This document shows, piece by piece, positions 1 to 64,000 of a stretch of DNA of 64,000 bases. The translations under genes were made by a program, and so were the position numbers. Source of the stretch: Polynucleobacter sp. AP-Melu-500A-A1 (GTDB lineage Bacteria; Pseudomonadota; Gammaproteobacteria; Burkholderiales; Burkholderiaceae); contig NZ_JACVOZ010000004.1 of the NCBI RefSeq assembly GCF_018882125.1, positions 124,001 to 188,000 on the forward strand, read 5' to 3'. Position 1 is the first letter of the stretch, and every line of letters begins with the position of its first letter. A model generated the notes under the pieces. The model was not told where the DNA came from. It searched no databases and saw only the letters and a program-made list of their open reading frames with translations.

Positions 1-79
1 ACAGCTCCATAAAGGCTGATCCGATAGTGCCGGAAGAGCCAATAATGAGGGCTTTAAAGGGTTGGGGTAGCAGTGCCAT
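1..79 (-). CDS. Short-chain dehydrogenase-like protein, N-terminal fragment
   Basis: Only the first 26 codons lie inside the window; the gene runs off the left edge. The reverse strand starts with ATG at 79, preceded by an AAAGAG-type ribosome site. The peptide begins MALLPQPFKALIIGSSGTIG, a hydrophobic beta strand followed by a glycine-rich GSSGTIG turn typical of the NAD(P)-binding Rossmann fold of short-chain dehydrogenases. It is divergent from the DCC-family gene at 139. The substrate cannot be judged from this fragment. Confidence 0.6.
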   Translation of the reverse strand, partial: MALLPQPFKALIIGSSGTIGSAFMEL

Positions 80-138
80 AAGCTCTTTTAATAAATAGGG
101 TGTCCTCAGCTAGTTTATTGAATAAGTCTTAAAATTAC

Positions 139-555
139 TTGGTGAACCCCAAATTACAAAAACTAAGCCTCTTTTATGATGGCGCCTGTCCCTTATGTCA
201 GGCAGAGATTCTATTTTTGTCTGGCCGTAATCAAGCAGGCTTATTAGAATTTATTGACATCAATTCAGAGAGATATGATCCTATCAAGGTTGGTATTTCA
301 TGTGAAGAAGCCTTGGCAGCGATGTATGGGCAATATGCCGATGGCACCCTAATAAGCGGACCTGCTGTTTTCCCAGCAGCCTATCAAAGGGCTAACTTGC
401 CAAAACTGGCTTGGTTCTTCTCAAGAAAATCTTTGCAACCAGCATTGCAAATAGGCTATCGATTCTTTGCGAAAAATAGACATGCAATTTCTGGCTTATT
501 AGGGCCGGGAGCACTTTGGCTAGTGAAGTCTTCAAGACAAAAGACGCATGCTTAA
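139..555 (+). CDS. DCC-family (DUF393) thiol-disulfide oxidoreductase-like protein
   Basis: The 138-residue protein carries the family signature FYDGACPLC near residues 12-20, with cysteines 17 and 20 in a CxxC arrangement. The DCC or DUF393 family has a thioredoxin-like motif, and its members are predicted thiol-disulfide oxidoreductases of unknown substrate. No signal peptide or membrane segment is obvious, so a cytoplasmic site is likely. The start is TTG 139 or the adjacent GTG 142; no ATG is available in frame. It stands alone, divergent from the edge dehydrogenase. The family call rests on the motif and length; the biological role is unknown. Confidence 0.8.
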   Translation: MVNPKLQKLSLFYDGACPLCQAEILFLSGRNQAGLLEFIDINSERYDPIKVGISCEEALAAMYGQYADGTLISGPAVFPAAYQRANLPKLAWFFSRKSLQPALQIGYRFFAKNRHAISGLLGPGALWLVKSSRQKTHA

Positions 556-593
556 AAATAAATGAATAGCGAATTAAGGAATTAGGAGTCAAT

Positions 594-1025
594 GTGAGAT
601 TAGAAGATAAAGATCCAGCCAGACATGCTGGCATTGAATACCCAATGGAAGTGGGTGCGCCAGTCTTTGCGCCGATTAAAGTGGTTGAGGAAAAAGATAA
701 AGCAGTCAATGTCGCCAGACAAAATGCGAAGCTCGAATACGATCGCATCATGGAGCAGGCAGAAGTGCTCATGAAGCAAGCAAGAGCCCTGCAAGCTAGA
801 TTAGATGCTACGGAAATGGTTCATTGTGCTAAATTTGGCTTTAATCCAATTCATGGAAAAATTTATCACCTCTATTATGATGAACGCAATCAAGTGAATG
901 TCTTGATCCAAAATGCCCCAAATAATTGGAGCTGTGGAATTCCGGATGGTTGGAACTACTTGATGGCTGTTAAGAAGTTGGGTGATAGTACTTGGGCCAT
1001 CATCGAAGAAGACCAGCCCTTGTGA
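594..1025 (+). CDS. DUF2452 family protein
   Basis: The 143-residue protein resembles the DUF2452 family (related to human C1orf50), seen in the block ATEMVHCAKFGFNPIHGKIY at about residues 72-91 followed by a short Tyr-rich strand. The middle of the protein (residues 35-70) is charged and helical. The start is GTG 594, chosen because a TTAGGAG ribosome site lies just upstream and the overlapping ATG at 592 is followed at once by a stop. Its stop overlaps the GTG of the following HPP gene, so the two are probably translationally coupled. No function is known for the family. Confidence 0.75.
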   Translation: MRLEDKDPARHAGIEYPMEVGAPVFAPIKVVEEKDKAVNVARQNAKLEYDRIMEQAEVLMKQARALQARLDATEMVHCAKFGFNPIHGKIYHLYYDERNQVNVLIQNAPNNWSCGIPDGWNYLMAVKKLGDSTWAIIEEDQPL

Positions 1026-1528
1026 AAATTTTATTTTTGCGTTTGTTGTGGGTACTTCTTGGATCAACGATAGCAATTAGCTTGGCTTTATGGGTAACCC
1101 AGGCAAATTCACCATTACTGCTGGCTTCTCTTGGTGGTACAACTCTTTTTCTATTTGTACTATCGACGGCTCCTGCTGCACAACCAAGAGCAGTATTTGG
1201 CGCGCATTTAATCGGGGCCCTCATTGGAATCATCGCTTACCAATTATTTGGAGATGCTTTTTGGGTTTACGTTTTTGCCCTGGTGGTAACCATTGGTGTA
1301 TTGCTATTGGTGAGATGTGTACATCCACCAGCTGGCGCTAATCCACTCATTATGATTCAGGCGCATGCAAGTTTTATACATCTAGGGGTAACAGTGCTGG
1401 TTGGTGTGTCTATTATTTTTGCAGTTGCCTATATCTGGAGTAGATTGGGTATTGGATCTAGAAAATATCCTGTTTCTTGGAATCAACCCTCACCACCATC
1501 CTTAAATTGGAGTATTTGGGAGCGGTAA
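1022..1528 (+). CDS. HPP family integral membrane protein
   Basis: About four hydrophobic segments and the diagnostic loop HPPAGANPL identify the HPP family of small inner-membrane proteins. A second conserved stretch, QPRAVFGAHLIG, precedes it. Plant chloroplast members have been linked to nitrite transport, but bacterial members are mostly uncharacterised. The longest open frame begins at 992, inside the preceding gene. The GTG at 1022 is preferred because it overlaps the DUF2452 stop (GTGA) and leaves the hydrophobic N-terminus KILFLRLLWVLLGS at the start. That gives 168 residues, the usual size of single-domain members. Confidence 0.8.
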   Translation: MKILFLRLLWVLLGSTIAISLALWVTQANSPLLLASLGGTTLFLFVLSTAPAAQPRAVFGAHLIGALIGIIAYQLFGDAFWVYVFALVVTIGVLLLVRCVHPPAGANPLIMIQAHASFIHLGVTVLVGVSIIFAVAYIWSRLGIGSRKYPVSWNQPSPPSLNWSIWER

Positions 1529-1555
1529 TTTCAGTATCTGTCCCAATCTAATGGG

Positions 1556-2023
1556 TTAAAAGCCAAAGTCACTGAGAGAAGGGTGATCATCTGGTCTTCT
1601 ACCAAGAGGCCAAAAGAATTTTCTATCTGATTCTTTAATGGGTAAATCATTGATGCTGGCAAAGCGTCGCATCATAAATCCATTCTCATTAAATTCCCAA
1701 TTTTCATTACCAAAACTTCGGCTCCAATTACCTGAGTCATCATGGCACTCGTAAGCAAAGCGAACAGCGATACGATTATCCGTGAAAGCCCAAAGCTCTT
1801 TAATGAGTCTGTAATCTAATTCCTTATCCCATTTACGTCGCAGAAATTCTTTTACTTGTTCTCGTCCTCTGGGAAATTCCGAACGGTTTCGCCAAATAGT
1901 ATCTTCGGTATAAACCAAAGAAACTTTTTCCGGATCTCTTGTATTCCAAGCATCTTCAGCCATACGTATCTTTTGTATCGCTGTCTCTTTGGTAAATGGG
2001 GGAAGTGGTAATTTTTGCTCCAT
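1556..2023 (-). CDS. NTF2-like / DUF1348 family protein
   Basis: The 155-residue protein matches the DUF1348 branch of the NTF2/SnoaL-like fold. Signatures are the N-terminal helix [13 protein letters not shown], the strand [17 protein letters not shown], and the C-terminal [18 protein letters not shown] block that is nearly invariant in this group. The fold forms a cone-shaped pocket used by small isomerases and binding proteins, but no catalytic activity is established for DUF1348. No signal peptide is seen. It converges on the HPP gene, with 27 bases between the two stops. Confidence 0.8.
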
Positions 2024-2355
2024 TGTGCACCTATGTTTTCTGCTGTCATTGGGGGTTTATTGAACGCTAAGCTTAACTACTAAATGACGGCTTATAGGCG
2101 CTCATCATCCGACAGCGCACTAATTTGGGGCGAAATTAAGGGGATCTATCTAGCCAATATTCTGCGTTGCAAGCACTCAAACTCACTTTGATGGAATTTT
2201 GATTGCGAAAATTGATGTTCACTATTTTGGTGCGTAGATATGTTGCTCGATAGGCTTTGGTGCATACCCATAGGAATTGCCCTAGCCTGCCTGATAACAA
2301 TGGTGCATAGATTTTGAGACTTGAATCAACCCATTAAAACTACTTGGAGATGCAA
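2024..2355 (+). promoter_or_regulatory. Control region of the cyn operon with three TGGTGC direct repeats
   Basis: This gene-free stretch separates a divergent NTF2-like gene from cynA. It holds three direct copies of TGGTGC(A/G)TA beginning at 2228, 2258 and 2301. TGGTGCA is one half of the NtrC enhancer palindrome TGCACN5TGGTGCA, so nitrogen control is plausible, but complete palindromes are not seen. A GG-N10-GC spacing at 2193-2206 (TGGAATTTTGATTGCG) is a weak sigma-54 candidate. TTGATG 2212-2217 with TAGATA 2235-2240, 17 bases apart, is a weak sigma-70 alternative. GGAG at 2346-2349 supports the ATG at 2356. Confidence 0.35.
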
Positions 2356-3729
2356 ATGAATTCATATCGCCCCTTTGATCCCGATAGACCCTTATTTAGT
2401 AGTCGTTGCAGTTGCGGTCGACATGCATCCGATGCCGATCATGCGCTCGATTTATCTGCAAAGATCGATGAAGAAAAAATGAGTGCCGATTTTGTTGAGG
2501 CAAGCTTAGTAAAAGCCTTGTTTCCTCAAGAAGATCGCAGGCGTGCATTTTTGAAGGCAGTGGGCGCTGGTGGTGCCATGAGTGCTTTATCAGGATTTCT
2601 GCCAATAGGATCTCTACAAGCTATGGCTCAAGAAAAAGCACCGCTTGAAAAACCTGACTTGAAGATTGGTTTTATTGCGATTACTTGTGCAACCCCACTG
2701 ATCATGTCTGACCCATTAGGCTTTTATAAAAAGCAGGGTTTAAATGTCACCTTGAATAAAACCGCTGGCTGGGCTTTGATCAGAGACAAGATGCTCAATA
2801 AAGAGCATGACGCTTCTCACTTCCTCTCACCAATGCCATTGTCAATGTCTATGGGTCTAGGCTCTGATCCATCTCAAATGCGTGTGGCCACTATTCAAAA
2901 CGTGAACGGTCAAGCAATTACTCTGGCGAATAAACACAAAGATAATCGTGATCCCAAAAATTGGAAGGGTATGAAGTTTGCAGTCCCATTTGAATACTCA
3001 ATGCACAATTTCTTGTTACGTTATTACGTAGCACAAGCAGGCTTAGATCCAGATAAGGATATCCAAATCCGTGTGACACCTCCACCTGAAATGGTTGCTA
3101 ATCTACGTGCTGGCAATATTGATGGTTTCTTAGGGCCTGATCCATTTAATCAGCGCGCAGTCTATGACGAAGTTGGCTTCATTCATATTCTGACAAAACA
3201 GATTTGGGACGGACATCCATGCTGTGCATTTGGTACTTCTGAGGAATTTATTAAGAAGAACCCCAATACCTTCGCCGCTTTATATCGGGCAGTACTTAAT
3301 GCTTCTACGATGGCTCGTGATCCCGCCAATCGTCCACTCATTGCTAAGGTAATTTCAGCGCCTAATTATCTCAACCAACCAGAGACGGTAGTGATGCAAG
3401 TGTTAACTGGTAAGTTTGCCGATGGCTTAGGTAATGTGCAAAACGTTCCTGATCGGATCGATTTCAACCCAATTCCTTGGTACTCAATGGCCACTTGGAT
3501 GCTGACACAGATGCAACGTTGGGGTTATGTGAAGGGCGATGTCAACTATAAGGACATTTCTGAAAAGGTATTCCTGTTGACTGATGCTAAGAAATATATG
3601 GGTGAAACTGGCATTGCCATTCCTCCATTAGCTAAGGCAGGTTACAAAAAAGACAAAATCATGGGTAAGGAGTTTGATCCAAGTCAGCCAGTTGCCTACC
3701 TCAAGTCTTTCCCGGGAAGCAAAGCTTAA
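2356..3729 (+). CDS. cynA: Cyanate/nitrate-type ABC transporter substrate-binding protein
   Basis: This 457-residue protein belongs to the NrtA/CmpA/CynA group of periplasmic receptors for small anions. Recognisable blocks are GFIAITCATPLIMSDPLGFY, the HPCCAFGTS segment and the LRAGNIDGFLGPDPFNQ region. A twin-arginine motif, RRRAFLK at residues 61-67, followed by an Ala/Gly-rich hydrophobic stretch, predicts Tat export. It is preceded by an unusual 60-residue leader with CSCGRH at 18-23. The ATG at 2356 is chosen because GGAG lies six bases upstream; TTG 2344 and ATG 2350 are alternatives. It is the first gene of a tight operon ending in cyanase, so cyanate is the likely ligand; nitrate, bicarbonate and taurine receptors share the fold. 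Confidence 0.85.
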   Translation: MNSYRPFDPDRPLFSSRCSCGRHASDADHALDLSAKIDEEKMSADFVEASLVKALFPQEDRRRAFLKAVGAGGAMSALSGFLPIGSLQAMAQEKAPLEKPDLKIGFIAITCATPLIMSDPLGFYKKQGLNVTLNKTAGWALIRDKMLNKEHDASHFLSPMPLSMSMGLGSDPSQMRVATIQNVNGQAITLANKHKDNRDPKNWKGMKFAVPFEYSMHNFLLRYYVAQAGLDPDKDIQIRVTPPPEMVANLRAGNIDGFLGPDPFNQRAVYDEVGFIHILTKQIWDGHPCCAFGTSEEFIKKNPNTFAALYRAVLNASTMARDPANRPLIAKVISAPNYLNQPETVVMQVLTGKFADGLGNVQNVPDRIDFNPIPWYSMATWMLTQMQRWGYVKGDVNYKDISEKVFLLTDAKKYMGETGIAIPPLAKAGYKKDKIMGKEFDPSQPVAYLKSFPGSKA

Positions 3730-3740
3730 CAAGGTCATCT

Positions 3741-4604
3741 ATGAAAAAGTTATCCGTAAAAGCGCGAGGCGCAATCCTCTCGCTAGTGATCTTGCTCGTT
3801 GCTCTATTAATGTGGCATATCGCAACTGTTCCTAAAGTGGTGATTAATCCAGTAACTGCTTCGGGATCTAGTGAGTATCAAGCCTTAATGGGGCAGAGTA
3901 GTGTTGGAGAAACTGCACAAAAATCAGGATTTCCAACACTGACTCAAATGGGCGAGACTTTCTATAAACAACTCTCACATCCTTTTTATGATAATGGGCC
4001 CAACGACAAAGGTATTGGAATACAGCTGGCCTACTCATTAGCCCGTGTGGGACTTGGATTCTTGTTAGCCATGCTGGTAGCAATACCTTTAGGGTTCTTG
4101 ATCGGCATGTCTCCTTTGGCTTACGAGGCATTTAATCCGTTTATTCAAATACTCAAGCCAATCTCGCCTCTAGCTTGGATGCCAATTGCGCTCTATACGA
4201 TTAAAGATTCTTCGATATCAGGCATTTTTGTAATCTTTATTTGCTCTGTATGGCCAATGTTGCTCAACACTGCATTTGGTGTTGCTAATGTCCGAAAAGA
4301 ATTATTAAACGTAACGAAAACTTTAGAAGTTTCTCCATTACGCAAGGCTTTCTTGGTGATTTTGCCAGCCGCTGCTCCCACTATTCTCACAGGCATGCGG
4401 ATCTCCATGGGAATTGCATGGTTAGTGATTGTTGCTGCTGAAATGTTAGTAGGCGGCACCGGTATTGGTTACTTCTTATGGAATGAATGGAATAACTTGT
4501 CTTTATCAAGCGTTATTTTTGCCATCATCCTCATTGGGGTGGTAGGTATGTTGCTTGATTTGGCTTTTGCTAAATTACAAAAGATGGTGTCCTATGCAGA
4601 CTGA
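3741..4604 (+). CDS. cynB: Cyanate ABC transporter permease
   Basis: The 287-residue protein is an NrtB-type inner-membrane permease of the nitrate/sulfonate/bicarbonate importer family. It has an N-terminal membrane helix (about residues 10-30), a periplasmic segment of about 60 residues and a five-helix permease core. The EAA-type coupling loop, which contacts the ATPase, is seen around EVSPLRKAFLVILPAAAPTI. The block ILKPISPLAWMPIALY is typical of NrtB and SsuC. It starts 11 bases after cynA and its 3' end overlaps cynD. The position between a receptor and an ATPase, upstream of cyanase, supports cyanate uptake. Confidence 0.85.
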   Translation: MKKLSVKARGAILSLVILLVALLMWHIATVPKVVINPVTASGSSEYQALMGQSSVGETAQKSGFPTLTQMGETFYKQLSHPFYDNGPNDKGIGIQLAYSLARVGLGFLLAMLVAIPLGFLIGMSPLAYEAFNPFIQILKPISPLAWMPIALYTIKDSSISGIFVIFICSVWPMLLNTAFGVANVRKELLNVTKTLEVSPLRKAFLVILPAAAPTILTGMRISMGIAWLVIVAAEMLVGGTGIGYFLWNEWNNLSLSSVIFAIILIGVVGMLLDLAFAKLQKMVSYAD

Positions 4605-5460
4605 AAAAACATTTTTAAAGATAGAGAATCTCAGCAAATCATACAAGGCTGATGCTCCTCCCGTATTTGAAGGCATCAACTTTGAAATTGAACGAGGTGA
4701 GTTTGTTTGCATCATTGGCCATTCAGGTTGCGGTAAGACCACTATTTTGAATGTGCTTGCTGGCCTTGAGGATGCTTCCGGTGGCTATGCTTATATGACT
4801 GGTCGTGAAATTAAGGGGCCAAGCCTAGATAGAGGAGTAGTGTTTCAAGGTCACGCTTTAATGCCTTGGATGACAGCACTTCAAAACGTTGCTTTTGCCG
4901 TGAAATCGAAATTTCCTGATTGGTCTAAAGAAAAAATTACTGAGCATTCCAAAAAATATCTAGCGATGGTGGGTCTTGTAAATGCTGAAAACAAGAAGCC
5001 ATCAGAGTTATCTGGTGGTATGAAACAAAGGGTAGGCATCGCTCGTGCATTTGCAATCGAGCCAAAGATGTTATTGCTTGATGAGCCTTTTGGGGCGCTC
5101 GATGCATTAACGCGCGGAGTGATTCAGGATGAGCTTCTAAAGATTTGTAGTGAAACCCAACAAACGGTATTTATGATTACGCACGATGTTGACGAAGCTA
5201 TCTTATTAGCAGATAAGATCATGTTGATGAGTAATGGGCCCAATGCTCGCATTGCTGAGATTGTTGTCAATACCTTACCTAAAGATCGCAAACGCGCTAA
5301 TTTACATCATGACCAAATGTATTACCCCATGCGCAACCATTTAGTAGATTTTCTGGTTAATCGCTCAAAAGATCTACAAGCAAAAGGAGCTACTGGAGGG
5401 CTTGACGGATATCAACCCACTGTAGTTCGCCCTGGTATAGATACACCAATTACCCAATAA
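4594..5460 (+). CDS. cynD: Cyanate ABC transporter ATP-binding protein
   Basis: A complete ABC ATPase of 288 residues. Walker A is GHSGCGKT (42-49), the Q-loop is in VVFQGHALMPW, the signature is LSGGMKQR, Walker B is LLLDEPFGALDAL and the switch histidine is in MITHDVDEA. These match the NrtD/SsuB/TauB branch for small anion importers. The open frame extends upstream to 4555, but ATG 4594 gives the normal N-terminus and overlaps the cynB stop by 11 bases, indicating coupling. The roughly 80-residue C-terminal tail after the nucleotide domain is also seen in NrtD-type proteins. Confidence 0.85.
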   Translation: MQTEKTFLKIENLSKSYKADAPPVFEGINFEIERGEFVCIIGHSGCGKTTILNVLAGLEDASGGYAYMTGREIKGPSLDRGVVFQGHALMPWMTALQNVAFAVKSKFPDWSKEKITEHSKKYLAMVGLVNAENKKPSELSGGMKQRVGIARAFAIEPKMLLLDEPFGALDALTRGVIQDELLKICSETQQTVFMITHDVDEAILLADKIMLMSNGPNARIAEIVVNTLPKDRKRANLHHDQMYYPMRNHLVDFLVNRSKDLQAKGATGGLDGYQPTVVRPGIDTPITQ

Positions 5461-5487
5461 ATTACGAATTCAAATAAGGAGAATGAA

Positions 5488-5931
5488 ATGGACCGTTCAG
5501 TAGTTACACAAAAAATTATCGAAGCTAAAGTGCGTAAAGGCATGAAGTGGGGCGATATTGCTCATGCAATTGGCGAGTCAAAAGAGTGGGTTACCGCTGG
5601 TTGCTTAGGCCAAATGACTTTTACGAAGCCTCAAGCAGAGGCAGCAGGTAAACTATTTGATTTGACTGATGAAGAAATGGCTTGGTTGCAAATCGTTCCT
5701 TATAAAGGTTCATTACCGACAGCTGTTCCAACTGATCCATTAATCTATCGCTGGTACGAAATTGTGAGTGTTTATGGAACAACGATTAAAGAACTCATTC
5801 ATGAAGAGTTTGGGGATGGGATTATGAGTGCGATTGATTTTTCAATGGATATTCAGCGAGAACCAGACCCTAAGGGGGATCGTGTTCAGGTAGTGCTCTC
5901 AGGAAAGTATTTGGCCTATAAGACTTATTAA
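5488..5931 (+). CDS. cynS: Cyanate hydratase (cyanase)
   Basis: The 147-residue protein is a full-length cyanase, which converts cyanate and bicarbonate to carbamate, decaying to ammonia and CO2. The three catalytic residues known from E. coli CynS (Arg96, Glu99, Ser122) are matched with identical spacing by Arg88, Glu91 and Ser114, within IYRWYEIVSVYG and FGDGIMSAIDF. The N-terminal half is the usual helix-turn-helix-like oligomerisation domain. AAGGAG lies about six bases before the ATG. As the last gene of cynABDS it uses the imported cyanate as a nitrogen source. No carbonic anhydrase (cynT) gene is found in the window. Confidence 0.97.
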   Translation: MDRSVVTQKIIEAKVRKGMKWGDIAHAIGESKEWVTAGCLGQMTFTKPQAEAAGKLFDLTDEEMAWLQIVPYKGSLPTAVPTDPLIYRWYEIVSVYGTTIKELIHEEFGDGIMSAIDFSMDIQREPDPKGDRVQVVLSGKYLAYKTY

Positions 5932-5950
5932 TTTTGGTGATACTTAAACA

Positions 5951-5976
5951 AAAGCCACCTTCTGGTGGCTTTTTTA
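5951..5976. terminator. Bidirectional rho-independent terminator
   Basis: A nine-base-pair stem, AAAGCCACC (5951-5959) with GGTGGCTTT (5964-5972), closes a TTCT loop and is followed by a T run. On the reverse strand the stem is followed by TTTTGTTT. It lies between the convergent cynS and Bug-receptor genes and can end both transcripts. Confidence 0.9.
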
Positions 5977-6942
5977 TTAATCTAAACTGATCTTAGCGTC
6001 TTTTGCTACCTTGCCCCAACGCGACCATTCGGATTCGATTAAGGCATTCGCTTGTGCTGGAGTACCTGGTGAGGGATTGATTCCGCCCTTGATCAGACTA
6101 GAACGTGTTGCCTCGCTATTGATGACTTTATTCAAGCTTTGATTCAGCGTTTGTATTACGGCTGCGGGCGTATTTTTAGGTGCGACCAGTATCTGCCAGC
6201 CACTAATCACCACGGGAACACCTTGCTCTGAAAGTGTCGGAATGGAATCGGCGGATGAAATACGTTTCTCAGTGCTAATGCCTAATATTTTGATGCGACC
6301 ACTACTGGCTTGGGGGAGTGCTACTGATAGTGGAACCATCATGGCATCGACATCTCCAGCTGCTACAGCGGTAATGGCTGGCGCAGCTCCCTGAAAAGGA
6401 ACGTGTACTAAATCAATACCGCTAGTTTGTTTAAGTTTCTCAAATGCAATCTGTGAAGTACTGCCAATTCCCCACGATGAGTAATTTAATTTTCCAGAGC
6501 GCGCTTTTGCATACTCAATGAACTCTCCAAGGTTATTGACTGGCAATTTAGGATTGATTACTAAAGCAAACGGAAAACTGCCTAACAATCCAACGGCTGA
6601 AAAATCTTTGAGCGCATCGTAATTTACTTTTTTGTATACATGCGGATTGATGGCCAATCCTTCCGCTCCTGCTAGAAGGAGGGTGTAGCCATCGGCAGGA
6701 GATTTGGCGACAAAGTCTGTGCCAATCATAGTATTAGCCCCAGGCTTATTTTCCACAATGATAGATTGCCCTAATTGTTCTGTTAATCCTTGGGCAATTG
6801 TGCGAGCAGATATATCGACATTACCGCCAGCCGTAAAGGGCACGATTAAGCGAATGGCATGGTCGGGGAAAGGCGCTGCATGACTTGATCCAATACTTGC
6901 GACTAGTAACAAAGATATGCTTATAAGCTTTAATAGTTTCAT
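5977..6942 (-). CDS. TTT-type (Bug family) periplasmic receptor
   Basis: A 321-residue receptor of the Bug family, the extracytoplasmic component of tripartite tricarboxylate transporters, which binds carboxylates. A Sec signal peptide ends near residue 22 (SSHA, then APFPDH). The first ligand loop is PFTAGGNVDISAR; the pyrrolidone-cage and carboxylate-clamp loops are NKPGANTMIG and YSSWGIGS. The variant VPFQGAAPA replaces the usual VPYKGG. It lies 10 bases downstream of the maleate isomerase-like gene on the same strand, so the two probably form an operon in which this protein captures that enzyme's substrate or a relative. The ligand cannot be read from sequence. Confidence 0.92.
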   Translation of the reverse strand: MKLLKLISISLLLVASIGSSHAAPFPDHAIRLIVPFTAGGNVDISARTIAQGLTEQLGQSIIVENKPGANTMIGTDFVAKSPADGYTLLLAGAEGLAINPHVYKKVNYDALKDFSAVGLLGSFPFALVINPKLPVNNLGEFIEYAKARSGKLNYSSWGIGSTSQIAFEKLKQTSGIDLVHVPFQGAAPAITAVAAGDVDAMMVPLSVALPQASSGRIKILGISTEKRISSADSIPTLSEQGVPVVISGWQILVAPKNTPAAVIQTLNQSLNKVINSEATRSSLIKGGINPSPGTPAQANALIESEWSRWGKVAKDAKISLD

Positions 6943-6952
6943 GAAGAGTACC

Positions 6953-7681
6953 TTAGTTATATTTTCCGGCTAACAGGGAGCCATAGCCCCGAATGTCTGA
7001 TTTAATTCCGGCGACTCTGATAGCGTTCCACATCGTCGCGGCAATACTGGAAATAATTGGCTTGCCTAAACTAGCTTCTGCTTTTTCTAGGGCATCAATT
7101 GTCGGCATTCCAACGCCACTGATAAAGATGGCATCGGCCCCTGAGAGATCTACTTGCTTCATGAGTTGCCCAGCTCTTTCGGGTGTTTCGTCATAAATAT
7201 TTTTGACGCCTGGTAAATTTCCAAAGCTAATAATATTGAAGCCGTATTCCTCCAATAAATTTTTACAGCGCAAGGTGTTTTGCTCGCTATAGGGTGTGCC
7301 AAAGGCGATATTGTTTACTCCGATTTGTCTGAGCGCAGTCACCACACTTCCAAAAGCGGTAATAAAGGGAACTTCAAATGTTTTCTGAAGGCAATCGACC
7401 AATTTGGCCTCGCCATCTTTGCCTAAGGTGTAGCTATTTGCTGTATGAGCCATAGCTACTACACTGGGATTCACTAATTTCATTAGTGCTAGATTTTCAT
7501 CAAGGTGGTCGATTTGAGATTGGTTGCGCTCATCTTGCCCTAACAGGCTACCAGTTTCACCAAAGGCGACCATTCTGGTGAAGTGCACAGAAAACTCAGG
7601 GCGTGCCATTTTGATAACCTCGCCCTCGGTGTTAGGGTTTCCTGGGGGGATTAAAAATCCAAGGCGCGCAAGGCTCTGCAT
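6953..7681 (-). CDS. Maleate isomerase / Asp-Glu racemase superfamily protein lacking catalytic cysteines
   Basis: The 242-residue protein has the N-terminus MQSLARLGFLIPPGNPNTE and the C-terminal block ISSIAATMWNAIRVAGI of the maleate cis-trans isomerase / arylmalonate decarboxylase group. These enzymes use one or two cysteines, in a CTSGS-like loop and a second loop near residue 190. Here those loops read AHTANSYTLG and ISGVGMPTID, with no cysteine. The only two cysteines (VDCLQ, LRCKN) are elsewhere. ATG 7681 is preferred over TTG 7696, with GGAG ten bases upstream. The gene leads an operon with the Bug receptor. The fold is clear; the reaction is not. Confidence 0.75.
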   Translation of the reverse strand: MQSLARLGFLIPPGNPNTEGEVIKMARPEFSVHFTRMVAFGETGSLLGQDERNQSQIDHLDENLALMKLVNPSVVAMAHTANSYTLGKDGEAKLVDCLQKTFEVPFITAFGSVVTALRQIGVNNIAFGTPYSEQNTLRCKNLLEEYGFNIISFGNLPGVKNIYDETPERAGQLMKQVDLSGADAIFISGVGMPTIDALEKAEASLGKPIISSIAATMWNAIRVAGIKSDIRGYGSLLAGKYN

Positions 7682-7860
7682 TAATACTGTCTCCAATATA
7701 TTTTTTAAGCTACTTTAGCAGTATTTGAACATGCTATTGGGAATGTCGATAGAAGAATTATGGCTATGCTTTAAAAAAATGGTAGGCTTGAATAATTGCC
7801 AAAGTACTTATAGAAGCTTTATTTTCTAAGTTCATCAATAAAGATAAGAAAGATTCTGTG
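7682..7860. promoter_or_regulatory. Divergent promoter region between isomerase-like and nitroreductase genes
   Basis: About 180 bases separate two divergently transcribed genes, so both promoters must lie here. The stretch is AT-rich and I see no convincing operator palindrome or strong -35/-10 pair. The 3' end carries AAGAAAG about eight bases before the nitroreductase start. Confidence 0.3.
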
Positions 7861-8556
7861 ATGGATAATTCCGTGGTAGATGAAGTCATTAACGTAAGGA
7901 TGTCTGCAAGGGCATTCACGCAAGAATTACCTTCTCGTGAATTGATAGACCATATTTTGGGGGTCGCCAGTAGGGCTCCATCCGGAGTAAATACCCAACC
8001 TTGGAAGGTTTATGTCCTTGAGGGAAAATTGAGGGATAAGCTTTGTGAAAAGGTATGTCAAGCCTATGCAGAGGTTTCTAAAAATCCTGAATTAGCAAAT
8101 GAATACAAAGAGACCTATAGCTACTATCCAGAAAAATGGTTTAGTCCCTATATCGACCGTCGTCGTGAAAACGGTTGGAGTCTATATGGCTTACTAGGTA
8201 TCGAGAAAGGTGAAAAAGAGAAGATGTTTTTACAGCATCAGCGAAATTTCCGATTCTTTGATGCACCAGTAGGACTATTTTTTACCATTCACAAAGACTT
8301 GGGCACTGGATCAATCCTCGACTATGGAATGTTTTTGCAAAGCATCATGATCTCGGCTCAAAGTCATGGATTAGCAACATGCCCTCAGGCTGCATGGAAT
8401 AAATTTAGCAAGATCATCACTCCAATAATTGGTGCTGGAGAAGACGAGATGCTCGTTTGCGGAATGGCCATTGGCTATGCAGACCGGGCTCAAAAGGTAA
8501 ACACCTTCAAGACCCCACGCTCAAAAGCTGAAGAATTTATAACATGGGTGAAATGA
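7861..8556 (+). CDS. Nitroreductase family FMN oxidoreductase
   Basis: The 231-residue protein is a complete nitroreductase-fold flavoprotein. The FMN-phosphate motif appears as VRMSARAF near residues 12-19 (R-x-S-x-R type), followed by RAPSGVNTQPWKVYVL, and the C-terminal LVCGMAIGYAD block is typical. Such enzymes reduce nitro or quinone groups, or act as enoate-type reductases, with NAD(P)H. ATG 7861 is preceded by an in-frame GTG at 7858. It is divergent from the isomerase-like operon and 113 bases upstream of a Bug receptor. Whether it belongs to the downstream carboxylate pathway is not shown by the sequence. Confidence 0.88.
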   Translation: MDNSVVDEVINVRMSARAFTQELPSRELIDHILGVASRAPSGVNTQPWKVYVLEGKLRDKLCEKVCQAYAEVSKNPELANEYKETYSYYPEKWFSPYIDRRRENGWSLYGLLGIEKGEKEKMFLQHQRNFRFFDAPVGLFFTIHKDLGTGSILDYGMFLQSIMISAQSHGLATCPQAAWNKFSKIITPIIGAGEDEMLVCGMAIGYADRAQKVNTFKTPRSKAEEFITWVK

Positions 8557-8669
8557 GTTGATGGACTTATTGAGGGTTAGGGATTTCCCGATATATCACT
8601 TTGCACCCTAATCTCCTGTGCTATTGTCATCATAGACTCAATCACTGGGCTTAAATGAAAGGTTAATCG

Positions 8670-9668
8670 ATGGCTAACTTTTGGGAATTAAAGCTTTATA
8701 AAAAAATATCTTATATATTTCTTGGTCTTTTTTTATCTTTTTCTAGCTTTGGAGTTGTCCTAGCAGATTCTTTCCCAAGCAAACCAATACGCATTATCGT
8801 GCCTTATCCTCCAGGTGGTGGTAATGATGTTTTAGCTAGAATGTTTGCGCCTGAATTATCTAAGGCATTAGGTCAGTCAGTAATAGTTGAGAATCGTCCT
8901 GGCGCAGGAGGTTCAATGGGGTCTGCAAGTGTTGCGAAATCAGCTCCAGACGGATACACGCTTCTTATCATCAATACCGTTCCTCATACAGCTTCTGCTG
9001 GAATCTATCCAAAACTTGGGTATGATCCGGTAAAAGATTTTGCTGGCGTTGCACTTGTTGCCTCCAATCCTTATGTTATTGCTGTCAATCCAAATTTACC
9101 TGCCAAAAATATTACTGAGTTCATAGCGCTGGCTAAATCTCAGCCTGGAACTATTTACTATGGATCAGCAGGTACCGGAAGCGTAACTCATTTGAATGCT
9201 GAATTATTTAAGACTGCTGTTAAGGCGGATCTTATCCATGTACCCTATAAAGGAGGTGGACCTGCCATTGCAGATTTATTGGGTGGCCAGGTTCAGATGA
9301 CAGTTGAAAACGTTTTTTTAATGGCTCCATACTTCAAAGCAGGTCAACTTCGCCCTATTGCTGTGACCGGTCTAAAGCGATCCTCTATATTGCCTGATAC
9401 ACCAACAATCGCAGAGTCTGGTTATCCCAATTTTGAAATTATTGGCCAGTTTGGTTTTGTTGCGCCTGCTGGTACTCCTAATGACGTCCTTTTAAAATTA
9501 AATAGTGCTTTTAATAAAATCACAAAGTCTCCAGAAATTACCGCAAAGCTAAATGCTCAGGGGACCGATCCTCGCAGTGTGACGCCAGAGGCATTTCAAT
9601 CTATTCTTCAATCTGAATCCATTAAGTGGCTTGGTGTTATCAAGGAAGCCAATATCCGTGGTGAATAA
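8670..9668 (+). CDS. TTT-type (Bug family) periplasmic receptor
   Basis: A 332-residue Bug receptor with a long hydrophobic signal segment (about residues 12-32) ending in VVLADS. The ligand loops are canonical: VPYPPGGGNDVLAR, NRPGAGGSMG, YGSAGTGSVTH and VPYKGGGPAI. It opens a same-strand block that continues with a FAD dehydrogenase, a CoA-transferase, a MaoC hydratase, a crotonase and an RraA protein, so it probably delivers the acid degraded by those enzymes. The coding DNA here is visibly more AT-rich than in the genes around 15700-20700, as is the rest of the block to about 14700. Confidence 0.93.
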   Translation: MANFWELKLYKKISYIFLGLFLSFSSFGVVLADSFPSKPIRIIVPYPPGGGNDVLARMFAPELSKALGQSVIVENRPGAGGSMGSASVAKSAPDGYTLLIINTVPHTASAGIYPKLGYDPVKDFAGVALVASNPYVIAVNPNLPAKNITEFIALAKSQPGTIYYGSAGTGSVTHLNAELFKTAVKADLIHVPYKGGGPAIADLLGGQVQMTVENVFLMAPYFKAGQLRPIAVTGLKRSSILPDTPTIAESGYPNFEIIGQFGFVAPAGTPNDVLLKLNSAFNKITKSPEITAKLNAQGTDPRSVTPEAFQSILQSESIKWLGVIKEANIRGE

Positions 9669-9684
9669 TTTTTGTTATAAATAA

Positions 9685-11343
9685 TTGAAAATAGATCAAG
9701 ATTTTTCAATTCAAGTTGTAGAAACCGATGTACTAGTCTTAGGGGGTGGTCTTGCGGGATTTCGGGCTGCAGTTAGCGCAAAGAATTCTGGCGCTGAAGT
9801 AATTATTGCATTCCAGGCGCATGGCGCATCCCAATATATTATTGGCTTCAATGCGCCCTTGGGTGATTCTGATTCAAGGGATAATCCCCAAGTTTACTTC
9901 GACGATATAGTTAAAGGTGGGTACGGTCTTAATGATCGTCAATTAGTATCTGTTATTGCTAATGGGGCTATAGATGCCCTAAATGAATTGGTATCGATCG
10001 GTATTCCTTTTGAGCGGAAGGCAAATAAATTTGTTCAACGTCATCTATCCGGCAATTCATATCCTCGCTCTGTATTTCATCCTAATGGAATTGGACACCT
10101 TGCTCTTAAGGGATTGATTGAGCACAGCAAAAATATTGGGGTCAAAGAATATTCAGGTGTTAAGGTCATCAACCTACTAAAGGATGGTGACGAGGTTGTT
10201 GGAGCTATCCTTGCAAAAAAACATACTGGTGAATTTATTGCTGTGCATGCAAATGCAGTTGTCATGGCAATGGGTGGGATAGGAGCTATTTATTCAGATA
10301 GTACTTATCCCGCTGATGTTGCTTCAGATTCTTATGCTTTAGCTTTACATGCCGGAGCAACATTAATTGATATGGAGTTTGTTCAGTTTGAGCCAACTGT
10401 AGTCGTATACCCAGAAGGTGCTAAGGGTATGGAAATGCCAACGGCAATGTTGGGTGATGGCGCTCACTTACTAAATTCTCTGGGTGAGCGTTTTATGTTT
10501 AATTACAACCCTGAATTTGGTGAGACGAAGATTGAAAAAGCAAAGATGGCACTCTGTATACAGCGTGAGATCGATGAAGGGAGAGGGCTTTCTGATGGAA
10601 CTGTCTTGTTTGATACCACTAAGGTTCCACCAGAAAAACTGGAATCATATGTCAATCATTGCAAACGATTACGCAATTCAGGATTAGAGCCTTTAACAAA
10701 TCTTCCAAGGATTAGGCCGGCAGCTCATAGCCATATGGGTGGGATTAAGGTTGATAAAAATTATTGGACAGGTATTGCAGGTTTATATGCTGCAGGGGAA
10801 GCAAGTGGGGGCGTACATGGGGCAAGTCGTTTGGCCGGCAATGGAGCAAGTGATGTCATTGTTTCAGGAGGCGTTGCTGGGCGTTCAGCTGCTAGTTTAA
10901 AAAAGAGTGGAGCTAAGCGAAATTGGAATCAAATCCACCATACAGCCTTAGAAAAAATTAAATCACTCTCCAATAAAGAAAAAGGAATCAAGGCTGAAGA
11001 AATCAAAAAGGCACTATGTGACACTATGCTTTCTTCCGCTGGACTTATACGAGATGAGGCTAGCTTGAAACGCGGTAGGAAAAAGCTAATAGACCTCCAG
11101 TCTCTTCTAAATCAAGGAGTTCAGTCTAAGAGCCTTCCCGATGCTCTGCGAGCTTTAGAGGCCGAACATATGGTATTAACTGCCATAGTGGTTGTTGAGT
11201 CGGCTTTGGAGAGATCCGAAAGTAGAGGGGCGCATCGCCGAAGTGATTATCCTAATAGCGATGATTCCCATTGGTTGCATCATATTGGCTTTAAGATGAA
11301 CTATGAACAAAAGCTTGATCGTCTTAAGCTTCCTCTTGAGTAA
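9685..11343 (+). CDS. FAD-dependent fumarate reductase / aspartate oxidase-like dehydrogenase
   Basis: This 552-residue flavoprotein belongs to the succinate dehydrogenase / fumarate reductase / L-aspartate oxidase superfamily. The dinucleotide motif VLGGGLAGFRAA lies at residues 18-29. The substrate-domain histidines and glycines appear in RPAAHSHMGGIKVD, and the C-terminal FAD clamp is GLYAAGEASGGVHGASRLAG. RLAGNGASD replaces the usual RLxxNSLxE of aspartate oxidase, so a different substrate is likely. The C-terminal helical extension (about 430-540) is of the SdhA type. Start is TTG 9685; no clear ribosome site or better start is seen. It follows the Bug receptor by 16 bases and probably oxidises the imported acid or its product. 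Confidence 0.82.
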   Translation: MKIDQDFSIQVVETDVLVLGGGLAGFRAAVSAKNSGAEVIIAFQAHGASQYIIGFNAPLGDSDSRDNPQVYFDDIVKGGYGLNDRQLVSVIANGAIDALNELVSIGIPFERKANKFVQRHLSGNSYPRSVFHPNGIGHLALKGLIEHSKNIGVKEYSGVKVINLLKDGDEVVGAILAKKHTGEFIAVHANAVVMAMGGIGAIYSDSTYPADVASDSYALALHAGATLIDMEFVQFEPTVVVYPEGAKGMEMPTAMLGDGAHLLNSLGERFMFNYNPEFGETKIEKAKMALCIQREIDEGRGLSDGTVLFDTTKVPPEKLESYVNHCKRLRNSGLEPLTNLPRIRPAAHSHMGGIKVDKNYWTGIAGLYAAGEASGGVHGASRLAGNGASDVIVSGGVAGRSAASLKKSGAKRNWNQIHHTALEKIKSLSNKEKGIKAEEIKKALCDTMLSSAGLIRDEASLKRGRKKLIDLQSLLNQGVQSKSLPDALRALEAEHMVLTAIVVVESALERSESRGAHRRSDYPNSDDSHWLHHIGFKMNYEQKLDRLKLPLE

Positions 11344-11374
11344 TATTAATTAAAAAATAAGTGAGACTACAACA

Positions 11375-12574
11375 ATGAACAACAAGCCGCTTAGCGGAAT
11401 TAAGGTTCTCGACTTTACTAGGATGCTAGCTGGTCCCTATTGCACTATGCTTTTGGGGGATCTTGGTGCAGAAGTGATTAAAATTGAGGGCCCTAATGAA
11501 GGGGATCCAATTCGTACACAAGGCCCACCATTCTTTCAGGATAGTGGAGTTACTTTTTATGCAACCAATCGAAATAAGTATTCCTGTGCAATTGATATGC
11601 GTACCCCTGAAGGTAAACTACTTGTACAAAAGTTAGCAACAAAGGCCGATATTATTGTTGAAAACTTCCGTCCAGAGGTAATGAGGAAGCTAGGGTTGGA
11701 TTACGACTCATTAAGCAAAGAAAATCCCAGACTTATTTATGCAGCACTTTCTGGATATGGTGCAGATGGGCCGGAAAGTGAAAAAGGTGCATTTGATTTA
11801 ACCATTCAAGCTGTTGGTGGATATATGAGCATTACCGGTGAGCATGGAGGTGCCCCAGTAAAGCTTGGGACTTCAGCTTTTGACATTGTTGCTGGCATGA
11901 ATGCTCATTCTGGAATTCTGGCTGCTTTATTTCATCGAAGCAATACAGGTAAAGGTCAGAAAATTGAAACTAGCTTACTAGAGGGTGAGGTTGCCTTTTT
12001 AGCAAATGTAGGCCTGGATTACTTAATGTTTGGGAATATTCCGCAAAAATGGGGTTCTGAACATCCGCAAGCGGTTCCTTACAAAGCATTTGAAACAAAT
12101 GATGGGTGGTTAGTTATTGGGGCAGCAATTCAAAATCTGTATGAAAAATTTATGCATGCAATAGATAGGAGTGATTTGGTAGTCAATGCTAATTTCTCTA
12201 ATTTAGCCGCTAGAACACAAAATCGTCTGGAGCTATATGAAATTCTTGATGGTGAGGTAAAAAAATATAGCACTCACGCATTAATGCAAAAATTGGAAAA
12301 AGCTGGAGTTCCTTGCGCACCTGTGAATAACATTAAAGAAGTTTTTGAAAATAGCCAGGTTTTACATAGAAAAATGCTTGGTAATCTTGAGCATCCAAGT
12401 TATGGAAAGATTCCAACAATTGGACCTGCAGTAAAGTATTCTGCTTTTGAATCTGCTGGTGGCTGGATAGCACCTCCATTATTAGGTGAGCATACACAGC
12501 ATGTATTAGAGGCTTGGTTGGGATGTAGTGAAGAAGATATTGCCAGTCTTAGAGAGAAGAAAGTATTTGGTTAG
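11375..12574 (+). CDS. CaiB/BaiF family (class III) CoA-transferase
   Basis: The 399-residue protein shows the class III CoA-transferase pattern: LSGIKVLDFTRMLAGPYC at the N-terminus, the CoA-binding segment GDLGAEVIKIEGPNEGD, and the catalytic aspartate at 170 in TSAFDIVAG (Asp169 in formyl-CoA transferase). The C-terminal PPLLGEHT motif is present. Such enzymes activate a carboxylic acid by moving CoA from a donor thioester. The position between a FAD dehydrogenase and MaoC/crotonase genes suggests activation of the acid delivered by the Bug receptor at 8670. The specific acid is unknown. A second family member lies at 26122. Confidence 0.92.
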   Translation: MNNKPLSGIKVLDFTRMLAGPYCTMLLGDLGAEVIKIEGPNEGDPIRTQGPPFFQDSGVTFYATNRNKYSCAIDMRTPEGKLLVQKLATKADIIVENFRPEVMRKLGLDYDSLSKENPRLIYAALSGYGADGPESEKGAFDLTIQAVGGYMSITGEHGGAPVKLGTSAFDIVAGMNAHSGILAALFHRSNTGKGQKIETSLLEGEVAFLANVGLDYLMFGNIPQKWGSEHPQAVPYKAFETNDGWLVIGAAIQNLYEKFMHAIDRSDLVVNANFSNLAARTQNRLELYEILDGEVKKYSTHALMQKLEKAGVPCAPVNNIKEVFENSQVLHRKMLGNLEHPSYGKIPTIGPAVKYSAFESAGGWIAPPLLGEHTQHVLEAWLGCSEEDIASLREKKVFG

Positions 12575-12600
12575 TTTTAATTAAATTTCATAGAGGATTT

Positions 12601-13044
12601 ATGCCAGAGAATAATAATATCGACCTTAAGGATATGGACCCTTTTTCTAAGGCAGAGGTTGGAATGAGCTCGAGCTTCATTAAAACAGTGAGTGAGTCAG
12701 ATGTATATTTATATGCAGGAATTACTGGAGATTTTTCTCCCAATCATGTAGATGCTGAGTTCATGGAAAAAGGTGCATATGGAGAGCGAGTAGCTCATGG
12801 CACACTCATGCTTGGCTTTATGTCAGCGGCCTCTGCTCGAATGTATCTAGGGCGGACTGTTTCTCAGGGGTATGATCGTGTTCGCTTCTTAAAGCCAGTT
12901 CGTTTTGGTGACACGATTACCACCATATATAAAGTGAGCTCTATAGACAGCGTAAAAAAGAAAATTATTGCGGATGTAACATGCACTAATCAGCGCGGTG
13001 AGTTAGTAGCTGTGGCGACTAATATTAGAGTCCACATTGGATAA
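12601..13044 (+). CDS. MaoC-like (R)-specific enoyl-CoA hydratase
   Basis: The 147-residue single hot-dog domain carries the hydratase 2 motif GDFSPNHVD, with the catalytic pair Asp44 and His49 spaced as in (R)-specific enoyl-CoA hydratases (Asp31/His36 in PhaJ). The following AHGTLMLGFMSA block also fits. It would add water to a CoA-bound double bond. It sits 26 bases after the CoA-transferase and 15 bases before a crotonase, and AGAGGA precedes the start. The pairing of a MaoC hydratase and a crotonase in one operon suggests successive steps on the same CoA ester. The chain length or substituents cannot be inferred. Confidence 0.88.
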   Translation: MPENNNIDLKDMDPFSKAEVGMSSSFIKTVSESDVYLYAGITGDFSPNHVDAEFMEKGAYGERVAHGTLMLGFMSAASARMYLGRTVSQGYDRVRFLKPVRFGDTITTIYKVSSIDSVKKKIIADVTCTNQRGELVAVATNIRVHIG

Positions 13045-13059
13045 AGTGAAAGTTTCAAC

Positions 13060-13836
13060 ATGACTGTTTTGTTAAGCGCTATTGACGGTAGCTCGCTAGT
13101 ATTAGAGATGAATCGTCCTGAGTCGATGAATGCTATGTCGAGTGATCTTGCAAAATCTCTTTTATCTGCTGTATTAGCAGCTGGCGAAAATAAAAAAATA
13201 CGTGCCATTATCATTACCGGCGCAGGCGATAGAGCATTTTGTGCTGGAACTGATTTAAAAGAGCGGCGACATTTAAGTGCTGACCAGAAATGGGAGCAAA
13301 GCAGATCGTTATTTCATCTTAATGAGGCAATTAGAAACTCTTCGCTACCTGTAATCGCGGCTATTAATGGCTGGTGTCTAGGTGGTGGATTTGAGCTAGC
13401 ACTATATTGTGATTTAAGAATTGCAACGCCTGAATCAAAATTTGGCTGGCCAGAGATGACCTTGGGAGCCTATCCAGGGGGCGGTGGAGCGGTAATGTTG
13501 CCGAGAATTATTGGGCAAGCCAAAGCTAAGGAGTTATTCTTTACTGCAAGACGAATTGATGGAATTGAAGCATTAGATTTAGGTATTCTTAATGCACTTG
13601 TTCCCAAAGAGAAATTAATGGACAAGGCCAAAGAATTTGTTAGTGGAATAGAAACAACCAGCCCATTAGGCTTGGCGGCCATTAAAAAATCAATCAATGA
13701 TGGTGCAGACACTCCTTTTGACGAAGCGGTAAAAGTTGACCAGATGATGCGTAGGCCGCTCGAATCTACAGAAGACTATAGCGAGGGCTTGCTCGCACAT
13801 TTTGAAAAAAGACGAGCAATTTTTAAGGGTAAATAA
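13060..13836 (+). CDS. Enoyl-CoA hydratase/isomerase (crotonase) family protein
   Basis: A 258-residue crotonase. The oxyanion loop AFCAGTDLKE (59-68) and the block NGWCLGGGFELALYCD (103-118) are typical. Both glutamates used by classical enoyl-CoA hydratases are present (Glu112 in GFELA and Glu132 in WPEMTLG), so a genuine hydratase or a close variant is likely. The C-terminal helix is truncated at residue 258, as usual for the family. It follows the MaoC gene closely and completes a CoA-dependent set. Downstream, 120 bases separate it from the RraA-like gene. Confidence 0.9.
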   Translation: MTVLLSAIDGSSLVLEMNRPESMNAMSSDLAKSLLSAVLAAGENKKIRAIIITGAGDRAFCAGTDLKERRHLSADQKWEQSRSLFHLNEAIRNSSLPVIAAINGWCLGGGFELALYCDLRIATPESKFGWPEMTLGAYPGGGGAVMLPRIIGQAKAKELFFTARRIDGIEALDLGILNALVPKEKLMDKAKEFVSGIETTSPLGLAAIKKSINDGADTPFDEAVKVDQMMRRPLESTEDYSEGLLAHFEKRRAIFKGK

Positions 13837-13962
13837 GTTTTGCACCAACTCACTCTTTTCTTTAACGAGTTTTTCTATTCACTTACTTGTATCCGACTAT
13901 TTTATTGAGTGCTATCTTTAGCAAAAGCGCTTTATGATGATTTACTTATTAAAGGAATGAAT

Positions 13963-14625
13963 ATGTCTAATGGATTTGAGATTAACGATCGCGTACCACC
14001 ATCCTTAGAGGGAATAAAAGCTTTAGCACAATTTCCCACCTCTATTTTGTGTGACGCTACTGGCCGCATGATTGGTACAAATGGATTATTGCCAGTAAAT
14101 AAGTCTCCAGTTACTGCTTGCGGAAATGCAGTCACAGTGAAGGTTCGTTCCGGCGACAACTTACTAATTCATCTTGCCCTTCGAATGCTGCAACCTGGAG
14201 ATGTACTGGTAGTTGATGGTGAGGGAGATCTTACTCGTGCTCTTTTTGGTGAAATTATGATGAGCGTTGCTAAAGCTAAGGGTGCAGTTGCAGCGGTCAT
14301 TGATGGCGCTATTCGTGATGTGAATGCTTTTGAAAACGCTCAGTTTCCATGCTGGGCGAGAGGCATTAATTTAAGGGGACCATATAAAGAAGGTCCCGGA
14401 GCACTGAATATTCCTGTGTCCATTGGCGGTCTCATTATTAATCCTGGAGATATTGTCCTAGGTGACTCTGATGGGATCGTGGCTTTCCATCCTAGTTTGG
14501 CCTTAGAAGTTGCGCAGCTGGGTGAAAAAAAGCTAGCTCAAGAAACTGCTACCTTAAAGTCTATTAGAGATGGCAGTTACAACGACTCATGGATTGATGG
14601 CGTTCTTAAGCAAAAGGGTTGCTAA
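13963..14625 (+). CDS. RraA-like / HMG-CHA aldolase family protein
   Basis: The 220-residue protein matches the RraA / 4-hydroxy-4-methyl-2-oxoglutarate aldolase family. The blocks are LQPGDVLVVDGEG, the VIDGAIRDVNAF loop with the conserved arginine and aspartate, and the terminal PGDIVLGDSDGIVAF. Family members are either metal-dependent pyruvate aldolases that cleave 4-carboxy-4-hydroxy-2-oxo acids or regulators of RNase E. The catabolic setting favours an aldolase or oxaloacetate decarboxylase role. ATG 13963 is chosen because AAAGGA stands six bases upstream; the frame stays open to 13909. It is the last gene of the 8670-14625 block. Confidence 0.85.
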   Translation: MSNGFEINDRVPPSLEGIKALAQFPTSILCDATGRMIGTNGLLPVNKSPVTACGNAVTVKVRSGDNLLIHLALRMLQPGDVLVVDGEGDLTRALFGEIMMSVAKAKGAVAAVIDGAIRDVNAFENAQFPCWARGINLRGPYKEGPGALNIPVSIGGLIINPGDIVLGDSDGIVAFHPSLALEVAQLGEKKLAQETATLKSIRDGSYNDSWIDGVLKQKGC

Positions 14626-14771
14626 AGTATCTACATCATTGTTGTAGGTTAAAAGGGTATTAGCTTAGTAACCTTAAAATATGGCATTGTGTTGACAAGT
14701 GTATATTTAGGAGTAAAACTAGCTACTACTAAATTTTAGTGGCCTCTTTATTTAGGGAAAAGGTACGCTGC
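14626..14771 (+). promoter_or_regulatory. Intergenic region with possible promoter for the PrpF-ComA-PrpD block
   Basis: A perfect TTGACA box at 14692-14697 is followed, 17 bases later, by AAAACT at 14715-14720, a weak -10. The spacing and the -35 are good, so this may be the promoter of the Bug-PrpF-ComA-PrpD-TcuA genes. A small CTACA...TGTAG inverted repeat just after the RraA stop is too weak to call a terminator. Confidence 0.35.
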
Positions 14772-15731
14772 ATGACGCTTCTCAGTAGATTATTTTTAAT
14801 TGCATGTGTAATCAGTGCAAATGGCGTTTATGCCCAAGCGTGGCCTGCCAAACAAATCACTATTGTTGTTCCTTTTGCTCCCGGTGGCAATATTGATATT
14901 GTAGGCAGGACTGTTGGTAAAGAGCTTTCCAAAATTTTGCAACAAACCGTCATTATTGAAAACAAACCTGGCGCAGGTGGTATGGTAGGGGCCACTTACG
15001 TCGCTAAAAGTAAGCCTGATGGATATACCTTCTTGGTAAGCAGCAACGGGTTAGTGACAACTACCCTGATTCGGAATGATCAGCAGCATAAGGATGAGGA
15101 ATTGGTTCCGATTACTCTGCTAACAATAGCCCCTTCTGTCATTATTGCTAATAACAATAATCCAGCTGCCAATTTAAAAGAATTTATTGCTAACGTAAAA
15201 GCCAGTAAAGATAATCGTGTTGTATTCGCTACAGCAGGGGTGGGGACGACACCTCACTTTGTTTCAGCACTTTTTAAGATAGCCTCTGATATTGAAGTTG
15301 AGCCTATTCCATACAAGAGTGGTATTGATACAGTTACTGCATTAGTGGGTAATCAAGTTCAACTGGCTGCTGAGTCTACTCAAGTGGTCACTCCGAAGAT
15401 TAAGGCGGGCATGGTAAAGGCGTTAGCAGTGACTTACGATCAGCGTTCTTCAAGTCTGCCAGATGTTCCAACCACTAAAGAATTGGGTTATCCCAGTATT
15501 TTTATCACTCATTTTGTTGGGATGATGGCACCTGCAGGTACTCCTGTTGCTATTTTAGAGAAGATGAGTCAAGCCAATCAAAAGGCCTTGCAGTCACCCG
15601 AGGTAAAGAGTGTTTTTAATAATGCTGGAACTATTGTTGTTGGAGGCTCAAGAGCGAGTTTTGCTGAATATTTGCAAAAAGAGCGTGAACGCTTAAAGGC
15701 GGTTGTACTCGATGCCAAGATGACTCAATAG
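14772..15731 (+). CDS. TTT-type (Bug family) periplasmic receptor
   Basis: A Bug receptor of 319 residues from ATG 14772. The longer frame from GTG 14739 would add a charged leader before the signal peptide, so the ATG is preferred. The signal sequence MTLLSRLFLIACVISANGVY ends before AQAWPAK. The first loop is PFAPGGNIDIVGR and the second is NKPGAGGMVG. The late ligand loop is IPYKSGIDTV rather than the usual VPYKGGGPA, which points to a ligand different from that of its neighbours. It heads a tight block with PrpF, a ComA-like protein, PrpD and a TcuA-like dehydrogenase, so a polycarboxylate related to aconitate or tricarballylate is plausible. Confidence 0.92.
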   Translation: MTLLSRLFLIACVISANGVYAQAWPAKQITIVVPFAPGGNIDIVGRTVGKELSKILQQTVIIENKPGAGGMVGATYVAKSKPDGYTFLVSSNGLVTTTLIRNDQQHKDEELVPITLLTIAPSVIIANNNNPAANLKEFIANVKASKDNRVVFATAGVGTTPHFVSALFKIASDIEVEPIPYKSGIDTVTALVGNQVQLAAESTQVVTPKIKAGMVKALAVTYDQRSSSLPDVPTTKELGYPSIFITHFVGMMAPAGTPVAILEKMSQANQKALQSPEVKSVFNNAGTIVVGGSRASFAEYLQKERERLKAVVLDAKMTQ

Positions 15732-15738
15732 AATTGAT

Positions 15739-16944
15739 ATGGCGCATTCACTTTTAGATGTAACAACAGTCAATTCCGTAGAGCTCACCCCAATAAGAGC
15801 CACATTGATGCGGGGCGGCTCCAGCAAGGGTCTTTATTTCCTTGGCTCAGATCTCCCCGCTGATAAAGCGATGAGAGATGCCATTCTTTTAGCAAGTTAT
15901 GGATCTCCCGATACACGACAGGTGGATGGTGTTGGTGGGGCAGATCCTTTGACGAGCAAAGCGGCAATCGTTAATCTATCCCAGCGTGATGATGCTGATG
16001 TTGAATATACTTTTTGTCAGGTCGGTATTGAAGATGCTGCAGTTTCTACTGGTGGCAATTGCGGCAATATGCTCTCAGGGGTGGGCGCATTTGCCATCTT
16101 ACGCGGCTTGGTGAAGGCAGTTGAGCCACTTACTACAGTGCGTATTTTCACAACAAACACCCAACAAGTCGTGATTGCCTCTATACCTACTCATGATGGA
16201 ATGCCTGTTTGGGATGGTGATTGCTCTATTGCTGGTGTACCGGGAACCGGGGCTACTATACGCTTGGATTTTGGTGATTGTAGTGGGGCTGTTTCAGGAA
16301 AATTACTACCTACAGGGCATTCAATAGACCAGGTCTTTATAAACAATCAAGAAATTCCTTTGTCATTGATTGATGCTGCCACTCCTTTTGTTTTTGTACG
16401 AGCCAATGATATTGGTGCTACAGGCTATGAGACACCAGAGGAAATGCGAAGTAACGCTTCACTCATGGCAACATTAGAGCAGGTAAGGGGTTGGGCAGCG
16501 GTTCAACTGGGAATAGTGAGTAAGCCTGAAGAAGCCTTAGCCAAGTCTCCTAACGTTCCCCGGGTCATGATGATTGCGCCGATAGCGGATTATGAGACAG
16601 TGCAAGGGAAGATGGTTTTAAAAGATGACGCTGATGTTTGTGTTCGACAACTCAGCATGCAAAAACCGCATAAAGCATTAGCAGTTACTGGTGCTGCGTG
16701 TGCTGCTGTGGCCAGTGCAGTTCCGGGCTCTCTTCTGCAGCAATTAGTAGGAGGTGATAAGGCAGTTGTAAGACTTGGTCACCCAAGCGGGGTATTAAGA
16801 GTTGCCGCTAAATCCACATTGATTAAGGGTAATTTAACGATCCAAAGCGCGCAAATAGAGCGTACCTGCCGTTTACTCATGGATGGATTTGTCTATGTAC
16901 GCAACAGCAAAATCGAGAATCTTTTACAAGAAATGAAAAAATAA
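15739..16944 (+). CDS. PrpF family isomerase (2-methylaconitate / oxalomesaconate type)
   Basis: The 401-residue protein is a PrpF-family double-bond isomerase, a fold related to diaminopimelate epimerase. RATLMRGGSSKGLYF opens the protein. Lys74 (DPLTSKAA) and Cys108 (GGNCGNM) match the catalytic Lys73 and Cys107 described for Shewanella PrpF. The family includes 2-methylaconitate isomerase and 4-oxalomesaconate tautomerase, both acting on unsaturated tricarboxylates. It begins seven bases after the Bug receptor, and the ComA-like gene starts two bases after its stop. The exact substrate is open; together with PrpD and TcuA homologues an aconitate-like acid is expected. Confidence 0.88.
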   Translation: MAHSLLDVTTVNSVELTPIRATLMRGGSSKGLYFLGSDLPADKAMRDAILLASYGSPDTRQVDGVGGADPLTSKAAIVNLSQRDDADVEYTFCQVGIEDAAVSTGGNCGNMLSGVGAFAILRGLVKAVEPLTTVRIFTTNTQQVVIASIPTHDGMPVWDGDCSIAGVPGTGATIRLDFGDCSGAVSGKLLPTGHSIDQVFINNQEIPLSLIDAATPFVFVRANDIGATGYETPEEMRSNASLMATLEQVRGWAAVQLGIVSKPEEALAKSPNVPRVMMIAPIADYETVQGKMVLKDDADVCVRQLSMQKPHKALAVTGAACAAVASAVPGSLLQQLVGGDKAVVRLGHPSGVLRVAAKSTLIKGNLTIQSAQIERTCRLLMDGFVYVRNSKIENLLQEMKK

Positions 16945-16946
16945 TC

Positions 16947-17738
16947 ATGACCACAGTACCAAGTTCATTGAGTTTGCCAGTACAAAGCAAGCCCCGTAAA
17001 ACGGGTCGCACCTCCATCATCGATTATGGTCCCGATAACATGGGATGGACTGGTGAGAATGGAGTTGCAGATTTATTAGCTTGCGCAGGAAGTTATATTG
17101 ATTTTGCAAAAATTTATGCACTTAATAGTTTAATCATCCCACCACAATCGTTAAAAAGAATCGTTACCCTCTACAACAATGCTGACGTAGTTTGTTATTC
17201 CGGTGGGATTTTATTTGAGTACGCACACTGCAAAGGTGATGTAGCAGGAATGTTGAAGTTCTTAGTAGAGTTAGGGTTTGAAGCAATGGAGCTATCTGAA
17301 AACTATGTCTCCTTAAGTGCAGATGAACGTAATCGGTATTTTGATCAGTGTAAAAAAGCGGGCATATCCGTTATTTATGAATTTGGTCGCAAGAATCCTG
17401 AAACTGAAATCAGCTTAGATGAGTTGGAGTCTTTAATAACAGCGGTATTAGATCAAGGTATTGAACATATCATTCTTGAGGAGTCGGAAATCACAATGAC
17501 TGCCAAGAAGAATCCTAATGTATTAAAAGAGCTCGCCAAAAAAGAATGGTTCAAAGAGATATTTGTCGAAGCGGATCCTTTTAGATTTCCTCAGAATCAT
17601 TTGAGTCTATTTCAGGATTTTGGTACTCAAGTGAACTTAGCCAATATTGCTCCTGGGCAGGCCTTGCGTCTTGAGGGTTATCGACAGGGTATTGGTCGAG
17701 CGGTGGACTACTCCATTTTTAAGCAATTTGGTATCTAA
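16947..17738 (+). CDS. ComA-like (phosphosulfolactate synthase family) protein
   Basis: The 263-residue protein resembles phosphosulfolactate synthase (ComA), which adds sulfite to phosphoenolpyruvate in coenzyme M synthesis. The family opening KPRKTGRTSIIDYGPDN (about residues 15-31) is followed by YIDFAKIYALNSLI and a TIM-barrel pattern. Later blocks are LGFEAMELSENYVSL and the acidic strand IIEESE-like IILEESEITM. No other sulfolactate or coenzyme M gene is nearby. Instead it lies between PrpF and PrpD genes behind a Bug receptor, so a catabolic reaction is more likely than coenzyme M synthesis. I cannot tell whether it makes or breaks a C-S or C-C bond. Confidence 0.75.
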   Translation: MTTVPSSLSLPVQSKPRKTGRTSIIDYGPDNMGWTGENGVADLLACAGSYIDFAKIYALNSLIIPPQSLKRIVTLYNNADVVCYSGGILFEYAHCKGDVAGMLKFLVELGFEAMELSENYVSLSADERNRYFDQCKKAGISVIYEFGRKNPETEISLDELESLITAVLDQGIEHIILEESEITMTAKKNPNVLKELAKKEWFKEIFVEADPFRFPQNHLSLFQDFGTQVNLANIAPGQALRLEGYRQGIGRAVDYSIFKQFGI

Positions 17739-17800
17739 GTCGGGTTTGATATATAGTAGTAGTAGTTACAACAACTTAATTTGATTGCTAGGGGCGCGTG

Positions 17801-19216
17801 ATGACAATGAATACCGATACAGCTGCAGCATTAGAAGGTTTAACCTTAAAGTTTGCTGAGCTAGTTCATGCTTTGAAATATGAGGCCATCCCTGATGAGG
17901 TGACTAAGAAGGCTAAATTTATTATTCGAGATGGTTTAGGAAATCAGATTGCTGCGTCTGCTATTAGTGAGCCAGCTCGCAAGGTCATTGAGATGGTAAA
18001 AGAGTGGGGCGGTAAACCAGAAAGCACAGTAGTGGGTTATGGCTTTAAAGTCCCTGCACCAATGGCCGCTATGTGTAATGCCATGATGGGTCATGGTGTC
18101 GAACTAGATGATGCTCACGGCTCAGGCTTGATCAAAGCAGGATCAGTGATGGTTCCCTCTCTCATGGCATTAGCTGAAGCCAATAATAAGAGCGGCAAAG
18201 AAGTAGTCACTGCACTCATTGCTGGATATGAGGTTGCTATTCGGATTGCTAAAGCAATCAATCCTGGGCATAGGCAGCGCGGCTTTCACACTACGGGAAC
18301 CGTTTCCGCTATCGGTGTAGCAGCGGCTGGTGCAAAGCTCTTGGGTTGTGATGTGAATGGAATTGCATCTGCGATTGGTTTAGCAGCGATGCAGTCAGCT
18401 GGCATTCAATCCTATTTAGATGATCCATGCATGGCTAAACCGTTTAGTCCAGGGAAGTCAGCATTGAACGGCACTATGGCAGCAATCATGGTAAGTCGTG
18501 GTTTTACAGGGCCTAAGAAGGCGCTTGAGGGTCGCGAGGGATTCTTCAATGCGTACTGTGATGAAATTCGTGTCAGCGACATATTTGATGGACTTGGTCA
18601 AAATTTTGCCATTATGGAAGTAGGCTTTAAGCCACATGCTGCCTGTCGGTATGCCCATGGTCCCATTGACTTGGCGCAACAATTTTTCCATGAAGACAAT
18701 GTGCGTCTTGGGGATGTTGACTCTATCAGGGTCAATATGTGTGAGCTTTCTATTCGCCAGGCTTCGAAACCTAAGCCACCGAATTTAAATGCAGCTATGG
18801 GCAGTACACAATTTAGCGTTGCATTAGCTCTAGAGATTGGGCGTAATGGATTGCGTGAGTATTGGGATGGATTTAAGAATCAAACAATTCATGATGCCTC
18901 CTCTACACAAACTACCTTAATCTGTGAGCCTGCCTATGGTGTTACTGGTAGACAGGCTGCGGTTGAGTTAACCCTGAAAGATGGAAGAGTCTTGCGTCGT
19001 GAGCAGCCTGAACCAAAAGGAGAGCCTGCTAACCCCCTCACTGATCAAGAATTGTCTGACAAATTTACTGGCTTAGTAAAAATGGTGAAGGGTGCTGGAA
19101 ATTTAGGCCCTGCTCTTTCAGAGAAACTCATGAATCTAGAAAACCAAGCTTCAGTAAAAGAGATCATCGCTAGCCTCAAAGCGCAAGATGAGATCCCTGT
19201 ATTGGCAGAAGCTTGA
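17801..19216 (+). CDS. MmgE/PrpD family dehydratase
   Basis: The 471-residue protein belongs to the MmgE/PrpD family, which contains 2-methylcitrate dehydratase, cis-aconitate decarboxylase and similar cofactor-free lyases. Typical blocks are MGHGVELDDAHGSG, HTTGTVSAIGVAAAGAKLLG and FKPHAACRYAHGPID. There is no iron-sulfur cluster motif, as expected for the family. ATG 17801 is chosen with AGGGG six bases upstream; GTG 17798 and ATG 17807 are alternatives. It follows the ComA-like gene by about 60 bases and its stop nearly meets the FAD dehydrogenase. The substrate is probably the product or precursor of the PrpF isomerase step. Confidence 0.9.
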   Translation: MTMNTDTAAALEGLTLKFAELVHALKYEAIPDEVTKKAKFIIRDGLGNQIAASAISEPARKVIEMVKEWGGKPESTVVGYGFKVPAPMAAMCNAMMGHGVELDDAHGSGLIKAGSVMVPSLMALAEANNKSGKEVVTALIAGYEVAIRIAKAINPGHRQRGFHTTGTVSAIGVAAAGAKLLGCDVNGIASAIGLAAMQSAGIQSYLDDPCMAKPFSPGKSALNGTMAAIMVSRGFTGPKKALEGREGFFNAYCDEIRVSDIFDGLGQNFAIMEVGFKPHAACRYAHGPIDLAQQFFHEDNVRLGDVDSIRVNMCELSIRQASKPKPPNLNAAMGSTQFSVALALEIGRNGLREYWDGFKNQTIHDASSTQTTLICEPAYGVTGRQAAVELTLKDGRVLRREQPEPKGEPANPLTDQELSDKFTGLVKMVKGAGNLGPALSEKLMNLENQASVKEIIASLKAQDEIPVLAEA

Positions 19217-19230
19217 TCGAGGCTGGAAAG

Positions 19231-20727
19231 ATGGAAAGTCAATTCGGTAGTCCGGATGTGATTGTGGTTGGTGCTGGAAATGCTGCTGCATGCGCAGCAT
19301 TGGCAGCGCGTGAGCATGGTGCTTCAGTCATCATGCTTGAATCTGCTCCCTTAGAGGAGGCGGGTGGCAATAGTCGTTATACGGCTGGAGCAATGCGCGT
19401 GGTTTTTAATGGCCCAGAGGATTTAAAGCAAATCATTCCTGATTTAACGGATGAAGAGATTGCTAGCGCAGATTTCGGCTCTTACACCATAGAGCAGTTT
19501 TATGATGATATGGGACGCTTAACTGAATATAAGACAGACCCAGATTTAGCTGAAATTCTCATTACTAAGAGTTTGGAAACTTTAATTTGGATGCGTAAGA
19601 AAGGTGTCAAGTTTCAAGCAAGTTTTGGTAGGCAAGCTCACAAGATCGATGGAAAGTTTAAATTTTTCGGTGGATTAGCTTGCGAAACATGGGGTGGAGG
19701 AGAGGGTTTAGTAGAACTGGAACATAAGGCCGCAATCAGAGACGGCATACAGATATTTTATGAAACACCTGTCATTGATTTATTAGAAGGTGATGATGGC
19801 ATTATTGGCGTAAAGGTTCGTATTGGTAATAAAAAGGTAGATATTCACTGTAAGGCTGTGATTCTCGCTTCCGGTGGATTTGAGAGTAACGCAGAGATGC
19901 GAGCAAGATATTTAGGCCCTAACTGGGATTTAGCAAAAGTTAGAGGTACCCGCTTTAATACTGGTGGCGGTATTAACATGGCACTGAAGGCCGGCGCGAT
20001 GCCATATGGCCAATGGTCTGGTTGTCACTCTGTATCCTGGGATATGAATGCTCCTCCGTTTGGGGATCTTGTTGTTGGAGATAGTTACCAAAAACACAGC
20101 TACCCACATGGGATCATGATTAATGCACGGGGCGAACGCTTTGTAGATGAAGGCGCTGATATTCGTAACTATACGTATGCAAAATATGGGAAAGTCGTAC
20201 TAGAACAGCCGAACATGTTTGCTTGGCAGGTTTTCGATGCAAAAATCAGTCCCAAACTTCGTGACGAATATAGGATTCGTCAGGTTACTAAAGTTCAAGC
20301 GAATACTATTGAAGAGTTGGCAGAAAAGTTAGAGGGTGTTGATCCCAAGGCTTTTATTGAGACTGTTAAAGAATTCAATCAATCAGTGATGACCGATGTG
20401 CCCTTGAATCTAGCAGTCAAAGATGGCCGTGGTACTAAGGGCTTATCCATACCGAAATCCAATTGGGCAAATACGCTCGATACTCCACCCTATGAAGCTT
20501 ATGGGGTAACTTGTGGAGTGACTTTTACATTTGGCGGTGTGAAGATTAATAATCATGGCCAAGTCGAAAATGAGGCTGGCAAACCCATTCCAGGCTTATA
20601 TGCTGCAGGAGAAATGGTGGGCGGATTGTTTTATTACAACTACCCTGGAGGTACAGGACTGACTTCAGGAGCCGTATTTGGCAAGCTAGCAGGGGATTCT
20701 GCTGGACTTGCTGTAACCCAGAATTAA
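19231..20727 (+). CDS. TcuA-like FAD-dependent dehydrogenase
   Basis: The 498-residue flavoprotein closely resembles tricarballylate dehydrogenase TcuA, which oxidises tricarballylate to cis-aconitate, and more broadly the fumarate reductase flavoproteins. The FAD motif VVGAGNAAACAALAA lies at 12-26. EEAGGNSRYTAGAMR is characteristic, and the C-terminus has GLYAAGEMVGGLFYYNYPGG. ATG 19231 is preferred over TTG 19213, which overlaps the PrpD stop, because GAGG precedes the ATG at good spacing. No TcuB electron-transfer partner is found next to it. With PrpF and PrpD homologues, it suggests a route from a saturated tricarboxylate to an aconitate-like intermediate. Confidence 0.8.
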   Translation: MESQFGSPDVIVVGAGNAAACAALAAREHGASVIMLESAPLEEAGGNSRYTAGAMRVVFNGPEDLKQIIPDLTDEEIASADFGSYTIEQFYDDMGRLTEYKTDPDLAEILITKSLETLIWMRKKGVKFQASFGRQAHKIDGKFKFFGGLACETWGGGEGLVELEHKAAIRDGIQIFYETPVIDLLEGDDGIIGVKVRIGNKKVDIHCKAVILASGGFESNAEMRARYLGPNWDLAKVRGTRFNTGGGINMALKAGAMPYGQWSGCHSVSWDMNAPPFGDLVVGDSYQKHSYPHGIMINARGERFVDEGADIRNYTYAKYGKVVLEQPNMFAWQVFDAKISPKLRDEYRIRQVTKVQANTIEELAEKLEGVDPKAFIETVKEFNQSVMTDVPLNLAVKDGRGTKGLSIPKSNWANTLDTPPYEAYGVTCGVTFTFGGVKINNHGQVENEAGKPIPGLYAAGEMVGGLFYYNYPGGTGLTSGAVFGKLAGDSAGLAVTQN

Positions 20728-20733
20728 GCTTGC

Positions 20734-21624
20734 TTACTTAGTTTTGGTCTTTACTGCTGGCTTCGTTTTCTGAATGCGTTGCTTAAGATCAATGACTTGA
20801 TCTTTTGGCAGATAGTTTTTTCGCAATTCAAAAAGTCCTGGGTGAAACTTCTCTTCTAGCAGGTGGCTAAAGTGTTTAAAAATCTCCGCTAAATAAATTT
20901 CATGACGAATGAGGCTATCTGCTAGATTCACAATGGGTTCGCTTTGTGTAAACGCGCCAGTATGCTCTTTCATATTGACAATCAACGCTTCTTTAAAATC
21001 AATCGAGAGTGTGATGAGATGTCTTCCTAGTCCAACAACTGTGCCATCGCCTTCATGAGCAAATACGCTGCAATTTTTTGAGAAATTGAACTCTTTTATT
21101 TGATTGGCATCTCCAAATAAAATAAACAGTAATGAAACCCCTCTTTTGGAAGCAAGTTTTAGCTCATCAAGATGCGGAAGTAGCTCTTCAAAGTGTGCCT
21201 TGATCCAAATGTGAGATTTCGCAGCTAGGATTAATTGACTTATCTTCAAGCGGGCCTCATCAGGCCCATCAATATTCCAAACGTAATGGATTTTCTCTTC
21301 AGGCTGTAATTTTTCAAGTCCCATCTCAAGGGCTGAGCAGCGGTCCTGCACTGCCTTAGAAATTCTGCTAAAGAGAGTGGATGGACTTACTGGAACAAAG
21401 CGGACCGGCTCTAGACTAACCCTTTGGACGGCTTGTTTCTTTTCTAGGCTATCTAAGGCGCTATAGACGTTTGGCCTTGGAAGCGCATTATTTTTACTGA
21501 TCTCATAAGCAGTTACAGGCGAGTTTTGAAGTAGAGAGATATATATCTTTGCCTCATAGTCGGTAAAGCCTAGCTCTTGTAGCTCTTTTGAAAATTTAGT
21601 AACGGTTTTTGTTGATAAATGCAT
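20734..21624 (-). CDS. TrmB-type transcriptional regulator
   Basis: The 296-residue protein has an N-terminal winged helix (residues 12-75; LGFTDYEAKIYISLLQ and ALPRPNVYSALDSLEKK) of the TrmB family, followed by a C-terminal domain with the PLD-like arrangement seen in TrmB regulators. TrmB proteins are common in archaea and usually respond to sugars or other metabolites; bacterial members are scattered. It converges on the TcuA-like gene with only six bases between the stops and is divergent from the amidase at 21859, so it may control the amidase block, itself, or the flanking catabolic genes. The effector is unknown. Confidence 0.82.
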   Translation of the reverse strand: MHLSTKTVTKFSKELQELGFTDYEAKIYISLLQNSPVTAYEISKNNALPRPNVYSALDSLEKKQAVQRVSLEPVRFVPVSPSTLFSRISKAVQDRCSALEMGLEKLQPEEKIHYVWNIDGPDEARLKISQLILAAKSHIWIKAHFEELLPHLDELKLASKRGVSLLFILFGDANQIKEFNFSKNCSVFAHEGDGTVVGLGRHLITLSIDFKEALIVNMKEHTGAFTQSEPIVNLADSLIRHEIYLAEIFKHFSHLLEEKFHPGLFELRKNYLPKDQVIDLKQRIQKTKPAVKTKTK

Positions 21625-21858
21625 CAGGTGATTTTATAACGGAAGCCTAAACTCGGTAATCACTTTGATAAAAGAACAGCTAACTTCTGCCGGATCCAGT
21701 AATAGGTTAAACCCTCATATTTTGTCTTTACTAGAAGTTATTCAGAGGTCAAATGGATCGGGAAATATGTTGTATTGCACCAATACCATCGGCAAATTAG
21801 TCGCCTATACTATAAAAAAATAATAGTAAAAAATAATAAAAATTGAGACAGATTAAAA
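21625..21858. promoter_or_regulatory. Divergent control region with inverted repeat, regulator and amidase
   Basis: This region lies between the divergent TrmB-type regulator and the amidase. A six-base inverted repeat, TACTAT-N9-ATAGTA (21808-21828), overlaps a TATACT-like -10 element and lies 30 bases before the amidase start. It could be the operator of the adjacent regulator, by position only. The rest is AT-rich with no other clear signal. Confidence 0.35.
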
Positions 21859-23280
21859 ATGCAAAACGACGATTTATGCTTTCTATCAGCAACTGAACAA
21901 GCTGAGTTAATTCGTACTCAGAAAATTTCTGCAGTACAACTGATTCGCGCGCATCTCGATCAAATCGAGCGTTTTAATCCTGTCCTGAATGCGATTGTTA
22001 CCTTAACGGCAGAGTCAGCTATGGCTGAAGCTGTGCTAGCGGATAAAAAAACTGCCAGCAATGAACCTTTGGGTGTATTACATGGCTTACCTGTAGCGCA
22101 TAAGGATTTATTTTTAACCAAAGGCGTTCGAACGACTTTTGGCTCCTTAGCCTTTAAAGACTTTGTGCCAGAAGTTGACTCATTGCCTGTTGAGCGCCTC
22201 AAACAAGCGGGTGCGATCAGTTTAGGTAAAACCAATACCCCTGAATTTGGTGCTGGTAGTCAAACATTTAATGCAGTATTTGGATCAACCCCCAATCCAT
22301 ATGATCTGAGCAAAACCTGCGGTGGCTCTTCGGGTGGAGGTGCCGTTGCTTTAGCGAGCGGCATGATTGCGATTGCAGATGGTACTGATTTGGGTGGTTC
22401 ATTGCGCAACCCCGCTAGCTTTTGTAACCTCGTTGGTATCAGGCCTTCGGCAGGAAGAGTGCCATCATGGCCCGATTCTTTAGCTTGGTATCCTTTTAGT
22501 GTTCCGGGCCCTATGGCGCGTACGGTTCAAGATCTTGCTTTAGCAATGGCTGCGATGGCGGGTCCCGATGATCGCTCTCCCATTTCTTTAGAGGCACCAG
22601 GGGAGATGTTTTTGAATCCCTTGTCTCGATCTTTTAAGGGCTGCAAGATAGCCTTTAGTGCTAACTTAGGTGGATTGCCAGTCGAGCCAGAAGTAGCCAA
22701 GGTGGTTGAATCTACTCGAGCCGTTTTTCAGGATCTAGGTTGTGAGGTGATTAATGATGAACCAAATATTTCTGAAGCAGACGAAATTTTTATGCTTTGG
22801 CGTGCATGGAGAACTGAGTTAAGTATTACCCCTTTACTAAAAGACCATCGCGCCAATATTAAAGCGACGGTGATCTGGAACGCTGAGCAAGGTTTATCGA
22901 TTACAGGCCCACAATTAGTCCGTGCCGAAGCCAAGCGCACTGAGCTCTATCACCGCATGCGGGAGTTCTTCAAAAAATATGACTTCCTGGTGCTTCCAGT
23001 TTCTCAAGTTGCCCCATTCTCCATTGATCAAGAATATCCCACGCAAATTAATGGGGTAAAAATGGATACCTATATTGATTGGCAGAAGTCTGCTTATCAC
23101 ATTAGTGCCATGGGTAACCCGGCAATCTCAGTACCGGCAGGCTTCACAAGCGATAACTTACCGGTAGGTATACAGATCGTCGGACGGCATCGTGATGATT
23201 TTGGAATTTTGCAGTTAGCTTATGCCTTTGAACAAAAAACCCATTTTGCTCAAAGACGTCCGCCAATGTGTAGTGCGTAG
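21859..23280 (+). CDS. Amidase signature family hydrolase
   Basis: The 473-residue protein is a complete amidase-signature enzyme, hydrolysing an amide to acid and ammonia through a Ser-cisSer-Lys triad. The triad is visible as Lys82 (VAHKDLF), Ser157 (GGSSGGG) and Ser181 (DLGGSLRNP), with the normal 24-residue spacing between the serines. No signal peptide is seen, so it works in the cytoplasm. It is 63 bases upstream of a Bug receptor and divergent from a TrmB regulator. A reasonable role is releasing a carboxylic acid that then enters the CoA-dependent steps encoded downstream. It lacks GatB or GatC partners and is not the tRNA amidotransferase. Confidence 0.92.
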   Translation: MQNDDLCFLSATEQAELIRTQKISAVQLIRAHLDQIERFNPVLNAIVTLTAESAMAEAVLADKKTASNEPLGVLHGLPVAHKDLFLTKGVRTTFGSLAFKDFVPEVDSLPVERLKQAGAISLGKTNTPEFGAGSQTFNAVFGSTPNPYDLSKTCGGSSGGGAVALASGMIAIADGTDLGGSLRNPASFCNLVGIRPSAGRVPSWPDSLAWYPFSVPGPMARTVQDLALAMAAMAGPDDRSPISLEAPGEMFLNPLSRSFKGCKIAFSANLGGLPVEPEVAKVVESTRAVFQDLGCEVINDEPNISEADEIFMLWRAWRTELSITPLLKDHRANIKATVIWNAEQGLSITGPQLVRAEAKRTELYHRMREFFKKYDFLVLPVSQVAPFSIDQEYPTQINGVKMDTYIDWQKSAYHISAMGNPAISVPAGFTSDNLPVGIQIVGRHRDDFGILQLAYAFEQKTHFAQRRPPMCSA

Positions 23281-23343
23281 TACACAGGTTTAAATTCATT
23301 TCTGAATGCAACAAACTTTAGTAATGCAAAGGAGTATTAAAAA

Positions 23344-24312
23344 ATGTTGAGATTCTCCCGTGTCTTTTTGGCCTTCTTGAGTACCACCCTAATTGTTGCT
23401 GGTACTGCTACAGCGGCGCCTTATCCCGAGAAGCCGATTAAATTAATCGTTGCTTGGTCGCCAGGTGGCACTACCGATATCTTGGCGCGCATCATTGCGC
23501 AAGGTTTATCTGAAAAGTTAGGGCAAACCGTACTCGTTGAAAATAAGCCAGGCGGTGGAAACAATATCGGTACTGAATACGTGATTCGTTCAGCGCCAGA
23601 TGGCTATACCCTCAATATGACCAATCCAGCCAATGCTATTAATGCCTCTTTGTATAAAGGGCTGTCCTTTAATTTTATTAACGATACTGTTCCGGTTGCT
23701 GGCGTAGTACGGACTCCCAATGTGATGGTGGTAACTGCTGCTTTGCCAGTGAAGAACGTTGATGAGTTTATTGCCTACTGCAAAGCCAATCCAACTAAGG
23801 TGAATATGGCTTCATCGGGTAGTGGATCTTCTATACATTTGTCTGGTGAATTATTTAAGATCATGACGGGTTGCAAGATGGCCCATATCCCTTATAAAGG
23901 AGCGGGACCTGCCTTAAATGACTTAATTGCAGGACAAGTACAAGTCATGTTCGATAACTTGCCATCGTCATCTGGCTTTATTAAGGATGGCCGTATTCGT
24001 GCTTTGGCAGTCACAACGTCAACGCGTGAAGCATCATTGCCAGGCGTCCCAACAGTTGCCGAGACAGTTCCTGGATTTGAAGCAAGTGCTTGGTTTGGGG
24101 TGAGTGCCCCTAAAGGGACGCCGCGTGAGATTGTGGAAAAACTGAATGTGGCGGTTAATCAATTACTCGCCGATCCAAAAATTCAGAAACGTTTATCTGA
24201 ACTCGGCGGAACTCCAATTCCTGGCACTCCTGAAGATTTTGGCAAGCTGATTTCTAACGACACCCAAAAATGGGAAAAGGTTGTGAAAACTTCAGGCGCG
24301 ACAGTCGATTAG
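23344..24312 (+). CDS. TTT-type (Bug family) periplasmic receptor
   Basis: A 322-residue Bug receptor with a signal peptide ending near ATAAP. Loops are AWSPGGTTDILAR, NKPGGGNNIGTEY, MASSGSGSSIHLSGELF and IPYKGAGPAL. The first loop starts AWS rather than VPF/VPY, a variation also expected to alter ligand contacts. AAAGGAG lies upstream of the ATG. It is placed between the amidase and a short-chain dehydrogenase on the same strand, suggesting that the transported ligand is an amide, an acid or a hydroxy acid handled by those enzymes. Confidence 0.92.
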   Translation: MLRFSRVFLAFLSTTLIVAGTATAAPYPEKPIKLIVAWSPGGTTDILARIIAQGLSEKLGQTVLVENKPGGGNNIGTEYVIRSAPDGYTLNMTNPANAINASLYKGLSFNFINDTVPVAGVVRTPNVMVVTAALPVKNVDEFIAYCKANPTKVNMASSGSGSSIHLSGELFKIMTGCKMAHIPYKGAGPALNDLIAGQVQVMFDNLPSSSGFIKDGRIRALAVTTSTREASLPGVPTVAETVPGFEASAWFGVSAPKGTPREIVEKLNVAVNQLLADPKIQKRLSELGGTPIPGTPEDFGKLISNDTQKWEKVVKTSGATVD

Positions 24313-24356
24313 TACGTCACTATTTAATAGAATAAATGATTTAAAGTATCGTTTCC

Positions 24357-25085
24357 GTGAACAAGAAAAATGTATTGATTACTGGTGCTGGCCGTGGCAT
24401 AGGTAGAGCCATTGCAACGCGCTTGACGCATGATGGTTATCGCGTGATTAATCTAGATAAGTCGGCGCCATCTAGCTTATTAGATGGTGAAGAATTTCAT
24501 TGTATTGATGTTACCGATAGCAAAGCCCTTGGCCAGCTGATCCAAGAGATTACTAGTCGTATCGAGGTAGTTCGGCTGGTCAATAACGCGGGCATGATAA
24601 AACCCGGTGCGCTCGAGGATGTGACCGAGAAAGACTTTGATGCTGTTTACGCTCTTAATCTAAAAGCGCCAATGCTAGTAGCGCAGTGTTTACTGCCGCA
24701 TATGCGTAAAGCCAATTTTGGAAGAATCGTCAATATTGCTAGCCGTGCAGCGCTTGGTAAGGAGGAGCGGACATCTTATGCCGCTACCAAGGCGGGCATT
24801 ATTGGAATGACCAGAACTTGGGCGCTGGAGTTAGCGCAATTTGGTATCACCGTAAATGCCATAGGCCCAGGCCCAATCGCAACTGAGCTATTTACTTCAG
24901 GCAATCCTCCTGGAGCGCCAAAAACTATCAAGATTATCGAGAGCATTCCGGTAAAAAGAATGGGGCAGCCAGAAGATATTGCGCATGCTGCCGCTTATCT
25001 CATGGATGATCGTGCAGGCTTTGTTACGGGGCAAACACTCTATGTTTGTGGCGGTATGACGGTGGGTTTGAGTAACGCCAGTTAA
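24357..25085 (+). CDS. Short-chain dehydrogenase/reductase
   Basis: The 242-residue protein is a classical SDR of the FabG type. The cofactor motif TGAGRGIG is at residues 9-16, NNAG at 76-79, and the catalytic Ser129, Tyr141 and Lys145 (YAATK) are all present. An acidic residue at the end of the second strand (LDKS) suggests NAD rather than NADP. The start is GTG 24357; no in-frame ATG is available nearby. It probably interconverts a hydroxy and an oxo group on the acid or CoA ester of this block. It lies 44 bases after the Bug receptor. Confidence 0.92.
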   Translation: MNKKNVLITGAGRGIGRAIATRLTHDGYRVINLDKSAPSSLLDGEEFHCIDVTDSKALGQLIQEITSRIEVVRLVNNAGMIKPGALEDVTEKDFDAVYALNLKAPMLVAQCLLPHMRKANFGRIVNIASRAALGKEERTSYAATKAGIIGMTRTWALELAQFGITVNAIGPGPIATELFTSGNPPGAPKTIKIIESIPVKRMGQPEDIAHAAAYLMDDRAGFVTGQTLYVCGGMTVGLSNAS

Positions 25086-25228
25086 GTAAATCTGCAGTTC
25101 TCCTGACACCAACTTATCCGTACATTTAAATAAACCCTAGGCTAATTTTTTTTGGGTATTATTTACACAGAAGAATCAATTTCTTGATATTTATTGATAA
25201 AAGATTTATTTAAAAATACAACGGAGAC

Positions 25229-26110
25229 ATGATGAGCATCAAGCCAGAAAAGCCTTACAAGGATATTCTTTTTGAAGTTAAAGATCAGGTAGCATGGATC
25301 ACCATTAATCGCCCAAGAGTGTTAAATGCTTTTAGAGAGCAAACCTTAGATGAGATGATTGATGCGGTTAAGTTGACCAGAGAAGATCCTTCTATTGCCT
25401 GTATCGTTTTTACCGGGGCAGGCGATAAGGCCTTTTCAGCCGGTGGTGACTTTTATGCGATGAAGCGCCTCACCTTTACCAATGGATCGATGTGGAATGA
25501 TCGGATGTTGGGTTTAGCAATGGCTATTCGGGGTGTTCCAATTCCTGCAATTGCGATGGTTAATGGTTGGTGTGTTGGTGGTGGTCATGAGCTGGCACTA
25601 TGGTGTGACTTGGTCATTGGCTCAGAAAAATCAGTCTTTGGTCAAACTGGTGCAAAAGTAGGTGCTTGCCCAACAGTAGGTGCGACCCAATATCTGCCAC
25701 GCATTGTTGGCGAACGTATCGCCCGCGAAATGATTTTCTTGGCAAAACGCTTTGATGCAAAAGATGCTGAAAGAATTGGCCTCATTAATAAGTGCGTACC
25801 AGAGGCAGATTTGCTAGCTGAAACATTGGCTTGGTGCGAAAGTATTAAGAGTAATAGTTCGCAAACGATTCGTATGACTAAGAAGAGCTTGAACTTTGAA
25901 TCAGATCAACTGTATGCTTCATGGCAGCATGGTATGGAATTACTGGCTTATGTTTGGGGTTCAGAAGAAAGTCTTGAGGGTATGAATGCCTTCCTCGAAG
26001 GTCGTAAACCAGACTTCCAACAATTTAGAATGAAGAACAAAGCTGCCCTCGAAGATTACATGGATGGATTTAGAAAGAATTTGAACGCACCGCCTGATAT
26101 GCGGGACTAA
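25229..26110 (+). CDS. MenB/BadI-like crotonase family enzyme
   Basis: The 293-residue crotonase resembles the naphthoate synthase (MenB) and 2-ketocyclohexanecarboxyl-CoA hydrolase (BadI) branch more than enoyl-CoA hydratase. The N-terminal RPRVLNAFREQTLDEM and GAGDKAFSAGGDF blocks and the FGQTGAKVG segment (137-145) follow that branch. The second glutamate of true hydratases (in PE of FGQPE) is replaced, as in MenB and BadI. The remaining glutamate is in GHELALWCD. These relatives open or close rings by retro-Claisen or Claisen chemistry. It has AACGGAGA before the start and is followed 11 bases later by a CoA-transferase, suggesting CoA-dependent breakdown of a cyclic or branched acid. Confidence 0.8.
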   Translation: MMSIKPEKPYKDILFEVKDQVAWITINRPRVLNAFREQTLDEMIDAVKLTREDPSIACIVFTGAGDKAFSAGGDFYAMKRLTFTNGSMWNDRMLGLAMAIRGVPIPAIAMVNGWCVGGGHELALWCDLVIGSEKSVFGQTGAKVGACPTVGATQYLPRIVGERIAREMIFLAKRFDAKDAERIGLINKCVPEADLLAETLAWCESIKSNSSQTIRMTKKSLNFESDQLYASWQHGMELLAYVWGSEESLEGMNAFLEGRKPDFQQFRMKNKAALEDYMDGFRKNLNAPPDMRD

Positions 26111-26121
26111 AGGTCAGCATC

Positions 26122-27351
26122 TTGAACCCAAGTGCTCAATCTAGTGCTTCGACACAAAGCGAAGGCGCGCTAGCGGGATTAAAAGTACTTGATCTCAGTC
26201 GCGTCTTGGCTGGTCCATGGTGTGGGCAACTACTAGGTGATCTTGGCGCAGATGTAATTAAAGTGGAATCGCCAGCAGGGGGTGATGACACGCGCGGCTG
26301 GGGCCCTCCATTTTTGGAGGGTGAGTCTGCCTATTTCTTGGGCTGCAATCGTAATAAGCAAGGTATTGCAATAGATTTCTCTAGTGCTGATGGAAAGCAA
26401 TTGCTTGCGCAGCTTATTCCCCAGTTTGATGTGCTGATTGAGAACTTTAAAAGCGGCACCTTAGATAAATGGGGATTTGATTCTGCTTGGTTTGAGAAAA
26501 ATGCTCCTGCCTTAGTGCGTTGCTCAATTACTGGATATGGCAGTGCCGGCTCCCAATCAGGTTTACCGGGCTACGACTTTATTTTGCAAGCAGAGTCTGG
26601 ATTGATGAGTATTGCTGGACCGGTAGATGGTGACCCTACAAAGTATGGTGTAGCAATTGTGGATTTAGCTACTGGCATGATGGCTGCCAATGCCATTCAA
26701 GCTGCCTTACTGGCGCGCTATAGAACTGGTAAAGGTCAGGCAGTTGAAGTCTCCTTATTTGATACCTCCATTGCTTTGTTGGCTAACGTAGGTAATAGTC
26801 ATCTTGCCACTGGAAAGGATTCTGGGCGCTATGGTAATGGACACCCAACCATTGTTCCTTACACAACATACCATTGTGCTGATGGCATGGTTGCGCTCGC
26901 AGTAGGTAACGATAAGCAATTTGCTCAGCTCTCTAAGATTTTAGGTCAGCCTGAGTGGGCGGATGATGAGCGACTAAAAACCAATTCAGCCCGAATCCAT
27001 CATCGCGCACTGATTGATGACTTGTTAGCAAAAAAACTGATTACCTTTGCCAGTAATGAGCTCATTGAATTGTGCCGATCAAATGGCATTCCCATTGGTA
27101 GGGTTAATACAGTGAGTCAGGCACTAGCCTCAGAGCAGACTGCTGCAAAAGAAATGGTTCTGGAGATGGATCATTCCAAGGCTGGAAAGTTCCGATCCTT
27201 AGCTTCCCCATTAAAGATGCATGGTTCTCATAATGCAAAGAAGCAGGCACCCCCTTTGCTCGGCGAACATACTGATGTAATCTTGAAGCAATATTTAGGT
27301 TTAAGTGATGCAGAATTAAGTGATTTAAAAAATAAAAAAGTTATTCAATAA
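26122..27351 (+). CDS. CaiB/BaiF family (class III) CoA-transferase
   Basis: The 409-residue protein has LAGLKVLDLSRVLAGPWC, GDLGADVIKVESPAGGD and the catalytic aspartate at 181 (VAIVDLATG), all class III CoA-transferase features, plus the C-terminal PPLLGEHT. The start is TTG 26122 with AAAGG upstream; the N-terminal 15 residues (Ser/Gln-rich) are variable in the family. It is paired with the MenB/BadI-like crotonase and followed by two Bug receptors. The gene set parallels the one around 11375-13836 but the proteins differ throughout, so this is not a recent duplication. Confidence 0.92.
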   Translation: MNPSAQSSASTQSEGALAGLKVLDLSRVLAGPWCGQLLGDLGADVIKVESPAGGDDTRGWGPPFLEGESAYFLGCNRNKQGIAIDFSSADGKQLLAQLIPQFDVLIENFKSGTLDKWGFDSAWFEKNAPALVRCSITGYGSAGSQSGLPGYDFILQAESGLMSIAGPVDGDPTKYGVAIVDLATGMMAANAIQAALLARYRTGKGQAVEVSLFDTSIALLANVGNSHLATGKDSGRYGNGHPTIVPYTTYHCADGMVALAVGNDKQFAQLSKILGQPEWADDERLKTNSARIHHRALIDDLLAKKLITFASNELIELCRSNGIPIGRVNTVSQALASEQTAAKEMVLEMDHSKAGKFRSLASPLKMHGSHNAKKQAPPLLGEHTDVILKQYLGLSDAELSDLKNKKVIQ

Positions 27352-27381
27352 ATTCCTTTTCAAAGGGATGGAGGGGTCAAT

Positions 27382-28377
27382 ATGCAAAATGTCTTAAACA
27401 AAAGATGTAAATCCTTGCTTGTTCTTGCTTTGCTTGGAATCTTTCAAGCAACAGCGTGGGCTCAAGCGGATAACTATCCTAATAGACCCATTAAACTGAT
27501 TATTACTTGGCCAGTGGGTGGTTTTGCGGATACGCTCGGGCGCACAGTGGCGAATCAGCTCAGCACAATTTTGGGACAACAGGTCGTGGTAGAAAACCGC
27601 GGTGGTGCGAATGGCATGATTGGAGCGGATGCAGTAGCTAAAGCGGCACCAGATGGCTATACCTTGATGTTTCAATCGGTCACATCGCATGCGATTAATC
27701 CAACGATGTATGGCAAGACTCCTTATTCCACTGAGAAGGACATTATTCCTTTAGCGGTGGTGGCGTCAGTCCCCATGCTCTTAGTAGCCAATCCGAACTT
27801 GCCAGCGAAAAATATTGCTGAGCTCATTGCTTTGGCTAAGAAGGAGCCAGACGCATTGGCTTATGCAACATTTGGCAATGGTAGTGCTAGTCATTTAGCA
27901 GGTGCGCTCTTTACCAATCAAGCTGGTATCAAAATGACGCACATTCCCTATAAAGGTGGCGCCCCAGCGATTACCGATACCTTAAGTGGCCAAACCCCAA
28001 TGAGTTTTTCTGCATTTGGTGTGGCTTTACCTCACGTCAAATCCGGCAAGCTCATTGCCTTGGGAACAACAGGACCTGCTCGTGCCAAACTTTTGCCAAA
28101 TGTTCCTACTATTGAAGAGGCAGGTAATCTCAAGGGATATGAAATGTCTATCGTGTATGCGGTATGGGCTCCAACGGGTGTGCCTGCACCTATCCTTAAT
28201 AAGCTCGATAAAGCATTAGAGCAAGTGGTGGCATCTAGCGCCTTTAAAGAAAAAGTGGCGAGTGATGGAGGCGAAGTGATGACCATAGCAGATCCAGCAG
28301 AGAGCAATATTTACTTCCAAAAAGAAATGCAACGTTTAAGCAAGATCGTCAAAGATGGCAATATAAAGGCAGACTAA
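27382..28377 (+). CDS. TTT-type (Bug family) periplasmic receptor, first of a tandem pair
   Basis: A 331-residue Bug receptor with a signal peptide ending in ATAWAQ. Its ligand loops are TWPVGGFADTLGR, NRGGANGMIG, YATFGNGSASHLAGALF and IPYKGGAPAI. It is the fifth family member in the window and is followed, one base after its stop, by a sixth. The two differ in every ligand loop, so they probably bind different molecules rather than being redundant copies. AAAGGGATGGAGGG lies upstream of the ATG and contains a strong ribosome site. Confidence 0.92.
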   Translation: MQNVLNKRCKSLLVLALLGIFQATAWAQADNYPNRPIKLIITWPVGGFADTLGRTVANQLSTILGQQVVVENRGGANGMIGADAVAKAAPDGYTLMFQSVTSHAINPTMYGKTPYSTEKDIIPLAVVASVPMLLVANPNLPAKNIAELIALAKKEPDALAYATFGNGSASHLAGALFTNQAGIKMTHIPYKGGAPAITDTLSGQTPMSFSAFGVALPHVKSGKLIALGTTGPARAKLLPNVPTIEEAGNLKGYEMSIVYAVWAPTGVPAPILNKLDKALEQVVASSAFKEKVASDGGEVMTIADPAESNIYFQKEMQRLSKIVKDGNIKAD

Positions 28378-28378
28378 T

Positions 28379-29365
28379 ATGAACCGTATATTTCAAAAAG
28401 TAATAGGTGCGCCACTGATTTTGGTTTGCGCAATGGGTTTAGCAAACGCGCAAAGCAAGGAAGTGAGCTCCTATCCCAATAAACCCATACGGATAATTAA
28501 TCCTCTGGCTGTTGGTGGCGCTGTAGATACGATGGCCCGTATGCTTGCTCCAGCCCTTCAAGAAATTTTGGGTCAAACCATTGTGATTGAAAGCAAGCCT
28601 GGTGCTGGTGGCACGATTGGCTCGAACTTTGTTGCTAAGTCACCCCCAGATGGTTACACCATCCTGATGGTGTATGACACTTTTGCTGTAAACCCCCACG
28701 TCTATAAAAATTTACCCTTTGATTCGTTTAAAGATCTTGCACCAGTGACTGAACTCGTGAAGATTCCTTTGGTAGTAGTTGCCGGTAATAAGTTACCTGC
28801 CAACAATTTGCGTGAGTTAACGGATTTATCTAAAACGAAGACAAATGGTATTAATTTCTCAAGCGGTGGTGCGGGCAGTTCAGGTCATCTAGCTGCCGAG
28901 TTACTCAAAACCAATCTCGGTATTGATATGACCCATGTTCCTTACAAGGGGGGTGGTCCAGCAATGACTGCAACGATTAGTGGTGAGACTGATATTACGA
29001 TTTTGGGCGCAGTAATTACAGTGCCTCAAATTAAGGGTGGCAATTTAAAGGCCTTAGCAGTGCTTGGAAAAAAACGCACTCCCGCTTTACCGCAAGTTCC
29101 AACAGCAAGCGAGCAGGGTTTAAGCAATTTTGATGTGAGTTCTTGGGTTGGGGTATTAGTTCCAGCAGGTACACCAGCGCCAATTATCGACAAGATCAAT
29201 AATGCATTTGCGCAAGCTCTAAAAAGTCCGGCTGTTCAGGCGCGTATGGCTGAGCAGGGCAATGAAGTGGTTGCCAGCTCACCCGCTCAGTTTGGCGTAT
29301 TTCTGAATCAAGAGTCTGTTAAATGGGCTAAGGTCATCAAGGACAACAATATTCAACTAGAGTAA
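28379..29365 (+). CDS. TTT-type (Bug family) periplasmic receptor, second of a tandem pair
   Basis: A 328-residue Bug receptor with signal peptide ending in GLANA before QSKEV. The first loop reads NPLAVGGAVDTMAR, unusual in having an asparagine and a leucine where most have VP-F/Y-P. The other loops are SKPGAGGTIG, FSSGGAGSSGH and VPYKGGGPAM. It starts one base after the stop of the preceding receptor, so both are on one transcript. A hairpin overlapping its stop codon ends the block against the convergent amidohydrolase. Confidence 0.92.
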   Translation: MNRIFQKVIGAPLILVCAMGLANAQSKEVSSYPNKPIRIINPLAVGGAVDTMARMLAPALQEILGQTIVIESKPGAGGTIGSNFVAKSPPDGYTILMVYDTFAVNPHVYKNLPFDSFKDLAPVTELVKIPLVVVAGNKLPANNLRELTDLSKTKTNGINFSSGGAGSSGHLAAELLKTNLGIDMTHVPYKGGGPAMTATISGETDITILGAVITVPQIKGGNLKALAVLGKKRTPALPQVPTASEQGLSNFDVSSWVGVLVPAGTPAPIIDKINNAFAQALKSPAVQARMAEQGNEVVASSPAQFGVFLNQESVKWAKVIKDNNIQLE

Positions 29366-29381
29366 GCAGCGCTTACTCTAG
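29357..29381. terminator. Perfect inverted repeat overlapping the Bug stop, probable bidirectional terminator
   Basis: CTAGAGTAAGC (29357-29367) and GCTTACTCTAG (29371-29381) form a perfect 11-base-pair stem with a three-base loop. It contains the stop codon of the Bug gene and lies just past the stop of the convergent amidohydrolase gene. No T run follows, so termination efficiency is uncertain; a role in mRNA 3' end protection is an alternative. Confidence 0.55.
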
Positions 29382-29392
29382 TCGTAATGTTA

Positions 29393-30490
29393 TTAAGCCT
29401 TCAGATTGAGTAACTTGGCAGCGTTGCCACCCAGGATTGCAACGCGGTCAGCATTGCTTAAGCCTGGCGTAGCCATCACATGCTCTACTGGATACTCTTC
29501 CCAAGGGATGGGATGATCGGTTCCAATCACAATTTGGCTTGCGCCAACCTGTGCCACGAGATGTCGCAGTGCCTCCGGTGTAAATACTAGCGAATCGAAG
29601 TACAACTGATTCAAATATTCTGTAGGTTTTTTCTTGAGCACAATATTAGGATCACAGTTCTGCGGTGACACAAAACAGCTATGGTCCATGCGCGGTGCAT
29701 ACGAACCTAGGAATCCCCCGCCATGGGCAGCTAATATTTTTAATTTAGGATATTTATCGAGAACACCCTCATAGATAAGGTGCTGTAATGCGATCGTAGT
29801 ATCTAGTGGATTACCGATCACATTAGACATCCAGCCATTTCCTTTGAAGCGCTGTGCTAGCTGAGGAGTACTTTGTGGATGAATGAATAAGGTGACATTG
29901 AGTTCTTGGGCTTTTGCAAGCACGGGGTGATATTTAGGGTCTGAAAAATCTTGTCCTGAGACACTGCCGCCAATAGCAGCTCCACGCAGACCTAAGTTTC
30001 TAACAGCGTTATCTAGTTGCTCTACTGCTAAGGCAGGATCTTGCATTGTGAGCGAGGCAAAGGCTGCAAACTTATCAGGCCGCATTGCGCAGAGCTCGGC
30101 AAGGTGAATATTATTGAGGCGGCAGATCTCTGCGGCCGTATCTTTATCTTTGCGATACCAGAAGGGATTAATACTGAGCACTTGCATATCAATGCCTTGG
30201 GCTTCCATGGCTTTAATACGTTCATCAATTTTAATAAAGTGTTCTGGCACTCCCTTGGTGGGCGGTGGAACTGACTTAGCATCCTCTCCCATTAAATCGA
30301 TCGCATCCTGAAACATACAGTGCGCATGAACATCAATGGTTTTGATACGTTTACCATTAATGAAAATAGGGGTCATGCGCTTGGGTTTGCCATCCTTGAG
30401 GTCTGCCGAATGGGCTAAGCCGCATCCGCAAAAAAATAATCCACCAAGTGCTTTACCCGATGTTTTTAGGAACGATCTACGTTGATTCAT
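29393..30490 (-). CDS. Exported amidohydrolase (ACMSD-like, amidohydrolase 2 family)
   Basis: The 365-residue protein starts MNQRRSFLKTSGKALGG, a twin-arginine export signal, so a periplasmic metal-dependent hydrolase or decarboxylase is predicted. Cytoplasm is usual for the family, which makes this notable. Metal ligands are visible in TIDVHAHC (HxH), LFIHPQS, LAAHGGG and GTDHPIPW. The nearest described relatives are aminocarboxymuconate semialdehyde decarboxylase and gamma-resorcylate decarboxylase types. ATG 30490 is preferred to 30502 because it places the RR motif at the N-terminus. FFCGCG in the signal is also compatible with a lipobox. It converges on the tandem Bug genes and is divergent from the glutathione transferase. 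Confidence 0.85.
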   Translation of the reverse strand: MNQRRSFLKTSGKALGGLFFCGCGLAHSADLKDGKPKRMTPIFINGKRIKTIDVHAHCMFQDAIDLMGEDAKSVPPPTKGVPEHFIKIDERIKAMEAQGIDMQVLSINPFWYRKDKDTAAEICRLNNIHLAELCAMRPDKFAAFASLTMQDPALAVEQLDNAVRNLGLRGAAIGGSVSGQDFSDPKYHPVLAKAQELNVTLFIHPQSTPQLAQRFKGNGWMSNVIGNPLDTTIALQHLIYEGVLDKYPKLKILAAHGGGFLGSYAPRMDHSCFVSPQNCDPNIVLKKKPTEYLNQLYFDSLVFTPEALRHLVAQVGASQIVIGTDHPIPWEEYPVEHVMATPGLSNADRVAILGGNAAKLLNLKA

Positions 30491-30581
30491 ATGCGGCTCC
30501 AAATGAAGTTCGAATCTCTACATTACACGATTTTTAATAGATTTGGGGATACCCTAAGAGTGGTGATCTAATAGCGAAATC

Positions 30582-31190
30582 ATGCTACCTATTTTGTATT
30601 CCTACCGTCGATGCCCCTATGCAATGCGGGCGCGTATGGCACTGCAATATTCTGGAATTGAGCTTGAGCACCGAGAGATTGAGTTAAAAAATAAGCCGCA
30701 ATCAATGCTACTGGCATCGCCCAAGGGAACAGTTCCTGTCTTGTGTGTTGATGGAAAAGTGATTGATCAGAGTTTAGACATCATGCATTGGGCAATAGCG
30801 CAATCGGATCCGGACAAGTGGGGGGATATCGATGAGAGCATAGGCCAGATTTGGATTGATAAAAATGATGACCCATTTAAAAAATTACTTGATCAATACA
30901 AGTATCCCAATCGTTATCCCGAACTCATCCAAGAAAATATTTTGAGTGCCATAGAAGATTTAATGCTCAAGCCCATGGAAACTGCATTGCAGTCGAGTCA
31001 ATATTTATTAGGAAACAAGATGACTTGGGTGGATGTTGCCATCTTTCCATTTATCAGACAGTTCTCTATGGTGAATCAACAAAGGTTTGAGCAATTGCCA
31101 TATCCATCAATGAAGCGATGGTTAAATCAATTTCTTGAATCAGACTTATTTAATTCGGTGATGCAAAAGCATCCAACTTGGAAAGAGTAA
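30582..31190 (+). CDS. Glutathione S-transferase family protein
   Basis: The 202-residue protein has an N-terminal thioredoxin-like domain with YRRCPYAMRAR at about residues 8-18. A CPYA site is found in omega-like transferases and glutaredoxin 2. The glutathione-binding cis-proline segment GTVPVL and the DQSLDIM turn follow. Residues 90-200 form the helical C-terminal domain. Cysteine rather than serine or tyrosine at the active site suggests thiol transfer or deglutathionylation instead of detoxifying conjugation. It stands alone between the amidohydrolase (divergent) and the nfr locus. Confidence 0.88.
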   Translation: MLPILYSYRRCPYAMRARMALQYSGIELEHREIELKNKPQSMLLASPKGTVPVLCVDGKVIDQSLDIMHWAIAQSDPDKWGDIDESIGQIWIDKNDDPFKKLLDQYKYPNRYPELIQENILSAIEDLMLKPMETALQSSQYLLGNKMTWVDVAIFPFIRQFSMVNQQRFEQLPYPSMKRWLNQFLESDLFNSVMQKHPTWKE

Positions 31191-31369
31191 GTAAGTAGAT
31201 GTAGGTGCTGTGACTAATATTCATGCACCAAAAAAGGGCTATTATATCGATATAATCTGTCCCTAGAGCTAGTTATCATTACAATAGTGACATTAATTCA
31301 ATCCCTTAGGCTTATTTTTTGGATGTTCTTTTAGAGATTTTTATTGATAAATATCTCTTTTAGGTTGCT
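31191..31369 (+). promoter_or_regulatory. Upstream region of the nfr locus with a 16-base palindrome
   Basis: A perfect 16-base palindrome, ATTATATC-GATATAAT (31241-31256), ends in a consensus TATAAT -10 sequence. No good -35 element stands 17 bases upstream, so a factor-dependent promoter or an operator covering the -10 are both possible. It lies about 115 bases before the first gene of the nfr locus. Confidence 0.4.
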
Positions 31370-32470
31370 ATGTCATTGATTCAATGGAAAATTCTGATTG
31401 TCTGTGGGACGCGTCCCGAAATTATCAAATTGGCCCCCGTTTACCATTTTTTGCGCACCCAAGATTGGTGCGAAGTGAAATGGTTACATACTGGTCAACA
31501 TCAAGAGATGGCTGATCAAATTCTGGCTTGCTTTGATATCACTCCTGACATTATTTTAAGAAGAGCGGGAAGCTCACTTTCAGAATTTAGCATTGGCTGT
31601 AGGCAGCAACTAGATGTGGTTATGGAAGTTACCAAATGGAGCACTGTTATTGTTCAGGGGGATACTGAAAGCGCATTTTTGGGAGGCTTATCCGCTTTTT
31701 ATCAGCGCATTCCCGTAGCCCACGTTGAAGCAGGACTTCGAACCTATGACTTAACTAGGCCATTCCCAGAAGAAGGCCTACGACAAATGTTGTCTCGTAT
31801 TACGCAATTTCATTTTCCGCCTACTGAGGGCGGAAGAATTGCCTTAATTAAAGAAGCTATTCCAGAGAAAAATATTTTCATTACAGGCAATACGGTAGTG
31901 GACGCTCAGAAATGGGTAATTCAGAAATACGATATTCATAAGGAAGAGACTTCTGGCAGAAATATCCTAGTCACCATGCATCGGCGTGAGAATTGGGGTA
32001 GTGATATTGAAGAGGCATGCTCTGCTATTGCTAGCTTAGCCAGGGAGCATCCCGATCTCAATGTACTGTTTCCAGTCCACCTTAATCCGGTCGTTAAAAA
32101 ATCAGTAGACCCTATCTTAGGTGCTTTACCGAATGTCACCTTAACTGATCCCCTGGGCTACTTGGAGATGCAGCAGGCCATTGCAGATGCATGGTTAATC
32201 TTGACTGACTCTGGAGGAATCCAAGAGGAGGCGCCAACTTTTCATGTTCCTGTATTAGTACTTCGTCGAGAGACCGAAAGGCCTGAGGCAGTTCAAGCGG
32301 GATGCGCCAAGATTATCGGTACCAGTGGAGCTGCCGTGATTCATGAAGTGAATGCATTATGGAATGACCCATCTCTATATGAATCAATGAAACCGATTGT
32401 TAACCCCTTTGGTGATGGCTGTGCAAGTGAGCGTATTAGCAATGTTCTCAAGAGTCACCTCAGTCAGTAG
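31370..32470 (+). CDS. wecB: UDP-N-acetylglucosamine 2-epimerase (non-hydrolysing)
   Basis: The 366-residue enzyme interconverts UDP-GlcNAc and UDP-ManNAc in the cytoplasm. VCGTRPEIIKLAP is the family opening, and the catalytic acids of E. coli WecB (Asp95, Glu117, Glu131) are matched with the same spacing by Asp98 (VQGDTES), Glu120 (HVEAGLRT) and Glu134 (FPEEGLR). LTDSGGIQEEAP is also present. In E. coli this gene is nfrC, required for N4 phage adsorption together with nfrA and nfrB. Here it directly precedes nfrB by two bases, which strongly suggests that UDP-ManNAc is made for the NfrB glycosyltransferase. Confidence 0.95.
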   Translation: MSLIQWKILIVCGTRPEIIKLAPVYHFLRTQDWCEVKWLHTGQHQEMADQILACFDITPDIILRRAGSSLSEFSIGCRQQLDVVMEVTKWSTVIVQGDTESAFLGGLSAFYQRIPVAHVEAGLRTYDLTRPFPEEGLRQMLSRITQFHFPPTEGGRIALIKEAIPEKNIFITGNTVVDAQKWVIQKYDIHKEETSGRNILVTMHRRENWGSDIEEACSAIASLAREHPDLNVLFPVHLNPVVKKSVDPILGALPNVTLTDPLGYLEMQQAIADAWLILTDSGGIQEEAPTFHVPVLVLRRETERPEAVQAGCAKIIGTSGAAVIHEVNALWNDPSLYESMKPIVNPFGDGCASERISNVLKSHLSQ

Positions 32471-32472
32471 TT

Positions 32473-34683
32473 ATGTATTGGATCGATATTGTTGCAAGCT
32501 ATCTTTTTGTACTGAAGTATGTAGCCATTACCGTTGCCATCATTATTTCTATAAGTAGTCTTGATGATTTGGTGATTGATGTGGTTTATTGGGCTAGGCG
32601 CTTAGTACGTTCGCTGACGGTTTATCGCAAACATCCCCACATGCTGTATTCAGCATTGTTTTCAGTTCCAGAGAAACCACTAGCAATTATGGTCCCTGCT
32701 TGGCAAGAGACTGGCGTGATTGGGAAGATGGCCGAGTTAGCAGCGATCACGCTTGATTATGAGAATTACCATATCTTCGTTGGCACCTACCCAAACGATC
32801 CTGAAACACAATTAGATGTGGATAAGGTATGCGCGGTATTTCCTAATGTCCACAAGGTAGTTTGCGCAAGGCCTGGGCCTACTAGTAAGGCAGACTGCTT
32901 AAATAATATCCTGGATGCCATCTTACAGTTTGAGATACAAGCCAGTTTGGAATTTTCTGGATTTATATTACATGACTCCGAAGATGTTGTGTCTCCATTG
33001 GAGTTACGTCTGTTTAATTACTTGCTCCCTAAGAATGATCTCATTCAAATTCCGGTATACCCCTTTGAAAGAAGCTGGCAAAACTTTACCTGTATGCACT
33101 ACTTAGATGAGTTTGCAGAATTACATGGCAAGGATGTTGTGGTGAGAGAAGCGCTAGCGGGTCAAGTTCCAAGCGCTGGAGTAGGAACCTGCTTTAGTCG
33201 TAAAGCGGTTCTTGCTCTATTGGAAGATGGTGATGGTATTGCATTTGATGCACAGAGCTTAACTGAGGACTATGACATTGGCTTTCGCCTGAAGGAAAAA
33301 GGCCTTAAGGAAATTTTTGTTCGCTTTCCAGTTATCTTGGATGACTCTGAGGCGGCTAGAAAAAAACTACTAACAGGGCAAAGTATTCGGGATTCGAATG
33401 TGATTTGTGTGCGTGAGTATTTTCCAGATACCTTAGCAACAGCCATTCGCCAAAAGTCTCGCTGGATTACTGGGATTGTATTTCAGGGTTATAAAACCCA
33501 TCGTTGGACTCCCAATCCTATTCTGAATTATTTTCTTTGGAGAGATCGCAAAGGGGCGATTACGAACTTTATTAGTTTTATTGCGACCATCATCCTTTTT
33601 CAATTGGTATTACTCTGGCTTTATCAAAACCTATGGCCTGATGCTTATCATTTCCTATCCATTTTTGAATCGAGCGAATGGTTGATGGGGTTCTTATGGC
33701 TCAATTTTTTCTTGATGATGAACCGTATTGCACAACGAATCTTTTTCGTCTCATCCTATTACGGTTTATTAGAGGGTTTGCTTTCTGTTCCTCGCTTGTT
33801 TTGGGGGAATTACATTAACTTTATGGCCAATTGGAAAGCAGTGAAGCAGGTCATCGAACATAGTGATGTGCGACGTATCGCCTGGGATAAAACTACCCAT
33901 GACTTTCCAACTATTGGACTTGAAAATGCAGAGCGAAAAAAGCTTGGGCAGATCCTAATAGATCGCGAAATCATTACACAAAAACAATTGGATTTGGTTT
34001 TATTGCATAAGCAATCTGGAATGAGGATTGGCAGTGCATTAGTACACGAGGGTATTTTGAACACAGAAGAATTGGCTGATGCACTTGCAATCCAGGCAGG
34101 TGTCTCATCAGAATCTATTGACCCTTACTCAATCAATGAAGATTTAATCCAAAGTATTCGCCCTTCCATTGCATTGCATTATGCAATTTTGCCTATTCGG
34201 TTTGAGGATAGTTGTTTGGTGGTAGCAAGTGAGTCAGCATTAGATCCGATTTCATTAGCTGCCATCAGTAGAAAAGTACATCATCAAATACTGTATGTGA
34301 TTGTGCCAAAAGGGCAGGTCACTATTGGCCTGAGAAAATGGTATGCCCGAAATAAATCCGTTGATCCACGGAAGGTATTAGATGATGCGCTTACAGAGGG
34401 AAAGATCAAACCTAAGCAGGTTGATGCTATTTGGAATTTCTATGTCTCGAGGCAGGTATTACTAGCAGAAATTTTGGTTTCGCTAGGGCATATTAATGAA
34501 GCTGCATTACGCGCATTACTATTACAACATTCAGTCACTAATTTATACCTGGGTGACTTTTTGGTTGATAAGAATATTATTACCCAAGAGACCTTAGAAA
34601 AAGCACTCGCTCTTCAACAAAAGATACAACCTGATATAAATCAGCTAATTTCATCTGGTATTCCAATGGCGCGTACCCATTGA
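32473..34683 (+). CDS. nfrB: NfrB-like glycosyltransferase with C-terminal MshEN-like domains
   Basis: The 736-residue inner-membrane protein matches E. coli NfrB (about 745 residues). After an N-terminal helix (7-30) comes a family 2 glycosyltransferase domain with DSED at 168-171, TEDYD at 264-268 and QKSRW at 327-331, the last typical of processive enzymes. Membrane segments follow (about 362-385, 403-420, 425-450). Residues 490-541 form a tandem MshEN motif (KLGQILID...HKQ, then RIGSALVHEG...AIQ), a known c-di-GMP-binding module, and residues 663-716 look like a second, degenerate pair. Its stop overlaps the nfrA start (ATGA). A c-di-GMP-gated secreted-glycan synthase is the likely role. 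Confidence 0.9.
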   Translation: MYWIDIVASYLFVLKYVAITVAIIISISSLDDLVIDVVYWARRLVRSLTVYRKHPHMLYSALFSVPEKPLAIMVPAWQETGVIGKMAELAAITLDYENYHIFVGTYPNDPETQLDVDKVCAVFPNVHKVVCARPGPTSKADCLNNILDAILQFEIQASLEFSGFILHDSEDVVSPLELRLFNYLLPKNDLIQIPVYPFERSWQNFTCMHYLDEFAELHGKDVVVREALAGQVPSAGVGTCFSRKAVLALLEDGDGIAFDAQSLTEDYDIGFRLKEKGLKEIFVRFPVILDDSEAARKKLLTGQSIRDSNVICVREYFPDTLATAIRQKSRWITGIVFQGYKTHRWTPNPILNYFLWRDRKGAITNFISFIATIILFQLVLLWLYQNLWPDAYHFLSIFESSEWLMGFLWLNFFLMMNRIAQRIFFVSSYYGLLEGLLSVPRLFWGNYINFMANWKAVKQVIEHSDVRRIAWDKTTHDFPTIGLENAERKKLGQILIDREIITQKQLDLVLLHKQSGMRIGSALVHEGILNTEELADALAIQAGVSSESIDPYSINEDLIQSIRPSIALHYAILPIRFEDSCLVVASESALDPISLAAISRKVHHQILYVIVPKGQVTIGLRKWYARNKSVDPRKVLDDALTEGKIKPKQVDAIWNFYVSRQVLLAEILVSLGHINEAALRALLLQHSVTNLYLGDFLVDKNIITQETLEKALALQQKIQPDINQLISSGIPMARTH

Positions 34684-37247
34684 TGAAATTGATCTGGTTT
34701 ATCAGCTTATTTGTATTGAGTTCCTGCGTCTTTGCTGAGCAGGCTGCTCAGATAGATTTGGGTCCCGGCGTTAATTCCTATCAAAAGTTCCTAATCTATC
34801 CCCATATTGAAAAGGGCTTAAGTGCCTTAGATAGCGGTGATAAGCAGAGAGCGATTGAAGAATTTCAGTGGGCACGAAAAAGAGCGCCTAAAAGTCCTGC
34901 AACAGCTTTATATCTTGCGAATGCCTATATTCAGAGTGATGATTATCGGGGTGCTGTGGAGGTCTTGGAGCAACAACTACACCTTACCCCAAAAGACCAG
35001 CAGCTACTCATAAGACTCTCAAATACCTTGATACTGGAAAAAGACTATATCGCTGCCTCAAATTCTTTAAAGGAAGAGCTTAGGCTCAACAAGAATAATG
35101 CCATTGCTCAAGAAAAGTTAAACGTGGTTAATCAAGAGTTGGTCAATGAAGAACTGGAGCGCTTAAAGATTTTGCAAGAAGAAGACCCGACTCAATTTTT
35201 AGAAGACTTAAAAGAAAAGAAGGTGAAGTTTGGGAATGCCTTTGAAGAGCGAAATTGGATTAATCTTTTGCTGACGGACTTCGTTAAGCAGCCTGAATTA
35301 CTTTTAAGTTACCAGCCAGAGTTTGAATCGAATAAGATTTATCAGGCTGAAAAGGTTCTACAGAAATTATTGATGTCAGGCCGCCAATCTGAGGCTGATG
35401 CGTATATAGGACATCTTCCCAATGCCATTAGACATGATCCTATTTTTTTGGATCACTTAAGCTATCAATTGCTCAACGAAAATGGCGAACATCAAGCTAT
35501 TGAGCTCCTTGTAGAGGGCTTTCCGTACGAGGGTGCTACTGAAGCTGAAAAGATTGAATTAGTCAGTAGACTACTTCTATTGTTGGGGAATCACAGCGAT
35601 GCCTTAGCTAGCATTCCCACAAAGTTGAGTGAGCCGCTTCCTACTCCTGAGTTACGTTCACTTCAGGTGAAATTACTTTCCGCTCTGAAGGATTGCTCTG
35701 GGATAAGAAATGTTTTGGCTGATCAATCCGCCTTTTATACAGCAGATGATTGGACTCGTCTGGGTTACTGTTATGGAGATAAAGTTCCTGGTTTAGGTGT
35801 GCTTGCATTTGAGCGTGCAGAAGAGTTAGCACCGGGTCCTGAAAAGGAGAGGACGGTAGCCTATCAAGCATTTACTGCTAAGAATTATTTACGCGCTCTA
35901 ACGGCATGGAATTCAATTCCGATGAATTTGATCACGCCAGAAGACGCATTGAGTGCCGCCACTACTGCACAAACGCTTGGAGATATTAAGGAATTAAATA
36001 AGTGGCTAGAGGTATATGACAAACAGAACGGCGTAAAGAGTGGTCGCTATTGGTGGTTACAAGCACAGACTAAGCTAAAGTCTGATCCTAAATCAGCATT
36101 ATTGGATTTAATTAAAGCCGCCACTCTTGAGCCATCGGTTACCTACTATTCTCAAATTGCTTCTCTTTTGCTCCTTGAGGGAAAAGTGAGCGAGGCAATT
36201 GTGTATTTAAATAAGGCTTTGGTATTAAATCCCTATGACAGTGCTACACAGGCTTCCTTGGGCTATGCTTATTACCAACAGAAACAATATTTACGGGCAG
36301 AAAACTTTTTAAAGGCTTCATTAAAAACGCGTCCTGACGATGAAGAGCTCGTGAAGCAGTTGGCCTATACCACTCAGAAGCTTGGTAAAAATAAGCAAGC
36401 CATTCAGTATTCAGAAGAAGCAATTGATAGCTTTAATCGCTATAGCCCATCTGAAAGAACGCCGGATATTGAAAACCAGCAGTTTGGCATGAGAAGAATG
36501 CATGAAGATTTAGAGCGTCGTTGGTCATTTACAGCGGATGCTATGAGTGGTAACCAGGTAACGGCTGCCCCTAACGTTGGCCAACCTGGGAGTAATTACC
36601 GTAGCTACTCACAGGCAGAGGCTGCTTATCGATTGGGGAATCCGGCAATTGATAATGGTAAGACCCTTTCTGCATACACTCGTATTTTTGCAGGAGGAGG
36701 GGTGAATAACTCAGCTGCTCCTATTTACGCTCCAATGATTGCAGCAGGCTTACGATGGAAACCCTTGTCTGATTACGTGCTGAATTTGGCTGTTGAGGAG
36801 CAGACGCCTTTAGATCGAGGTCAATATACCCAAACTTCAATGATGTTAAGAGCAAGCGCCTCATTTTTAAATTCAGGTAAATATAGTGATGATTGGCATC
36901 CTGTTGGTCCTGGGTGGATAGCACAAAATCTGTATTTAGATGCTGCACACTATTTATCAAACTCTGTGACCTCTTTAGTATCAGATTATCGCGTCAGTTA
37001 TCACCGTAAAATTGCAGAGGGTCAGACGGTTGAACCCTATGTTCATGTGCAATGGGCCAGCCTAAATCAGGCCAACGGAGTTGATGAACGGGTAGGTATT
37101 GGTGCTCGTTGGAATATTTGGCAAGGTCAAAGTAAATACAATGCATACCCCAGCAAAATATTAATAGGGTTAGAGTACCAGTATGCCTTCAAAACTTATC
37201 TGAACGACAAGAGTGCGGTCTTATTAAGTTTGGGAGGACGTTGGTAA
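34680..37247 (+). CDS. nfrA: NfrA-like outer-membrane export protein
   Basis: The 855-residue protein has a signal peptide (residues 1-20, with an LSSC sequence that could be a lipobox), tetratricopeptide repeats at about 30-140 and again at 480-590, and a C-terminal beta-rich domain (about 630-855) resembling the conserved C-terminus of N4 adsorption protein A. E. coli NfrA is longer, about 990 residues. In E. coli NfrA sits in the outer membrane and is the N4 phage receptor or exports the glycan receptor. ATG 34680 overlaps the nfrB TGA; ATG 34683 is an equal alternative. The TPR-plus-barrel architecture resembles PgaA and BcsC exporters. Confidence 0.87.
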   Translation: MMKLIWFISLFVLSSCVFAEQAAQIDLGPGVNSYQKFLIYPHIEKGLSALDSGDKQRAIEEFQWARKRAPKSPATALYLANAYIQSDDYRGAVEVLEQQLHLTPKDQQLLIRLSNTLILEKDYIAASNSLKEELRLNKNNAIAQEKLNVVNQELVNEELERLKILQEEDPTQFLEDLKEKKVKFGNAFEERNWINLLLTDFVKQPELLLSYQPEFESNKIYQAEKVLQKLLMSGRQSEADAYIGHLPNAIRHDPIFLDHLSYQLLNENGEHQAIELLVEGFPYEGATEAEKIELVSRLLLLLGNHSDALASIPTKLSEPLPTPELRSLQVKLLSALKDCSGIRNVLADQSAFYTADDWTRLGYCYGDKVPGLGVLAFERAEELAPGPEKERTVAYQAFTAKNYLRALTAWNSIPMNLITPEDALSAATTAQTLGDIKELNKWLEVYDKQNGVKSGRYWWLQAQTKLKSDPKSALLDLIKAATLEPSVTYYSQIASLLLLEGKVSEAIVYLNKALVLNPYDSATQASLGYAYYQQKQYLRAENFLKASLKTRPDDEELVKQLAYTTQKLGKNKQAIQYSEEAIDSFNRYSPSERTPDIENQQFGMRRMHEDLERRWSFTADAMSGNQVTAAPNVGQPGSNYRSYSQAEAAYRLGNPAIDNGKTLSAYTRIFAGGGVNNSAAPIYAPMIAAGLRWKPLSDYVLNLAVEEQTPLDRGQYTQTSMMLRASASFLNSGKYSDDWHPVGPGWIAQNLYLDAAHYLSNSVTSLVSDYRVSYHRKIAEGQTVEPYVHVQWASLNQANGVDERVGIGARWNIWQGQSKYNAYPSKILIGLEYQYAFKTYLNDKSAVLLSLGGRW

Positions 37248-38137
37248 TGCGAATATTGCTGGCAATTTTATTTTGTGCGTTATCTAGTATTGCTTCTGCT
37301 GGCGATATTAGAGGCATCATTTTTCAACCTCGAGAATCTGATCTAGCTATTCCTGTAGAAAACTGGCCTACTATTTTTGCTCTTGCGAAGAAAAAAGGAT
37401 TTAATACTCTCGTTATTCAATGGACTGGATTTGGAGAGACTTTTTCATCATCCAAAAACCAAGCATGGTTAAGAGATCGTATGCTTGAAGCTTCTCATGC
37501 GGAGCTAAAGTTGATCGTGGGTCTAGCGAGCGATCCAGAGGTCTTTGAGCGATTAAAGCAGCCCACTTCAATTGTGGGAAGCTATTTTAGGAAGATGAAT
37601 GAGGCGAATTTACATCTAGCGCAACATTGGTTAGACGCGCTTCCAAAGGGCGCGATTTCTGCCTGGTATCTTCCATTAGAGATCGATGATCGCCAATGGA
37701 GAGAGCTGTCTGCAAGAGCGGAATTGATTAAGTACTTAGAGCGTCAAGTCATAGATTTAGATTCGTTGAGTCCATTGCCTGTCTATATCTCTAGTTTCTT
37801 TACAGGCAATATGACTCCTGAGCGCTATGCCGCAATGCTAGAAAGCATAGAGTCTCAATCTAAGGTACATTTTTGGATTCAAAATGGGAGTGGAACAGCT
37901 AAGTTAATGCCCCTAGAACGGGACTTATATATAGGCGCAACTACTAACTGCGCCGGCTTCGCTATTTCTGGTTTGATTTTTGAGTTATTTAAGCAAACAC
38001 AGGTGGATAGTAATTTTGCAGCAAAGCCGCTTAGCCCCCCTGAGATGAGCAAGGCATTAGATCAAAAGAGTCCGTGTCAAGGTGATAATGTATTTTTTGC
38101 GCTTAATTATTTGATTGATTTAACTAACCCTAAGTAA
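37247..38137 (+). CDS. ybcH: YbcH-like DUF4434 protein, secreted
   Basis: The 296-residue protein starts at ATG 37247 (TAATG overlap with the nfrA stop; GGGAGG upstream); the frame from TTG 37241 is less likely. A signal peptide covers about residues 1-18 (SSIASA, then GDIRG). Blocks such as GFNTLVIQWTGFGETF and ISAWYLPLEIDDRQW fit the DUF4434 family, predicted glycoside-hydrolase-like barrels. E. coli ybcH, next to nfrA and nfrB, has a similar length and presumably the same role. Periplasmic trimming or release of the glycan is a guess. The carboxylates of a hydrolase active site might be Glu and Asp in LPLEIDD, but this is not proven. Confidence 0.75.
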   Translation: MRILLAILFCALSSIASAGDIRGIIFQPRESDLAIPVENWPTIFALAKKKGFNTLVIQWTGFGETFSSSKNQAWLRDRMLEASHAELKLIVGLASDPEVFERLKQPTSIVGSYFRKMNEANLHLAQHWLDALPKGAISAWYLPLEIDDRQWRELSARAELIKYLERQVIDLDSLSPLPVYISSFFTGNMTPERYAAMLESIESQSKVHFWIQNGSGTAKLMPLERDLYIGATTNCAGFAISGLIFELFKQTQVDSNFAAKPLSPPEMSKALDQKSPCQGDNVFFALNYLIDLTNPK

Positions 38138-38171
38138 TACAAAATATGAGCCATCTACTCGCTTAACTATC

Positions 38172-40565
38172 TTGCAATCCAATCAGGCCCAATCCCTCCT
38201 CATATTTTTTAGCTTATTTTCATTTGCTAGTGCTGCTTTATTGGGTATGTATCACCAAAAAGAGCAGCGAAGCTATGTAATGTATTGGGTTATAGCCAGT
38301 GTGTTAATTGGTATAGGCGCCATATTTGGCGCCTATACCCCCAAGATGCCCGATATTCCCAGTTACGAGATCAGCGTTACCTGTGCGGTGTTGGGATCCC
38401 TCTTTTTCAATCACTCTATTTCTACACTTTTAGGTAAAAAAATAAGCTTAGGGCATTTTGGTGTTTATATCATTGGGCTGGCGCTTGTATTTCTGCTCTG
38501 TTTATACGAAATCGGCGATTATGCAGGAACTCAATATAAACCTGCTGTGGTTGCTGCTTTTATGGCCACAATCAGTTTTATAGGCTTTAGACTATCTTTA
38601 AAATACTTTCGCGAGAGTAAATTCACTCTAGCTAGCGCTCTCAGTATCACTTTTCTGATCACCGCCTTGGTCTGGGCAGTTCGAATGATTGCCGTTACCA
38701 ATTATCAGGTTGGCTTTGCCTATGAGGGCGGCACTATTAATGGTGTCATTTTTATCGCCTTGTTAATTTTATCAATCCTACGATTTTTAATTTTCGGCGG
38801 ATTAATAATGGAAATTTTAGAGCGTAAAAGAGGTCTGATTACTCAAGAATTTAACCAACTAAAACTGGATGTGGCAAATCAAAAAATCGCTAAATCAGAA
38901 CAACAGCTTCGCCACGTATTAAATATCACGGGCGATGGAATTTGGGACTGGAATGTAAGTACAGGAGAAGTTAAGCACAATGATCGCTGGATGAGTATCT
39001 TAGGTGAAAAACCGAACGATATGATTTTTACGAACAAAGACTTTAAGATACACATTCATCCAGATGATCTTGCAATGGTGCTCAACCATCTTGAATCTGC
39101 GCTAATAAACGATGTGCCATATCACCTTCAATATAGGATGATTAGAGCTGATAATGAAGTGATATGGGTTCAGGATCGCGGCCAAGTAGTAGAAAGATCT
39201 AGTGGCGGGGATCCTCTCAGAATGATTGGCGCTATTAGTGACATTAGCAGCAGAAAAAGAGATCAGGATCAGATTAAAGATCTGGCATTCTTTGACCAGT
39301 TAACTAATTTACCCAATCGTAACTATATTAAGGACCGAATCTTCCGAGCAATACAGGAGTCAATTCGAAATAAAACATATTCAGGTTTAATTTATTTAGA
39401 TTTAGATAACTTTAAAAATATTAATGATCGTTATGGGCATTACGTCGGGGATGTATTGCTCATGGAATTTGGTAAGCGCATACAGCATGCTGTACGTCCA
39501 AAAGACATTGTTGCCAGAATTGGCGGTGATGAGTTCTTAGTTCTCCTAGAGCAGGTTGGCTCATCAAAAAGTAACGCCACCCAAATGTTGGAACAAATCA
39601 TTGCTCGTATTGAGGCTAATTTAATAGAGCCACTGCAATTGAATGATGGAATACAGGCAGCTATTAAAGTTAGCAGCGGCCTGGTAATTTTTGGGGAGGA
39701 GGTTGCAAAGTTTGATGACATTCTTAAATTTGCAGATTTAGCAATGTATTCCGCTAAGAAGGATAGTGGTGTGAGCCATCGTTTCTTTGATGAAAATATG
39801 CAAGCGGAATTTAATCAGTCAATCAATTTAGTTGATGAGTTGAATGAGGCATCTGAGTTAGATCAGTTTTATATGGAATATCAACCAATAGTTGATCGCA
39901 ATCAAGAATGTATTGCATTTGAGGCCTTAGCGAGGTGGAATCATCCCACTCGCGGTGTGGTTATGCCGGATGATTTCATTCCCTTCGCAAAAGATAATGG
40001 ATTAATTGTTAAGGTTGGCCAATCTATTTTTAGACAAGTAGTAAATAATCATGAGCTATGGAGCGCTGCAGAAAGTTCACGCAACTTCTCGATTATGATA
40101 AATGTCAGTGCATATCAGCTCCTCAGCCCAGGCTTTGCAGACCAGTTGATTAACCTGTGTGAAATTCATCATATTCCAATAGCCCGTCTAAGCCTGGAAT
40201 TGACTGAGAATGTTTTCGTTTCGGATGTACGTTTAGCTGGTGAAGTGATGGCTCAACTACAAAATCACGGTGTCCAATTTGCGCTAGATGATTTTGGAAC
40301 TGGCTATGCTTCTCTTAAATATCTGGCCGACCTACCATTTCAATATCTCAAGATTGATAAGCAATTTGTTTCTGGTCTAGGTGATCTTAAGGCGAATGAA
40401 GTGATCGTTGATGCTATTTTAGATCTTGCAAAAGGCCTTAATATGAAAGTAATTGCCGAAGGAGTGGAAACCCAGGAGCAATTTGAAATTCTGCACGCCA
40501 AAGGGTGCGGATACTTCCAGGGCTGGTATTTTGGTAGGCCAAGCCAAACCCTACAATTACTTTAG
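38172..40565 (+). CDS. Membrane-anchored PAS-GGDEF-EAL c-di-GMP enzyme
   Basis: The 797-residue protein begins with about seven membrane helices (10-215), then a PAS domain (243-360), a GGDEF domain (365-535) and an EAL domain (550-797). GGDEF is intact at 451-455, with the inhibitory I-site RPKD at 442-445, five residues upstream. EAL is intact (584-586) with Asn644, Glu679, DDFGTGY 706-712, Lys727, Glu763 and Gln783, so both synthesis and hydrolysis of c-di-GMP are possible. The start is TTG 38172; no better in-frame start is seen. It lies 34 bases after ybcH on the same strand and probably controls the nfr glycan through NfrB. Confidence 0.9.
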   Translation: MQSNQAQSLLIFFSLFSFASAALLGMYHQKEQRSYVMYWVIASVLIGIGAIFGAYTPKMPDIPSYEISVTCAVLGSLFFNHSISTLLGKKISLGHFGVYIIGLALVFLLCLYEIGDYAGTQYKPAVVAAFMATISFIGFRLSLKYFRESKFTLASALSITFLITALVWAVRMIAVTNYQVGFAYEGGTINGVIFIALLILSILRFLIFGGLIMEILERKRGLITQEFNQLKLDVANQKIAKSEQQLRHVLNITGDGIWDWNVSTGEVKHNDRWMSILGEKPNDMIFTNKDFKIHIHPDDLAMVLNHLESALINDVPYHLQYRMIRADNEVIWVQDRGQVVERSSGGDPLRMIGAISDISSRKRDQDQIKDLAFFDQLTNLPNRNYIKDRIFRAIQESIRNKTYSGLIYLDLDNFKNINDRYGHYVGDVLLMEFGKRIQHAVRPKDIVARIGGDEFLVLLEQVGSSKSNATQMLEQIIARIEANLIEPLQLNDGIQAAIKVSSGLVIFGEEVAKFDDILKFADLAMYSAKKDSGVSHRFFDENMQAEFNQSINLVDELNEASELDQFYMEYQPIVDRNQECIAFEALARWNHPTRGVVMPDDFIPFAKDNGLIVKVGQSIFRQVVNNHELWSAAESSRNFSIMINVSAYQLLSPGFADQLINLCEIHHIPIARLSLELTENVFVSDVRLAGEVMAQLQNHGVQFALDDFGTGYASLKYLADLPFQYLKIDKQFVSGLGDLKANEVIVDAILDLAKGLNMKVIAEGVETQEQFEILHAKGCGYFQGWYFGRPSQTLQLL
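38310..38339. repeat. Perfect 13-base-pair inverted repeat inside the GGDEF-EAL coding region
   Basis: GGTATAGGCGCCA (38310-38322) and TGGCGCCTATACC (38327-38339) are perfect reverse complements around a TATT loop. They encode part of the second membrane helix region (around IGAIFGAY). A hairpin this stable near the 5' end of an mRNA could affect translation or be a protein-binding site. Confidence 0.6.
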
Positions 40566-40585
40566 TTGCATTAAAGATTTTTTAT

Positions 40586-41053
40586 ATGATGTATAGCGCA
40601 AAGTATTTTTTAGGTCTCAAAGTGATTGCTTGTTTTAAATTGATTAGAGGTATTGGGGCATTATTGCTGGCTTTTTCCTTATATTGCTCTACCGCAAGTC
40701 AATGGCCTGCATGTCAAGCTGGAGCTCATTTCTTAAGTAATAGCAATGTCATAGCGCCGCTTTTATTATCAGCGTCAGAATGGCTCAATAGCTTTAGTCA
40801 ATCGACTGTCTTTGGGCTTATTACAGCCGCTTTGGCATACTCAGCAATTCGTTTTATAGAGGCTGTAGGAATATTTCTGGATAAAACGTGGGCGGAGTAT
40901 CTAGCGGTCCTTACCGGCCTCATAAGCCTCGCCGCTATAGGCCGCCAATTCCTTTCACAATATTCTGGAGCGCTGATGATTATTGCCCTAGTCAATATTG
41001 CAGTATTGATCTATTTAGTAGCGGTACTCATCATTAAACGAAGGCGAAATTAG
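40586..41053 (+). CDS. DUF2127 family membrane protein
   Basis: The 155-residue protein has four hydrophobic helices and the DUF2127 pattern LKVIACFKLIRGIGALLLA near the N-terminus, then YSAIRFIEAVGIFLDKTWAE. The family is small inner-membrane proteins of unknown function. It starts 20 bases after the GGDEF-EAL stop and could be the last gene of that transcript, or unrelated. It converges on the TetR-type regulator. Confidence 0.8.
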   Translation: MMYSAKYFLGLKVIACFKLIRGIGALLLAFSLYCSTASQWPACQAGAHFLSNSNVIAPLLLSASEWLNSFSQSTVFGLITAALAYSAIRFIEAVGIFLDKTWAEYLAVLTGLISLAAIGRQFLSQYSGALMIIALVNIAVLIYLVAVLIIKRRRN

Positions 41054-41066
41054 TGTTTCTGCCAAT

Positions 41067-41693
41067 TTATTTTGCTAATAGTCTACGTAAGCAGTCTTTA
41101 GCAAACTGTCTGTGGGCTTCGGTACCAGCAATTGCCTGTCTTTCAATAAAAGGACTTGATACTGCAGTTTGAGTAGTTCTTAAAATCAGAGGCCACTCTT
41201 CCTTGGCAATATTTCTAATGGTGTTGGTAGTGTTACGGGCTACAAAAGCTTGAAAGTGTGGCACTAGGACATCTATAAAAGAATACAAAAGCTCGGGCTC
41301 CTTTGCATTCCGATAGAAATATTCAATTACGATTTTCTTAATTTGCAGACTTCCCTTACTCCACACCATAAATGTATGGTCAACTAGGAGATCCGAAACT
41401 TCGTCTAGAGTTACTTTCGGTCCCAGTGAATTAATAAGGTCAATTGTGATTAACTGCGTCTTTTTAACTTTACGGATAAAGAGGCTAGCAAAAAGACTTC
41501 CTACTGAAGGAAAGTGATGATAAATCGCCCCTGAAGAGATCTTAGCCCTTTGGGCGATGTTTCGAGTATTGAATTCCCAGTCGGGATTTTCTTCTAATGC
41601 ATTTTCAATAGAGTCCAAAATTTTTTCAACGCGCTCCTCACCCCTCTTTTGTTTGGATGGATAGTTAAAGTAGGCGTCAAAATTACTTGGCAT
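41067..41693 (-). CDS. TetR/AcrR family transcriptional regulator
   Basis: The 208-residue protein carries a TetR-type helix-turn-helix (about residues 22-68: VEKILDSIENALEE, FNTRNIAQRAKISSGAIYHH, FPSVGSLFASLF). The C-terminal ligand domain is not assignable to a subgroup. It faces a 320-base non-coding region and the small secreted protein gene at 42031, either or both of which it may regulate, together with itself. No transporter or enzyme gene of a classical TetR pair lies next to it. Confidence 0.88.
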   Translation of the reverse strand: MPSNFDAYFNYPSKQKRGEERVEKILDSIENALEENPDWEFNTRNIAQRAKISSGAIYHHFPSVGSLFASLFIRKVKKTQLITIDLINSLGPKVTLDEVSDLLVDHTFMVWSKGSLQIKKIVIEYFYRNAKEPELLYSFIDVLVPHFQAFVARNTTNTIRNIAKEEWPLILRTTQTAVSSPFIERQAIAGTEAHRQFAKDCLRRLLAK

Positions 41694-42030
41694 TCAATAC
41701 ACTCTATTTAGTCAATTAAATAATTTTAAGCGAATAGTTAAATTATTGTTCTCCAAAACCGAGCAGAGCCTGAAACCTTCCTTGGGAGTCAATAAATAAG
41801 GGGGGTTAGGTAGAATAAAAAAAGAGCAAGAAGAATTTATGGTTCATGTTATTTTAGATTTCCTATGAATTTTATGCGGAATCTAATGCACCAAATATTG
41901 GCATTTATAGTAATTTAGAGCTCGCCATAGGAGATATTCTTGAAGTGTTACCGTAGCCCTTAGATATTTGCTTTACAACTTCTTTGGGCGCTGATTTTCA
42001 ACTCTAAAGTTAATGAAAGAAAGCCTCACA
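41694..42030. promoter_or_regulatory. Non-coding region between TetR regulator and small secreted protein
   Basis: Close to the regulator start, AATAATTT (41719-41726) and AAATTATT (41740-41747) form an inverted repeat with a 13-base spacer, a possible TetR operator; the AT-richness makes chance likely. TTGAAG (41940-41945) and GATATT (41963-41968), 17 bases apart, are a reasonable sigma-70 promoter for the gene at 42031. I see no open frame or RNA motif in the rest. Confidence 0.35.
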
Positions 42031-42459
42031 ATGAAACTATTAACAATTCTTCTTGCTACCCTTGGTTTTTCAATGAATGCATTTGCACAACAGGCGCCAA
42101 ATTTAATTGGTACGTGGAACGGCGAAACAAATGATGCTGTTATTGGTGAGGGACGAATTTATCCTGGAGGCACTTCAGGACAGGTTCGCTTTTTGAAAGA
42201 AAAAATAAGTTATAAGATTGACAAGCAAGAGGGTCGAGCTTTCTCAGGCGCCGCTACAATTAAAAGCAGCACCATTCCATTTGTTGGCTCTTTGTCTGGA
42301 GATCTCGCTAGTGGCGCTCTTGCTACAACACAGGGAACCACATCATTTAAGATTGTTGACCCCAACAAAATTGCTCTCTGCTTTGTAACTACCACCATTA
42401 ATCCTGCAAATAAGAACGCTGGACCTGTTGCAGATTGTCATGAGATCACTAGAAAATAG
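42031..42459 (+). CDS. Small secreted protein of unknown function, paralogue of the protein at 44269
   Basis: The 142-residue protein has a clear signal peptide (MKLLTILLATLGFSMNAFA, cleavage before QQAPN). ATG 42031 is preferred over ATG 42013, which would add six polar residues. The mature part, from PNLIGTWNGETNDAVIGEG onward, aligns along its whole length with the protein encoded at 44269, including two cysteines near the C-terminus and the ending GPVADCHEITR. It looks like a small all-beta domain with repeating Gly-Thr strands, but I do not recognise the family. It lies directly upstream of pyruvate decarboxylase. Confidence 0.65.
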   Translation: MKLLTILLATLGFSMNAFAQQAPNLIGTWNGETNDAVIGEGRIYPGGTSGQVRFLKEKISYKIDKQEGRAFSGAATIKSSTIPFVGSLSGDLASGALATTQGTTSFKIVDPNKIALCFVTTTINPANKNAGPVADCHEITRK

Positions 42460-42474
42460 TATCCATTGAAGCCG

Positions 42475-42510
42475 GCAAGCTTTTATTACATGTTTGCAGT
42501 AAAAGCTTGC
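42475..42510. terminator. Strong hairpin between secreted protein and pyruvate decarboxylase genes
   Basis: GCAAGCTTTTA (42475-42485) and TAAAAGCTTGC (42500-42510) form a perfect 11-base-pair stem with a 14-base loop. It starts 16 bases after a stop codon and lies 47 bases before the next start. There is no following T run, so it may be a weak terminator, an attenuator or an operator. Confidence 0.5.
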
Positions 42511-42556
42511 TAGTATGGCTGCAAAAGTTCACTTCCAATATTGAAAGCATCTCGTA

Positions 42557-44245
42557 ATGAATGATATAAAACAAGTCACGGTCGGCTCCTATCTTGGGCA
42601 GCGATTGGTTGAAGCTGGTCTACGAGATTTCTTCACCGTGCCAGGTGACTTTACTTTGGTTTTATTAGATCAATTATTGGCCACACCCGGTCTACGTATG
42701 ATAAGTTGTTGCAATGAGCTCAATGCTGGATATGCTGCAGATGGCTATGCTCGCACCTCGGGCTTTTCAGCGGCGGTTGTTACCTACACTGTTGGTGGCC
42801 TCAGTTTAATTAATGCTGTTGCAGGGGCTTATGGCGACGATTTATCTTTATTAGCGGTATCAGGCGGCCCTAATTCAAATGATGCCCACGATCACCACAG
42901 AATTCATCATACGATCGGTGAATTAGATCTCTATCAAGCTGAGCGATGCTATGCCCCTGTAGTAGCAGCAGTTTTTAATATTCGCCATTTAGAAGATGCA
43001 GCAAGAATGATTGATGAAGCAATTGTTACTTGCTTGACTAAGAAAAAACCTGTTTATCTGGAGATTGCTTGCAATCTTACGGGCTTAAATATTCCAGCGC
43101 CTACTTCAATGCTATTTCCGATTCCGGCTTCCAAAAGTAATCCGGCCGCATTAGCAGCTGCAGTAGAAGCAGCTGCAAAGTGCATCAATAATGCTGTTAA
43201 GCCAGCATTGGTAGTTGGCGTGAAGGTTCGCCCAGCTCAAGCAGGTGATGCGGTTCTAGCCTTGGTGAATGCGGTAGGTGCTGCTGTAGCCACAACCCCT
43301 GATGCTAAAGGTATCTTTTCAGAGGATCATCCCAACTTTATTGGGACATACTGGTCTGAGGTAAGCAGCCCTGACTGCTCAGAAATCATTGAGTCAAGTG
43401 ACTGCCAAGTATTGCTTGGAGTACAGCAAACTGATTACACAACGACTGGATGGACTGCGCTCTATAAGATGGATAGCGCAATCAATATAGGCATTGATCA
43501 AGTGAGCATGCCTGAGGGTGTATTTTCTCAGGTGTATATGGCAGATTTTTTAAATGCCTTGGCAACTAAGGTGTCTAAAAAAGATGCCTCAATGATTGAG
43601 TGGCAACGTTATAAAGAACCTATTGCCCCAGAGATGATTGCCGCACCCACTGACGTATTAAACCTACGAGAGTTGAGAAGGCAAATACAAGGAATAATTA
43701 ATCCAGAGACGAGTTTAATTCTAGAGACGGGTGATTCTTGGTTTAATGGACAAGCAATGCATTTACCAAAAGGGGCAAGCTACCATGTGCAAATGCAGTA
43801 TGGCTCCATTGGTTGGTCTACTGGGGCAACTCTAGGAGTTGCCTTAGCTAGCAAACTAGATACAAGAGTGATTAGTTTGATAGGGGATGGTTCCTTTCAA
43901 ATGACGGCACAAGAGCTATCAACCATGATTCGCTATCAAGTCAATCCTATTATTTTTCTGATGAATAACGGTGGATATACCATCGAGGTGGAATTGCACG
44001 ATGGACCTTATAACAAGATTAAAAATTGGGACTATGCGGGCCTAATGAATATGTTTAATGCTGGTGAGGGTAAAGGTCTGGGGATTAAGGTAAAAACAGC
44101 AGGCGATCTATCTGCTGCTATTAGTCAAGCAATTACACACAAAGCAGGGCCTGTTTTAATTGAGTGCCCACTTTCTCGTGATGATTGCTCTAAAGAATTG
44201 GCAGAGTGGGGTAGTCATGTCGCAAAAGCAAACGCAAGAGTTTAA
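42557..44245 (+). CDS. pdc: Pyruvate decarboxylase (ThDP-dependent)
   Basis: The 562-residue enzyme decarboxylates pyruvate to acetaldehyde without oxidation. It follows Zymomonas PDC throughout. Asp31 (VPGDFTL), Glu54 (CCNELN), and His117/His118 (RIHHTIG) match Asp27, Glu50 and His113/114; Thr and Trp of ETGDSWFN and Tyr of DYTTTGW are present; the ThDP site is GDGSFQMTAQE to NNGGYTIE, ending with the catalytic glutamate. The HDGPYNKIKNWDYAGL block is nearly identical. Indolepyruvate decarboxylases share the fold, but the tail and the DYTTTGW block favour PDC. It is flanked by two paralogous small proteins. PDC is uncommon in bacteria and I infer acquisition by transfer. Confidence 0.85.
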   Translation: MNDIKQVTVGSYLGQRLVEAGLRDFFTVPGDFTLVLLDQLLATPGLRMISCCNELNAGYAADGYARTSGFSAAVVTYTVGGLSLINAVAGAYGDDLSLLAVSGGPNSNDAHDHHRIHHTIGELDLYQAERCYAPVVAAVFNIRHLEDAARMIDEAIVTCLTKKKPVYLEIACNLTGLNIPAPTSMLFPIPASKSNPAALAAAVEAAAKCINNAVKPALVVGVKVRPAQAGDAVLALVNAVGAAVATTPDAKGIFSEDHPNFIGTYWSEVSSPDCSEIIESSDCQVLLGVQQTDYTTTGWTALYKMDSAINIGIDQVSMPEGVFSQVYMADFLNALATKVSKKDASMIEWQRYKEPIAPEMIAAPTDVLNLRELRRQIQGIINPETSLILETGDSWFNGQAMHLPKGASYHVQMQYGSIGWSTGATLGVALASKLDTRVISLIGDGSFQMTAQELSTMIRYQVNPIIFLMNNGGYTIEVELHDGPYNKIKNWDYAGLMNMFNAGEGKGLGIKVKTAGDLSAAISQAITHKAGPVLIECPLSRDDCSKELAEWGSHVAKANARV

Positions 44246-44268
44246 TTTTTCTCATTGAAAGGGTAAGT

Positions 44269-44655
44269 ATGTCTGAAACAACAAAACAAGCACCTAATGT
44301 AATCGGCACATGGGTAGGCCAGACAAATGATGCCGTTATTGGAGGTGGCAGTCACTATCCAAACGGCGAGCCAGGTGAAGTTCGTTTCCTTGGCATAACA
44401 GTCACCTATAAATTTGACAAACAGTCTAATCGTGCATTTGCTGGTGTATTCACTATTGCTGGGCATACAGTTCAGATCGTTGGATCTTTTAGTAGTGATT
44501 TAGTCAGCGGCACGATGGCCGATAAAGATGGTACTTATACCTTTAAGATGGCTGGTCCAAATGAAATGTCAGTCTGTTTTGCATCCACAACTACCGATCG
44601 TTACGATAAATCAGCAGGGCCAGTAGCAGATTGTCACGGAATTACTAGGCAATAA
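44269..44655 (+). CDS. Small protein of unknown function, paralogue of the protein at 42031, no signal peptide
   Basis: The 128-residue protein has the same core as the protein at 42031: APNVIGTWVGQTNDAVIGGG, a central VGSFSSDLVSG strand pair and the ending GPVADCHGITR. The signal peptide is missing; it begins MSETTKQAPN, so this copy should remain in the cytoplasm. GAAAGGG precedes the start by eight bases. It begins 23 bases after the pyruvate decarboxylase stop and is probably co-transcribed. A role linked to that enzyme (for example binding acetaldehyde or protecting it) is speculation. Confidence 0.65.
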   Translation: MSETTKQAPNVIGTWVGQTNDAVIGGGSHYPNGEPGEVRFLGITVTYKFDKQSNRAFAGVFTIAGHTVQIVGSFSSDLVSGTMADKDGTYTFKMAGPNEMSVCFASTTTDRYDKSAGPVADCHGITRQ

Positions 44656-44716
44656 GAAAACAACCTTAACTTTTATACAATAGTTTTTGGCACAAGCTAT
44701 TGATAAGGATATAAAA

Positions 44717-45457
44717 ATGAATAAACAACTAGTAGCAATGATTGCTACAAGCTTTATCACTTCATCAGTAATGGCTCAATCAGCGTTTGAGGGTGCTTAT
44801 GGTCAAGTGGGGACTGGCTATGAGAGTAATTCTTACTCTAACTTAAATAGTTCAGGATCAAATACAACTCAAAAAACTCCAGATGCATGGTCGACGGGTA
44901 ATCAGAGCTCAAGTGGTACGCCACTCATCATTGGGTTGGGCTACTACTTGTCTGCATCACCAAATTGGCTATTAGGCCTAGGTGCTGATTATTCTGCACT
45001 TAGTCAACAAACATCTACCTTTAGTTCATACAGTCCTACCGGTGGTGTTAACAACGTTCCTGCCACAATTAATGGATATCAATTACAGACTTCTAACCGA
45101 TTTAATATTTTTGTTACACCAGGATATGTCATTGATAAAGATAAGCTGGTTTATTTAAAGGCAGGATATAGCTCAGTTTCCATGAAAGAAACCTATCCAA
45201 ATACCATCACTAAATCTACTGGCACAGATCCGCTTACTGCATGGAGTAAAAATCCTAGTGCAACTGTTAGTGGTTATGTTCTTGGTCTCGGTTATAAGCA
45301 AATGATTGCCAATGGTTTTTATGGTTTTGCTGAGGCAAACTACATGAGTTATGGTAAGCCTAGTTTTTCAGCTACTAACGGACTTAGTTACACCGTGAGC
45401 AATAGCCCTAGTCTAAACACCTATCAAGCGCTCCTTGGTATAGGATACAAGTTCTAA
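44717..45457 (+). CDS. Outer-membrane beta-barrel protein
   Basis: The 246-residue protein has a signal peptide (MNKQLVAMIATSFITSSVMA, then QSAFEG), and the mature part alternates polar and hydrophobic residues with many glycines and aromatics (GAYGQVGTGYES, YVLGLGYKQM). It ends GYKF, the terminal phenylalanine typical of outer-membrane barrels. It resembles small eight-stranded OmpA/OmpW-like porins of unknown function. ATG 44717 is chosen with AAGGAT upstream; the open frame reaches 44687. It follows the small paralogue gene and may be independently transcribed. Confidence 0.75.
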   Translation: MNKQLVAMIATSFITSSVMAQSAFEGAYGQVGTGYESNSYSNLNSSGSNTTQKTPDAWSTGNQSSSGTPLIIGLGYYLSASPNWLLGLGADYSALSQQTSTFSSYSPTGGVNNVPATINGYQLQTSNRFNIFVTPGYVIDKDKLVYLKAGYSSVSMKETYPNTITKSTGTDPLTAWSKNPSATVSGYVLGLGYKQMIANGFYGFAEANYMSYGKPSFSATNGLSYTVSNSPSLNTYQALLGIGYKF

Positions 45458-45585
45458 TATGTTTTACGATTAATTGCCTAAGGGCATTATTCAGAGAAAA
45501 ATTCTATTTAGTATTAGGACTAAATTGATATCAGGTCGCTATACTGATAGCAATCATTTCAATTAAAAAGCTTCAATTCAAAGTC

Positions 45586-46365
45586 ATGCCTACAATTCTA
45601 AGTACCCTCCTATTAGTATTAGTAATCTTTCTGGTGAGTACTTTAGTTCTATTTTTTATAGTTCAAAAATATTTATCCTTTTTTAAATTTGAAAATAATG
45701 GTTACCCAGCAATTTTTTCATTCGCAATTGGCACGACTTTTGGATTGACCTTAGCTTTTATTTGCGTCTCTACATGGCAAAATTACAATCACATCGATTC
45801 TGTAGTTTCAAAAGAGGCTACAACGCTTACTACTATTTACAGAACATTGGATGCTTTCAAGCCAGAATTTAGAGATCCCAGTGCTAAGCTTCTGACTGGA
45901 TATGCAAAAAAAGTCATTACGCAAGAGTGGCCGTTGATGTCAAAAAGCCAATTTGATCACGATGCTTACAATGATTTCCATCAGTTTCAGATTCGCTTAC
46001 TTCACCATATCCCACTGAATAATGCCGAGATGGCTGCGCAGCAGGAGGAGCTCAGATTAATATCGGAATATTACGCACTGCGCTTAGAGCGTATTACCAG
46101 CGCAAAGTCAGCCTTAGATCACTCCATGATGTTGACTTTAGGGCTCGGCGCCCTCATCTTTATTTTTTATCAATGTCTTCATGCCATGCCAGGAAAGCGT
46201 CAGCATCTAGTAATGATTTCTTTACTCTCCATATCTATTGGATTAATTTTCTTTTTAATTCTTAGTTACAACACTCCATTTTCGGGTCCCAATGCCATTT
46301 CTCCAGAGGCATTAAGTAAGGCACTTGAGTTATGGCAGATTGATTCAGCTGTGCCGCTGCGCTAA
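45586..46365 (+). CDS. DUF4239 (bestrophin-like domain) membrane protein
   Basis: The 259-residue protein has two N-terminal helices (about 5-30 and 43-65), a central soluble segment and two C-terminal helices (about 180-200 and 207-227). The soluble part contains the motifs SVVSKEATTLTTIYR and LRLERITSAKSALDH, typical of the DUF4239 / bestrophin-like family. Bacterial members are suggested to be ion-channel-like but are not characterised. It stands between the outer-membrane protein and malate:quinone oxidoreductase. An AT-rich leader of about 125 bases precedes it. Confidence 0.72.
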   Translation: MPTILSTLLLVLVIFLVSTLVLFFIVQKYLSFFKFENNGYPAIFSFAIGTTFGLTLAFICVSTWQNYNHIDSVVSKEATTLTTIYRTLDAFKPEFRDPSAKLLTGYAKKVITQEWPLMSKSQFDHDAYNDFHQFQIRLLHHIPLNNAEMAAQQEELRLISEYYALRLERITSAKSALDHSMMLTLGLGALIFIFYQCLHAMPGKRQHLVMISLLSISIGLIFFLILSYNTPFSGPNAISPEALSKALELWQIDSAVPLR

Positions 46366-46396
46366 GCTTTACTAAAACTTTAGTAAGGGACTTTAA

Positions 46397-47899
46397 TTGA
46401 GTAATCAGCAAGACATCACTGAAGTGGATTGCGCATTGGTTGGCGCAGGAATTATGAGCACTACTTTAGGCGTCTTCTTGAAGGAGCTTGCTCCAGATCT
46501 CACAATTGAGTTAATAGAAACACTAGAGCATGAAGCACTAGAAAGTTCAAACAGCTGGAATAATGCTGGTACTGGTCACGCAGCAAACTGTGAACTGAAT
46601 TACACCCCCTTGCAGCCGGATGGGAGTGTCGATATCTCTAAGGCTCTAGAGGTAAATACCGAGTTTGATCTTTCAAGACAATTTTGGTCCTATCTTATCC
46701 AAAAAGGTGCAATTAAAGATCCCAGTACTTTTATTCATCCAGTGCCCCATATGAGCTTTGTGCAGGGTGATGAACATGTCAGTTTTCTAAAAAAACGCCA
46801 TGCTGCAATGAGTGCACACCATTGTTTTCGAGGGATGGAGTATTCGGAGGATCCTGCTCAAATTGCACAGTGGACACCGCTGGTAATGCGGGGCAGAAAT
46901 CCTAAGGAAAAGATCGCAGCTACTCGAATTATTAGTGGCGCTGATATGAGCTATAGCTCATTAACATCGAAATTATTGATGTACTTAAAAACGCTTAGTG
47001 GGTTTAAAGTTTCTTTTTTGGAGAAGGTGACTCATTTAAATCGCAACCCCGATGGTCGATGGTATCTCACTATTAGAAACCAAGGTACCGGAAATACGCG
47101 GCTTATTAAAGCGAAATTTGTATTCTTAGGTGCCGGTGGGGCAGCATTAACCTTGTTGCAGAAGTCAGAAATTCCGGAGGCAGTTGGTTATGCTGGTTTT
47201 CCAGTGGGGGGAATCTGGTTACGATGTGATGATCAGGCGATTGTCAGCCAGCACGAAGCTAAAGTCTATGGCATGGCATCCGTAGGATCTCCCCCAATGT
47301 CTGTTCCCCATCTGGATACACGAATTATTGATGGAAAGCGATCCCTTCTTTTTGGGCCCTATGCTGGTTTTTCTACCAAGTTTCTTAAGCAAGGTTCCTA
47401 TCTCGATTTATTCAAATCGATTCGCTTGGGAAATATCATTCCACTTGTGGCTGTTGGACTCAGCAATTTTTCTCTAGTGACGTATTTAGTAAAACAAGTA
47501 CTCCAAAGCAAAAATGCACGCTTTGATAGCCTAAGAGATTTTTATCCTCATGTTGATTCAAAGAATTGGTATGAAGAAACCGCAGGTCAACGGGTGCAAA
47601 TTATCAAAAAAGACCCGAAGAAGATAGGAATACTGGAGTTTGGTACAGAAATTGTAGAGTCTGCAGATTCTTCTATGGTTGCCTTACTTGGCGCATCGCC
47701 TGGAGCTTCTACTGCGGTTTACATCATGATCAATGTGATTGAGAAGATGGGGCCAACAGGCTTGCTCCCAGATAATTGGAAGCAAAAAATGCAGACTATC
47801 ATTCAGTCGTATGGAGATTCCTTGACTACTAATGAAGCTCTGTGCAATAAAGTGAGGGCTGAAACAGCAGCAGTTTTGGGTCTGCATAATATTGAATAG
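46397..47899 (+). CDS. mqo: Malate:quinone oxidoreductase
   Basis: The 500-residue FAD enzyme oxidises malate to oxaloacetate and passes the electrons to quinone at the inner membrane. VGAGIMSTTLGVFLKELAPD at the N-terminus, SSNSWNNAGTGHAANCELNY, MAFxxG-like SVPHLDTR and FGPYAGFSTKFLK are diagnostic Mqo blocks. The start is TTG 46397, with AAGGGA eight bases upstream; no in-frame ATG is available. It substitutes for or complements malate dehydrogenase in the TCA cycle. It lies alone, 32 bases after the DUF4239 gene, with a possible independent promoter. Confidence 0.95.
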   Translation: MSNQQDITEVDCALVGAGIMSTTLGVFLKELAPDLTIELIETLEHEALESSNSWNNAGTGHAANCELNYTPLQPDGSVDISKALEVNTEFDLSRQFWSYLIQKGAIKDPSTFIHPVPHMSFVQGDEHVSFLKKRHAAMSAHHCFRGMEYSEDPAQIAQWTPLVMRGRNPKEKIAATRIISGADMSYSSLTSKLLMYLKTLSGFKVSFLEKVTHLNRNPDGRWYLTIRNQGTGNTRLIKAKFVFLGAGGAALTLLQKSEIPEAVGYAGFPVGGIWLRCDDQAIVSQHEAKVYGMASVGSPPMSVPHLDTRIIDGKRSLLFGPYAGFSTKFLKQGSYLDLFKSIRLGNIIPLVAVGLSNFSLVTYLVKQVLQSKNARFDSLRDFYPHVDSKNWYEETAGQRVQIIKKDPKKIGILEFGTEIVESADSSMVALLGASPGASTAVYIMINVIEKMGPTGLLPDNWKQKMQTIIQSYGDSLTTNEALCNKVRAETAAVLGLHNIE

Positions 47900-47992
47900 T
47901 GCACATTGCAAGTGATTGAGGGTGAGTCTCATATTCTTGCCAGTGAAATAAGATACGCTTAGGTTAGGTTTTTAAATTGAAGAAGGTAGTTA

Positions 47993-48673
47993 ATGAACTT
48001 ATTTCGTATTCTGGTATTGCTATCGGTAATTCTTAGTGGTGTAGTTAATTCAAAAACAAGCGAAGAACTAAGTTCAAGCGAGTATTCTCGGGTTGAGCTT
48101 GAGGCCTATGCAATTCTACAAACGTTAAATGCAAATCTTCTTGGAAGTAAAAGCGCTACACGGACACTTCAAGCTTGGTGTGAAGATCACCAAATGGCAG
48201 ATAACCCAAAAATTATTGCAATACGGGATACAGGTCTCAGTAAAGAAGTTAGCCCAGAAATACGTAAGATGTTACAAGCAACGGCTAGCGATTCCATCGC
48301 ATACCGCCGGGTTAAGCTCTATTGTGGAAAGCATGTTTTATCCGAAGCAGATAACTGGTATTTACCTGCACGTTTAACACCTGAAATGAACGCTTTATTG
48401 ACTGATACTGATACTCCTTTTGGGGTAGCTGTTCGTGATTTAAATTTTCACCGCCAGACTGAAAAAGTGGACTTACTCTGGCAGCCATTACCAAAAAATT
48501 GGGAGCAACAGGGACGCATGTTGACCTATCAACAGAGCAATATAACCATTCCAGATTCGGTTTTACAGCATCAAGCAATTTTATTTACCGATCAAAATGT
48601 GCCATTTAGTTATGTCATAGAAACTTACACAAAAGAGATATTCGCATTTCCAGTGACTGACTTTAGAAAATAG
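47993..48673 (+). CDS. Secreted protein with possible chorismate-lyase-like fold
   Basis: The 226-residue protein has a signal peptide (about residues 1-20, LSVILSGVVNS). Its mature part contains the pattern RRVKLYCGKHVLSEADNWYL, ARLTPEMN, PFGVAVRDLNFHR and VLQHQAILFTDQNVPFSYVI. This order resembles UbiC (chorismate pyruvate-lyase) and the related UTRA ligand fold, where the RxVxLxxxGxxxxxA motif starts the beta sheet. UbiC is cytoplasmic, so an exported relative is unusual. I did not find the catalytic residues with certainty. It has no operon partners; the cytochrome at 48717 follows 43 bases later. Confidence 0.55.
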   Translation: MNLFRILVLLSVILSGVVNSKTSEELSSSEYSRVELEAYAILQTLNANLLGSKSATRTLQAWCEDHQMADNPKIIAIRDTGLSKEVSPEIRKMLQATASDSIAYRRVKLYCGKHVLSEADNWYLPARLTPEMNALLTDTDTPFGVAVRDLNFHRQTEKVDLLWQPLPKNWEQQGRMLTYQQSNITIPDSVLQHQAILFTDQNVPFSYVIETYTKEIFAFPVTDFRK

Positions 48674-48716
48674 TGCTGCTTGATATATCAACCTTCCTCC
48701 CATGCCATAATTCCTA

Positions 48717-49235
48717 ATGATTAAATATTCCACCTTAAACAAACTCTTTTTGATGATTGCAATCTTTTTTGGATTGCAATGTAACGTATATGCATCGCAG
48801 GATGCCGTGGCCAATGGGGAATACATTGTTAGGATTACAGGCTGCAATGATTGTCATACGCCTGGATATGCAGAGAAGGGTGGAAATGTTCCAACTAGTC
48901 AATGGCTCACTGGTAATGCAATTGGCTTTAAGGGTCCCTGGGGAGTTTCTTATCCTGCGAACTTACGCTTATTAATGCAGAATTTAACTGAGGATCAATG
49001 GGTTAATTTTGCTAAAAATTTAAAGGCTAGGCCTCCTATGCCTTGGTTTACGCTACACATGATGTCTGAGCCCCATTTACGTGATATCCATCAATTTGTA
49101 AGGTCCCTTGGACCTGCAGGCGTGCTGCCACCCAATTTTGTTCCGCCTGGAGCTGTAATCAAAACGAAATATATTGATTTTGTACCTACCTCAGCTAATC
49201 ACTGGAGCGGTTTTTCTCATATAACGCCTAAGTAG
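48717..49235 (+). CDS. Monohaem c-type cytochrome, periplasmic
   Basis: The 172-residue protein has a signal peptide (about 1-26, ending VYAS) and one haem motif, GCNDCHTPG, with cysteines 43 and 46 and histidine 47. A methionine later in the chain, for example in PPMPWFTLHMM, may be the sixth ligand. The rest, ending in the VLPPNFVPPGAVI proline stretch, resembles small periplasmic cytochromes annotated as c-type without known partners. The gene starts 43 bases after the secreted protein and precedes two lipoprotein genes. A role in electron transfer is clear; donor and acceptor are not. Confidence 0.8.
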   Translation: MIKYSTLNKLFLMIAIFFGLQCNVYASQDAVANGEYIVRITGCNDCHTPGYAEKGGNVPTSQWLTGNAIGFKGPWGVSYPANLRLLMQNLTEDQWVNFAKNLKARPPMPWFTLHMMSEPHLRDIHQFVRSLGPAGVLPPNFVPPGAVIKTKYIDFVPTSANHWSGFSHITPK

Positions 49236-49375
49236 ATAGCTGATAGGTCGTAGGTAATGGGGCGACTCCTATACAGCCCTATGGTTGATGGGTCAGTGGG
49301 ATTGATTTTTACGAAAGTCCCAAGCTATACTTTAATTTCATCAATATTTACCATATTTAATACACTGGAGAAAAA

Positions 49376-49915
49376 ATGTATTTATCAAAGCGCATCACAC
49401 TAGCAGCTTCACTTTGCTTAATGGGATTGTTAACTGCTTGTGTTACACAGCAAAGCTATAACTCACTTGATCAAGCCTATTCTCAATTGCAGCAAGCCTA
49501 CCAAGGTGATGAAGTTGAGATTCGCCAACTTCAAGGTGAACTCAAAATCACTATTAAAGACAAAATTCTATTTCCTGAAGGTGGCTTCAAATTAGATTCC
49601 AAAGCAGATCAAGTGTTGAAAAAAATGGCCCCAACACTTTCTGGCTTCAAAAATACTAAAGTGGTTGTGCGCGGCTATACCGATGATGTTGGTATTGGTC
49701 CTCAATTACGCAATCAAGGAATTACTACTAACCTCGATTTGTCATCCAAAAGAGCTGACAACGTAGTAGATTATTTAATTCGCCAAGGTGTTGATAAGAA
49801 TTTGATTTCTGCTCAAGGCATGGGGGATACCAATCCAGTAGCCTCTAATGCAACGCCTGATGGCAGAGCGCAAAATCGTCGTATTGAGGTAGCTCTTATT
49901 GGCCCTGGTAATTAA
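49376..49915 (+). CDS. OmpA-family lipoprotein
   Basis: The 179-residue protein has a lipoprotein signal with lipobox LTAC (Cys22), then a coiled-coil-like segment (28-60) and an OmpA C-terminal peptidoglycan-binding domain at about 68-175. Characteristic elements are GYTDDVG, SSKRADNVVDYLI and DGRAQNRRIEVAL. It should anchor the outer membrane to peptidoglycan. A clear GGAGAA ribosome site precedes ATG 49376. The 27-base gap to the next lipoprotein suggests an operon of two. Confidence 0.92.
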   Translation: MYLSKRITLAASLCLMGLLTACVTQQSYNSLDQAYSQLQQAYQGDEVEIRQLQGELKITIKDKILFPEGGFKLDSKADQVLKKMAPTLSGFKNTKVVVRGYTDDVGIGPQLRNQGITTNLDLSSKRADNVVDYLIRQGVDKNLISAQGMGDTNPVASNATPDGRAQNRRIEVALIGPGN

Positions 49916-49941
49916 TCTGTAATTCTTTGATTGGATAAAAA

Positions 49942-50340
49942 ATGACTCATTTTTTCAAATTAACTGTCGTAGCAATTTTTGCATTCATCTTGGCTGCTTG
50001 TGCTGGGACTCCTGATGTAAAGACTTCATCAGCTGACTTCATTAAGGTAAACAATGGAATTTTGACCAGCAGCTATGGCAAGACTGTTTATACCTTTGAT
50101 AAGGATCAGGCTGGTTCAGGCAAATCGGAATGTGTAATGACCTGTGCTGATAACTGGCCACCGGTATATGTAGAGCCAGCAATTAAGCTATCCGGTGATT
50201 TTTCTATCGTTAATCGCAATGATGGTCAAAAGCAGCTTGCCTATAAAGGAAAGCCACTTTACTTTTTTGCTAAAGATATGAACCCAGGGGATAAGACTGG
50301 TGATAACGTGAATAACGTTTGGCACGTAGTAGCGCCATAA
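49942..50340 (+). CDS. Lipoprotein_15 (COG4315) family lipoprotein
   Basis: The 132-residue protein has lipobox LAAC with Cys20 and two copies of the 'secreted repeat' unit: ILTSSYGKTVYTFDKD at about 34-49 and QKQLAYKGKPLYFFAKD later. The pattern CxxxCADNWPPV and the ending NNVWHVV are typical of PF03640. Members are putative periplasmic lipoproteins without established function. It is downstream of the OmpA lipoprotein and upstream of a strong terminator, so it ends that transcription unit. Confidence 0.88.
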   Translation: MTHFFKLTVVAIFAFILAACAGTPDVKTSSADFIKVNNGILTSSYGKTVYTFDKDQAGSGKSECVMTCADNWPPVYVEPAIKLSGDFSIVNRNDGQKQLAYKGKPLYFFAKDMNPGDKTGDNVNNVWHVVAP

Positions 50341-50378
50341 ATGTATTAAGGGATTAGTGTCCTTACGGGCATACCTAC

Positions 50379-50413
50379 AAAAGCCGCTCACGTGAATAAC
50401 GTCAGCGGCTTTT
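50379..50413 (+). terminator. Rho-independent terminator after the lipoprotein pair
   Basis: AAAAGCCGCT (50379-50388) pairs with AGCGGCTTTT (50404-50413) in a ten-base stem, followed by TTCTTTTGT. The loop contains a further small ACGT...ACGT pairing. It lies about 40 bases after the Lipoprotein_15 stop. Confidence 0.88.
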
Positions 50414-50576
50414 CTTTTGTCAAAAGGTTGCTGGTGTCTTACAAGTAAGCGTATACCCTAGGATCTGATGTCAATAGATTATTATTGACTATGAAATATT
50501 GAAGTAATTCATGTAAATTAAAAATTTGCCATCATCCCATCCAAGCATTTGTAATATCTAACCTATAGAAATATTT

Positions 50577-51701
50577 ATGAAAAAAATTGCTAGTCTCGTG
50601 CTTTCAGCTTCTCTTGTTCTTTCTTCTATGGGCAATGCTATCGCTTGTACTGCCCTTATGGTGACAGATGTCAGTGGAAAAGCCTATTACGGACGCACCA
50701 TGGAGCTGCCTTATACGCTTCCTATGCCATCTTCTTTAACCTATCTACCAGCGGCGACTAAAGTAGAGTCAGTTACATCCACTGGTACTAAAGGTATGAC
50801 TTTTAGTACTAAATATGCAATTTTAGCTATGACTGCCGCTATGGTTAACGGGGCAAAACTCCCGATAGTATTAGATGGGATGAACGATCAAGGCTTGAGT
50901 TTTTCAGCTAACGCAATGCTCCCATCATCTGCGCCACCTGTAGGAAATGATCCAGCAAAAATATTGTCTGCAAATGATTTCGGAACTTGGATTTTGGGAA
51001 ATCATAAAACAGTAGCTGAATTGAAGGCTTCAATGCTAAGTGATAACACTGAATTTTGGCTACCACCAACTGCATTTTTAGGTAATTTAGCAATGCCACT
51101 GCATTACGCCATTTTTGATAAAGCGGGTAATGGTCTTGTCATTGAATTTGTGAACAATAAAAAGAATGTCTATGACAACCCTGTTAATGTGATGACCAAT
51201 CTTCCTGAATTTCCTTGGCATCTCACGAATCTAAATAACTATACGCAAACTAATGTGAATAAGAACTCTGGGCAACTGGGCAAGCTCAAACTGCAAACTG
51301 CAGATGCTGGTATTGCATTGACAGCATTACCTTCTTCACAAACTGCTACAGGTCGTTTTGTAAAGGCAGCGTTTTACACAAACTATGTTCAAAAGGGTAA
51401 AACACCTGATGAAGCTATCAATTTATTGGCGCATATTATGAATAATTTTGATAGGCCTAATGATCTCACTGTAGACCCTGCTGGTTCTGTTGGTGACGGG
51501 GGAAAAGCTACCGCTACTTCCAGTGAAGTAACCCAATGGACAACGATGGGAGATCTTGCGGGTGGTAAGTTGTATGTTAGATCCATTAATGCGCTAAATT
51601 GGGCGGTGATTGATATGGCAAAACTCAAAAACATAACTCAAGTCAAATCTATTTCGACCTATCAAGTTGATAAGGTTGGTGCAGATGCTTTCCTTAATTA
51701 A
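50577..51701 (+). CDS. Exported choloylglycine hydrolase family (Ntn) amidase
   Basis: The 374-residue enzyme has a signal peptide ending at NAIA, which leaves Cys24 as the N-terminal residue of the mature protein (CTALMVT), the catalytic nucleophile of the choloylglycine hydrolase / penicillin V acylase family. Arg40 (YYGRTME) keeps the 16-residue spacing to the cysteine. The Asp that usually follows three residues later is Glu43. Asn208 in MTNLPEF fits the conserved oxyanion asparagine. Gram-negative relatives hydrolyse penicillin V, acyl-homoserine lactones or bile salts. It acts in the periplasm. It stands alone and is closed by the terminator at 51737. Confidence 0.88.
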   Translation: MKKIASLVLSASLVLSSMGNAIACTALMVTDVSGKAYYGRTMELPYTLPMPSSLTYLPAATKVESVTSTGTKGMTFSTKYAILAMTAAMVNGAKLPIVLDGMNDQGLSFSANAMLPSSAPPVGNDPAKILSANDFGTWILGNHKTVAELKASMLSDNTEFWLPPTAFLGNLAMPLHYAIFDKAGNGLVIEFVNNKKNVYDNPVNVMTNLPEFPWHLTNLNNYTQTNVNKNSGQLGKLKLQTADAGIALTALPSSQTATGRFVKAAFYTNYVQKGKTPDEAINLLAHIMNNFDRPNDLTVDPAGSVGDGGKATATSSEVTQWTTMGDLAGGKLYVRSINALNWAVIDMAKLKNITQVKSISTYQVDKVGADAFLN

Positions 51702-51736
51702 ATTTACCCAATCTAATCAATGGCCTTGAGTCGTCT

Positions 51737-51758
51737 AAACCACCTTCGGGTGGTTTTT
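51737..51758 (+). terminator. Rho-independent terminator after the Ntn hydrolase
   Basis: AAACCACC (51737-51744) and GGTGGTTT (51749-51756) form an eight-base-pair stem with a TTCG tetraloop, followed by a T run. It ends the Ntn hydrolase transcript 36 bases after the stop codon. Confidence 0.92.
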
Positions 51759-51795
51759 ACCATTATTAGGCCTGTAATATTTGGAAATATGACTG

Positions 51796-52596
51796 ATGCC
51801 TATCTGTAGATATTGCCTCTTCCTTGCTCTCATTGGTTTGCATTCAGCTGCAATGGCTCAAACAGTTGATAGCACTATGAGTGAGGCTGCTAAGGCCGGT
51901 CAAAGTATGCAAAATACTTTGTATCCACAGGTTGTTTTGCCACTCTCCTATAACTACAACCAAAAATTAGGTGCGAATAGCTTGTCTCAACAGGCTGAGT
52001 TTTCATTTACCCCCATCATTCCAGTTTCTCTTGGTGGGGATTTGCAGTTGATTGTTAATCCGATGTTCACCTTTAATCGAAATGGCAATGATCAGCAGGT
52101 GACCAACCAAGCTCAGCCCATGCAATTAGCTACTTTTTTTGCGCCAGTATTTGAAAAGTATTTTTATGCCGGTATTGGCCCATATATCCAACTTCCTGCA
52201 ACCAATGCCAATAATGGCTCTAAGCAAACTGGGCTTGGGGTCTCAGCTGGAGCATTCTTTACACCAGAACATTGGGTGATAGGTGCGGCAATGTTTAACT
52301 CATGGGGTGTAGGTGGCGATATGTCTGGCGGCTCAGGGAATATGCTCAATGCCCAGCCAAAAATTTCATATACCACCGATACAGCTTGGACTTATAGTTT
52401 TTCGAGTCAAATTACTTATAACAATATGGCCAAAGCCGTCACAAACCAGCTGACACTCAGTGGTGGCAAAACAATCAATTTTTTTGGATATCACGCAAAC
52501 ATTCAGGCTGGTCCAACCTATATGGTTACTACAACACCAACAAGCGCAAAAGGCTTTGGTGGGCTCCTGGCTTTAACGGTACTTCTCCCTAAGTAA
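51796..52596 (+). CDS. Putative outer-membrane beta-barrel protein
   Basis: The 266-residue protein has a signal peptide (MPICRYCLFLALIGLHSAAMA, cleaved before QTVDS). The mature chain shows amphipathic strands and regular turns, for example LPLSYNYNQKLGANSL, FSFTPIIPVSLGGDLQLIV and KYFYAGIGPYIQLP, with a hydrophobic C-terminal strand. That fits a periplasmic or outer-membrane barrel related to transporter-like proteins found next to efflux genes. I do not recognise a specific family. It lies between the Ntn hydrolase terminator and the cytochrome operon. Confidence 0.6.
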   Translation: MPICRYCLFLALIGLHSAAMAQTVDSTMSEAAKAGQSMQNTLYPQVVLPLSYNYNQKLGANSLSQQAEFSFTPIIPVSLGGDLQLIVNPMFTFNRNGNDQQVTNQAQPMQLATFFAPVFEKYFYAGIGPYIQLPATNANNGSKQTGLGVSAGAFFTPEHWVIGAAMFNSWGVGGDMSGGSGNMLNAQPKISYTTDTAWTYSFSSQITYNNMAKAVTNQLTLSGGKTINFFGYHANIQAGPTYMVTTTPTSAKGFGGLLALTVLLPK

Positions 52597-52713
52597 TGGG
52601 GGTGATCCTCTTAATGGCAATGTAATCCAAATGATATATAGTGAACTCTAGTAATAACTGCTTGCGGAATGTTGTCGTATTTCACATGCTGTTGAATACT
52701 TTAAATACTAAAT

Positions 52714-54156
52714 TTGTACATCTTGAAAACCTTTAAAACGCTTACTGTCCTACTGTTTGGCTCGCTTCTCTACTGTGTAAGTTTTCATGATGCAGAAGCA
52801 TTGCCAATGTTTTCTCGTCAAACTGGTCAAAATTGTGTCGCTTGTCATGCTGGTGGTCAATACCCTGAACTAACGCCTTATGGACGTTACTTTAAATTAA
52901 CGGCTTATACGCTGGGTGAGCGAAGCAATGTACCTGTTTCTATTCAGTTTGTGGGCGGCGCTGCTACGAGTACCAATGGAAACAATGGCACGGGTCAAGT
53001 GCACCAAAGCGGCAAGTTAGAGCCTAACTATCTTTTCTTGGATGTGGGTGGAAAGATCACCGATAACATTGGTGCATTTAGTCAGTGGTACTACGCCATT
53101 GATGAGCAAGTCAGTGGTAAGGGAAATATTCCCAATCAAAATCAGTTCGCAGCAGATATACAGGATTGGCGCTACGCAGATCACTATGTTGGAGCTAGTG
53201 TAGATGTCATCAAAGATTTTATTTGGGGGGCATCTCTCAATAACTACGCTGGCGCTACTGATGTCTGGAATTCATCTCCCATGTGGATGTATCCCTATAT
53301 GGGCTCTACCAGAAACTATTCCACCTATGGGCTACCATACAACACCAGGCTTTCTGCCTACTCTGTTCACAATCCAGGTTACGGTGTCTATGGCTATGTA
53401 AATAAGAATTTTTATGGAGAAGTGGATCTCTACCAGTCAGGTGGCTCGGGTGCACTCTCATGGATGACCTATCCCGCGTCTAATAGCAATCCTAATAGTG
53501 CTCCCGTCTACCTTCAAGGTGTCAATCCTTATTTCCGGTTTGCATATCAAAGTGATGAACATGAAGGACATAATTGGATGCTTGGCGTTTTAGGTGCCAA
53601 CATTAATCAATACTCCAGTTGTAATACCGTAGCTGATAGCAGTAGTTATAGAGGTGCTACACCTAGTTGTAGTGGTCCCGTGAATTCGCCTGCCCTAAGT
53701 GCAGGAACAGTGAAGTATCAAGATAGGGCGATTGATGGACAGTATCAATATTTAGTGGATCCTCATACAGTGACCGCGCAATTTCGCTACACAAAAGAAA
53801 ATATCTCCGACCCTACGGGCATTCTGTATAGCAACGCTACTAATAAAACCAATTCCTTTCTGTCCAAGGTTAGCTATGTCTATAACGCCACCTATGGAGC
53901 AGCTCTAGCATTTCAAAATATTACTGGAACGGCAGATGCGCATTATGGTACTAATGCGGTATCTGGAGCAGCCTTAAATCCAAACTCAACAGCCTGGATT
54001 CCATCCATTTGGTATCAGCCATTACAAAATTTGCGCATTACTTATCAGTACACTGCGTTTACCAAATATAACGGTGGAACAATTAATTACAACGGAGCCG
54101 GAACAAATGCGAGTGCAAATAATGCGAGCTGGCTCTATTTATGGTTGGCAATGTAA
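52714..54156 (+). CDS. Cyc2-like fused monohaem cytochrome and beta-barrel
   Basis: The 480-residue protein has a signal peptide (about 1-29), then the haem motif CVACH at residues 41-45 inside FSRQTGQNCVACHAGG and PELTPYGRYFKLTAY. This N-terminal cytochrome segment closely resembles Cyc2, the outer-membrane cytochrome-porin of iron-oxidising bacteria. The remaining 400 residues are rich in aromatic, Gly, Asn and Ser residues in strand-turn patterns typical of a porin barrel. Starts available are TTG 52714 or TTG 52723; neither has a clear ribosome site. It is followed by two cytochrome c genes. Similar fusions occur in organisms that do not oxidise iron, so the electron donor is open. Confidence 0.72.
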   Translation: MYILKTFKTLTVLLFGSLLYCVSFHDAEALPMFSRQTGQNCVACHAGGQYPELTPYGRYFKLTAYTLGERSNVPVSIQFVGGAATSTNGNNGTGQVHQSGKLEPNYLFLDVGGKITDNIGAFSQWYYAIDEQVSGKGNIPNQNQFAADIQDWRYADHYVGASVDVIKDFIWGASLNNYAGATDVWNSSPMWMYPYMGSTRNYSTYGLPYNTRLSAYSVHNPGYGVYGYVNKNFYGEVDLYQSGGSGALSWMTYPASNSNPNSAPVYLQGVNPYFRFAYQSDEHEGHNWMLGVLGANINQYSSCNTVADSSSYRGATPSCSGPVNSPALSAGTVKYQDRAIDGQYQYLVDPHTVTAQFRYTKENISDPTGILYSNATNKTNSFLSKVSYVYNATYGAALAFQNITGTADAHYGTNAVSGAALNPNSTAWIPSIWYQPLQNLRITYQYTAFTKYNGGTINYNGAGTNASANNASWLYLWLAM

Positions 54157-54917
54157 TGAAGACAATTTCCAAGACCATGAATTTCTCTAGAGTCATCTCC
54201 CTAGCCATTCTTCTGCCGGTAGTCATCTTGGCAGGTTGCACCTATTTCAATAACATTCCTCCCGTGACTACCCTAGAAAATCCAACCAGGAGCAGAACGC
54301 TTGGTGATTATGAGGTTGCAGGTAATGTACTAGCAGTGCAAGTATGTGCAGCTTGTCATGGTGTTAATGGGCAATCACAATCACCAATGGTTCCTAATCT
54401 TGCTGGTCAGCAAAAGGATTATCTAGTAAATCAGCTGCAGGATTACCGTGATCAGACTAGGAGTAATAAATATGGTGTGCAGTTTATGTGGGGTATGGCT
54501 CGCTCATTAACGAATAAACAAATCCAAGGATTGGCAGATTATTTTTCTAAGCTCCCCCCTAAACAAGCTGCAACTCATACTGGAGATGCTTCTATATTAG
54601 CGCGTGGCAAAGAAATTTTCGAGAATGGAATTCCTGCGCAAGGCGTTGTTCAATGCAATTCTTGTCATGGCCCCAAAGGGGAGGGTATGGCAACTTTCCC
54701 GAGAATTGCTGGTCAGCATGCTTATTATTTAATTCAACAGCTTAATGTTTGGAAGGAGCCAGCCCATAAGGAATTTATGGAAGTTGGTGGCAATACTTGG
54801 GCGCCTCGAACCATTACCTTTGCTCGGCCACATGGTGAATTAATGGTGAATGAAGAGAGAAATCTCTCCGAAGCAGATGCCCAGGCTGTCGCTATTTATC
54901 TAAGTACTCTTAAATAG
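54156..54917 (+). CDS. Dihaem c-type cytochrome lipoprotein
   Basis: The 253-residue protein starts at ATG 54156, overlapping the previous stop by one base (TAATG). The signal has a lipobox LAGC (Cys28), so it is a lipoprotein, probably at the membrane facing the periplasm. Two haem motifs, VCAACHGVNG and QCNSCHGPKG, each head a cytochrome domain of the c4/c553 type, about 100 residues apart. It is between the Cyc2-like protein and the trihaem cytochrome and can carry electrons between them. Confidence 0.88.
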   Translation: MKTISKTMNFSRVISLAILLPVVILAGCTYFNNIPPVTTLENPTRSRTLGDYEVAGNVLAVQVCAACHGVNGQSQSPMVPNLAGQQKDYLVNQLQDYRDQTRSNKYGVQFMWGMARSLTNKQIQGLADYFSKLPPKQAATHTGDASILARGKEIFENGIPAQGVVQCNSCHGPKGEGMATFPRIAGQHAYYLIQQLNVWKEPAHKEFMEVGGNTWAPRTITFARPHGELMVNEERNLSEADAQAVAIYLSTLK

Positions 54918-54994
54918 CTTAAATGGAAAGAGTTATTCATAAAACTCAGTTAAGATATTTCGTAATTCATTTTTGGATAAAGAATAATCAAATC

Positions 54995-56209
54995 ATGAGA
55001 AATTTTTCAGTGCCCCCACTTTTATTGTCATTGATTTTCTGTTTGACGGGGTTATTACCTCTAATTGCAAAAGCAGAAACTTCCGCTCAGGCAGGGCAAT
55101 ATTTAGCTAATGCAGGTGATTGCACTTCTTGCCATACTGCACCTGGAGGAAAGCCTTTTGCTGGTGGACTCAAAATGGCAAATCAGTTTGGGTATTTGCT
55201 AACACCCAATATCACTCCGGATAACGCAACTGGTATTGGTAGATATAGCAAAGATGATTTTTATCGCGTTCTCCATAACGGAGTAAATAAAAAAGACCAA
55301 GATCTTTATCCTTTCATGCCCTATGTTGCCTATACCAAAGTAACCAGAGAAGACTCGGATAAGATTTACGATTATTTGAGAACAGTACAGCCTGTTTCAA
55401 ATCCAATTGAAGTGAATCATTTGGATTTCCCTTTTAATATTCGTAGCAGCATGATTGTGTGGCGGGAATTGTTCTTCAAGGTAGGCTCGTATAAACCAGA
55501 CCCTACTAAATCCAATGTTTGGAATCGTGGTGCTTATTTAGTAGAAGGTCTTGGACACTGTAGCTCGTGCCATTCCCCTCGTAACTTAATGGGAGCAATT
55601 GAAAATTCCAAAGCCTACACAGGTTCAGTAATTGATGGCTGGTATGCCCTCAATCTCACCTCAAATCCACTGACAGGCCTTGGTAAGTGGTCGGCGGAAG
55701 ATATTGCGAAATATCTGAAAACAGGTTCCTACGAGGGCAAAACAACAGTACTAGGTCCCATGGAGGAAGTGGTGCATAACAGTACTCGAAAACTGACCGA
55801 TGCGGATTTATTGGCAATGAGTACTTATCTTAAATCTATACCGGCCAACTCAAGCTTATCGGAAAATCGTCAAAAAGTAGATGCTACCTATCTTGTAGGC
55901 AGCAAATTGTATATTGATAACTGTAGTGGTTGTCATCAGTCCTCGGGCAGAGGTATTAAGGGAATGATTCCACCTTTAGCAGGCAATCCAGTGGTGATGG
56001 CGGCAGAGCCCAACAATATTATTAAAGTCATGATTCGTGGTATTCATCGGCGTGATGGATATTTGGTGATGCCAGAATTTGCCTCTAGATTAAATGATCA
56101 GGAGATTCTGGAAATTGCCAATTACATCAGATCGAGCTGGGGAAATGCTGCTAACCCGAATGCCACTAAATCCTTAGTAGAGAAAATTAGAGCTAATCCA
56201 GGGCTCTAA
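54995..56209 (+). CDS. Trihaem c-type cytochrome (alcohol/gluconate dehydrogenase cytochrome-subunit type)
   Basis: The 404-residue protein starts at ATG 54995 before a signal peptide (1-28, ending IAKAE); the open frame begins further upstream at 54923. Three haem motifs follow at near-regular distance: DCTSCHTAPGG (Cys43), HCSSCHSPRN and NCSGCHQSSG. The arrangement matches the cytochrome subunit of membrane-bound alcohol, gluconate and sorbitol dehydrogenases. No quinoprotein or flavoprotein dehydrogenase subunit lies next to it, so it may receive electrons from the Cyc2-like or dihaem cytochromes instead. It ends the cytochrome operon. Confidence 0.88.
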   Translation: MRNFSVPPLLLSLIFCLTGLLPLIAKAETSAQAGQYLANAGDCTSCHTAPGGKPFAGGLKMANQFGYLLTPNITPDNATGIGRYSKDDFYRVLHNGVNKKDQDLYPFMPYVAYTKVTREDSDKIYDYLRTVQPVSNPIEVNHLDFPFNIRSSMIVWRELFFKVGSYKPDPTKSNVWNRGAYLVEGLGHCSSCHSPRNLMGAIENSKAYTGSVIDGWYALNLTSNPLTGLGKWSAEDIAKYLKTGSYEGKTTVLGPMEEVVHNSTRKLTDADLLAMSTYLKSIPANSSLSENRQKVDATYLVGSKLYIDNCSGCHQSSGRGIKGMIPPLAGNPVVMAAEPNNIIKVMIRGIHRRDGYLVMPEFASRLNDQEILEIANYIRSSWGNAANPNATKSLVEKIRANPGL

Positions 56210-56373
56210 ATAAAACGCATGACGATTATCTGAGGCATTAGCCTCCTGATTAAAAAGCCCTCTAAGCCTGCTCCAGAGTCTTGATAGGCTTAGATTGGCT
56301 GCGCTAAAACGCGAATTTCTAGTGAATTCTCATGTGACACATATTCGTCACATTTGATTGCCATATTGCTAGA
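56210..56373 (+). promoter_or_regulatory. Control region of the phosphonate operon with inverted repeat
   Basis: A perfect seven-base inverted repeat, ATGTGAC-N8-GTCACAT (56332-56353), lies 20 bases before the first gene of the phosphonate operon and is a candidate operator. Upstream, GAGGC-ATTA-GCCTC (56232-56245) and TAAGCCT...AGGCTTA are small hairpins that may end the cytochrome transcript, but neither has a T run. Confidence 0.4.
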
Positions 56374-56928
56374 ATGGAAACTTTTATTCTCATTATTGCT
56401 GGGATTTATCAAGAAAAAGGCGATCTTCACTACGATGGTGAGGATGTTTCTCAACTAGCTCATGCCTGGCAGTGTGGACAATTGGCAAAAATAAATGGCG
56501 CAAGCCCTCAATTGCAGTTGGCAGCTTGGTTGCATGACATCGGCCATCTCTTATCAAAAAAAGAAGGTACTCCAACTATCGATGCTTACGATGATCATCA
56601 TGAGCAAACTGGGGGTAATTATCTGGCGAAGATTTTTTCTAGTGATGTTGCCCAGCCAGTACTGATGCATGTTTTAGCCAAACGATATTTAGTAACAACC
56701 GACCCTGATTACCGCGGAGTTTTATCGCAAGACTCCATCAGAAGCTTAAAACTTCAAGGCGGTGAAATGAATATTCTTGAGTGTGAAGAATTTATAGCTC
56801 ACCCTTACGCGAGAGATGCAATCTCATTAAGAAAATGGGATGAATTGGGTAAAAATCCAAATTGGGAAATGCCCGCAAAAGTAAATGCGATAGCAGAGTT
56901 ATGTAATTTAGCTGAAAGTTGTTTATGA
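56374..56928 (+). CDS. PhnZ-like HD-domain protein of phosphonate metabolism
   Basis: The 184-residue protein belongs to the phosphonate-operon HD family (the TIGR03276 type) related to PhnZ, a mixed-valence di-iron oxygenase that cleaves 2-amino-1-hydroxyethylphosphonate to glycine and phosphate. Tyr20 and Glu23 (HYDGEDV), His30, the HD pair His54/Asp55 (AWLHDIGHL), His75/76 (YDDHHEQ) and His99 (MHVLAKRYL) match the conserved metal and substrate residues of PhnZ. No PhnY, which makes the PhnZ substrate, is in the window. Its stop overlaps the phnC start (ATGA). It is the first gene of the operon. Confidence 0.8.
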   Translation: METFILIIAGIYQEKGDLHYDGEDVSQLAHAWQCGQLAKINGASPQLQLAAWLHDIGHLLSKKEGTPTIDAYDDHHEQTGGNYLAKIFSSDVAQPVLMHVLAKRYLVTTDPDYRGVLSQDSIRSLKLQGGEMNILECEEFIAHPYARDAISLRKWDELGKNPNWEMPAKVNAIAELCNLAESCL

Positions 56929-57773
56929 AAAATATACTTTCAGTAAATGATGCCAATAAAACTTTTTTCTCGAATGGTAAGAAAACGCGAGCTCTTTCGA
57001 ATGTTTCAATGAATATTACTGCGGGTGAGCGGGTTGCATTGATCGGTGCATCCGGCTCTGGAAAATCAACGCTGATTCGAGCTATTTGTGGCCTAGAGGT
57101 TCTCGATAAAGATGGTGGAGCAATATCTATTAATCATCAGGAAATTCAGTCTCACGGGAACCTATCTAAAAACGTACGTCAAATTAGAAATGAAATTGGA
57201 GTCATATTCCAGCAATTTAATTTGGTGAATCAATTAGACGTGATGACGAATGTCTTGATTGGTATTTGCCCTCAAAAGAATCTTTTTGAGATTATTTTAA
57301 GACGTTTCTCTTTAGAGGATAAGGCAAGAGCCTTGGACGCACTTGATAAAGTCGGCTTAGCCCAATTTGCTTATCAAAGATCGTCTACCTTGTCTGGTGG
57401 CCAGCAGCAGCGAGTAGCCATTGCAAGAGCATTGATCAAGGGCGCTAAAGTTTTGTTGGCAGATGAGCCGGTAGCGTCTTTGGATCCAGAGTCCTCTCGA
57501 AAGGTGATGGAGACTATGGTGAGCTTAACTGAAAAATTAGACCTCACCTTTGTTACCAGCTTGCATCAGATTCCCATTGCTAAAAAATATTGTGAGAGGA
57601 CTATTGCCTTAAATAATGGCTCAGTAGTTTTTGATGGCCTCACTCAAGATTTGAATGCTTCCATATTGGCAAGCTTATATGGTTCCAACTTAGGCGATCT
57701 AGTGATGGATGATGATTTGAATTATCTACAAGATACCAGTATTTCTGAGTCAAAGCTGACATTAGTTCAATAA
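56925..57773 (+). CDS. phnC: Phosphonate ABC transporter ATP-binding protein
   Basis: The 282-residue ABC ATPase has Walker A GASGSGKST, signature LSGGQQQRVAIARA, Walker B LLADEPVASLDPESS and a switch histidine in TSLHQIPIAKKYC. QFNLVNQLDV and ADEPVASLDP are typical of the PhnC branch. ATG 56925 overlaps the preceding stop (ATGA) and gives the normal N-terminus; TTG 56919 is less likely. It energises uptake of a phosphonate with PhnD and PhnE downstream. Confidence 0.95.
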   Translation: MKNILSVNDANKTFFSNGKKTRALSNVSMNITAGERVALIGASGSGKSTLIRAICGLEVLDKDGGAISINHQEIQSHGNLSKNVRQIRNEIGVIFQQFNLVNQLDVMTNVLIGICPQKNLFEIILRRFSLEDKARALDALDKVGLAQFAYQRSSTLSGGQQQRVAIARALIKGAKVLLADEPVASLDPESSRKVMETMVSLTEKLDLTFVTSLHQIPIAKKYCERTIALNNGSVVFDGLTQDLNASILASLYGSNLGDLVMDDDLNYLQDTSISESKLTLVQ

Positions 57774-57798
57774 GTTTTAATTTTTTTAGGAGATATAC

Positions 57799-58746
57799 AT
57801 GAAATTAAGCAAAATCCTTTTAACTTGTTTTATTGCTTTGTCTGCACTCACGGTGCAAGCAAAAGAAATTAGTTTTGGAATCATTTCAACTGATTCTGCA
57901 TCGGCACAGAGGGATCGATGGGAACCATTCTTTCGCGATATGGAGAAGCAGACTGGCTTAACGGTTAAATCATTCTATGCTCCAGACTATGCCGGAGTGA
58001 TTGAAGCAATGCGCTTTAATAAGGTTCAGGTAGCGTGGTTTGGAAACAAGGCTGCAATGGAGGCAGTTGATCGTGCAAATGGAGAAGTCTTCGCCCAAGT
58101 GATTTATGCAGATGGTGCATTGGGATATACATCCTATTTAATCACTCAAAAAGATTCGCCATATAACAATGTGGATGATGTGATTAAAAATGGTAAGAGC
58201 ATCAATTTTGGTATTGGTGATCCCAATTCAACTTCTGGATTTTTAGTGCCGACCTACTACATCTTTGCCAAGCGCAATATAGAGGCAAGAGATACTTTTA
58301 AAACTGTGAGAAATGCGAGCCATGGGGCTAATCTTCAAGCTATTCTTGCAAAGCAACTGGATGTGGCAACTAATAACTCTGAAGAAATAGATCGTTTAAC
58401 TGCCACCAAACCAGAAGCCGCTCAAGATATTAAGATCATTTGGAAGAGCCCATTAATTCCAAGCGATCCTTTTGTATGGCGTAATGATTTAGATAAAGAT
58501 ACAAAAGAGAAATTGAAGAAGTTTGTATATAACTACGCTAAAACCAATCCTGAGGAAAAAGCCGTACTCAAGAATATATACAACTATGGAGAATTTAAAC
58601 CTTCAACAAATGCCCAACTAAATCCGATTCGTCAATTAGAGCTGTTTAAAGACCTACGTAAGGTCGAGTCAGACACCACGATTAGTGATGCTGAAAAAGC
58701 CAAAAAAGTTGCTGAACTCAATGAGGCCTTGGCTAAGATCAAATGA
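57799..58746 (+). CDS. phnD: Phosphonate ABC transporter periplasmic-binding protein
   Basis: The 315-residue protein has a signal peptide ending VQA before KEISFG, then the PhnD pattern [41 protein letters not shown] and [18 protein letters not shown]. PhnD receptors bind 2-aminoethylphosphonate and related phosphonates with high affinity. AGGAGATATAC precedes ATG 57799. The tail overlaps phnE. Specificity among phosphonates cannot be read from the sequence, but the downstream catabolic genes point to aminoethylphosphonate-type compounds. Confidence 0.94.
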
Positions 58747-59555
58747 GCGAGTTTGTTTCAGGACTCTCATTAGATCGAGTTAAAGCAAGGGCTTATGAGG
58801 AGAGACATGGCCTATCCTATTACATAGGGTGGGCTATATTCTTTTTGGTGCTGTCGTGGGCTTGGCAGGGTGCAGAAATGCGCCCCTTGGATCTTATTAA
58901 AGATTCAGGAAATATGAGTAAATATGCTGCTGATTTTTTCCCACCGAGTTTTAAGGACTGGAAGCTGTATGTGGCTGAAATGCTGGTTACTGTACAGATT
59001 GCCATTTGGGGAACTTTGCTAGCAATTATTGCAGCAGTTCCTTTGGGTTTATTAAGCGCATCAAATGTAGTTAGTCCTTGGATATATCAGCCAGTTCGCC
59101 GCTTGATGGATGCTTTACGTGCCATCAATGAAATGGTGTTTGCGATGTTATTTATTGTGGCAGTCGGTTTGGGTCCTTTTGCAGGAGTGCTGGCATTATT
59201 TGTTCATACCACTGGAACCTTGGCAAAATTATTTTCCGAGGCAGTCGAGGCTGTAGATCCTAGACCTATTGAGGGAATTAGGGCGACTGGCGCTCATCCT
59301 ATGGCTGAAATTGTGTATGGAATTTTGCCTCAAGTCATGCCGCTGTGGGTTTCCTATTCCTTGTATCGCTTTGAGTCAAATGTTCGATCTGCATCCGTGG
59401 TAGGAATGGTGGGTGCAGGTGGCATCGGTGTGATTTTGTATGAGGTGATCAGAGGATTTCAATACCAACAAACTTGTGCGGTTCTAATTATTTTAATTGC
59501 TACGGTAACGATCATTGATTTGATATCTTCCTATCTCAGGAAGCTTGCAATTTAA
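58743..59555 (+). CDS. phnE: Phosphonate ABC transporter permease
   Basis: The 270-residue inner-membrane protein has about six helices and the PhnE pattern, with the EAA loop in [19 protein letters not shown]. The block [20 protein letters not shown] is typical. ATG 58743 overlaps the phnD stop by four bases. A single PhnE is present, rather than two permeases, which is normal for many phosphonate importers. It completes the PhnCDE importer, which delivers substrate to the enzymes encoded next. Confidence 0.94.
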
Positions 59556-59558
59556 ATA

Positions 59559-60629
59559 ATGTCTAGGCCTAGTATTTATTTTGGCGCTGACGCTCTTGAT
59601 GAGCTCAGAAATCTGTATCCTGATCGCGGATTTCATATTTTGCGAATTCCAGAAATTTCCAATGCTGAAATGAAAAAAATTCAATCTTCCTTACAGGGCA
59701 GAATTCTATCTGAAACAATCTATCAAAGAGGCATGCCGGATATCCAGAGTATCCAAGAGCTTCAAGATGATTTTTGGAAGTATGCGCATTGCGAAAATTC
59801 TGTTTTGCTGGGAATTGGTGGTGGCAGCGTCATGGATGCTACTAAAGTATTGCGCTTTAAGCCTAATGGCATTGGTTGGTTAAGTAAAAACCTAGATCGA
59901 CCCATAGAAGATCGAAATACTCAAAAAATTCCTTTATTACTGGCTCCAACAACTGCTGGTACGGGTAGTGAGGTAACTCCAACCGCAACTATTTGGGATT
60001 TTGCAAAACAGCGAAAACATTCTTTCTTTGGATCCCAGGTGCTAGCCAATGTCGCTATCGTAGACCCCCATCTTTGTCTTAGTTCTCCCTGGGTTCTGTC
60101 TCGTGATGCTGCTATTGATGCACTTTCTCATGCATTGGAAGCTATTTGGAATAGAAATTCGACAGAAGAAACTAGCAATCTTGCCATTTATGCAGCTGAT
60201 AAAATTTGTCATTATTTACCCCTCCTCAGAAATGATCTAGATAATCTTGAGATTCGAGAGCGACTTTCAGAGGCTGCTTTATCGGCTGGTTTAGCGATGG
60301 CTCAAACTCAAACGGCGCTAGCACACGCTTTGTCATATGCGCAGACTGCTGCAAGCAAACAAAGCCATGGCCAATCTTGCGCCTATTGGTTGCCTTATGT
60401 ATGGCAATTACTAATTAAAAGCAATTGCGATCCTGCAGTTTTAGTCTCTATAAAGAAAGCCATTGGTACCTATTTTCGAGATCCCACAGAGATGCAACAA
60501 TGGCTACTTACTTTAGGTTTTTCAGTGTATCCCCCGCTTGAACGTGATAAAAAGCTAGAGGAGCAGGTTGGCATTGAGAGGCTGTCAACTCGCGGAAGAA
60601 ACTTTTTAGGATTTGATATCAATGATTAA
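59559..60629 (+). CDS. Phosphonate-associated iron-containing alcohol dehydrogenase
   Basis: The 356-residue protein is a group III (iron) alcohol dehydrogenase of the phosphonate-associated TIGR03405 type. The NAD motif is GGGSVMDATK and the metal ligands are seen in RDAAIDALSHALEA and AHALSYAQTAASKQSHGQ (Asp, His, His, His). Probable reactions are reduction of phosphonoacetaldehyde to 2-hydroxyethylphosphonate, its reverse, or reduction of the acetaldehyde released by PhnX. It starts three bases after phnE, and its stop overlaps the next gene by eight bases in an AATGATTAA junction. Confidence 0.85.
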   Translation: MSRPSIYFGADALDELRNLYPDRGFHILRIPEISNAEMKKIQSSLQGRILSETIYQRGMPDIQSIQELQDDFWKYAHCENSVLLGIGGGSVMDATKVLRFKPNGIGWLSKNLDRPIEDRNTQKIPLLLAPTTAGTGSEVTPTATIWDFAKQRKHSFFGSQVLANVAIVDPHLCLSSPWVLSRDAAIDALSHALEAIWNRNSTEETSNLAIYAADKICHYLPLLRNDLDNLEIRERLSEAALSAGLAMAQTQTALAHALSYAQTAASKQSHGQSCAYWLPYVWQLLIKSNCDPAVLVSIKKAIGTYFRDPTEMQQWLLTLGFSVYPPLERDKKLEEQVGIERLSTRGRNFLGFDIND

Positions 60630-61776
60630 AAAAAGTTATAACCTGCTAGTCGTAGGTTCGGGAATTGTTGGTTTAGCGCATGCCTATGAGGCCAAAAAAA
60701 GAGGCCTATCAGTCGCTATTGTTGAGCAAAATGCGCGTTGCACTGGCGCTTCCATTCGTAATTTTGGCTTTATCACTGTTTCAGGGCAGGGGGTCAGAGA
60801 TACTTGGCGCAGGGCGGTACATTCAGCAAAAGTTTGGAGAGAGTTAGCAGACTTAGCCAAGATCAAAATCGTACATCAGGGAACTTGGATTTTATGCCAA
60901 CGTGCTGAAGCAGTGGAAGTGGCCCAAGCATTTTTAAAAACGCCGATAGGCGTTGGATGTGCTTACTATCCTAAATCTAGCTATAAGGATCTACCAAATT
61001 TAGGTTTTTTTAACCTAAATAGTCTTAGGCTGGAAGAATCATTAGGCCTCCTCTATAGTCCACATGAATTTAGGGTTGAATCTAAAGAAGCAATTCCTCA
61101 ATTAACAAGTTATTTGCAAACTGAAATGGGCATTGATTTTTATTGGGAAACCGAGGTCTTATCCATTCAAGATTCATGGGTCCAGACCTCAAATGGTCAA
61201 GTACAAGCAGCTAGAGTGGTTATATGCCCAGGTGCTCAACTGACAGGGGTAGCTAAGCAGTACATAGAACAACACAATTTAAGACTGTGCACTCTACAAA
61301 TGTTAAGGGTCAAAGTGCAGGAGGGGTTTATCTTACCGGGTAGTGTTATGACAGATAACAGCTTAGCAAGATATCTGGGGTGGTCTGATTTACCTGAGGC
61401 TAGCGCACTGAAAGAGCGCATTGCAAAAGAGATGCCTGAGTATGTAAAGGAGGGAATCCATCTGATTGTCGTTCAAAGTGCAGATGGTAGCTTAGTAGTC
61501 GGAGACTCCCATCGCTACGGCACTAGTGAAGATGTTTTTGCAAGTGAGCAGGTCGAGCGTTTAATTATTGATTTGCTATACCGAGTTTTAAGTATTACTG
61601 AACACACCATTCTGGAGCGCTGGACGGGAGTCTATCCATCATCTAGCGAATGCGATGCATTGATTGAAAAAGTTTCCCCACGAATGAGGGTTGCAATAGT
61701 CAGTAGTGGTACAGGAGCAAGTACAGCTTTTGGACTTGCAAAAGATAATTTTGATGAATGGTTGACTAATGATTAA
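60622..61776 (+). CDS. HpnW-type FAD-dependent oxidoreductase of phosphonate metabolism
   Basis: The 384-residue protein is a D-amino-acid-oxidase-type flavoprotein of the group found in phosphonate operons (TIGR03364, proposed name HpnW). The FAD motif LVVGSGIVGLAHAYEAKKRG opens the chain, then ARCTGASIRNFGFITVSGQG. Such enzymes are proposed, and for some members reported, to oxidise aminoethylphosphonate or its N-methyl form to phosphonoacetaldehyde. That would replace the transaminase PhnW, which is absent here. ATG 60622 overlaps the ADH stop by eight bases; TTG 60613 is less likely. Its end overlaps phnX. Confidence 0.85.
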   Translation: MIKKSYNLLVVGSGIVGLAHAYEAKKRGLSVAIVEQNARCTGASIRNFGFITVSGQGVRDTWRRAVHSAKVWRELADLAKIKIVHQGTWILCQRAEAVEVAQAFLKTPIGVGCAYYPKSSYKDLPNLGFFNLNSLRLEESLGLLYSPHEFRVESKEAIPQLTSYLQTEMGIDFYWETEVLSIQDSWVQTSNGQVQAARVVICPGAQLTGVAKQYIEQHNLRLCTLQMLRVKVQEGFILPGSVMTDNSLARYLGWSDLPEASALKERIAKEMPEYVKEGIHLIVVQSADGSLVVGDSHRYGTSEDVFASEQVERLIIDLLYRVLSITEHTILERWTGVYPSSSECDALIEKVSPRMRVAIVSSGTGASTAFGLAKDNFDEWLTND

Positions 61777-62581
61777 AACTTCAATTGAGGCAGTTATTTT
61801 TGATTGGGCTGGAACCACGGTAGATTTTGGTAGCCGAGCACCTATGGGTGCTTTTGTGAAGTTATTCCAGTCTGAGGGTATAGAGATGACCATCTCACAG
61901 GCACGCATTCCGATGGGTATCAATAAATGGGATCACATTAATGCCCTCTTACATCTTCCAGAAATTCAATCACAATGGCTGCAGATTCATGGGAAAACGC
62001 ATAGCAATGCTGATGTCGATCGTCTGCTGGAGATTTTTGTACCGATGAACAAAGTCAGCATTCGAGAATGTGGTCAATTAATTCCTGGAGTAGCGGAACT
62101 AACGAAGACACTCCGTGAGCGACATATCAAAATTGGCTCAACAACCGGATATACGAAGGAACTCTTAGACATTCTTCTTCCAATTGCTAAGGAGCAAGGG
62201 TATGAAGCCGACGCACTTTCATATTCGGGTGATACCCCATTAGGGCGTCCATCTGCCCAAATGATGTATAGATGTGCAGAACAACTTGGTTTTGATAATC
62301 CACTTTCATTTATCAAGGTGGATGACACTGAGCCTGGGATTGAGGAAGGTAAGGCCTTTGGGTGTTGGACGGTAGGTGTGGCTGTGAGCGGAAATGCCCT
62401 TGGACTCTCTTATGAGGATCTGATCGCTCTGCCGCAAAAGGATTCAATTCATCTTATAGAGTCTGCTAGAAAGACTATGCAAGCAATGCAACCAGATTAT
62501 GTGATTGATTCCGTTGCAGATTTATTGTCAGTAATTGATCAGATTAATCGACGCTTGGATTTGGGTGAAAAGCCAAATTAG
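61769..62581 (+). CDS. phnX: Phosphonoacetaldehyde hydrolase (phosphonatase)
   Basis: The 270-residue HAD-family enzyme hydrolyses phosphonoacetaldehyde to acetaldehyde and phosphate. IFDWAGTTVDFG contains the nucleophile Asp12, and Lys53 in MGINKWDHI is the Schiff-base lysine, both at the canonical B. cereus PhnX numbering. STTGYTKELLD and SFIKVDDTEPGIEEG (second metal aspartate) complete the active site. It overlaps the HpnW-type gene by eight bases. It is the last gene of the operon; a small TAGCG...CGCTA hairpin follows its stop but without a T run. Confidence 0.96.
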   Translation: MIKTSIEAVIFDWAGTTVDFGSRAPMGAFVKLFQSEGIEMTISQARIPMGINKWDHINALLHLPEIQSQWLQIHGKTHSNADVDRLLEIFVPMNKVSIRECGQLIPGVAELTKTLRERHIKIGSTTGYTKELLDILLPIAKEQGYEADALSYSGDTPLGRPSAQMMYRCAEQLGFDNPLSFIKVDDTEPGIEEGKAFGCWTVGVAVSGNALGLSYEDLIALPQKDSIHLIESARKTMQAMQPDYVIDSVADLLSVIDQINRRLDLGEKPN

Positions 62582-63206
62582 CGAGGGTAAACGCTAGCCG
62601 AATAAATATATCTATCAGCATCTATTCAGCTTATAGTTGACTGCATCTAATATTAATAATCAAAATGAAATAAGGCTACATACGGCGATGATATTTTTTG
62701 CGACAGTAAGGAATTAAGTAACAATACTGATGATTCTCTACGATCACAAAAGCTCAATGTAAAAATTAGATCAACACGAAATATATATTATTTCTTAGGT
62801 CAAGTAGCTTCTGCCCAACTGAGAAGCTCGAATCCATATTTAGTTACTCTTCCCCCAACTGCATCGACTTTTAATGAAAAAGTTGGGGAAAGCAATCAAT
62901 ATGCTTTACTTGGAATCAATAAAGGCGCCGAGCAAAGAAGACCGTTTTCCTCATATGAGGCTCTAGATGGAATTGTTTATACGATTCCTAGAGCCAACAA
63001 TGGGTATTCATCAATCATTATTGATATGCTGACTCAATTCCAAACGCTGGCAAAAGTTCCTGGAAGCGTGCCACCATCTCCAGCTGTGATATTGAGATAG
63101 ACGGCCTGCTTGGAAGTTTGCTGATGCTCTTGGCTTGGGTGAGAATGGCTTTGCTAAAACAGTATTTTATTTTTGATTATCTACTGCATCGTTTGACTCT
63201 CATTCC
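62582..63206. other. Non-coding region and start-less gene remnant between phnX and the edge oxidoreductase
   Basis: This stretch has no intact recognised gene. Its middle holds the open remnant at 62669-63100. The flanks (62582-62668 and 63101-63206) are AT-rich and I see no terminator or promoter that I would call. The phnX transcript must end somewhere here. Confidence 0.5.
62669..63100 (+). pseudogene. 5'-truncated gene remnant, hypothetical secreted or cell-surface protein
   Basis: The forward frame is open for 143 codons from just after a TGA at 62666-62668 to the TAG at 63098-63100, yet it has no ATG, GTG or TTG before the late Met near residue 117. The translation reads as normal protein, for example YFLGQVASAQLRSS, LVTLPPTASTFNEK and IPRANNGYSSIIIDMLTQF. 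The tail LAKVPGSVPPSPAVIL resembles the C-terminus of hypothetical proteobacterial lipoproteins that end 'QLxxLxK..GSxPPSPAV'. I read it as the surviving C-terminal part of a gene whose start is lost. A rare start such as ATT is a weaker possibility. Confidence 0.5.
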
Positions 63207-64000
63207 TTATTTCAGACCAAAGAATGCATTAGCTTGTTCGATGATCGAATCATATTCTTTGTTATTTGGTTTATCAGGGCTACCACCCTCAATAAAAGTG
63301 CCGCCGATGACCCCAATGTCTTGGGGAGCCGAATCTGGTAAATGCTTAGGAAAGATATAAAAAGAGCGTTCTACGTTTTGATCCGCTTCAGTCTTACCCA
63401 TACCAAAGTAAACCAAGATCATATAGTTCATATTGTCAGGCACTTGATTTTTAAGCATAATCAGATGTCCTTGAACAGGAACGAGGGCGCTGTCATTGGC
63501 CAATTCAATCGAGCCAAGTCCGCTACAGTTAAAAATGAACTTTTCTTTTAACTCATCAAATGCATTGATTTTTCCGACTACGATGTTAATGTGATGGGCA
63601 TTGATAAAGTCATGTAACTCACCCATGAGTAGCGCTGTATTCATAAAGATGCCATCGTCGTAAGCAACCATCTGACGAGTTGTGCCATTGCCAAAATCTA
63701 ACACCACATCTTTGGCTGGGCGCATCACTTTTCCTACATATGGCTCTAATCCAGAATCTTTTCTACTATTAAAGTAGCTAGGAACTAAGCGAGCTCCTTT
63801 TTTGAAGTCATCATTTTTATTTCTGGCTACACCATCATAAAAACGATAAGCATCAATACCAATTTGATCAATGATGGGCTGCATTTCATGATCATTATCC
63901 ATGGAGACAGGAGCCAATAAGCCCCCAGCGTAATGAGAGGCTAGAGAATCTAACTTTTCAGCGTAAATGGTGATATTGCTATAGCCGCGTTTGACTAAAT
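63207..64000 (-). CDS. D-amino-acid-oxidase-type FAD oxidoreductase, partial at right edge
   Basis: The reverse-strand frame is open through the window's end, so the N-terminus is missing. The visible start of the chain reads LVKRGYSNITIYAEKLD, then ASHYAGGLLAPVSMD, the post-FAD-motif region of D-amino-acid oxidase-like enzymes. FIFNCSGLGSIELAND, VPVQGHLIML and the C-terminal IGVIGGTFIEGG fit the second FAD-binding strand and substrate lid. Starts within the window such as TTG 63917 would remove essential parts, so the gene begins beyond 64000. The substrate (an amino or imino acid) is unknown. A D-aspartate or D-alanine oxidase type is possible. Confidence 0.78.
   Translation of the reverse strand, partial: LVKRGYSNITIYAEKLDSLASHYAGGLLAPVSMDNDHEMQPIIDQIGIDAYRFYDGVARNKNDDFKKGARLVPSYFNSRKDSGLEPYVGKVMRPAKDVVLDFGNGTTRQMVAYDDGIFMNTALLMGELHDFINAHHINIVVGKINAFDELKEKFIFNCSGLGSIELANDSALVPVQGHLIMLKNQVPDNMNYMILVYFGMGKTEADQNVERSFYIFPKHLPDSAPQDIGVIGGTFIEGGSPDKPNNKEYDSIIEQANAFFGLK

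Follow-up and report, generated by a model that had tools for sequence, protein, structure and literature searches.

A Polynucleobacter Nfr-Type Locus with Its Own Epimerase and GGDEF-EAL Genes, a Likely c-di-GMP-Gated Exopolysaccharide Unit

INTRODUCTION

In Escherichia coli, NfrBA-YbcH and WecB make up the N4 glycan receptor (NGR) system, for which a UDP-GlcNAc 2-epimerase is required (PMC8669469 and PMC8669472, here and below as available in part). The MshEN domain of E. coli NfrB binds c-di-GMP (Kd, 1.0 uM), and activation comes from DgcJ, one of 12 cyclases in a c-di-GMP network that also comprises 13 phosphodiesterases (PMC8669469). Other Nfr loci include a linked wecB gene, and pseudomonad loci include a linked GGDEF gene (i.e., a local epimerase and a local cyclase); since both the wecB-nfrB linkage and the neighboring cyclase genes have already been published (PMC8669469), the general idea of such a locus is not new. 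The betaproteobacterial nfrA-nfrB-wecB cluster of Achromobacter likewise has its own wecB, together with BcsB-like and O-acetyltransferase genes (PMC8669472). In Yersinia pestis, a pared-down c-di-GMP network (HmsT, HmsD, and HmsP with hmsHFRS) is linked to a single exopolysaccharide, but it involves other polymer machinery and separate cyclases and phosphodiesterase (PMC4264472, as available in part).

Here, we describe an Nfr-type locus in a window of 64,000 nt (i.e., the whole stretch of DNA that was analyzed) from the freshwater bacterium Polynucleobacter sp. AP-Melu-500A-A1. The locus shares the nfrB-nfrA-ybcH order and the GT2 and MshEN motifs with its E. coli counterpart, whereas wecB, which is located in the ECA operon in E. 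coli (PMC8669469 and PMC8669472), lies beside nfr. The additional Achromobacter genes were not seen at this locus. In the part of PMC2408644 that was available from a literature search for Polynucleobacter and c-di-GMP, c-di-GMP concerns Acholeplasma.

RESULTS

Five same-strand genes with open reading frames are tightly packed in positions 31370 to 40565 of the window (+ strand), in the order wecB, nfrB, nfrA, ybcH, and a PAS-GGDEF-EAL gene. The gap between wecB and nfrB is 2 nt. The likely true start of nfrA (i.e., ATG 34683) shares 1 nt with the nfrB stop, while the listed TTG start gives a 4-nt overlap; the ybcH start (ATG 37247) and the nfrA stop likewise have 1 nt in common, and the GGDEF-EAL gene follows ybcH after 34 nt when its listed TTG start is used. 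The gene order, junctions, and 34-base spacing reported in a preliminary description of this DNA were thus reproduced; the epimerase that it regarded as fused into the locus is a separate, adjacent gene. Related loci have nfrB-nfrA-ybcH in common, often with wecB, and the gene order is therefore not a matter of chance. The window contained no Rfam match and no tRNA, fewer promoter-like sites than shuffled sequences (14 versus 27.7), and as many terminator-like sites (10 versus 10.0).

The first gene, wecB/nfrC (31370..32470, + strand), encodes a non-hydrolysing UDP-GlcNAc 2-epimerase (TIGR00236, 396 bits; cut-off, 210) carrying the sequences GTRPE, QGDT, EAGLR, FPEE, and HRREN, which we take to be epimerase motifs of WecB; its expected product is UDP-ManNAc. 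A second WecB-type epimerase in the genome (C1:581090; 225 bits) was rejected as a stand-in for the locus gene: given its FnlA-like and RmlD-like neighbors, it looks like a member of a UDP-FucNAc pathway, presumably FnlC.

The product of nfrB (32473..34683, + strand), an inner-membrane GT2 polysaccharide synthase, matched PF13632 and, over nearly the full length, NF008411 (1167.9 bits, 2 bits short of the cut-off of 1170). Its GT2 signatures are intact (DSED [DxE/D] at 168, TED at 264, and QKSRW [QxxRW] at 327). BcsA or another synthase was ruled out as its identity, with 1168 bits for the NfrB model versus 13 bits for the CelA model. The C-terminal MshEN region (33940..34362, + strand; residues 490-630, with KLG at 490 and RIG at 518) was detected by PF05157 (31.4 bits; cut-off, 23.1) and NF053729 (70.3 bits; cut-off, 38). 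NfrA (34680..37247, + strand), an outer-membrane export protein with TPRs, matched PF13283 (NfrA_C; residues 679-839) at 132 bits (cut-off, 25) and the full-length model NF007302 at 508.8 bits (cut-off, 1223). Together with the GT2 motifs, the family matches of MshEN, NfrA_C, and YbcH (see below) bore out the assignment to the Nfr type. The scores of NfrB, NfrA, and YbcH are all below the NCBIfam equivalog cut-offs.

YbcH (DUF4434; 37247..38137, + strand) matched PF14488 at 100 bits (cut-off, 30) and NF007404 at 235.9 bits (cut-off, 344). Its AlphaFold2 model (pLDDT, 94.2; pTM, 0.91) is an eight-strand (beta/alpha)8 barrel, with VIA matches to 4h41 (Z, 20.6) and the GH5 structure 1rh9 (Z, 17.2). 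In clan GH-A, the catalytic Glu residues are found where strands 4 and 7 end. The predicted structure of YbcH fits this layout: Glu145 (codon, 37679..37681, + strand; proposed acid/base) is the penultimate residue of strand 4 (137-146), and Glu246 (codon, 37982..37984, + strand; proposed nucleophile) is the last residue of strand 7 (242-246). On the basis of this model, YbcH is probably a periplasmic glycosidase, a reading of this protein that is new here. BcsZ, PslG, PelA, and PgaB are hydrolases of exopolysaccharide operons (i.e., periplasmic glycosidases beside a synthase and an exporter), as proposed for YbcH, which differs from them in that it belongs to DUF4434 and its profile matched no chain among the PDB sequences. 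We consider it unlikely that YbcH is instead a non-catalytic TIM-barrel scaffold or a sugar-binding protein. Such a role would agree with the published label (i.e., "putative scaffold"), with the E. coli observations that N4 infection is independent of YbcH and that the motility effect depends on it only in part (PMC8669469), and with the many Foldseek matches to TIM-barrel enzymes other than glycosidases. However, both Glu residues are invariant in 50 aligned YbcH sequences with identities down to 18%, as are Q27, Q58, W59, G92, Q212, and F284, which lie within 2 residues of the C-terminal end of a strand, and the 50 VIA matches listed are mostly to glycosidases. DUF4434 was absent as a whole word from the literature searched, and the matches listed for YbcH or DUF4434 were mostly unrelated uses of the letters.

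The fifth gene (38172..40565, + strand) encodes a protein with a hydrophobic N-terminal part and matches to PF00990 (GGDEF, 138.8 bits), PF00563 (EAL, 239.5 bits), and PF08447 (65.6 bits). The GGDEF domain (39285..39764, + strand; GGDEF at residue 451 and RxxD at 442) and the EAL domain (39834..40541, + strand; EAL, NVS, ELTEN, DDFGTG, KID, EGVE, and QG) have an intact motif set, which we read as the mark of a putative bifunctional GGDEF-EAL enzyme. We searched the 2.29-Mb host genome, which is 99.99% complete, for GGDEF, EAL, PilZ, MshEN, and HD_5 domains. The locus gene gave the sole GGDEF and the sole EAL match, NfrB gave the sole MshEN match, and no PilZ or HD_5 match was obtained. The host's only GGDEF, only EAL, and only MshEN matches are thus all within the Nfr locus, which is a new finding. 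In E. coli, DgcJ acts among many such enzymes; in this genome, no GGDEF other than that of the locus was found, and the locus gene must therefore act as a cyclase if NfrB is ever switched on. That this is an ordinary Nfr locus, like the Pseudomonas ones with a linked cyclase and with nothing distinct, appears rather doubtful to us: the linkage of wecB and a cyclase has indeed been described before, but the pseudomonad enzyme is presented as a GGDEF protein in the available part of PMC8669469, whereas GGDEF and EAL are combined here in one protein, the only such match in the genome.

In blastn comparisons, the window was similar to the sister genome G114 (Polynucleobacter sp. 15G-AUS-farblos, a cultured relative; contig L054) at 31275-38319 (74%) and 38711-40556 (71%) and to G159 at 31268-38312 and 38532-40556, the latter two on separate contigs (L056 and L161). 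The similarity shared with G114 delimits a five-gene block (31275..40556, + strand) whose immediate flanks differ between the two genomes. The wider neighborhood is common to both on either side, so that the differences may stem from turnover of the flanking genes and not from a move of the unit; there was no sign of a mobile element at the block ends, with only weak two-copy repeats and, as noted above, no Rfam match or tRNA in the window. The branching (window,(G159,(G114,G153))) is the same in the NfrB and GGDEF-EAL trees of four genomes, with clade support of 100/100 in the latter; in the NfrB tree, the window and L072 are unresolved at an open fork. At the level of sequence, the region from wecB to the GGDEF-EAL gene is conserved as one block, which is also new here. 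Because of this conservation and the like-branching trees, we regard the GGDEF-EAL gene as part of the Nfr locus, as had initially been proposed. It is quite improbable that the enzyme is a general c-di-GMP regulator that lies beside nfr by chance and acts on unrecognised targets. Full-length relatives (45-50%) do occur at other loci in five genomes without NfrB (G167, G079, G064, G162, and G139), and the enzyme type is hence not made only for Nfr; of the 172 genomes of the genus that gave no NfrB match, 116 also contain GGDEF, and c-di-GMP has other uses there. Against this stand the conserved block, the shared branching, and the lack of any PilZ or further MshEN receptor match in the host genome.

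Within the genus, a GGDEF gene lies no more than ~7 kb from nfrB in 9 of the 10 assessable loci (G000, G114, G153, G159, G110, G039, G068, G046, and G137), counting G153, in which only the first 299 residues of a GGDEF-EAL relative precede the contig end and the GGDEF domain is not seen. The tenth locus, that of Polynucleobacter aenigmaticus (G002), has no GGDEF in the 14 kb examined, of which only 2.3 kb lie upstream of nfrB; 3 GGDEF and 2 PilZ matches are located elsewhere in its genome. Four loci were left out of the count because the contig breaks off in or shortly after nfrA (G157 and G135), because nfrB sits at the edge of its contig (G109), or because nfr has decayed (G051). No GGDEF was found in the available sequence upstream of nfrB in G157 (8.0 kb), G135 (2.3 kb), and G109 (8.8 kb) or in the 20-kb locus of G051; the nominally 100% complete G109 has a short nfrB ORF and no GGDEF match. 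A GGDEF-EAL gene of the window type directly follows ybcH in only three of the nine loci (G000, G114, and, in part, G153). The genome-wide GGDEF count equals that of the nfr locus in 6 of the 14 nfrB genomes (one in G000, G114, and G137; two in G039, G046, and G068). In G110, one of the four GGDEF matches lies outside the locus, and nfrB is ~36-37 kb from 2 PilZ matches.

Of 72 loci outside the genus, 35 carry wecB immediately upstream of nfrB. This count and that within the genus did not refute the gene order and co-occurrence put forward in the preliminary description. Beyond the genus, a GGDEF gene is present in only 10 of the 72 loci, and the linkage of wecB and a cyclase had already been reported (PMC8669469).

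The architecture of the neighboring dCache-GGDEF proteins in the genus loci agrees with that of E. coli DgcJ. We do not claim orthology, as the match to the DgcJ model is confined to the GGDEF part (72-95 bits versus a cut-off of 500). Genomes without NfrB also have GGDEF reading frames of similar length (517-520 aa; sizes only were compared).

DISCUSSION

The five genes likely form an exopolysaccharide unit of the Nfr/NGR type that is gated by c-di-GMP. WecB would convert UDP-GlcNAc to UDP-ManNAc, which NfrB would polymerise when its MshEN tail holds c-di-GMP, and NfrA would carry the chain through the periplasm and outer membrane. YbcH, as a periplasmic TIM-barrel glycosidase, may trim or release chains. 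The PAS-GGDEF-EAL enzyme would set the c-di-GMP level that gates NfrB, with its EAL half probably switching NfrB off, and the result would be a one-enzyme, one-receptor circuit. The substrate, polymer, export, and gating proposed here follow the E. coli work by analogy, the putative chemistry of YbcH follows from structure prediction, and a role as a phage receptor would likewise carry over from E. coli.

More tentatively, and at less than even confidence, the locus may represent a private c-di-GMP circuit with its own enzyme for both making and breaking the messenger, its own receptor (NfrB), sugar-precursor enzyme, and glycosidase, in a cell where c-di-GMP has no other role, and YbcH may be the founder of a novel family of glycosidases with the Nfr glycan as their target. 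Since c-di-GMP networks usually include many enzymes and targets, "local" c-di-GMP signaling is hard to prove. A cell in which a single recognised enzyme sits next to a single recognised receptor would provide a clean test of such signaling, and the glycosidase predicted for this operon would be a tool for identifying the Nfr glycan.

Identity of the nfr locus

The five ORFs at positions 31370 to 40565 of the window (+ strand) and their tight junctions, as claimed in the preliminary description, were borne out on the sequence. Pfam and NCBIfam assign the products as WecB (a UDP-GlcNAc 2-epimerase), NfrB (a membrane GT2 synthase with MshEN), NfrA (an export protein), YbcH (DUF4434), and a PAS-GGDEF-EAL protein. 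NfrB scored 2 bits below its NCBIfam equivalog cut-off, while NfrA and YbcH scored clearly below theirs and above the Pfam cut-offs. The WecB, NfrB, GGDEF, and EAL motifs are all intact in the window proteins. The epimerase gene had been described as "fused" into the locus; it is merely adjacent. We conclude that this is a real Nfr locus; its role as a phage receptor is putative. Elsewhere in the host genome (G000:C1:575000-590000, 4190-7209), a second WecB-type epimerase adjoins FnlA-like and RmlD-like genes, and radical SAM and HldE-like genes lie in the vicinity.

PMC8669469 showed c-di-GMP binding by the NfrB tail of E. coli and a requirement for WecB in Nfr function, and it reported that nfrB is frequently linked to wecB genes and that a GGDEF gene is linked to nfrB in most pseudomonads; PMC8669472 named the glycan NGR and reported clustered nfrA, nfrB, and wecB in Achromobacter. 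Thus, the main idea of the preliminary description (i.e., a complete Nfr-like glycan locus with its own c-di-GMP enzyme) was already published in general form. We compared the best 80 of 248 nfr loci (8 of the genus and 72 outside it). Using models built for this analysis, we found wecB within 400 bp upstream of nfrB on the same strand in 35 of these 72 loci and at another position in 6 more; YbcH was present in 66 and GGDEF in 10, but absences are soft because the loci differ in length.

One recognized c-di-GMP enzyme and one recognized receptor

In genome-wide domain searches, the host genome (2.29 Mb; 10 contigs; 99.99% complete) yielded one GGDEF and one EAL match, both in the GGDEF-EAL gene of the block, a single MshEN match (i.e., NfrB), and no PilZ or HD_5 match, counting domains of these five types that scored above the search thresholds. 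As the sole cyclase, if no other exists, the GGDEF-EAL protein must supply the c-di-GMP needed by NfrB.

Among 186 Polynucleobacter genomes, which are not independent, NfrB was matched in 14 (as decayed pieces in G051 and a short match at a contig end in G109), GGDEF in 128, and PilZ in 51. GGDEF occurred in 12 of the 14 genomes with NfrB versus 116 of the 172 without, and PilZ in 2 of 14 (P. aenigmaticus G002 and G110) versus 49 of 172. The genome GGDEF count equaled the nfr-locus count in six nfr genomes: one each in the host, G114, and G137, and two each in G039, G046, and G068, where the second was placed from the two GGDEF genes per examined locus (all six genes above the Pfam cut-off). 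At the nfr locus or contig lay three of four GGDEF matches in G110 and one of four in G159, where another contig carries a GGDEF-EAL relative (74%) at its edge; the examined nfr-locus sequence held none of the matches in G002 (0/3), G135 (0/3), G157 (0/5), and G051 (0/6). The genus-wide search found no GGDEF match in G109 or in G153; in G153, the gene is truncated by the contig end, which accounts for the missing match. EAL was matched in 12 of the 14 nfr genomes (10 above the cut-off); several matches were weak and not at nfr, and a second match in G114 was below the cut-off.

The long GGDEF genes adjoining nfr in G039, G068, G046, G137, G159, and G110 all encode dCache_1-GGDEF proteins (6/6 scanned; L061, L062, L063, L064, L056, and L060), the architecture described in PMC8669472 for DgcJ, the NfrB-activating cyclase of E. 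coli. By the DgcJ family model, which matches only their GGDEF part, these genus proteins fall outside that family. In the window, G114, and G153, the GGDEF-EAL protein is instead encoded 3' of ybcH, and G159 may have both types. In E. coli strain SCPM-O-B-8794 (L098, 15186-17753), the nfrB ORF is short (550 aa) with a 185-aa ORF after it, and ybcH has a same-strand MASE4-GGDEF gene directly behind it in the gene order.

Conservation of the block

The NfrB and GGDEF-EAL trees showed identical branching for four genomes (the host, G159, G114, and G153), which formed a clade at 100/100 in the GGDEF-EAL tree, with G153 represented by a partial sequence. Locus L072, on a contig that ends too early to be informative, was unresolved next to the window in the NfrB tree. 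Full-length GGDEF-EAL relatives in five genomes without NfrB, four of them in settings alike by gene sizes, suggest that the enzyme type predates the block.

DNA similarity between the window and G114 covers the left backbone up to 29369 and, after a gap, resumes at 31275-40556 with a break at 38320-38710. A glutathione-transferase gene (window 30582-31190; L163 11380-12024) is located to the left of the block in the window but to its right in G114, where it adjoins DUF2127 and TetR genes. Thus, the two genomes have the wider neighborhood in common, and the differing flanks could be due to turnover of local genes just as well as to movement. Two G159 contigs are similar to the window at 31268-38312 and 38532-40556; their flanking DNA is not shared. 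Left of the block (23344-29365), the window carries three TctC-type tripartite transporter receptor genes and one enoyl-CoA hydratase family gene. In the one-contig genome G051 (L066, G051:C1:1117000-1136900, approximately 7651-12984), wecB, nfrB, nfrA, and ybcH persist as decayed remnants, with pieces 58 to 82% identical to the window proteins; nfr is being lost there.

YbcH as a predicted glycosidase

The predicted YbcH structure is an eight-stranded barrel (pLDDT 94.2). Its top Foldseek match was 4h41, a putative alpha-L-fucosidase (E = 3.9e-07), above glycosidases and other TIM-barrel enzymes; VIA gave 4h41 a Z of 20.6 (rmsd, 3.1; 252 aligned), followed by GH5, GH42, and GH164 enzymes and beta-amylases (Z = 15 to 17). 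Among 50 aligned proteins (18 to 68% identity to the window protein), Q27, Q58, W59, G92, Y141, E145, Q212, G216, E246, F248, and F284 are invariant, and all but Y141 and G216 (9/11) lie within two residues of the C-terminal end of a strand. In the predicted structure, strand 4 has E145 at its end, and the last residue of strand 7 is E246. A shared fold alone shows no function; because of this Glu pair, YbcH is most likely a glycosidase. PMC8669469 labels YbcH a putative scaffold, and the words hydrolase, glycosidase, and Polynucleobacter are absent from its main text. This prediction and the one-enzyme, one-receptor arrangement are the strong points of our analysis. The finding reported in PMC8669469 that N4 does not depend on YbcH in E. 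coli is consistent with a trimming role for this protein.
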